Origin: Verrucomicrobia bacterium UBA4286
GTDB taxonomy: Bacteria; Verrucomicrobiota; Kiritimatiellia; RFP12; UBA1067
Assembly (NCBI GenBank): GCA_002395905.1
Contig: DGVK01000040.1
Span: forward strand, 1 to 24,958
Length of the DNA stretch: 24,958 bases
Direction of reading: 5' to 3'
How positions within the stretch are numbered: the stretch's first letter is position 1; each line of letters opens with the position of its first letter. The position numbers were made by a program, and so were the translations under genes. Shown here piece after piece: positions 1 through 24,958 of the stretch. The notes under the pieces were generated by a model. It worked only from the letters and a program-made list of their open reading frames with translations, was not told where the DNA came from and searched no databases.

Positions 1-5
1 TTCCC

Positions 6-35
6 AAGGTGGGGATATTCCAGCCCACCTTTTTG
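6..35 (+). terminator. Candidate intrinsic terminator of an upstream gene
   Basis: An 8-base inverted repeat (AAGGTGGG at 6-13 and CCCACCTT at 24-31) with a 10-base loop runs into a T tract (30-34). This is the layout of a Rho-independent terminator for a forward gene lying left of the window. It sits directly upstream of the GH2 promoter, so it could also serve as an operator. No upstream gene is visible to confirm the role. Confidence 0.45.
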
Positions 36-72
36 CTGAAATCCCGGAACGGTTTTGCTATAATTCCATGCA
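36..72 (+). promoter_or_regulatory. Promoter of the GH2-XylR operon, leaderless start
   Basis: The -35-like CTGAAA (36-41) is followed after 17 bases by a perfect TATAAT (59-64), which carries the TG of an extended -10 (TGC at 56-58). Seven bases separate the -10 from the ATG at 72, so transcription would begin at or one base before the start codon. No Shine-Dalgarno sequence is possible on such a message. An imperfect palindrome centred on CATGCATG (67-74) covers the start codon and might bind a regulator. Confidence 0.75.
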
Positions 73-2933
73 TGAAACGCTACAGTGTAAAAGCATTCCG
101 GATCGCCTGCATTGCATTCGCGGCGACCTGCCGTGCCGCGCAGGATGAAGGCGCTCTTCGCGGCGTCGACACGTGGGCGGGGATAAAGCCGCTGCCCGCC
201 GTGGTGAACCCGGTCTTGCGCGAGCCGTCGCCGGACGTGATCTCCCTGCGCGGCGAATGGGATTTCGTCGCGCAGCCGAAGGCGTTTCCGCGCCGCAGTC
301 TCCACACGAGGGTGCCTTTCGCCAAAGCAGATGAAACGACGCCCCGCGACCGCATGTTCAGCGTGGACACGCCATGGTCGGAGGCGCGTAAAATCGGCGT
401 GCCTGGCGCGTGGGAGGCGCAAGGCGTGGGGAAGAGCGGCATGGGGGTGCCGTGGGATCCGCTGTGGGATTCAAGCCCCAAGAAACTGCGCCACGTCTAC
501 ATCGGCGAGGGTTGGTACCGCAGGAGCGTCGAGGTGCCGCGCGCGTGGGCCGGGAAGAAGGTGTGGCTTAAAATCGGCGGTGTCAAGTCGCAGGGCTGGT
601 TCTGGATCGACAGGCATCCCGTCGCGTGGGTCGATACCTACTGCGGCACATACAAGTATGACATCACCCCTTTCGTGAAGCCGGGCGAGACCTGCCGCAT
701 CACCGTATGCGTCAACAACAGGCTGCCGTCGCGCAAAGGCCTTATGAGCAACGTCCACCGCTGGGGCGGCATCTACCGTGATATCGAGCTGGAGGCGACT
801 CCCGCCGTGCGCATCGACGACGCATGGGCGCGCGGCGACTTCGACGCGCGCGAAGCCGAGGTGCACGTGACGGTCGCGGGGGCGCTCCAGGGCGCGTCCG
901 CCGCCGCGACGGTGCGCGCGACCGTCGACGGCGAAACGGTCGAGAGTGCGGCCCGCGCGGACGGAGAGACGATTCTGCGCCTGCCGCTCAGGAATTTCCG
1001 CGCGTGGTCGCCGGAGCATCCCAACCTCTACACCGGCGTAGTGCAGCTTGTCGTGGGCGGCGAGACGGTCCAGACCCTGCGCGAACGTTTCGGCGTGAGA
1101 AAGTTCGAGGTTCGCGGCGACGCCTTTTACCTCAACGGCCACCCGTACTTTCTGCGCGGATTCGGCGACGACAGCGTGTATCCTATAACGGGCCTTCCGC
1201 CGGCCGACCGTGCCGTCCACCTCGCCCATCTCCTGCAGGCGCGCGCGGCGGGCTTCAACTTCGTGCGCCTCCACACCCACTGCGAGGTTCCCGAATATTT
1301 CGAGGCGGCGGACGAGGCGGGGATTCTCGTGCAGGCCGAGCTTCCCTACTACACCGACATCCCGACGGAGGCATTTGCATTCGACCCTCTGCGCGACCTC
1401 GGGGAGCTCTACGGGCATTACCGCCGCTACACGTCGTTCGCCGTCTACTGCGGCGGCAACGAGGGCAGGCTCGGCCCGTACGTCGAGAAGGAGATGTATG
1501 CGTTCGTGAAGCGCCACGACCCCGACCGCCTCGTGCTCCACCAGGATGGCGACCGCCCCGAATGGCTCGTGCACGACGACGAGGAGGGGTGCAACGACCC
1601 GGGAAACTCCGACTACGACTCCGGCCCGCGCAACGTGTGGCCGCGCGGTTCGTTCGCGCCGTCGCGTCCGTTCGTATGCCATGAATACCTCAACCTCTGC
1701 GTGAAGCAGGATACGCGGCTCGAAGGGCTGTATACCGGCGCGTGGCTCGCGCCCGACCCGCGCGCGGAACGCCTCGAATGGCTTGCCGCGCGCGGACTCG
1801 ACGCCGCGTGGGGCGACGCCCTGCAGAACTCCCAGCACGCGCTTCAGGGTGTGTACCAGAAGCGCGGCATCGAGAGCGCCAGGAAAGATCCTTTCTGCGA
1901 CGGCTATTGCTTCTGGACGGCGGTGGATGTGGTCGTCGCGAACGGGAAGATACATTCCGCACAGGGCCTTTTCGATCCGTTCTGGCAGGAGAAGCAGGGA
2001 GGGCTTTCGACCGCGCGCTTTGCCGCGTTCAACGGCACAAGCGCAGTACTCGCCGACTTCGCGCCAGACTGTCCGGTGGCAGAATCGGGCGAGACCCGCA
2101 TGGCGCGGTTTTTCTTCGCGAACTACGACGGCGCGCCGAAAACCGCCGCCGTGCTTCGCTGGTCGCTCGTTGCGAACGGCAGGACGCTTGCCGGAGGCTC
2201 GGAGCCCCTCGCCGACATTCCAGAAGGAAACGCGCGTTGCGTGGCGGACGTAGCGATCGCCATGCCCCGGGTCGCGAAGGCGGTGAAGGCGGTTTTGCGC
2301 GCCGAGATCGACGGCACGGCGAACGAGTGGGAGTTCTGGGTGTTCCCGAGGCGTGGAAGACGCGACGGTTCGCACATCGCGGCGGAGGCTTCTCTGCTGC
2401 CCCGGCTCGCGCGGCTCTACGACGGCGTTGCGGACGCGTCCTCGCCCGCCGCCGCATCCCGACGCGTCGTCGTCGCGCCGTACGGTTCGGCGGCTGCGGC
2501 GGACGCGCTCGCGCGCGGACGGCGCGTGCTTACGATATCCGGCGGCGACGGGAAGCCCAACGTGTCGCTAGGCTGGTGGTCCATGGGCAGGCAGGTGGGC
2601 ACGGCGCTCTCCAAAACAAGCGCGGCGCTCGCCGGCCTGCCGCACGAAGGGGTCATGACGCCGCTCTTGTTCAGAATCGTCAGAGAGGGGGCGCTTCCGC
2701 TTTCGCGAAGAGAGCTGGACGTCTCGACGCCTGTGATCGTCGGCGAGGGGAAGGACGACTGCTACCTCTATCTAGGCGAGGTGAAATGCGTCGGGGGGCG
2801 CCACATCGCGGCGTTCGGCCTGGACCTGCTCGGCGGCACGCCCGAAGGGACGGCGCTTTTGGACGGCATATTGGATGCGCTCGGCGCCGAGCGCGCAAAT
2901 GGTGTGACATCCGGACATGGAAGAAGCAAATAG
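72..2933 (+). CDS. Secreted glycoside hydrolase family 2 protein (beta-galactosidase/beta-glucuronidase-like)
   Basis: A 953-residue exported retaining glycosidase of the GH2 clan that removes a terminal beta-linked sugar from oligosaccharides; the exact sugar cannot be read from sequence. The first ~22 residues (MKRYSVKAFRIACIAFAA...) form a signal peptide. A jelly-roll sugar-binding domain (about 60-260, with GWYRR, KYDITPFVKPG and WGGIYRDIEL) is followed by an immunoglobulin-like domain (about 260-350) and a TIM barrel (about 355-660). The acid/base is Glu464 in GGNEG and the nucleophile is Glu538 in CHEY, both typical of GH2. The last ~200 residues form an extra domain resembling an amidotransferase-like accessory fold (weak). 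The ATG at 72 is chosen over the in-frame ATG at 9 because the latter lies upstream of the -10 box and would spoil the signal peptide. The gene overlaps its regulator, which suggests co-expression. Confidence 0.9.
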   Translation: MKRYSVKAFRIACIAFAATCRAAQDEGALRGVDTWAGIKPLPAVVNPVLREPSPDVISLRGEWDFVAQPKAFPRRSLHTRVPFAKADETTPRDRMFSVDTPWSEARKIGVPGAWEAQGVGKSGMGVPWDPLWDSSPKKLRHVYIGEGWYRRSVEVPRAWAGKKVWLKIGGVKSQGWFWIDRHPVAWVDTYCGTYKYDITPFVKPGETCRITVCVNNRLPSRKGLMSNVHRWGGIYRDIELEATPAVRIDDAWARGDFDAREAEVHVTVAGALQGASAAATVRATVDGETVESAARADGETILRLPLRNFRAWSPEHPNLYTGVVQLVVGGETVQTLRERFGVRKFEVRGDAFYLNGHPYFLRGFGDDSVYPITGLPPADRAVHLAHLLQARAAGFNFVRLHTHCEVPEYFEAADEAGILVQAELPYYTDIPTEAFAFDPLRDLGELYGHYRRYTSFAVYCGGNEGRLGPYVEKEMYAFVKRHDPDRLVLHQDGDRPEWLVHDDEEGCNDPGNSDYDSGPRNVWPRGSFAPSRPFVCHEYLNLCVKQDTRLEGLYTGAWLAPDPRAERLEWLAARGLDAAWGDALQNSQHALQGVYQKRGIESARKDPFCDGYCFWTAVDVVVANGKIHSAQGLFDPFWQEKQGGLSTARFAAFNGTSAVLADFAPDCPVAESGETRMARFFFANYDGAPKTAAVLRWSLVANGRTLAGGSEPLADIPEGNARCVADVAIAMPRVAKAVKAVLRAEIDGTANEWEFWVFPRRGRRDGSHIAAEASLLPRLARLYDGVADASSPAAASRRVVVAPYGSAAAADALARGRRVLTISGGDGKPNVSLGWWSMGRQVGTALSKTSAALAGLPHEGVMTPLLFRIVREGALPLSRRELDVSTPVIVGEGKDDCYLYLGEVKCVGGRHIAAFGLDLLGGTPEGTALLDGILDALGAERANGVTSGHGRSK

Positions 2934-4161
2934 AAACCGCAGACGATGCGCGAGGGAGCCGCTTGTCGTGGTGGCGCTGCCTTTCGCCTGCCGTGAAGGG
3001 GTGGACGAATACAACGGCGTGATGCGCCATCTGCGCGAAAGCGGCGAGAAGTGGGATCTTCGCATCATACGCCACTCGTTCGGACTGGAGCTTTTCGACG
3101 GCTTTCCGATCGAGTGCGTGGACGGCGTGTTATGCGGGGCCGACACCCGTCCGCACATATCCGGATACGAGCAGTTTTTCGATGAAGAGGTTCTGCGGTT
3201 TCTGGTTTCGCGCCGCGTTCCGGCAGTCGGTATAGACCTCCCGGTGGATTACCGCCGCTACGCGCGGCGCGGGGCGAAATGCGCTTTCGTGTCGCTGGAC
3301 TCCGAGGCCATAGGGCGCAAGGCCGCCCGGCACCTCGCGGAAATCGGCAACTACGAATCGTTCGGCTTCGTCGGCGCCTTCGCCGACCGCGCATGGTCCC
3401 GCGACAGGGGGGCGTTCTTCGCGCGCGAGCTGCGCCTCCTCGGCCGCCGCAACGTCCGCATATTCCATGGCGACGCGAAAAGGCAGAGGGATGAACTGCT
3501 CGCATGGCTGAGGAAGCTGCCGAAACCGGCGGCCGTGTTCGCGTCGAACGACCATTGCGCCGACGCCGTCCTGCGCGTCTGCGCGGAAGGCGGAGTGCGC
3601 GTGCCGGACGATCTGGCGGTCCTTGGCGTTGACGACGACCCGATTTTCTGCATCCACACGCGGCCTTCACTCTCCAGCATCCAGCCCGATTTCGAGAGCG
3701 AGGGGCATCTCGCCGCCAAGACGCTGGCGTTGCTGATGGATGGCGGGCGGGTCCCGGCCCATCAACTGGTGGGCGGCTCCATCACGGTGACGGACAGGAT
3801 GTCCACCGCGCCATGCGCGCCGTCGGGCAAGTTGGTGAGACGGGCGGACGAAATCATCTTCGAGCGGGCCTGCCGCGGGTTGAACTCCGAGATTCTTGCC
3901 GGGATGCTCGGCATATCGCGCCGGCTTCTGGACTTGAGATACCGGCAGATAAACGGCATGTCTGTGAGGGAGGCCATTGAGAACGCCCGCATGGCGCACG
4001 CGCAGACGCTGCTTTCGACGTCCCGCCTCTCCCACCGCGAAATCGCGCGTTCTTGCGGCTACAGCTCGGAGTCCTACATGGAGCACGTCTTCGTCAAGCG
4101 CTTCGGCAAGACCATGAGCGAATACCGCAGCATGGGCGCTCAGAGGACGGTCCCGCGCTAG
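2917..4161 (+). CDS. XylR-type transcriptional regulator (LacI-like sugar sensor plus AraC DNA-binding domain)
   Basis: A 414-residue cytoplasmic regulator. Residues ~14-290 form a LacI/periplasmic-binding-protein-like ligand domain (PLVVVALPF start; AVFASNDHCADAVL and LAVLGVDDDP are typical of the second lobe; RPSLSSIQPDFE follows). Residues ~305-410 form two AraC-type helix-turn-helix units, ending in REIARSCGYSSESYMEHVFVK. This is the architecture of E. coli XylR and of the many XylR-like regulators that sit beside glycan-degradation genes in PVC bacteria. It likely senses a mono- or oligosaccharide and activates the adjacent hydrolase genes. An in-frame stop at 2905-2907 makes ATG 2917 the earliest possible start, so the 17-base overlap with the GH2 gene is genuine. 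No Shine-Dalgarno is visible, and translation is probably coupled to the GH2 gene. The ligand is unknown. Confidence 0.9.
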   Translation: MEEANRNRRRCAREPLVVVALPFACREGVDEYNGVMRHLRESGEKWDLRIIRHSFGLELFDGFPIECVDGVLCGADTRPHISGYEQFFDEEVLRFLVSRRVPAVGIDLPVDYRRYARRGAKCAFVSLDSEAIGRKAARHLAEIGNYESFGFVGAFADRAWSRDRGAFFARELRLLGRRNVRIFHGDAKRQRDELLAWLRKLPKPAAVFASNDHCADAVLRVCAEGGVRVPDDLAVLGVDDDPIFCIHTRPSLSSIQPDFESEGHLAAKTLALLMDGGRVPAHQLVGGSITVTDRMSTAPCAPSGKLVRRADEIIFERACRGLNSEILAGMLGISRRLLDLRYRQINGMSVREAIENARMAHAQTLLSTSRLSHREIARSCGYSSESYMEHVFVKRFGKTMSEYRSMGAQRTVPR

Positions 4162-4224
4162 CCGGGGCGGCGAGACGGAAGGATGTCCGCTGCCGCACTG
4201 CCGAAAAACGCAGATAGATTTTGC

Positions 4225-4261
4225 CTGAAAACTTCACGCCGTAATGCTACAATTTATGTTG
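4225..4261 (+). promoter_or_regulatory. Promoter of the LamG-hydrolase operon
   Basis: The -35-like CTGAAA (4225-4230), a 17-base spacer and TACAAT (4248-4253) preceded by TGC (4245-4247, extended -10) match the GH2 promoter closely: the same -35 hexamer, the same spacing and the same TGC. The predicted start is near 4260-4261, which leaves a ~43-base leader. It lies in the 142-base gap between the XylR gene and the LamG gene, a gap otherwise without coding potential. Confidence 0.65.
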
Positions 4262-4285
4262 TGCGGGGATTGTCCCGCGACATAA
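4254..4285 (+). promoter_or_regulatory. Dyad at the transcription start of the LamG operon: candidate operator or leader hairpin
   Basis: TTATGT (4254-4259) and ACATAA (4280-4285) are inverted arms. With two G-U pairs the arms extend to 10 bases (4254-4263 with 4276-4285). Nested inside is GCGGG (4263-4267) with CCCGC (4274-4278). Because the outer left arm starts directly after the -10 box and mostly precedes the predicted start site, an operator on DNA is more likely than a full RNA hairpin; the inner stem could still form in the message. The XylR-type regulator next door is an obvious candidate binder (inference). Confidence 0.45.
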
Positions 4286-4286
4286 C

Positions 4287-4293
4287 AAAGGAG
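4287..4293 (+). promoter_or_regulatory. Shine-Dalgarno site of the LamG gene
   Basis: AAAGGAG lies 10 bases before ATG 4304 and decides that start. It contrasts with the leaderless starts elsewhere in the window. Confidence 0.8.
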
Positions 4294-4303
4294 CTAAACC
4301 ACG

Positions 4304-7300
4304 ATGAAAGCACTATTGAGAGCAGTCGGAGCGTTGTGCGCTGCGTTTGGTCTGGCGCTGTCCGCTTCGGCGGCGAAAACATACACGTGGACGGCCGACG
4401 GAAACGCAATCGGTTCGGCCGCCTATGTAAAGATATTCGACGACGTCGGCGCGTTCACCGGCCGCCTCCGCCTCGTCGGTTTCTCGACTGCCGAAGGCGA
4501 GTACACCGTAACGTCGAACAGAGTTCATGTATTGGCGAGTACAGGCGGCAAAGCCAACGGACTGCCTTCAGAAGCCTATACCTACCAGATGTCGGCTGGC
4601 GCGCGCTTCGACGGCACCACGACGAAGTCCATCCGCGTGCAGCTTGCGCAGCCGGCTAACTCCTACGCCCTCTACGCGCGAATCACGGCCGTGGCGACGG
4701 CTACGGGCGACCATACGGATGTTCCCGATCTGCGCGTCGCCATAAAGGACGAACATACCGTTGAAGGCACGAACTCGGAAGCAGCCGCCGACCTCCTCGC
4801 GAACGCCGTCACGAAGATCGTGGTGGGCGTCGCGAACGATACAATCGCCTACTGGCCGTTCGGCGAGAATGGCTTCAGCGATGTTTCCGGCAATGGGCAC
4901 GACCTCGAGGGCGTCAATGTCACGGCAGGCGACGCAGCCTACATGTCGCTTAATAACGGCCGCACCGACCAGTATTTGAAGACCGTTTCCGCGCTTGATC
5001 TTTCTAAGGAAAACGCCGTCACGTTCGAGTGTTGGTGCAGACAGACGGCGCACCCTGCCAGCACCTATAATATCGTTTTCGCTTCTGAAACTCCGGCGGA
5101 CGGAACCGGCGGATTCGTCCTCTACAACGCTGGGCAGTACCAGGCGCAGATGCGTGTGGCATCGGACGGGTGGCAGCTTGATTATACGCCCGATACCGGC
5201 TTTGCCGATGGGATGTGGCATCATGTCGCCTATGTGTTGGATCGTTCGAGGACAGACCAGTTTTCCTGTCGTCTCTATATCGACGGAGTGCGGCAGACCG
5301 GTACGGGCAGGACCGGAAGCGTCACATACGACATGCCCGTACCCGCCATTTTCAACAGTCTGTTCATGATTGGCGGCGGCGCAGCGTATTCGTCCGGAAT
5401 CAACTATTACCGCGGCTACATCGACGACGTGCGCATCAGCCGAGGCGTGGTTGCGCCTGAAGACTTCCTCAAATATCCGACTGTCGGCAAGAAGATGCGC
5501 GCCGATGATGGTAAGCTGCCGGTAGTCGCCTACTGGCCGTTCGGCGGCAAGCGTGGCAGGGATGCTACCGGCAACGGCTTCGATCTTACGATGTCCGGAA
5601 GTGTTCCAATGGTTTCCGGTACGCCCAAGGTTGATTATGACGTCAAAAATTCATGGAAGGGGGACTTCAAGTGCACAAACCTTCCGTTCTCGGTTTTCTC
5701 CAAGGCCGGTGTGACGATTGAGTTCTTTGCAAGGACTGGTTCGGGCGATACTTCTGCGTCGAATATCCTTACGCTTTCGCCCGATAGTTACTATTATAAT
5801 CACGCAGGGGCGTTCCGCATCGGACCACATTCGAAATACGGAGGCACCAAGTCCATGACGGCTACGGTTTGTTGCAAGGATAATAATAGCGGATTTGTTG
5901 ATGCCCACACTACAGAAACAGAATTTGGCGCTCTCAATGACGACAAGTGGCGGCATTTTGCGGTTGTTTACGATCCGTCGAAGGTCGGGAATGGCATTTG
6001 GCGGCTCTATGTTGATGGTGTGGAGACATACAACAAAGCCGATGTTGCAGATCAGGGCGCTATCGCGTTTTTGGATACTGTGTTGTATTTCCAACGCATA
6101 AACTACAATAATTCCATCAGTTCGGGATATGTGGGATGGTTTGACGACGTTCGCATCACGGCGGGTGCGCTGACGCCAGACCAGTTCATGGCGGGCTTCT
6201 CTGCGGGTTCGACTGTGGCGCTGTATCGCTTTGACAAGGAGACGCTCGAAGACCAGTCCGGCAATGGCAATAATCTGATTCACATGCGCACAGAGGCGAA
6301 CGTTGCCGAACCAGTTTTTGGGAATGCAGGTTACCCCGATAGCGGGACAGGTCTTGTTCTTACCGGTGCAAATGGCACGAAGGAGTGGGTGAAGTCGTCC
6401 GTTCCTTTCGATTTCTCTGAATCTAAAATGGTTACTGTCGAAGTCGACTACAACAGCAAGAATCCGGCTTCCCGCGGAGAAGGTTTTTACGTGATGGCTG
6501 CGACAGAAAACATAGCGTCTCGTGGTGGATTTGTTGTGTACCGAACGGGGGATACCTTGCAGGCGCAGCACAGGAAGAATGATGGAAGTTCCTGGCTATC
6601 TGTATACTCCCAAAACATGGGGACGCTTACCGCAAATGGTTATAATCGCGGACGTTATTCGGTCAATGCGCGTAATTCCGAGCGAGTCTATTATAACCTT
6701 TGTGTTGACGGGACGTCAAAGCCGGCCAGTGCAGCCAATGATTACGGTTCTTTGGGTTCCCATGTGCTTTGCTTTGGTCACAGCCCGACATATGGAGGGG
6801 ATGACGATACCAAACGATATCTTACTGGCAAGATACTGCGCATTGCCGTCTCCGATATCGCATTGGAGCCGGCGGACTACGTGCTCGACAACCTTGTCAT
6901 GGACGAGACGAAGCGGACGCTGGCGTACTGGGATTTCAGAAGTTTCAGCGGCCTCAACGTGTCGAATGGCGCAACGCGCGGCGGCGGACTGATGCTGGAT
7001 GGAACGACTTCCGCAGCTACGACGAATCTTACTCTTTCGGCGCTGACGCAGGCGACGGTCGAGTGCTTCGTGAACTTCGGCGCGACGCCCACCTCGGGGA
7101 CGATATTCAGTCTCGGCAGCGGCGCAGGCTCGTTCGCCGTTTCAAGCGATGCGGAGGCCGGTACGCTCGCGGGCAAGTTCATCCCATACGACCATCTGGC
7201 GGCATCCAACGGCGGCGTTGCCGCGCTTGCTCCTCTCGCAGGCAAGAAAGACTGGCACCACGTGGCGCTCGTCATCGACCGCACGAAGCCCGGCGCCGAC

Positions 7301-7513
7301 GCCGTGAGGTTCTACGTCGACTACGAGCGGGCCATGCCTGCCGGTCGCGCATGGGACAAGGCGGCGACGATTCTAGACGGCGCGCTCGCAGTCGGCACCG
7401 GCTTCACGGGCCGCATCGACGATTTGCGCGTCAGCGCGGGTGCGCTTGAGCCAAGCGAGTTCATGCAGGAACGCACCGAGAGCGTGGACGGCATGCTGAT
7501 CATAGTCCGGTAG
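4304..7513 (+). CDS. Secreted protein with four tandem LamG (concanavalin A-like) modules
   Basis: A 1069-residue exported protein with a clear signal peptide (MKALLRAVGALCAAFGLALS, cleavage near ASA-AK). After a unique N-terminal region (about 24-180) come four LamG/concanavalin-like beta-sandwich modules starting near residues 181 (IAYWPFGE), 408 (VAYWPFGG), 638 (VALYRFD) and 873 (LAYWDF). Most have a DxSGNGxxL-type entry, W(R/H)H(F/V)A in the middle and a closing G(x)xDD(V/L)RIS/T motif. Such modules bind glycans or proteins at the cell surface. No catalytic motif, transmembrane anchor or sorting signal is seen; the protein ends in GMLIIVR. It leads the hydrolase operon and may bind the substrate for the downstream enzymes (inference). 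Modules 2 and 3 have visibly lower GC than the flanks. Confidence 0.85.
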   Translation: MKALLRAVGALCAAFGLALSASAAKTYTWTADGNAIGSAAYVKIFDDVGAFTGRLRLVGFSTAEGEYTVTSNRVHVLASTGGKANGLPSEAYTYQMSAGARFDGTTTKSIRVQLAQPANSYALYARITAVATATGDHTDVPDLRVAIKDEHTVEGTNSEAAADLLANAVTKIVVGVANDTIAYWPFGENGFSDVSGNGHDLEGVNVTAGDAAYMSLNNGRTDQYLKTVSALDLSKENAVTFECWCRQTAHPASTYNIVFASETPADGTGGFVLYNAGQYQAQMRVASDGWQLDYTPDTGFADGMWHHVAYVLDRSRTDQFSCRLYIDGVRQTGTGRTGSVTYDMPVPAIFNSLFMIGGGAAYSSGINYYRGYIDDVRISRGVVAPEDFLKYPTVGKKMRADDGKLPVVAYWPFGGKRGRDATGNGFDLTMSGSVPMVSGTPKVDYDVKNSWKGDFKCTNLPFSVFSKAGVTIEFFARTGSGDTSASNILTLSPDSYYYNHAGAFRIGPHSKYGGTKSMTATVCCKDNNSGFVDAHTTETEFGALNDDKWRHFAVVYDPSKVGNGIWRLYVDGVETYNKADVADQGAIAFLDTVLYFQRINYNNSISSGYVGWFDDVRITAGALTPDQFMAGFSAGSTVALYRFDKETLEDQSGNGNNLIHMRTEANVAEPVFGNAGYPDSGTGLVLTGANGTKEWVKSSVPFDFSESKMVTVEVDYNSKNPASRGEGFYVMAATENIASRGGFVVYRTGDTLQAQHRKNDGSSWLSVYSQNMGTLTANGYNRGRYSVNARNSERVYYNLCVDGTSKPASAANDYGSLGSHVLCFGHSPTYGGDDDTKRYLTGKILRIAVSDIALEPADYVLDNLVMDETKRTLAYWDFRSFSGLNVSNGATRGGGLMLDGTTSAATTNLTLSALTQATVECFVNFGATPTSGTIFSLGSGAGSFAVSSDAEAGTLAGKFIPYDHLAASNGGVAALAPLAGKKDWHHVALVIDRTKPGADAVRFYVDYERAMPAGRAWDKAATILDGALAVGTGFTGRIDDLRVSAGALEPSEFMQERTESVDGMLIIVR
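4845..4865 (+). repeat. 21-base direct repeat, copy 1 (entry of LamG module 1)
   Basis: This stretch, containing CCTACTGGCCGTTCGGCG, is identical to 5526-5546. It encodes the AYWPFG opening of the first LamG module. Identity at third codon positions points to recent duplication or conversion between modules 1 and 2. Confidence 0.8.
5526..5546 (+). repeat. 21-base direct repeat, copy 2 (entry of LamG module 2)
   Basis: This is the second copy of the repeat at 4845-4865, placed 681 bases downstream in the same reading frame, at the start of LamG module 2. Confidence 0.8.
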
Positions 7514-7529
7514 GCGTCTCGCATTTCAC

Positions 7530-8441
7530 ATGAAAAGATTGTTGATATTGACGTTGCTCGTCTCCGCCACGGCGGCGATGGCGGATATGGGCGCGTGGAA
7601 GGCGCCTACGTGGCAGTCGTTCATCACGGAGTCTGGCGCGGCGGCGAAGATTCTGGGCGGCACCTGTCCCGGCCACTCGCAGGGTATGTGCGCGACATCC
7701 AACGCGTTCTTCTTCTCCTTCCACAACCAGATCGTGAAGACCGACTGGAGAGGGCGGTTTCTGAAGCGCACGGAGGTCGTGCCGCACGGCGGCGACATCT
7801 GTCACTGGAACGGCCGCGTGTATGTCGGCGCGTGGGAGCCGGCGGCGAAGAAGGGCGAGAAGGGCTGCACCGCCATACGGGTGTATGACGCCGAGACGCT
7901 GGAGCCGGTCAAGGAGCGGCGGATGCTCGAGTGGCAGAACGCAGCCGACGGCATAACGTGCCTCGACGGCGTGATCATCCTCGGCATGGGCATGAAGGAC
8001 TGGGGCGGCTCCGACCAGGGGCACTCCAACTACTACGGCAGGTTCGACGCCGAGACGCTGGAGCCGATAGGCGCGCCGTTCCTTGTCGATCACGGAGAGG
8101 AATCGACCTGCGGCGCGCAGAACATCACGACCGACGGCAAGTACATCTACTCCTGCTACTACACGTCCGACGAGGCTGCGGGGACGCCGAACTTCATCGT
8201 GTACGACAAAGACTTCAACGTCGTGGCCAAACACCGCTTCGGCTGGACGCACGGCGTGGACGTCGTCCCAGGCGGGCGCGACGGGGCGGTCCGCTTCGCC
8301 TGGGCGCTGACGCTCAACAACAACTGGGACAAGGATTCCCCGATCGTTTCACAGGTGCTCGTGAGGTTCGCCGAGCTGAAAGACGGCAAGATAGACGACA
8401 TCTCCAAGTACATCTGGTTCAAGAAGCAGATGCCGCGCTGA
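7530..8441 (+). CDS. Secreted protein of unknown function, possible beta-propeller
   Basis: A 303-residue protein with a signal peptide (MKRLLILTLLVSATAAMA). No family is recognised. The body has recurring short beta-strand units ending in phrases such as FHNQIVKTDWRGRFLKR, IRVYDAETLEPVKE, GRFDAETLEPIG and IVYDKDFNVVAKH. These look like propeller blades, in which an aromatic strand is followed by a DAETLE-type turn. Conserved-looking Cys and His residues (CPGHSQGMC, HGGDICHW) could bind metal or form disulfides. It sits 16 bases after the LamG gene with no obvious Shine-Dalgarno and only 2 bases before the next gene, so it belongs to the operon. It may help bind or process the same substrate, but nothing shows a catalytic role. 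Confidence 0.8.
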   Translation: MKRLLILTLLVSATAAMADMGAWKAPTWQSFITESGAAAKILGGTCPGHSQGMCATSNAFFFSFHNQIVKTDWRGRFLKRTEVVPHGGDICHWNGRVYVGAWEPAAKKGEKGCTAIRVYDAETLEPVKERRMLEWQNAADGITCLDGVIILGMGMKDWGGSDQGHSNYYGRFDAETLEPIGAPFLVDHGEESTCGAQNITTDGKYIYSCYYTSDEAAGTPNFIVYDKDFNVVAKHRFGWTHGVDVVPGGRDGAVRFAWALTLNNNWDKDSPIVSQVLVRFAELKDGKIDDISKYIWFKKQMPR

Positions 8442-8443
8442 TT

Positions 8444-11215
8444 ATGAAATACATTGAGGAACATGATCTGCAAATCGCCGGGCCTTCGCTTTCCCGCAGG
8501 GCGTTTCTTGGCGGGGCGGCCGCGGCGGCGGCTTTCGCGCCGTCGGGATGCCTGCCGCGGAGATCCGGCGGCGACAGGCTCAAGGTCGGAGTGGTTTCGG
8601 ACGTGCATATCCTCGTGCAGAACGACTCAATGCATGGCGACATCTACTTCGAGAAGGCCCTGCGCTGGTTCGACGCGCGAAAGGCCGACGCGGTGCTGCT
8701 GTGCGGCGACATCGCGGACTGCGGACTCGTGGCGGAGCTGGAATACGCCGCCGAGATATGGTACAGGGTGTTCCCAGGCGGGAAGCGCTCCGACGGCCGG
8801 TCGATAGAGCAGCTCTTCCATCTCGGCGACCACGACCTGGGCGGCTTTGCGCACAAGTATCCGTGGGCGAAGTCGTCTTCGAAGGATCCCGACGCGCCCA
8901 ACCACGCGCTGGTGGACGAGGACGTCGCGGCGGTATGGGAAAGGCTGTTCCACGAAAAGTGGGCGCCGATCCAGGTGAAGAAGGTGAAGGGATACACGTT
9001 CGTGCTGGCGCATCATCCGCGCAACATGGCCAGCGGCACGGCGATACCGGGGCTTGCGGAAGCGCTCGACGCGGCGGACGACGATCCGTCCAGGCCGCTG
9101 TTCGTCTCGATGCACAGGCCGGTGCACGGCACGCTGCCGGAGTGGGATCCCAAGAGCCTGGCGAACGACGCCAACCACAGGGCGCTCGCAAGGCACCCGA
9201 ACGCGATAGCCTTCTTCGGCCACGCCCACCGCAACTGCGCCGACGACCTGAATCTATGGCAGGGCGAATACACCGCGCTGCACGTGCCGTCCACAAGCTA
9301 CTGCGGCACGCGCGGCGGACGCGAAAACTCGTTCTCGCCCGGGAACAAGGCGGACAAGGCCCGCCCGCAGCAGATGGACAGGGTGGACTGCACTTCGTCC
9401 AACCAGGCGCTTTTCATGACGGTCGGCGACGATCGAATTGAGATAGAGCGGCGGGACATCCGTCACGACGCGCCCATGGGCGACGACTGGACGATACCTC
9501 TGCCGTGCCCAGACGGGTCGTGCTCCGCCGAAGAGCGCAGACCGTATTCCTCCGCGCCGGAATTTCCTGAGGGGGCCGCCGTGGCCGTCTCGGGGCGCGT
9601 GGGCAGGAACCGCGCCAAGGAGGAGACGGCGCAGGTCGTCGTCGCCTTTCCGCCGGCGCATTCGCGCGCCGGACGTCCGCGCGCGTTCGACTACGAGGTC
9701 GCCGCCAGCGCGGAAGGTTTCAAGCTCGTCCGGCGGGTGTTCTCGTCCAGGGCGTACTGGAGCGAAGATTTCGAGAAGGAACCTTCCTCGTGCGTGTTCG
9801 CCCGGCACGAACTGCCGCTGGACAGGCCGGTGAGGTTCAGCGTGCGCCCGGCGAACTCCTTCGGCACGCACGGCGGCGCCCTGCTTGGCTCCGAGTGGAG
9901 CGCCCGCGGCGGAATGCGCTGGTATCGCGGAATGCTGCACATGCACACCCACTGGTCCGACGGGCGCGCCCTGCCGGAACAGGCCGTCGCCGCCTACAAA
10001 GACGCCGGCTACGACTTCATCGCCATCTCGGACCACAACCGCTTCCAGGACGACCCCGACAAGTGGATGCCGGTAGGCGACGGCACTGAGAAAGGCTGGC
10101 CGCCCAAGGCGGTGCATCCCGACTGCTTCAAGGCGTATGTCGAGCGCTTCGGGCGGGGCAACGTCCGCGAGCGTGACGGGCGGACGGAAGTGCGCCTCAC
10201 GACGTATCAGGAGCTCAAGAAGCGGTTCGACGAGCCGGAGAAGTTCCTTTTGCTGCCGGGCGTGGAAATCACGACCGACGCCAAAGCGACCGGCGTCACG
10301 CACGCGATGCACATGAACGTGATCGGCATCGACGACATAATCGATCGGGCGAAGAAGGCGAAGCTCATCGAGGGCTGCCCGAAGCACACCGTCTCGTCCA
10401 TCATCCGCGAGACGCGCGAAATGAGCGAGGCGCTCGCCAAGAAGCGCGGGCGCGACTGCATTTGCATGGTGAACCATCCGAACTGGCTCTTCTACGACGT
10501 GTTCGCGAAGGACTTGATCGACAACCCGGAGGTCCGCTACTTCGAGGTGTGCAACAACGGTTCTGAATGGCCGGTGCCGGACGAACTGGACGGCGAATGG
10601 TATTGCGACCATCTCTGGGACGCCGTGCTCGCCTACCGCATGACGCACGGCCAGCAGCCGCTCTACGGTTTCGGGTGCGATGACTCGCACTTCTATCCGG
10701 GCACGGGCCTGGAGTTCGCGGCGTTCGGCGACGCGTACATAATGGTGCTTTCCGAGTCGCTCACCCAGGAGGCGCTGTTCGCGGCGATCCGCGCCGGCAG
10801 ATTCTACGCGGCGTCCCAGCTGGACCTTGAAGACGTCCTGTTCGACCGCGAGACGGGAACGCTCACGGTGTCGGTCCCGGCGATAGAGGACGTGGCGTGC
10901 AAGATACGCTTCATCGCCACGAAGAAGGGCGCGCGGCTCGATCCCGTGCGCTACGTGGATATTCCCGCCACGGCCGAACACATGAACCGTTCGCGCAAGG
11001 TGCCGATCTACGACGAGCGCATAGGCGCGACGGCCAGGCTCGTAGAGGGGAAAAGGGGGCGGCGGCTCGAGGCGTCCTACACGCTCGCGGCGGACGACCT
11101 CTACGTCCGCGCCAGAGTTGAGACGGACGCCCCGACCAAGTTCAAGCGCGAGCGCTGCCTGCATCCTGCGCACCACACCGCATGGACGCAGCCGTACGCA
11201 AAGGAGGCGGAATGA
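8444..11215 (+). CDS. Exported calcineurin-like metallophosphoesterase fused to a PHP-domain phosphoesterase
   Basis: A 923-residue protein starting 2 bases after the preceding stop. It opens with a twin-arginine signal (SRRAFLGG at 17-24, an alanine stretch, then SGC with Cys36 as a possible lipid anchor). Residues ~48-300 carry metallophosphoesterase motifs: DVH (53-55), GD (Asp89), GDHD (128-131, where GNHD/E is usual), AHH (189-191) and GHAH (259-262). A beta-sandwich, FN3-like linker spans ~370-490. Residues ~495-800 form a PHP domain: HMHTHWSDG (His499, His501), SDHN (530-532), GVE (Glu608), NHPN (His678) and DDSH (His749). A beta-rich tail follows. Both halves should be metal-dependent phosphoesterases, and the Tat signal suits export of a folded metalloprotein. 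The substrate is unknown; phosphorylated glycan or nucleotide products are possible. It overlaps the next gene by 4 bases (ATGA). Confidence 0.85.
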   Translation: MKYIEEHDLQIAGPSLSRRAFLGGAAAAAAFAPSGCLPRRSGGDRLKVGVVSDVHILVQNDSMHGDIYFEKALRWFDARKADAVLLCGDIADCGLVAELEYAAEIWYRVFPGGKRSDGRSIEQLFHLGDHDLGGFAHKYPWAKSSSKDPDAPNHALVDEDVAAVWERLFHEKWAPIQVKKVKGYTFVLAHHPRNMASGTAIPGLAEALDAADDDPSRPLFVSMHRPVHGTLPEWDPKSLANDANHRALARHPNAIAFFGHAHRNCADDLNLWQGEYTALHVPSTSYCGTRGGRENSFSPGNKADKARPQQMDRVDCTSSNQALFMTVGDDRIEIERRDIRHDAPMGDDWTIPLPCPDGSCSAEERRPYSSAPEFPEGAAVAVSGRVGRNRAKEETAQVVVAFPPAHSRAGRPRAFDYEVAASAEGFKLVRRVFSSRAYWSEDFEKEPSSCVFARHELPLDRPVRFSVRPANSFGTHGGALLGSEWSARGGMRWYRGMLHMHTHWSDGRALPEQAVAAYKDAGYDFIAISDHNRFQDDPDKWMPVGDGTEKGWPPKAVHPDCFKAYVERFGRGNVRERDGRTEVRLTTYQELKKRFDEPEKFLLLPGVEITTDAKATGVTHAMHMNVIGIDDIIDRAKKAKLIEGCPKHTVSSIIRETREMSEALAKKRGRDCICMVNHPNWLFYDVFAKDLIDNPEVRYFEVCNNGSEWPVPDELDGEWYCDHLWDAVLAYRMTHGQQPLYGFGCDDSHFYPGTGLEFAAFGDAYIMVLSESLTQEALFAAIRAGRFYAASQLDLEDVLFDRETGTLTVSVPAIEDVACKIRFIATKKGARLDPVRYVDIPATAEHMNRSRKVPIYDERIGATARLVEGKRGRRLEASYTLAADDLYVRARVETDAPTKFKRERCLHPAHHTAWTQPYAKEAE
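11200..11207 (+). promoter_or_regulatory. Shine-Dalgarno site deciding the tannase-fusion start
   Basis: AAAGGAGG lies 4 bases before ATG 11212, inside the end of the previous gene. It selects 11212 over the in-frame ATG at 11182, and only the shorter product begins with a clean signal peptide. Confidence 0.8.
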
Positions 11216-14200
11216 GGTGTGCTTTTCTGGCGGCGTGGCTTTCCGCCGCGTGGTTGGCCTGCGCCGGTCCGTTCGACGCGGAGTTCGCGCGCATAAGGGC
11301 GGTGGCGGACGCCACGTGCGCCGTCACCGAAGTCTCGCTCCGCCTGAAGTCCGACCCGAAGGGCAAGGACCCGCTGGATGCGTGGCGGGCGGAGGCGAAG
11401 GAGGACGTTTCGGCGACAGACGCGTTCGTGCGCGTAGAGTTCACGCTCGCGCCGGAGCGCGGCAGCGACATAAAGTGCCGCGCCATGCTGCCCCTGCCCG
11501 GCAGATGGGACGGCCGGTTCTGGGGCCAGGGCAACAGCGGCCGCGCCGGCTCCCTCCCGGACCTTGACGCATACGTCGCGATGGGCACGGCCGCCGCGAC
11601 GACCGATCTGGGCACAACGGTCGCGAGCAAGAAATACCTCGACAAATCCCTGCCGTGGTCGGAGGCCTCCCTGCGGGACTTCAACTGGCGAGCGACGCAC
11701 CTGATGACGGTTTACGGCAAGCGCATCGTCGAGGCTTTCTACGGCGCTCCCGCCCGCCACGCCTATTTCAACGGCGGTTCGACCGGCGGGCGCCAGGGCA
11801 TGAGCGAGGCGATCCGTTTCCCGGGCGACTACGACGGCATAATAGCCGCCCTGCCCGACAATAGCGCGGCGGTGAGCGAAATCGCGCTGTGGCATCTCTG
11901 GCGGCAGACGCACGACGACGACGGGCGGGCCGTCTTCACGAAGGAAGACTTCGCGGCGCTTGCCGCCGCCGCCATAGAGTTCAGGGCGAAGACAGACCCG
12001 AAGCCTTACGCGGGCCATGTCATCGCGGACGGACGTTTCACGGAGGAAGAAATCGACGGCTTCATCGCCCTCGCCGGGGCGAAGCGCCCTGCGCTCGCCG
12101 AAGGCGACAGGCCCGCGCGCCTCAAGGCGCTGTATGTGCCGCTCATCCACGACGGGCGATGCTACTTCACCGGCTTCGCCCCAGGCACCGACCACGGCGC
12201 CAACTACAATTGGGGCAGCCTCCTTTCCATGCCGCACTTCCTCGCGGGCAAGGGCTTTCCGCAGTCGCGCTGGAAGGATGTCGGCTTCGAGCAGGTGGAC
12301 ATGTATCTCAGGGAGGCGGCGCCGGAGCTCAACGCCTGCTCGACGGATCTGGCCGCGTTCGCGGCGCACGGCGGCAAGATAATCATGACTGCCGGGTGGG
12401 AAGACCAGACGATCCCTCCCGGGCCGATAGTCGATTACTACGAGCGCGTGTGCAGGGACAACGGCGGACTCGCCGACGTCTCGCGCTTCATGCGGCTTTT
12501 CTGCATACCAGGCTGCGCGCACGGCGGCGGCCGCGGGCGGATCATGACCGGTTCGCCGTCCGGCCGCCAGGTGAAGGATCTGCTCGTCGCATGGTGCGAA
12601 GAGGGCGTCGCGCCGGAAAGGCTGGACGTCAAGTGGCGCGTCGGCGGCATCGACATGCCGGTCGCGCCGTATCCGTGGCTTTACCGCCAGGACGACGGCG
12701 GCCGCTGGGTTCGCGAGGAGCGCCGCCGTTGCGAGCCGACGATCCACCCTTCGTGTCTCGCCACGAAGAAGAACCCGGCGTCCGGCGCGCACGTGGTGCA
12801 GACCGGCTCCATCGCCGAGGGCGGCTTTGGCGCGGCGACGGCGGAGACTCTTACGCGCGACGGGTGCGGCACACTTCTCAATCTCTTTCACGGCAAATGG
12901 ACTGCCGATAAGGTGCGGGCCGTCGGCGAGCACTGCCGCAGGCACGGCTGCACATTCACGATGGACGAGATGTTCAACCGCTGGAGCGGCGACTGGAAGA
13001 AGGAGTATGCGCCGCAGAAGGACGCCATCTTCGCCGTGCTAGGCGAATACGCCGACGTGTGCGCCGGCACGCAGCACTACAGCGAGTCTGGCGGGCTCAT
13101 GTTCTACTGGCATCCAAAGAACGCGATGTACCATGGTGCGCCGTCGCCGCGCATCCCGCGCGGCGGCAGTTCGCTCGCGCAGGCCTACGCCGCGACGTGC
13201 GGACAGGCGCGGGCCGATCTCGCGCAGGCCAAGGCCGCCGGCCTGCCGCCGCCCTTCTTCTCCATAGAATGCGCGTTCGGCTTCGCGCCGTATCTTATTC
13301 GCGCCGGATACGACCGCGTAGATCTCGAAGTGGTGTATTCCGACGAACTGGAGCGCGCCTACGCCGGCGTCAAGACGGCGTCGGAGGCGTTCGGGCGCAA
13401 GAGCTTCGGCGCGGATATGGCGATGGACTGGTATGGCGGCATGCAAAGCGACGGTTTGTGGGAGGCGCGCTGGCGCACCTCCCTGTACCACGCCTGGCTG
13501 CGCGGCGCGGACCCGATCTACAACGAGCACGGACTGATGGGCCTGGCGAGCCACGGCCGCGACTTCGGGCACGACGACCCGGTGGCCGTGCGCTACCGCA
13601 AGACGCTTGCCGGTTTCACGGCCTGGTGCAGGGCGCATCCGCGCGCCGACGGCTATCCGCTCGCGGCGGTCGGCGCGATACAGGGGCGCTTCGACGGCTA
13701 CGTCGGGATGTTCCAGACCCATCTTTTCGGGCAGCGGACCAACGACGCATTCCGCGTGACGGAGGCCGACCGCACGGCCTGGCGGCTCTTCGACGGGCTT
13801 TACCGCCGTCGCGGCTGGCAGGAGCGCGACAGCTGGGGCGACGCCGACTTTTCGGGGAATCCGCCTCTGGGCGCGGCGAGCATCCTGCCTTTCGACGCGC
13901 CCGCCGGAGAGTTCGCGAAATACAGGCTTCTATTCTTCCTCGGGCGCAACGTGATGGACGATGCGCTATACCGCAAGCTGGTGGACTATGTGAAGGGTGG
14001 CGGGACGCTGATGCTCGCGTCGAGCCACCTCGCGGCTCAGGACGACCCTGCCGGAGCCTTCGTGCCCTACAACGGCGGCGACTGGTCGGAACTCGCGGGC
14101 GTGCGGATCGACGCGACTAAGAAGTGGCATCTGCCGCACGGCCTGAAGTTTGTGAAGAACCCCGGGCCCGGCTGGCGCTTCCAGCCGCTGACCAACGTCT

Positions 14201-14631
14201 GGGACCCGGACTTCATAGAGGGCGGCTTCGACCTGCCCTGTCTGGAGGCGACCACCGCCGTGCCGTTCGCCGTCGCGTCCGACAACTTCGTAGAAAAGCA
14301 TCTGGACGAATGCAAGGGCGTCGGCTTCGTGAACGAGCTGGGCAAAGGGCGCGTCGTATTTCTCGCGTCGCTCGATTCTCCGGGCGCGTTCGGCGTGCGC
14401 AAACTCTATTCCTTCCTGATGGCGAAAGCGCTGGAGGCCGTCGGCGCCGACGTCTGGCCGAAGGTGGAATGCGCCGACACCGTCCGCTGGAGCGTCTATC
14501 CGGACGGCACGGTCTATCTGCTGAACACTGAAGCGCACCTTTCGCAGGAGGCCGTGCTGCGGCGCTCCCCGGCGGGAGCCGGGAAGACGGTTCGCCTCGC
14601 GCCCGGTGAACTTGGGATAATGCCACAATGA
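11212..14631 (+). CDS. Secreted tannase/feruloyl-esterase-like domain fused to a GH-like TIM-barrel module
   Basis: A 1139-residue protein with a signal peptide (MRCAFLAAWLSAAWLACA). Residues ~20-500 match the tannase/feruloyl esterase family, alpha/beta hydrolases that cleave phenolic acid esters from sugars or polysaccharides. The nucleophile is Ser190 in NGGSTGGRQG, with Asp398 in AGWEDQTIPPG and His437 in PGCAHGGG. The family's CS...HC disulfide cysteines are absent (Gly189 and Gly438). After a basic Cys-containing linker (about 495-545), residues ~545-890 look like a glycosidase-type barrel (FTMDEMF, FFSIECAFGF with Glu686, DMAMDWYGG, YNEHGL). Residues ~900-1139 resemble the amidotransferase-like and C-terminal domains of large beta-galactosidases (LLFFLGRNVMDD, VKGGGTLMLASSHL). 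The second module's family is not recognised. It overlaps the neighbouring genes by 4 bases (ATGA) at both ends. It likely removes phenolic esters while the barrel handles the sugar. Confidence 0.8.
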   Translation: MRCAFLAAWLSAAWLACAGPFDAEFARIRAVADATCAVTEVSLRLKSDPKGKDPLDAWRAEAKEDVSATDAFVRVEFTLAPERGSDIKCRAMLPLPGRWDGRFWGQGNSGRAGSLPDLDAYVAMGTAAATTDLGTTVASKKYLDKSLPWSEASLRDFNWRATHLMTVYGKRIVEAFYGAPARHAYFNGGSTGGRQGMSEAIRFPGDYDGIIAALPDNSAAVSEIALWHLWRQTHDDDGRAVFTKEDFAALAAAAIEFRAKTDPKPYAGHVIADGRFTEEEIDGFIALAGAKRPALAEGDRPARLKALYVPLIHDGRCYFTGFAPGTDHGANYNWGSLLSMPHFLAGKGFPQSRWKDVGFEQVDMYLREAAPELNACSTDLAAFAAHGGKIIMTAGWEDQTIPPGPIVDYYERVCRDNGGLADVSRFMRLFCIPGCAHGGGRGRIMTGSPSGRQVKDLLVAWCEEGVAPERLDVKWRVGGIDMPVAPYPWLYRQDDGGRWVREERRRCEPTIHPSCLATKKNPASGAHVVQTGSIAEGGFGAATAETLTRDGCGTLLNLFHGKWTADKVRAVGEHCRRHGCTFTMDEMFNRWSGDWKKEYAPQKDAIFAVLGEYADVCAGTQHYSESGGLMFYWHPKNAMYHGAPSPRIPRGGSSLAQAYAATCGQARADLAQAKAAGLPPPFFSIECAFGFAPYLIRAGYDRVDLEVVYSDELERAYAGVKTASEAFGRKSFGADMAMDWYGGMQSDGLWEARWRTSLYHAWLRGADPIYNEHGLMGLASHGRDFGHDDPVAVRYRKTLAGFTAWCRAHPRADGYPLAAVGAIQGRFDGYVGMFQTHLFGQRTNDAFRVTEADRTAWRLFDGLYRRRGWQERDSWGDADFSGNPPLGAASILPFDAPAGEFAKYRLLFFLGRNVMDDALYRKLVDYVKGGGTLMLASSHLAAQDDPAGAFVPYNGGDWSELAGVRIDATKKWHLPHGLKFVKNPGPGWRFQPLTNVWDPDFIEGGFDLPCLEATTAVPFAVASDNFVEKHLDECKGVGFVNELGKGRVVFLASLDSPGAFGVRKLYSFLMAKALEAVGADVWPKVECADTVRWSVYPDGTVYLLNTEAHLSQEAVLRRSPAGAGKTVRLAPGELGIMPQ

Positions 14632-16667
14632 CCGCCGTCGCTTTGATGCTTGCCGCCGCCGCATGGATTGCATATCCGGGCGACTATGCGCTCTGGCGCG
14701 GAAACGATCTGCAGGCTCGCCGCATCGAGTTTGGCGGCAGGGGCTATCCCGTCTTCTGGGCGTCGTACGCGCCGCATCCGCTCGTAGAGTTCCGGCGGGA
14801 CGTGGACCTCAAGACTGCGGAGACTGTGGATATCGCTTGTGAAGGTGTCTGCCGGATAAAGGCTCTCGGTCTGCCGCCGCTGCAGGGCGTCTCGTCGAAC
14901 AAGTTCACCTTCCCTGCCGGCAGATACACGATTTCAGCTCGCGTCTATTCACAAGGCGCACCGCCGTCAATATATATAAACGGCCCGACGGTGAAGACGG
15001 ATTCGTTGTGGCGCGCCGACTGGCGCATGGAGGCCGCGTGGCTGCCTGGCGAGACGCCGCCGCCCGCCGAGTCGATCGAGGGATCCATACACGACCGGCC
15101 GTCCGGCATGGCGCTCGCCACACGCCATGCAGGGCCGGTGTCGATTCGGCGCACCCGCGCAAACCATCTTGTCGCCGACTTCGGCCGCGAGGTCTTCGGC
15201 TTCTTGAAACTTGAGGCCGTGAAAGGCTCGGGGCGTGTGCGCGTCATCTACGGGGAAAGCGAGCCCGAGGCGCTGTGCGAAGATTTCGACGGACCGGACC
15301 AGTGGGAATACGTCGACGTAGAGCCGGGGCCGGAGCATCGCCTCGCGGTGTCGCGCGGCTGGCGTTATGTGCAGGTTATACCGGACGCGGGAGTCTCTGT
15401 GGAAGGGGTGTCGATGGACGAGGAGCTCTGCTCGCTGTCGCGCGCGGGGGCGTTTCGATGCTCAGACGAACGCCTGAACCGCATATGGGAGGTTTCGGCC
15501 CGCACGCTGGAGCTTACTTCGCGCGAGCTTTATATAGAGGGGGCGAAGCGCGACCGCTGGACTTGGAGCGGCGACGCCCGGCAGAGCTATCTGATGGGCT
15601 ACTACCTTTTCGGGGAAACACGCATAGCGCGCGATACGTTGTTCTACCAGCGCGGCGGCGATCCGGTGGTGATGCATATAAACCGGATCATGGATTATAC
15701 TTTCTATTGGGTCATGTCTGTGCGTGAATACTACCTCTACACGGGCGACCGTCTCTTTCTTGAGCAGGTCTACGACAGGATGGTCTCACTCATGGATTTT
15801 GCAATCGCGCGGCTGGACGGCAACGGCCGCCCGCACGACATGCCGGGCGACTGGGTGTTCATCGACTGGGCACCTGAGAAACTGCACAACACGGGCGGTG
15901 TGACGAGTTTCGAGCAGATGCTGCTCGTAGAGGCGCTTGAAACGATGGCAGAGGTGTGCGGCGTGGTCGGGCGCGGCGATGCGGCGCTCTGGCGCGAGAG
16001 GGCGGCGAAGTTGCGGGCGGAGGTGGTGCCGCTCTTCTGGAATCCTTCAAAGGGTGCGCTCATGCACCTCTTGAAGGACGACGGCACTCTTGACGACCAG
16101 CTCACGCGATATTCCAACATGTTCGGCCTGGCGTGGGGGTATTTCAACGGCGCACAGCGTGAATCTGTCCTCGAAAACGTCATCTTCAACGATGCCGTCA
16201 TGCGTATACAAACGCCTTATATGCGTTTCTACGAACTGGAGGCGCTTTGCTGCCTTGGGATGAACGACCGTGTTCTGACCGAGGTTCGCGACTACTGGGG
16301 CGGGATGCTTGACGAGGGCGCGACGAGTTTTTGGGAACTGTACACGCCTGCGGAGAAGGGCGAGGCGAAGTACGCCATGTACGGCAGGCGGTTCGGCAAA
16401 TCGCTCTGCCATGCGTGGGGGGCGGGCCCTGTTTACCTGTTCGGCCGGTACGTGCTCGGCGTGGAACCGGTGAAGCCGGGCTATGCGGAATATCTGGTAA
16501 CGCCCAATCCCGGCGGTCTTACGTGGGTGGAAGGAACCGTCCCCACTCCGCACGGGCCTGTGAAAGTATCCGTGCACGATGGCGTCGCCAACGCGACCGG
16601 CCCGGCCGGGTGCAAAGGCGTTCTTCGCTGGCGTGGGCGTTCAATCCTCGTGCCGGCAGCCCCGTAG
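14628..16667 (+). CDS. Secreted alpha-L-rhamnosidase (GH78-type)
   Basis: A 679-residue inverting glycosidase expected to release terminal alpha-L-rhamnose from pectic rhamnogalacturonan or phenolic rhamnosides. A short hydrophobic N-terminus (MTAVALMLAAAAWIA) is a weak signal peptide. Beta-sandwich domains (about 20-265, with LVADFGREVFGFLKLE) precede an (alpha/alpha)6 barrel (about 275-600) and a C-terminal beta domain (about 605-679). The GH78 acid region reads EGAKRDRWTWSGD (residues 304-316), as in Bacteroides-type members that usually have DG.KRDRW.WSGD; here Glu304 replaces the first Asp. The general base is Glu570 in ATSFWE. The ATG lies inside the stop of the previous gene (ATGA), so translation is coupled, and this is the last gene of the hydrolase operon. 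No clear terminator is seen in the 48 bases before the next start. Confidence 0.88.
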   Translation: MTAVALMLAAAAWIAYPGDYALWRGNDLQARRIEFGGRGYPVFWASYAPHPLVEFRRDVDLKTAETVDIACEGVCRIKALGLPPLQGVSSNKFTFPAGRYTISARVYSQGAPPSIYINGPTVKTDSLWRADWRMEAAWLPGETPPPAESIEGSIHDRPSGMALATRHAGPVSIRRTRANHLVADFGREVFGFLKLEAVKGSGRVRVIYGESEPEALCEDFDGPDQWEYVDVEPGPEHRLAVSRGWRYVQVIPDAGVSVEGVSMDEELCSLSRAGAFRCSDERLNRIWEVSARTLELTSRELYIEGAKRDRWTWSGDARQSYLMGYYLFGETRIARDTLFYQRGGDPVVMHINRIMDYTFYWVMSVREYYLYTGDRLFLEQVYDRMVSLMDFAIARLDGNGRPHDMPGDWVFIDWAPEKLHNTGGVTSFEQMLLVEALETMAEVCGVVGRGDAALWRERAAKLRAEVVPLFWNPSKGALMHLLKDDGTLDDQLTRYSNMFGLAWGYFNGAQRESVLENVIFNDAVMRIQTPYMRFYELEALCCLGMNDRVLTEVRDYWGGMLDEGATSFWELYTPAEKGEAKYAMYGRRFGKSLCHAWGAGPVYLFGRYVLGVEPVKPGYAEYLVTPNPGGLTWVEGTVPTPHGPVKVSVHDGVANATGPAGCKGVLRWRGRSILVPAAP

Positions 16668-16679
16668 CAACCCTCGCCG

Positions 16680-16716
16680 TTGTGCGCGCACTGCGAATAT
16701 GGTATAATTTCTTCAA
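16680..16716 (+). promoter_or_regulatory. Promoter of the transporter-kinase operon, leaderless start
   Basis: TTGTGC (16680-16685), a 17-base spacer and TGGTATAAT (16700-16708, extended -10) precede ATG 16716 by exactly 7 bases, so the message would begin at the start codon. A perfect 10-base palindrome, GTGCGCGCAC (16682-16691), lies in the spacer and could be an operator, though it is short and GC-rich. The whole promoter fits into the 48 bases between the rhamnosidase and the kinase genes. Confidence 0.75.
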
Positions 16717-19667
16717 TGGTTTCCAATGCAAGAGGGTCTGGCGGCCTGACGGCGTATCTTTCGCCGTTTGCCGCCTTTGCGCTGTCCGTCGGCTGCAGCG
16801 TCGGGTGGGGGGCGTTTGTCATGCCCGGCACGATATTTCTGCCTGGCGCGGGTCCGCTCGGCACCCTCCTTGGAATCGCGCTCGGCGCCGCGCTCATGCT
16901 GGTCATAGGCATGAACTACCACTACCTCATGCAACGCTACCCCGACGCGGGCGGCGCGTATGCCTACGTCTCGCGAATCTGCAACCACGACCACGGTTTT
17001 CTCTGCGCGTGGTTCCTCGTCCTCGCCTATGTTGCCGTCGTGTGGGCGAATGCGTCGGCCTTCTGCCTCATAGGGCGCAATCTGCTGGACGGGCTTTTTC
17101 AGGCGGGCGGTCACTACTCTGTCGCCGGTTATGACGTCTACACGGGAGAGATAGCCGTCACGCTTGCCGCTCTCGCGGCTCTCGCGCTCGTATGTCTTGG
17201 CGGCAGGCGCCTTGCCTCGCGCATCAACACGCTGCTCGCCGTGGTGCTCCTGGCGGGGATAGCCGCCGGGCTGGCCGCCGTGTTCGCGGCATGTCCGGAC
17301 GCGACGGCGAAGGCTTTCACGCCCCTCTTCGCCGAAGGGACGGGCAGGGCTGCGCAGGTCTTCGGGATTCTCGCTCTCGCGCCGTGGGCGTTCGTGGGGT
17401 TTGAATCCATCTCGCACTCTGTCGAAGAGTTCAACTTCAACCGCCGCCGGACGATCTGGATTCTGGCTGCGGCGCTTGCGGCGGGCGCTTTCTGCTACAT
17501 CGGCCTCACGGTCATCGCGGCTTCGACGGTTCCGCCGGGATGCTCCGGCTGGAACGACTATGTCGCGCGCCTCGGAGAATACGACGGCGTAGAGGGGCTG
17601 CCTGTATTCTACGCGGTGGAGAACGCCATGGGGCGCTACGGCGCGGAGATTCTCTGCTTCGCTACGTTCGCCGCGATAGCGACGGGGCTTATCGGCAATC
17701 TCATCGCCGCGAGCCGTCTTCTCTACGCCATGTCGCGCGACGGGATCATGCCGCAATGGTTCTCGCGTCTTTCGGCGGACGGCGCGCCGCGAAGCGCGAT
17801 GCTTTTCATCGTGGCGCTTTCGCTCTTCGTGCCGTTCGTCGGGCGCACGGCCATAGGCTGGATCGTGGATGTGACGACGATCGGCGCATGCGTCGCCTAC
17901 GGCTATGTATCCTACTGTGCGTTCGCCCGGGCGAGGACCGAGGGGCGCAGACTTGTCATGGCGAGCGGCGCGGCGGGGCTCGCGGCGTCGGCGGCGTTCA
18001 CGGTCTATTTCCTCGTTCCCAACCTGTGGTCGCTCGGCGCGTTCGCGCCCGAGTCGTATCTCGTGCTGGCTGCATGGAGCATCGCAGGCGTCCTCTGCTT
18101 CCGCCGCGTCATCGGCATGGACCGCGAACACCGTTTCGGAAAGACAACCGTGACGTGGCTTGTGATGATATTCCTTATATTCTTCACCTCGCTCACGTGG
18201 GTGAAGCAGGCGACCCACCGCGTCGCGGGCGAGGTGATGCAGCGCATAGGCGACTTTTACGCCGGCGGCGGCCAGGGCGCGGGAAGCGCGGGCGAGGGCG
18301 ACTTCATCGGGCGGCAGATGTCGTACGTGGGCGATGCGCTGATGCGCTACAGTCTGGTGCAGATGGTGCTCGTGCTGCTGGCGCTCGTCGTCATGTTCAG
18401 CATCTACCGCCATCTTTCGCGGCGCGAGCGCAGGGCCGAGATGAGCCGCGTGCGCGCCGAGGCGAGAAGCAGGGCCAAAAGCACGTTCCTCTCCAACATG
18501 AGCCATGACATACGCACCCCCATGAACGCCATAGTCGGCTACACCGCTCTCGCTGAACGCGCCGGGACGACGATGGAGCAGATGCGCGCCTACCTCGCGA
18601 AGATAGGCGCGGCGAGCGACCACCTGCTCGCGCTCATCAACGACATTCTGGAGATGAGCCGCATAGAATCCGGCCGGATGGAGCTCGACCCGTCCGCCGT
18701 GGACATTGCGGCTCTTGTGCGCGGGGTCTACGACATGTTCCTGACGCAGATGGAATCGAAGGGGGTCGCCTTCTCGCTGGACGCCGGGAGGCTCGTCCAC
18801 CGCCATGTGATGTGCGACGGCAACCGCCTCAACCGTGTTCTCCTGAACCTCGTGGGGAACGCCATGAAGTTCACGCCGCCCGGCGGGACGGTGGAACTCG
18901 CCCTGGCCGAGACGGGTTGCGAGGGCGGTCGCGCCGGATACGAGCTGCGCGTGAAGGACAGCGGTATAGGCATGAGCCCCGAGTTCGCCGCGCACGTCTT
19001 CGACGCGTTCACGCGCGAGCGCACGGCCACTGTGAACAGCATAGAGGGCACGGGGCTGGGAATGGCGATCGCGAAGAATCTCGTCGAGCTCATGGGCGGC
19101 ACGATAAAGGTCGATACAGAGCGCGGGAAGGGGACCGAGTTCATAATCGCGGTTGATTTCGATGTCGCGCCCGAACCCGTCGCCGGGAGTGATGCTTCAG
19201 AGAAGGGCGCCGCGCAGGAGATCGACTTCTCGGGCATGAAGATCCTTCTCGCCGATGACAACGAGATAAACCGCGAGATAGCGTCGGCGCTTCTCTCCGA
19301 CGCAGGGTTTGAAGTGGATACCGCCGAGAACGGCAAGGTCGCCGTCGAAAAGGTCGCGGGCGGCGGGCCGCGAAGGTACGACGCCGTCGTCATGGACGTG
19401 CGCATGCCGGTGATGGGCGGCTACGAGGCGGCGCGCGCGATAAGGGCGCTCGGCGTGGAAGGCGTGGGCGACGTGCCTATAGTGGCGCTGTCGGCGAATG
19501 CGCTGGAGGACGATGTAAAGGCCGCGCTCGCGGCGGGGATGGACGCACATGTCGCGAAGCCGGTGCGCGCGCAGGTTCTCATGGAGACGCTTTCGAAAGT
19601 CATCGCTTCGCGACGTGCAGGCGGTTCGGCGGCAAACGGCAGAACGGAGGAAAAAGATGCAGAATGA
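16716..19667 (+). CDS. APC-superfamily transporter fused to hybrid histidine kinase and receiver
   Basis: A 983-residue inner-membrane protein. Residues ~5-470 form an amino-acid/polyamine/organocation permease with about 12 membrane segments and the helix-1 break SVGWGAFVMPG. Two further segments (near 485-500 and 545-565) flank a ~45-residue loop rich in Gly. A charged linker leads to HisKA (SHDIRTP, phosphorylatable His597), the ATPase domain (NLVGNAMKF with Asn715; DSGIGMS; GTGLGMAIAKNL) and a C-terminal receiver (LLADDNE, phospho-acceptor Asp894 in VMDVRMPV, AKP). It probably couples uptake or binding of an amine or amino acid to phosphorelay signalling, as CbrA does with an SLC5-type domain. 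The start at 16716 is set by the -10 box; the in-frame ATG at 16680 lies within the promoter. Its 3' end overlaps the HPt gene by 11 bases. Confidence 0.9.
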   Translation: MVSNARGSGGLTAYLSPFAAFALSVGCSVGWGAFVMPGTIFLPGAGPLGTLLGIALGAALMLVIGMNYHYLMQRYPDAGGAYAYVSRICNHDHGFLCAWFLVLAYVAVVWANASAFCLIGRNLLDGLFQAGGHYSVAGYDVYTGEIAVTLAALAALALVCLGGRRLASRINTLLAVVLLAGIAAGLAAVFAACPDATAKAFTPLFAEGTGRAAQVFGILALAPWAFVGFESISHSVEEFNFNRRRTIWILAAALAAGAFCYIGLTVIAASTVPPGCSGWNDYVARLGEYDGVEGLPVFYAVENAMGRYGAEILCFATFAAIATGLIGNLIAASRLLYAMSRDGIMPQWFSRLSADGAPRSAMLFIVALSLFVPFVGRTAIGWIVDVTTIGACVAYGYVSYCAFARARTEGRRLVMASGAAGLAASAAFTVYFLVPNLWSLGAFAPESYLVLAAWSIAGVLCFRRVIGMDREHRFGKTTVTWLVMIFLIFFTSLTWVKQATHRVAGEVMQRIGDFYAGGGQGAGSAGEGDFIGRQMSYVGDALMRYSLVQMVLVLLALVVMFSIYRHLSRRERRAEMSRVRAEARSRAKSTFLSNMSHDIRTPMNAIVGYTALAERAGTTMEQMRAYLAKIGAASDHLLALINDILEMSRIESGRMELDPSAVDIAALVRGVYDMFLTQMESKGVAFSLDAGRLVHRHVMCDGNRLNRVLLNLVGNAMKFTPPGGTVELALAETGCEGGRAGYELRVKDSGIGMSPEFAAHVFDAFTRERTATVNSIEGTGLGMAIAKNLVELMGGTIKVDTERGKGTEFIIAVDFDVAPEPVAGSDASEKGAAQEIDFSGMKILLADDNEINREIASALLSDAGFEVDTAENGKVAVEKVAGGGPRRYDAVVMDVRMPVMGGYEAARAIRALGVEGVGDVPIVALSANALEDDVKAALAAGMDAHVAKPVRAQVLMETLSKVIASRRAGGSAANGRTEEKDAE
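19646..19650 (+). promoter_or_regulatory. Shine-Dalgarno site of the HPt gene
   Basis: GGAGG lies 6 bases before ATG 19657, within the end of the kinase gene, and fixes that start over the in-frame ATG at 19549. Confidence 0.75.
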
Positions 19668-20016
19668 ACTTCTCGACACCTTGGCGCAGAAGGGCTGCGC
19701 GATAAGCGAGATGCTCGCCGAAACCTTCATGGGCAAGGAGGACTTTTACGTGCGGATGCTCCGCAAGCTGCCTGCGAACACGAGCATGGACCGCCTCAAG
19801 GCGGCGCTTGACGCGAACAGCGCGCAGAGGGTTTTCGACGCTTCGCACGAGCTCAAGGGCCTTTATTCCACGCTCGGTCTTTCGCCGCTGTGGAAGATAT
19901 GCAACAGGATCGTCGAGACGACGCGGACGGGTTCGATGGACGGCGTCGCGGCGGATGTCGAGGCGCTTGCGCGGATGCACGCAGAATACGTGGCGCTCGT
20001 TTCGGCGCAGCGATGA
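19657..20016 (+). CDS. Stand-alone HPt phosphotransfer protein
   Basis: A 119-residue soluble histidine phosphotransfer protein. The hallmark HELKG motif carries His64, within an all-helical domain with conserved leucines (YSTLGLSPLWKI). It should accept phosphate from Asp894 of the transporter-kinase encoded just upstream and pass it to a receiver of the next protein, making the middle step of a His-Asp-His-Asp relay. The gene overlaps the kinase gene by 11 bases and ends 21 bases before the next start, so all three are likely made together. It has no additional domain. Confidence 0.88.
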   Translation: MQNELLDTLAQKGCAISEMLAETFMGKEDFYVRMLRKLPANTSMDRLKAALDANSAQRVFDASHELKGLYSTLGLSPLWKICNRIVETTRTGSMDGVAADVEALARMHAEYVALVSAQR

Positions 20017-20037
20017 CGATTTGAAGGGGAGACGGAA

Positions 20038-21624
20038 ATGCTTCAGCACAAGGAGTTCGAGGGTTACAGGGTTCTCGTCGCCGAGGACGAGGAGATAACA
20101 CGCGAGGTGACGGCGGCGCTTGTCGAGGAGCTGGGCGCGAAGTGCGAGACGGTCTGCGACGGCGCGGCGCTCATAGAGCGGCTCAACGCGCCGGGGGGCG
20201 ACGAGATCGACCTCGTGCTCACCGACATCAACATGCCGCGCAAGAACGGTATCGAGGCGTGCGCCGAGTTCAGGGCGTCGGCCCACCCGAAGGCGAAGAC
20301 GCTGCCGTTCCTCGGCATGTCGTCCGATACGAACAGAGCCCTTTTCGACAGGGCGATCTCGGCCGGCATGAACGGCATGACGATGAAGCCGGTCTCCCGC
20401 GCGGCGCTTTATTCGCATTTCACGCTCACTCTCAAGGACAACCGCGCGAACGCGGTGTTCTGCGAGCGCGTCCAGCAGGCGCTCGACGCGGCGAAGGCCA
20501 AAAGCTACTTCTTCTCGACCGTGAGTCACGACATCCGCACGCCGCTCAACGCGATCATCGGCTTCTCGCAGATGCTCAAGATGGGCTTCAGCACGCGCGA
20601 GGAGCAGGACCAGGCGCTCGACTCGATCATGCTCAGCGGCAAGACGCTTCTGCAGCTCATTAACGACATTCTCGACCTCTCCAAGCTGGAGAGCGGCCGG
20701 GTCGCGCTGGCCAACGAGCCGACCGACTGCGCGAAACTTCTGAGCGAGATCGTCGATTCGTTCAAGATCGCCCAAAAGAAGCCGGGTGTCGAACTGCGCT
20801 GCAAGGCGGGCGGCCTCCCCCAGCTCGACATCGACCCGCACCGTCTGCGCCAGATGGCGTTCAACTTCTTCGCGAACGGAGTGAAATACACCGAGCGCGG
20901 CTTCGTCGAGCTGCGCGCGTCGTTCGAGCCGGGGGCTGACGGCAAAGACGGGACCTTCCTCCTTGAAGTCGAGGACACAGGCTGCGGAATAAGCGAGGAG
21001 GACCAGAAGCGCATCGACTCGCCCTACACGCAGGTCGGGAGCAAGCTCGCGCGCAACGGCGGGACTGGTCTCGGGCTCGCGATATGCCGTCAGCTCGCGG
21101 GCGCGATGGGCGGCGTCATGTCGCTCAAGTCCAAGCTCGGCGCGGGCACGACATTCAGCGTGAGGATCCCCCACGTCAAGGTCGCGGGCGGCTTTTCGCA
21201 GGTCTTGGCGCCCGCGCCCGCCGGGGAGAACGAGCCGGAGAAAAAGGAAATATCGTGCGTCATGGTGGTCGACGATTCAAAGGTGAACATCCTCGTTTTG
21301 AAGGCGATGCTCGCGCGGATCGGAATGGTGGACATCGAGACGGCTATGGACGGCGAGGAGGCCTACGCCAAGCTTACCGACCCTGCCGCGCCGCGTGTGG
21401 ATCTCGTGCTTACCGACATGTGGATGCCGAAGATGAACGGCGAGGCGCTCGTGCGCGCGATCAGGGCGAATCCGAAACTTGCGGACATGCCCGTGTACGC
21501 GGTAACGGCCGACGTCGAGATACAGAAGACCTACAAGAGCATGGGCTTCACAGGCATATTCCTTAAGCCTGTCACGATCGAGATGCTCAAAAACGCGGCA
21601 CCTTTCGCCGGCAGGGGGAAGTAG
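20038..21624 (+). CDS. Soluble REC-histidine kinase-REC hybrid protein
   Basis: A 528-residue cytoplasmic protein without membrane segments. The N-terminal receiver (about 10-130) has VLVAEDEEITRE and Asp63 in LTDINMP. A kinase core (about 150-385) has SHDIRTP (His164), the N-box NFFANGVKY (Asn276, Asn280), DTGCGIS and GGTGLGLAIC. A second receiver (about 405-520) has VMVVDDSKVN and Asp460 in LTDMWMP, with FLKP. In this arrangement the N-terminal receiver would be phosphorylated by the HPt protein and control the kinase, whose phosphate goes to the C-terminal receiver. There is no DNA-binding, cyclic-di-GMP or other output domain. Start 20038 is preceded by GGGGAG (20026-20031). It follows the HPt gene closely and precedes the ABC gene by 4 bases. 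Confidence 0.88.
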   Translation: MLQHKEFEGYRVLVAEDEEITREVTAALVEELGAKCETVCDGAALIERLNAPGGDEIDLVLTDINMPRKNGIEACAEFRASAHPKAKTLPFLGMSSDTNRALFDRAISAGMNGMTMKPVSRAALYSHFTLTLKDNRANAVFCERVQQALDAAKAKSYFFSTVSHDIRTPLNAIIGFSQMLKMGFSTREEQDQALDSIMLSGKTLLQLINDILDLSKLESGRVALANEPTDCAKLLSEIVDSFKIAQKKPGVELRCKAGGLPQLDIDPHRLRQMAFNFFANGVKYTERGFVELRASFEPGADGKDGTFLLEVEDTGCGISEEDQKRIDSPYTQVGSKLARNGGTGLGLAICRQLAGAMGGVMSLKSKLGAGTTFSVRIPHVKVAGGFSQVLAPAPAGENEPEKKEISCVMVVDDSKVNILVLKAMLARIGMVDIETAMDGEEAYAKLTDPAAPRVDLVLTDMWMPKMNGEALVRAIRANPKLADMPVYAVTADVEIQKTYKSMGFTGIFLKPVTIEMLKNAAPFAGRGK

Positions 21625-21628
21625 TCTT

Positions 21629-22378
21629 ATGGACGCTCTCAATGCTACGGACGTCTGCCGCGCTTATGGACCGCGGAAGGTTCTGGACGGGTTCTGCCTC
21701 ACGCTCGCGCCGGGCGAGTTCGCCGCGTTGATGGGGCCGAGCGGCAGCGGGAAGTCCACCTTTCTGAACATCGCGGCCGGGCTTGCGCGTGCCGATTCGG
21801 GCAGGGTAGAGATCGGCGGCGCGGACGTCACGGCGATGGGCGACGGCGCGGCGACGAGATTCCGCCGCCGGCATGTCGGCGTGGTCTTCCAGGCGTACAA
21901 TCTGCTCGAAGCGTACACGGTCGAGGAGAATATCGTCATGCCTGTCCGTCTGGACCGCGCCAGGGTAGACCGCGCGCGCCTTGCGCGCCTTGTCGAGGCG
22001 CTCGGGCTCGGCGGTCTCGAAAAGCGGCACCCCGCCGGGCTTTCGGGCGGCGAGCGCCAGCGTGTCGCGATCGCGCGCGCGCTGTTCGCGAAGCCGGATG
22101 TCATACTCGCCGACGAGCCGACGGGCAATCTCGACATGAAGTCCGCGCGCGAAATATGCGCGCTCATGAAATCTCTCAATGAAACGGAACACTGCGCGAT
22201 GCTGCTTGTGACGCACGACCCAGTCGTCGCGGCGAACGCGGGGACGGTTCATTTCCTGCGCGACGGGCGCGTGGCCGAATCGTTCGCGCCGTGCGGCGAC
22301 CCCGCCGAAGTGTCGCGCCGCTACCTCGCCGCCTTCGCTGCGAAGCCGGTCGACCCCGCCGGAAAGGACTTTCAATGA
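21629..22378 (+). CDS. ABC transporter ATP-binding protein, LolD/MacB/FtsE type
   Basis: A 249-residue ABC ATPase with Walker A GPSGSGKS (36-43, Lys42), Q-loop VVFQAYNLL, signature LSGGERQR (from 138), Walker B VILADEPTGNLD (Asp162, Glu163) and H-loop THD (His196). The NLLEAYTVEENI and GNLD phrases place it with the LolD/MacB/FtsE group, which power lipoprotein release, efflux or cell-division complexes through FtsX/MacB-like permeases. No such permease is encoded in this window: the next gene is a YitT protein of unrelated fold. It starts 4 bases after the preceding stop and its end overlaps the YitT start (ATGA), so it is embedded in the phosphorelay operon. The partner is unknown. Confidence 0.9.
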   Translation: MDALNATDVCRAYGPRKVLDGFCLTLAPGEFAALMGPSGSGKSTFLNIAAGLARADSGRVEIGGADVTAMGDGAATRFRRRHVGVVFQAYNLLEAYTVEENIVMPVRLDRARVDRARLARLVEALGLGGLEKRHPAGLSGGERQRVAIARALFAKPDVILADEPTGNLDMKSAREICALMKSLNETEHCAMLLVTHDPVVAANAGTVHFLRDGRVAESFAPCGDPAEVSRRYLAAFAAKPVDPAGKDFQ

Positions 22379-23304
22379 TTCTTGGAAAGAGAAAACCGTG
22401 GATTCGCGACGTGCTCGACCTGTGCACGATAACCGTGGCCTGCGCCGCCTACGCCGCCGCGTGGTCTGCGTTCATCCTCCCTTACGGACTGCTGACGGGC
22501 GGCGTGACCGGTTTGTCGAACCTTCTTTTCTACGCGTTCAAGATCCCGGTCGCCGTTTCGTATCTTGCAATCAACGCGATCCTTTACGTCGCGGCGCTCA
22601 AGTTCCTCGGCTGGAGGTTTCTCGCCAAGACGATATTCGCGACGGCGGTGCTCACGGTCTTCGTCGGGATCGGCCAGTCGCTCGTGACCGACCCGCAGAC
22701 GGGCGAGCTTGTGAAGCTTTTGGGCGACGAGAAGTTCATGGCGCTCTTCATAGGGTGTGTCGTTTGCGGCGCGGCGGTGGCGACGATGTTCAACACGAGC
22801 GGCAGCAGCGGCGGGACCGACATCGTGGCCGCGATCGTCAACAAGTATTTCCAGATATCCATCGGCTCGGTTCTGATGGCGCTCGACCTTCTCGTGATAG
22901 CGAGCGTCATGTTCATGCCTTCGTTCGGCGCGCCGATAGAACGGCTGCGCTTCGTGGCGTTCAGCCTGTGCGCGATGACGTTGGAGTGTGCCGTGATAAA
23001 CCACGTGCTCGCGATGTCGCGCAGGTCGGTTCAGTTCATGATATATTCGCGTCAGCACGAGCGGCTCGCGAAGGAGATTTCGCGCGTGACCGGCCACACG
23101 ATGACGATCCTCGACGGCCACGGCTGGTATACAGGCCGTGACATAAAGGTCATATGCATCCTGGCGCGCATGCGCGAGAGCGCGATCATCTTCGCGATAA
23201 TCCGCCGGGTCGATCCCGCCGCGTTCGTGAGCCAGAGCCGCGTGATAGGTGTCTACGGCGACGGCTTCGACGCGCTTTCGCGCAAGACGCCTTCCCGTGC
23301 CTGA
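22375..23304 (+). CDS. YitT-family integral membrane protein (DUF161 plus DUF2179)
   Basis: A 309-residue membrane protein. Five to six hydrophobic segments (about 15-220) contain the family phrases GLLTGGVTGLSNLLFY and TSGSSGGTDIVAAIV. The C-terminal cytoplasmic DUF2179 domain (about 225-300) has GHGWYTGRDIKVICIL. The function of the family is not established; transport of small solutes is suspected. The length is normal for the family. The start at 22375 lies in the ATGA overlap with the ABC gene and is served by AAGGA six bases upstream; a longer in-frame start at 22291 would add an unlikely basic, non-homologous extension. It is the last gene of the operon and ends 50 bases from the convergent neighbour, with no clear terminator between. 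Confidence 0.88.
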   Translation: MILGKRKPWIRDVLDLCTITVACAAYAAAWSAFILPYGLLTGGVTGLSNLLFYAFKIPVAVSYLAINAILYVAALKFLGWRFLAKTIFATAVLTVFVGIGQSLVTDPQTGELVKLLGDEKFMALFIGCVVCGAAVATMFNTSGSSGGTDIVAAIVNKYFQISIGSVLMALDLLVIASVMFMPSFGAPIERLRFVAFSLCAMTLECAVINHVLAMSRRSVQFMIYSRQHERLAKEISRVTGHTMTILDGHGWYTGRDIKVICILARMRESAIIFAIIRRVDPAAFVSQSRVIGVYGDGFDALSRKTPSRA

Positions 23305-23354
23305 CCGCGCGCCCCGATTCCGTCACGAGCGCACACGCAGTCACAAGCGCGCCG

Positions 23355-24881
23355 CTATTCGCGCCAGTATTCGTCGATCCACGCCGTCGGCTTGCAGGTG
23401 AGATGCGGCTTGACCGGCTTGTCGTATTTGAGGTAATAGCCCTCCTGCGCCTGCGGGAGGTCGGGCTGGCCGTGGAACGCCACGATCGACGCGCCCTTCG
23501 GCGGACGCCACGGCGCGAAAATCTTGTTGAGCGGGAACAGCGGCACAAGATGGCGTTTGAACGAACAGACCCATTCGTCCGGCCACCAGTTCACCCTCCC
23601 CGTGCGGCGCATGGCGTAGGTCTGGAACTTCTGCGAGCCGCGAAGGAATCTGTGCCGCTGGGAGTAGTCGTCCTTCTCGGCGATGAACGCGTCGTAAACG
23701 CCGCCCGACGTCCCTGCGTCGAACCTGAAGCACGACGAATTGCCGATAAGCGGCGTGCGGCGGAACATGGACTTGCGACGCTCGACCCAGTTGCGTATTA
23801 TGCAGAACTCGCCCGGGCGGTAGTCGAAAAAGCGGTCGAGCGGCCCGGTCACGAGAAGGTCGATGTCGAGAAACAGCGTCGGGCCCTGAAGATCGGCGAA
23901 CCCGTTGCGGAAGAAGCACAGCTTGACGAAGATATTCGGCCAGTCGCGCGCCAGCACCTTCGGGTCCTCGGGGATCGGAACGGCCTCAATTCCCTCGGCG
24001 AGGCCGCTTGCGTCGTCCGTCGCGCAGACAAATCTGAACGGACGCTTCAAGTTGCGCTTCACGCCCGCGTAAAGGCGGTTGACGTAATGCGGTCCGTAGT
24101 AGTCGCCCCATTTGAGGCAGAGGACGTTAACCGGAGCTATGCCAATGTCGACCGGCTTCTGGCGCGTGGAGACTTCTTCGCAGATTGCGTTCTGGCGGCG
24201 GTAGCGCTTGAACCTGCGGTGAAGCTTGAGCCTCACGAGCTCCGGCGAGAGCGCGTCCAGGGCGAGAAGGGTTCGTGAGGCCGGTTCGAAGTCGGTTATC
24301 CTCAGGCGGAAGTGTCCGTTGGCGCACCACTGCACAAGAATGTTCTGCGGATCGTAGAACCTTATCGCGTCGTGCGCGAGATCCTCTTCGAGGCTGTCGA
24401 ACGCCGCGAGCATGCGCCCGTGGGTCAGATGGTCCGCCGAGCGCCATTCCTCGTGGAACTTTCTCAGCGGGGAGCCGTCGGCGTTTCTTAGAAGATTCTC
24501 GATTATGCACCATCCTCTCTTCGGCAGGTGAACGGCCTCGACCTGCGACGGGAAAGCGGCCATCAGATTCTCGGGAAGGCGCTTCTTGAGCATGTTCCAG
24601 TAGAGCGCTTCCTGGCAGCACGTATTGCGGCGCCTGTCATGGCGGCAGGCGGTGATCTCCTTCACGACTGTCGGCGCGAGCGGCTTGAAAGGCATGTCGG
24701 ACGGGCGTTTTCCTTCGGCGATCTCCTCGTCGCTGCGGTAGCACTTGACGCAAAACAGACCGCCAGGCAGCGCGTAGCAGGCGCGCCGCGAGCCCATGCC
24801 CAGACGTTCGAGGCTCCCTGCGGCGAGCATGGCGTCGATTTCATCCGCCGACGGCCGCTCTATAGCTTCTTCAAAGTTCAT
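23355..24881 (-). CDS. YrbL-like kinase domain fused to a GT-A glycosyltransferase
   Basis: A 508-residue protein without signal peptide or obvious membrane segment. Residues ~20-235 resemble the YrbL/PhoP-network kinase-like family, related to lipopolysaccharide kinases: VKCY (possible ATP-binding lysine), FYDPQNILVQ (Asn180) and RITDFEP (Asp197 in the metal-binding position). Residues ~250-500 form a GT-A glycosyltransferase with VLCLKWGDYYGPHYVNRLY, FVCATDD, the DxD-type LFLDIDLLVTG (Asp339, Asp341) and a closing VAFHGQPDLP. The second half likely transfers a sugar from a nucleotide donor to a surface glycan, while the first may phosphorylate a sugar such as a lipid A or core residue. The ATG at 24881 is chosen because it lies 7 bases after an extended -10; the longer in-frame start at 24935 precedes the promoter. 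It is convergent with the YitT gene. Confidence 0.82.
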   Translation of the reverse strand: MNFEEAIERPSADEIDAMLAAGSLERLGMGSRRACYALPGGLFCVKCYRSDEEIAEGKRPSDMPFKPLAPTVVKEITACRHDRRRNTCCQEALYWNMLKKRLPENLMAAFPSQVEAVHLPKRGWCIIENLLRNADGSPLRKFHEEWRSADHLTHGRMLAAFDSLEEDLAHDAIRFYDPQNILVQWCANGHFRLRITDFEPASRTLLALDALSPELVRLKLHRRFKRYRRQNAICEEVSTRQKPVDIGIAPVNVLCLKWGDYYGPHYVNRLYAGVKRNLKRPFRFVCATDDASGLAEGIEAVPIPEDPKVLARDWPNIFVKLCFFRNGFADLQGPTLFLDIDLLVTGPLDRFFDYRPGEFCIIRNWVERRKSMFRRTPLIGNSSCFRFDAGTSGGVYDAFIAEKDDYSQRHRFLRGSQKFQTYAMRRTGRVNWWPDEWVCSFKRHLVPLFPLNKIFAPWRPPKGASIVAFHGQPDLPQAQEGYYLKYDKPVKPHLTCKPTAWIDEYWRE

Positions 24882-24888
24882 GCTGCAT

Positions 24889-24918
24889 ATTATACCATAA
24901 TATCTTCTCGTACGTACG
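24889..24918 (-). promoter_or_regulatory. Promoter of the YrbL-GT gene, leaderless start, with palindrome
   Basis: Read on the minus strand, TGGTATAAT (24897 to 24889, extended -10) ends 7 bases before ATG 24881, so the transcript would start at the initiation codon. No good -35 hexamer is seen at 16-18 bases; the extended -10 may compensate. A perfect 10-base palindrome, CGTACGTACG (24909-24918), occupies the -35 region, a position suited to either an activator or a repressor. Confidence 0.7.
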
Positions 24919-24958
24919 CCCCCGCCCCAAGCCACACCCTTATCCCGGATTTTCGCTG

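Follow-up and report, generated by a model that had tools for sequence, protein, structure and literature searches.

The frame at positions 16716 to 19667 of the window, the stretch of 24,958 nucleotides analysed here, encodes a hybrid histidine kinase whose ligand-binding input is, with a probability of roughly 70 %, a former APC amino-acid-type permease. The original prediction had named the permease as the sensory domain, and this receives indirect support, because Pfam lists no PAS, HAMP or any other sensor domain in the permease-kinase protein and because the same permease-plus-hairpin unit also heads GGDEF diguanylate cyclases. This modularity, one permease-hairpin on kinase and GGDEF outputs, is the new point, and it suggests that a transporter has been recycled as an interchangeable input unit, which in this case would feed a phosphorelay.

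Gene layout and probable relay neighbours

The frame comprises 983 codons from the ATG at 16716 to the TGA at 19665-19667 with no internal stop; an alternative TTG start at 16680 would give a product of 995 aa. The features of the locus, with the evidence for each, are:

16716..19667, + strand: APC permease–hairpin–HisKA–HATPase_c–receiver hybrid kinase, 983 aa (frame, Pfam, residues, models)
16758..18029, + strand: APC permease domain, PF13520 (AA_permease_2), residues 15-438 (Pfam)
16803..16811, + strand: TM1 G30-W31-G32; W31 aligns with AdiC S26
17382..17405, + strand: TM6 P223-W224-A-F-V-G228-F-E230; W224 and E230 align with AdiC W202 and E208
18150..18467, + strand: hairpin of helix 479-516, short turn and helix 524-584 into the DHp helix (models)
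18474..18674, + strand: HisKA domain, residues 587-653, phospho-acceptor H597 (Pfam, residues)
18816..19160, + strand: HATPase_c domain, residues 701-815 (Pfam)
19242..19592, + strand: receiver domain (Response_reg), residues 843-959, phospho-acceptor D894 (Pfam, residues)
19657..20016, + strand: HPt protein, H64, start overlapping the kinase stop (Pfam, residues)
20038..21624, + strand: receiver-HisKA-HATPase-receiver protein, D63, H164, D460 (Pfam, residues)
21629..22378, + strand: ABC-type ATPase, 4 bases downstream of the preceding gene (Pfam)
22375..23304, + strand: YitT/DUF2179 membrane protein, overlapping the ATPase stop

The protein has the HisKA, HATPase_c and receiver domains that make up a hybrid histidine kinase, together with their catalytic residues, namely H597 in SHDIRTP, an N-box at 711-716, DSGIG at 748-752 and GTGLG at 778-782 in the kinase, and D847/D848, D894 and K948 in the receiver. 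The predicted unbroken run from permease to receiver is thus borne out by the frame, the Pfam domains and the motifs. In the upstream region, a promoter scan and Rfam each returned no hits. The ORFs at 22398-23141 and 23154-24278 are arginine-rich, have no Pfam match and are probably spurious, the true gene at the former being 22375-23304.

The protein encoded at 20038-21624 is likely the next relay partner. Its homologs occur in loci L119, L122, L123 and L124. L119, the ortholog locus, has the same succession of kinase, HPt and REC-HK genes and also holds an 84 % homolog of the ABC-type ATPase. In L122 and L123, a paralogous permease-kinase carries the HPt as a C-terminal fusion, with the REC-HK gene next in line. 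A second type of relay set, consisting of REC-GGDEF-EAL, HPt and permease-kinase, occurs in the Clostridia loci L213 and L234 (in L213 the contig stops behind HisKA, cutting the kinase short). Next to the window kinase, no DNA-binding output was found, which counts against the scheme proposed below. The neighbour analysis covered 77 of the 80 named loci (L054, L071 and L098 were lost) and used a longest-ORF rule in place of a gene finder.

Permease fold, hairpin and proposed signal path

The permease domain matches PF13520 with 109.7 bits (curated cut-off 27) over profile positions 1-405 of 427. A structure model of residues 1-585 (pLDDT 84.7, pTM 0.85) shows TM1 broken at 29-31, as predicted from the GWG motif, and TM6 broken around 220-227; the TM6 break is less clear in the full-length model (pLDDT 78.5, pTM 0.59). 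The model and matches to AdiC/LAT/CAT point to an APC/LeuT-like fold. The two extra membrane segments expected after the permease appear in the model of 1-585 as two long helices (479-516 and 524-584). In the full-length model, the second of these spans 524-614 and is continuous into the DHp, so that it bears H597. The turn between them, which we infer to be extracytoplasmic, varies in sequence and length among relatives, whereas many permease positions are invariant. The hairpin is common to kinase-fused and GGDEF-fused relatives.

We propose that a small amino-acid-like solute would bind at the site formed by the broken segments of TM1 (G30-W31-G32) and TM6 (P223-W224 and G228-F-E230). The permease core would then rock, moving TM12 and the adjoining hairpin, and the second hairpin helix would alter autophosphorylation at H597. 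The phosphoryl group may subsequently pass from H597 to D894, to H64 of the HPt protein and to D63 of the REC-HisKA-REC protein. Putative in this scheme are the binding of a ligand and its amino-acid-like nature, the role of hairpin movement as signal, the route and direction that the phosphoryl group takes, and the eventual output.

Some features of the permease do not distinguish receptor from transporter. Position 31, which is S26 in AdiC and A/S/T in GkApcT and the CAT/LAT transporters (carriers that, unlike the window permease, have no kinase), is W in all kinase rows (73/73) and cyclase rows (50/50), but also in all stand-alone permease rows (19/19). W31 was therefore rejected as a receptor mark, and W224, which is found in 16 of the 19 stand-alone rows, does not separate the two either. 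The TM5 lysine of ApcT-type proton-coupled APC carriers (K158 in ApcT) is absent from the window permease; the aligned column holds L/F/M/Y/I in the 73 kinase and 50 cyclase rows. However, it is L in all 19 stand-alone rows and in six of seven other permeases, with K in L139 only, so the absence is not sensor-specific and does not prove loss of transport.

Relatives and known systems

The permease-kinase architecture belongs to a large family and is not rare in sequence databases, where entries from metagenome-assembled genomes at NCBI, if named at all, read 'amino acid permease'. In a genome of the same genus, the ortholog is 83 % identical over residues 3-584. By the Nei-Gojobori method on this one pair, the permease has a dN/dS of 0.106 (pS 0.549, pN 0.097) and is under stronger purifying selection than the kinase (0.168) or the receiver (0.18). 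Among the named relatives (the best 80 of 577), one frame runs from permease to HisKA motif in 80/80, with a contig end cutting eight of them beyond that motif, and record titles indicate the ruminant gut for 56. Set A1 comprised the window together with 27 of the 29 further loci numbered L010-L038 (the partial L029 and L031, which contains a stop, were excluded), set A2 the window, L010 and 45 of the 80 named loci, and set A3 40 of the 121 proteins P0001-P0121.

A GGDEF motif is present in 50 of the 120 permease-domain matches listed; Pfam bore the fusion out in one locus examined, L233. Other permeases stand alone and lack the hairpin. The Clostridia proteins P0235, P0218 and P0237 are 42-44 % identical to the window permease and share its TM1 motif and a similar TM6, but unlike the window protein they have neither hairpin nor output domain. 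A quick permease-domain tree of hand-picked rows (42 of 73 kinase, 25 of 50 cyclase, 19 stand-alone and three of seven other permeases; long branches L210, L231, L139 and L140) unites the sensors in one clade (SH-aLRT 99.9) against the stand-alone and other permeases, with stand-alone permeases adjoining it. The cyclase fusions fall in two clades, but separate origins were not upheld, since a single clade gave a p-AU of 0.356. For Kiritimatiellae-type kinases as one clade, the p-AU was 0.057.

Sensors and stand-alone permeases differ at a few nearly fixed positions: W110 (67/67 sensor rows; P in 18/19 stand-alone rows), A111 (66/67; L in 19/19), E230 (67/67; D in 17/19), T323 (65/67; S in 17/19) and V386 (65/67; M in 18/19). 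These counts use all 19 stand-alone rows, with L210 and four far stand-alones among them; the 19-row set is quoted because a set of eight 'SOLO' rows includes fragments possibly from fused proteins. Few cases bear so far on whether transporters turn into receptors and through which changes. With stand-alone, kinase-fused and cyclase-fused forms side by side on one tree and few near-fixed differences between them, the step becomes testable by swaps. More tentatively, and with the odds somewhat against it, the permease-plus-hairpin may be a general membrane-receptor module made once from a transporter, employed much as MASE- or Cache-type input domains are, that spread among gut-bacterial phyla onto histidine kinases and diguanylate cyclases and feeds cyclic-di-GMP and surface-polysaccharide control, the near-fixed changes in TM3, TM6, TM8 and TM10 stopping or slowing transport. 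If the permease is indeed the input, that of many gut and rumen signalling proteins labelled only 'amino acid permease' in NCBI would be identified.

The architecture had been described as unfamiliar, which stands for the literature searched but not for the databases. Among the literature matches listed, no APC-headed sensor kinase was found; CbrA and Ks-Amt5 came up. The CbrA/CrbS SLC5-STAC kinases (available parts of PMC7096432 and PMC13022988) likewise carry a multi-helix secondary transporter N-terminal to the kinase in one chain, but theirs is an SLC5 carrier in place of an APC (PF13520) one, and in CbrA, STAC and PAS domains lie between carrier and kinase where the window protein has a hairpin running directly into the DHp. 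A further difference is that the window permease module also occurs on GGDEF. Both carriers belong to the broad LeuT fold class. STAC has no match in the Pfam listing, although its model was not confirmed to be in the library, and the region consists of two long helices in the models. Neither an SLC5/SSF nor an Amt domain is among the five Pfam families of P0001, which sets it apart from the CbrA and Ks-Amt5 types. Ks-Amt5, a precedent for which control of the kinase by ligand was measured, uses an uptake transporter as sensor joined directly to the kinase without PAS, HAMP or STAC. A like arrangement is proposed for the window protein, in which Pfam lists none of the three, but Ks-Amt5 has a trimeric Amt core, another ligand and only DHp and CA without a receiver (available text of PMC5764959). 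In some archaea, a PF13520 permease is followed by USP domains (available text of PMC3673472). This resembles the window protein in joining permease and regulatory domain, but no kinase or GGDEF is reported there on the permease; as permease and HisKA sit on different USP fusions, we rejected it as a prior report.

Candidate ligands and alternative readings

Neighbouring genes of the relatives do not agree on one ligand. A sulfur compound or a sulfur-containing amino acid, which would be compatible with the permease as input, is a rather unlikely candidate. It is favoured by a rhodanese-like short protein at +1/+2 in 15 of 22 Selenomonad/Quinella permease-kinase loci with a downstream ORF and in two of nine such Oscillospiraceae-type loci (overall 16/69 ORFs at +1, 3/63 at +2 and none at other positions checked; scored by BLAST, with Pfam covering just L080 and L049). 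Moreover, three far stand-alone permeases (L229, L230 and L232) adjoin a rhodanese-domain pyridine-nucleotide-disulfide reductase, and a YedE-type sulfur transporter occurs in the same loci (Pfam-checked in L229, by eye in L230 and L232). However, the rhodanese-like neighbour is missing from all 27 Lachnospiraceae-type loci, all 11 others and the window, and the L229 reductase scores below the curated CoA-disulfide reductase cut-off. The neighbours of further stand-alone permeases are GATase_3 (L208), MurT and GATase_3 (L209) or other genes (L228, L231). Since the nine stand-alone loci read (these seven, L210 and L199, the last too short for neighbour reading) show no single substrate and the remaining neighbours are unrelated, they were rejected as a substrate clue.

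It is unlikely that the permease is a working transporter that imports its solute while the fusion merely co-localises or co-expresses a kinase reading something else. This has been argued for CbrA, conceptually the closest analogue, whose transporter domain was dispensable for signalling and whose activities L-histidine did not change significantly (available text of PMC7096432). Stand-alone permeases also keep many conserved positions of the sensor permeases, and within the protein it is the permease that is under the tightest constraint, as expected of a working carrier. However, the PAS domain that CbrA has between transporter and kinase is not listed in the window protein, the permease-hairpin is kept while the output varies between kinase and GGDEF, and the five near-fixed differences separate sensor from stand-alone rows.

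We regard it as quite improbable that the hairpin with its extracytoplasmic turn is the true sensor and the permease an anchor or partner-recruiting scaffold: the hairpin's continuity with the DHp and its presence in kinase and cyclase forms agree with this, but the variability of the turn beside so many invariant permease positions argues against it. An assembly or frame artefact has a negligible chance despite the fragmented assembly (237 contigs, 82.58 % complete), because the 83 % ortholog, with in-frame gaps, the purifying selection on the permease and the one-frame relatives, among them the strain genomes of Lachnospiraceae bacterium AC3007 and Butyrivibrio sp. AC2005, reject the frame break between permease and kinase that had been raised as a possible refutation.

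A frame of 1998 aa around a match in G071:C26 (L211) was judged by eye unlikely to be coding. Among the 5000 records listed in a plasmid search, none matched as much as 80 % of the query at a single place, and the five matches shown individually align with its kinase half.

The permease-kinase fusion and its spread

The original prediction read an APC-type permease and a hybrid histidine kinase as one unbroken frame, and this was borne out by relatives of the window kinase. Among the matches listed in a search of genome contigs, 594 fitted the pattern, of which 577 code for relatives, and in all 80 of the best of these 577 a single frame runs from the permease to the HisKA motif (8 of the 80 are cut further on by a contig end). 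G006, a genome of the same genus, has an ortholog with 83% identity across residues 3–584, and the gene is under selection. For this single pair, dN/dS (Nei–Gojobori) was 0.106 in the permease, 0.142 in the hairpin, 0.168 in HisKA plus ATPase and 0.18 in the receiver; residues 26–38 gave 0.034.

Counted by taxon, the best 80 of the 577 are mostly Bacillota (75), with 2 Kiritimatiellota, 1 Verrucomicrobiota, 1 Spirochaetota and 1 without assignment. The titles of 56 of these 80 point to ruminants, whether by the animal, a compartment of its rumen, Quinella or a RUG isolate (RUG presumably denoting a rumen genome), and the strain genomes AC3007, NK4A144 and AC2005 are among the 80. In a 5.8-billion protein collection, 116 of the best 120 proteins, a near-copy of the window kinase counted in, match regular expressions for all three of the GW, HisKA and receiver motifs. 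We conclude that the fusion is widespread.

Both PF13520 matches in the window's own genome (82.58% complete; contigs C65 and C25) are kinase fusions. The second permease-kinase of the same genome (L120:6581-10357) continues for ~300 residues past the receiver without a Pfam match. Matches occurred in 21 of the 58 genomes searched, this genome counted, and in several of these the genes lie near one another in twos or threes. Clusters of two or three per contig were seen in G048:C192, G004:C77, G022:C72, G028:C22 and G057:C122, and one copy in G028:C22 has a TAG stop inside. Other PF13520 permeases of the window's order (L140-L144, L146) differ from the permease-kinases in ending in a long C-terminal extension, soluble as judged by eye.

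Exchangeable outputs and the predicted binding site

With the permease part alone as query, 50 proteins (~740 aa) among the 120 matches listed carried a GGDEF motif.

L233:3897-6128, permease-hairpin-GGDEF protein, adjoining a further GGDEF protein and one with an HD domain
P0125, P0131-P0134 and others, permease-hairpin-GGDEF proteins
L209:6226-7635, stand-alone GWG permease of the P0235 family, directly 3' of MurT and a GATase_3 protein

Pfam confirmed AA_permease_2 plus GGDEF on one protein at L233, and a kinase-like hairpin reached the start of the GGDEF domain in all eight cyclases displayed in the alignment comparison. The stand-alone permease P0235 (482 aa) gave 2944 matches at E ≤ 0.001; the 120 listed have the permease domain only (unlisted ones may include fused forms) and, where named, belong to Clostridia or Oscillospiraceae.

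A quick IQ-TREE permease-domain tree of 89 rows united 42 kinase and 25 cyclase rows in a single clade, apart from the 19 stand-alone permeases and the 3 others (SH-aLRT 99.9). The cyclases formed two clades; a single cyclase clade was not rejected (p-AU 0.356). The Kiritimatiellae locus L103 fell within the window kinase's clade; the window's genome is probably that of a gut member of the Kiritimatiellota/Verrucomicrobiota. We read the permease-hairpin as a module with exchangeable outputs, kinase or GGDEF. Since the outputs are exchangeable, the proposal that the permease may serve as a sensory domain is strengthened.

In the predicted binding site, W31, P223, W224, G228 and E230 are invariant (73/73 kinase and 50/50 cyclase rows). 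W31, W224 and E230 align with S26, W202 and E208 of Escherichia coli AdiC, residues that act in binding the substrate, in gating and in sensing protons. Whereas ApcT-type carriers have a TM5 lysine, the sensors have a hydrophobic residue or tyrosine in that column. W31 or loss of this lysine was rejected as a receptor mark: W31 is present in all 19 stand-alone rows, which also show L where the lysine would be, and the lysine is missing from 6 of the 7 other permeases compared, so these columns cannot separate receptor from carrier. Sensors differed from stand-alones at positions 110 (W in 67/67 versus P in 18/19), 111 (A in 66/67 versus L in 19/19), 230 (E in 67/67 versus D in 17/19), 323 (T in 65/67 versus S in 17/19) and 386 (V in 65/67 versus M in 18/19). 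We consider the permease-kinases and their relatives exceptionally well suited to studying how carriers turn into receptors.

Relay genes, candidate outputs and upstream region

Window 19657-20016, HPt gene (H64), its start overlapping the window kinase stop
Window 20038-21624, REC-HisKA-HATPase-REC gene, a neighbour of the window kinase
Window 3-16667, genes upstream of the kinase: GH2, AraC-type regulator with sugar-binding domain, laminin-G protein, metallophosphoesterase, tannase/feruloyl esterase and alpha-rhamnosidase

The HPt and REC-HisKA-HATPase-REC genes are both kept at the ortholog locus L119, together with an ABC ATPase homolog. At L122 and L123, HPt is fused to the C-terminus of a paralogous permease-kinase (Pfam), with a REC-HK gene next; L124 has homologs of both window genes. 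In two Clostridia loci, REC-GGDEF-EAL and HPt proteins lie upstream of a permease-kinase, which is complete in L234 and cut after HisKA in L213. The L119 gene order, the HPt fusions and the REC-GGDEF-EAL sets support a relay in which the phosphoryl group would pass from kinase to receiver, HPt and a further receiver, with cyclic-di-GMP as one output.

A WecG-type glycosyltransferase homolog in 7 of 20 loci from relatives of the window's order, the query's own locus counted, suggests surface polysaccharide as a further output there; 6 of the 7 cover at least 91% of the query, and those in L125 and L127 were Pfam-checked. Near permease-kinases in L125, L127, L131 and L134 we also noted WecG, STAS and ~1060-aa kinase homologs, and a glycosyltransferase homolog (weak in L127).

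No DNA-binding regulator was found beside the window kinase. The genes at 3-16667 look like plant-polysaccharide use. A TATAAT ends 7 bases before the kinase ATG (window 16703-16716), where no Shine–Dalgarno sequence is visible by eye, resembling a leaderless transcript; the G006 ortholog likewise has TATAAT shortly upstream of its start. A promoter scan upstream of the window kinase returned no site.

Known systems and ligand clues

Among the papers listed in searches of open-licence literature, no title or abstract opening named a protein that joins an APC/amino-acid-permease domain to a kinase or to GGDEF. Ks-Amt5 shows that a transporter can act as a kinase sensor (PMC5764959), CbrA is a warning that a fused transporter may not control its kinase (PMC7096432), and permease-USP fusions occur in archaea (PMC3673472). 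CbrA is also the subject of a cryo-EM preprint (PMC13022988). The permease-headed kinase would be an addition to the known transporter-fused sensor kinases, with a hypothetical ligand, putative transport and putative control of the kinase.

A rhodanese-like protein lies just downstream of the permease-kinase in 15/22 Selenomonad/Quinella and 2/9 Oscillospiraceae-type loci, and in 0/27 Lachnospiraceae-type and 0/11 other loci.

L080:10880-11290, rhodanese-like protein; 18 more neighbour ORFs at +1 or +2

By position, rhodanese-like ORFs numbered 16/69 at +1 and 3/63 at +2, with none elsewhere between −5 and +5. A rhodanese-bearing disulfide reductase adjoins three far stand-alone permeases. Because of these neighbours, a sulfur compound is a candidate ligand, as a lead, for some permease-kinases but not for the window kinase. 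A GATase_3 protein adjoins two nearer stand-alone permeases, those of L209 and L208, which are GWG permeases of the P0235 family in Clostridia; at L208 the permease comes after the GATase_3 protein. The rhodanese-like neighbours are mostly in Selenomonads, with two loci in Oscillibacter.
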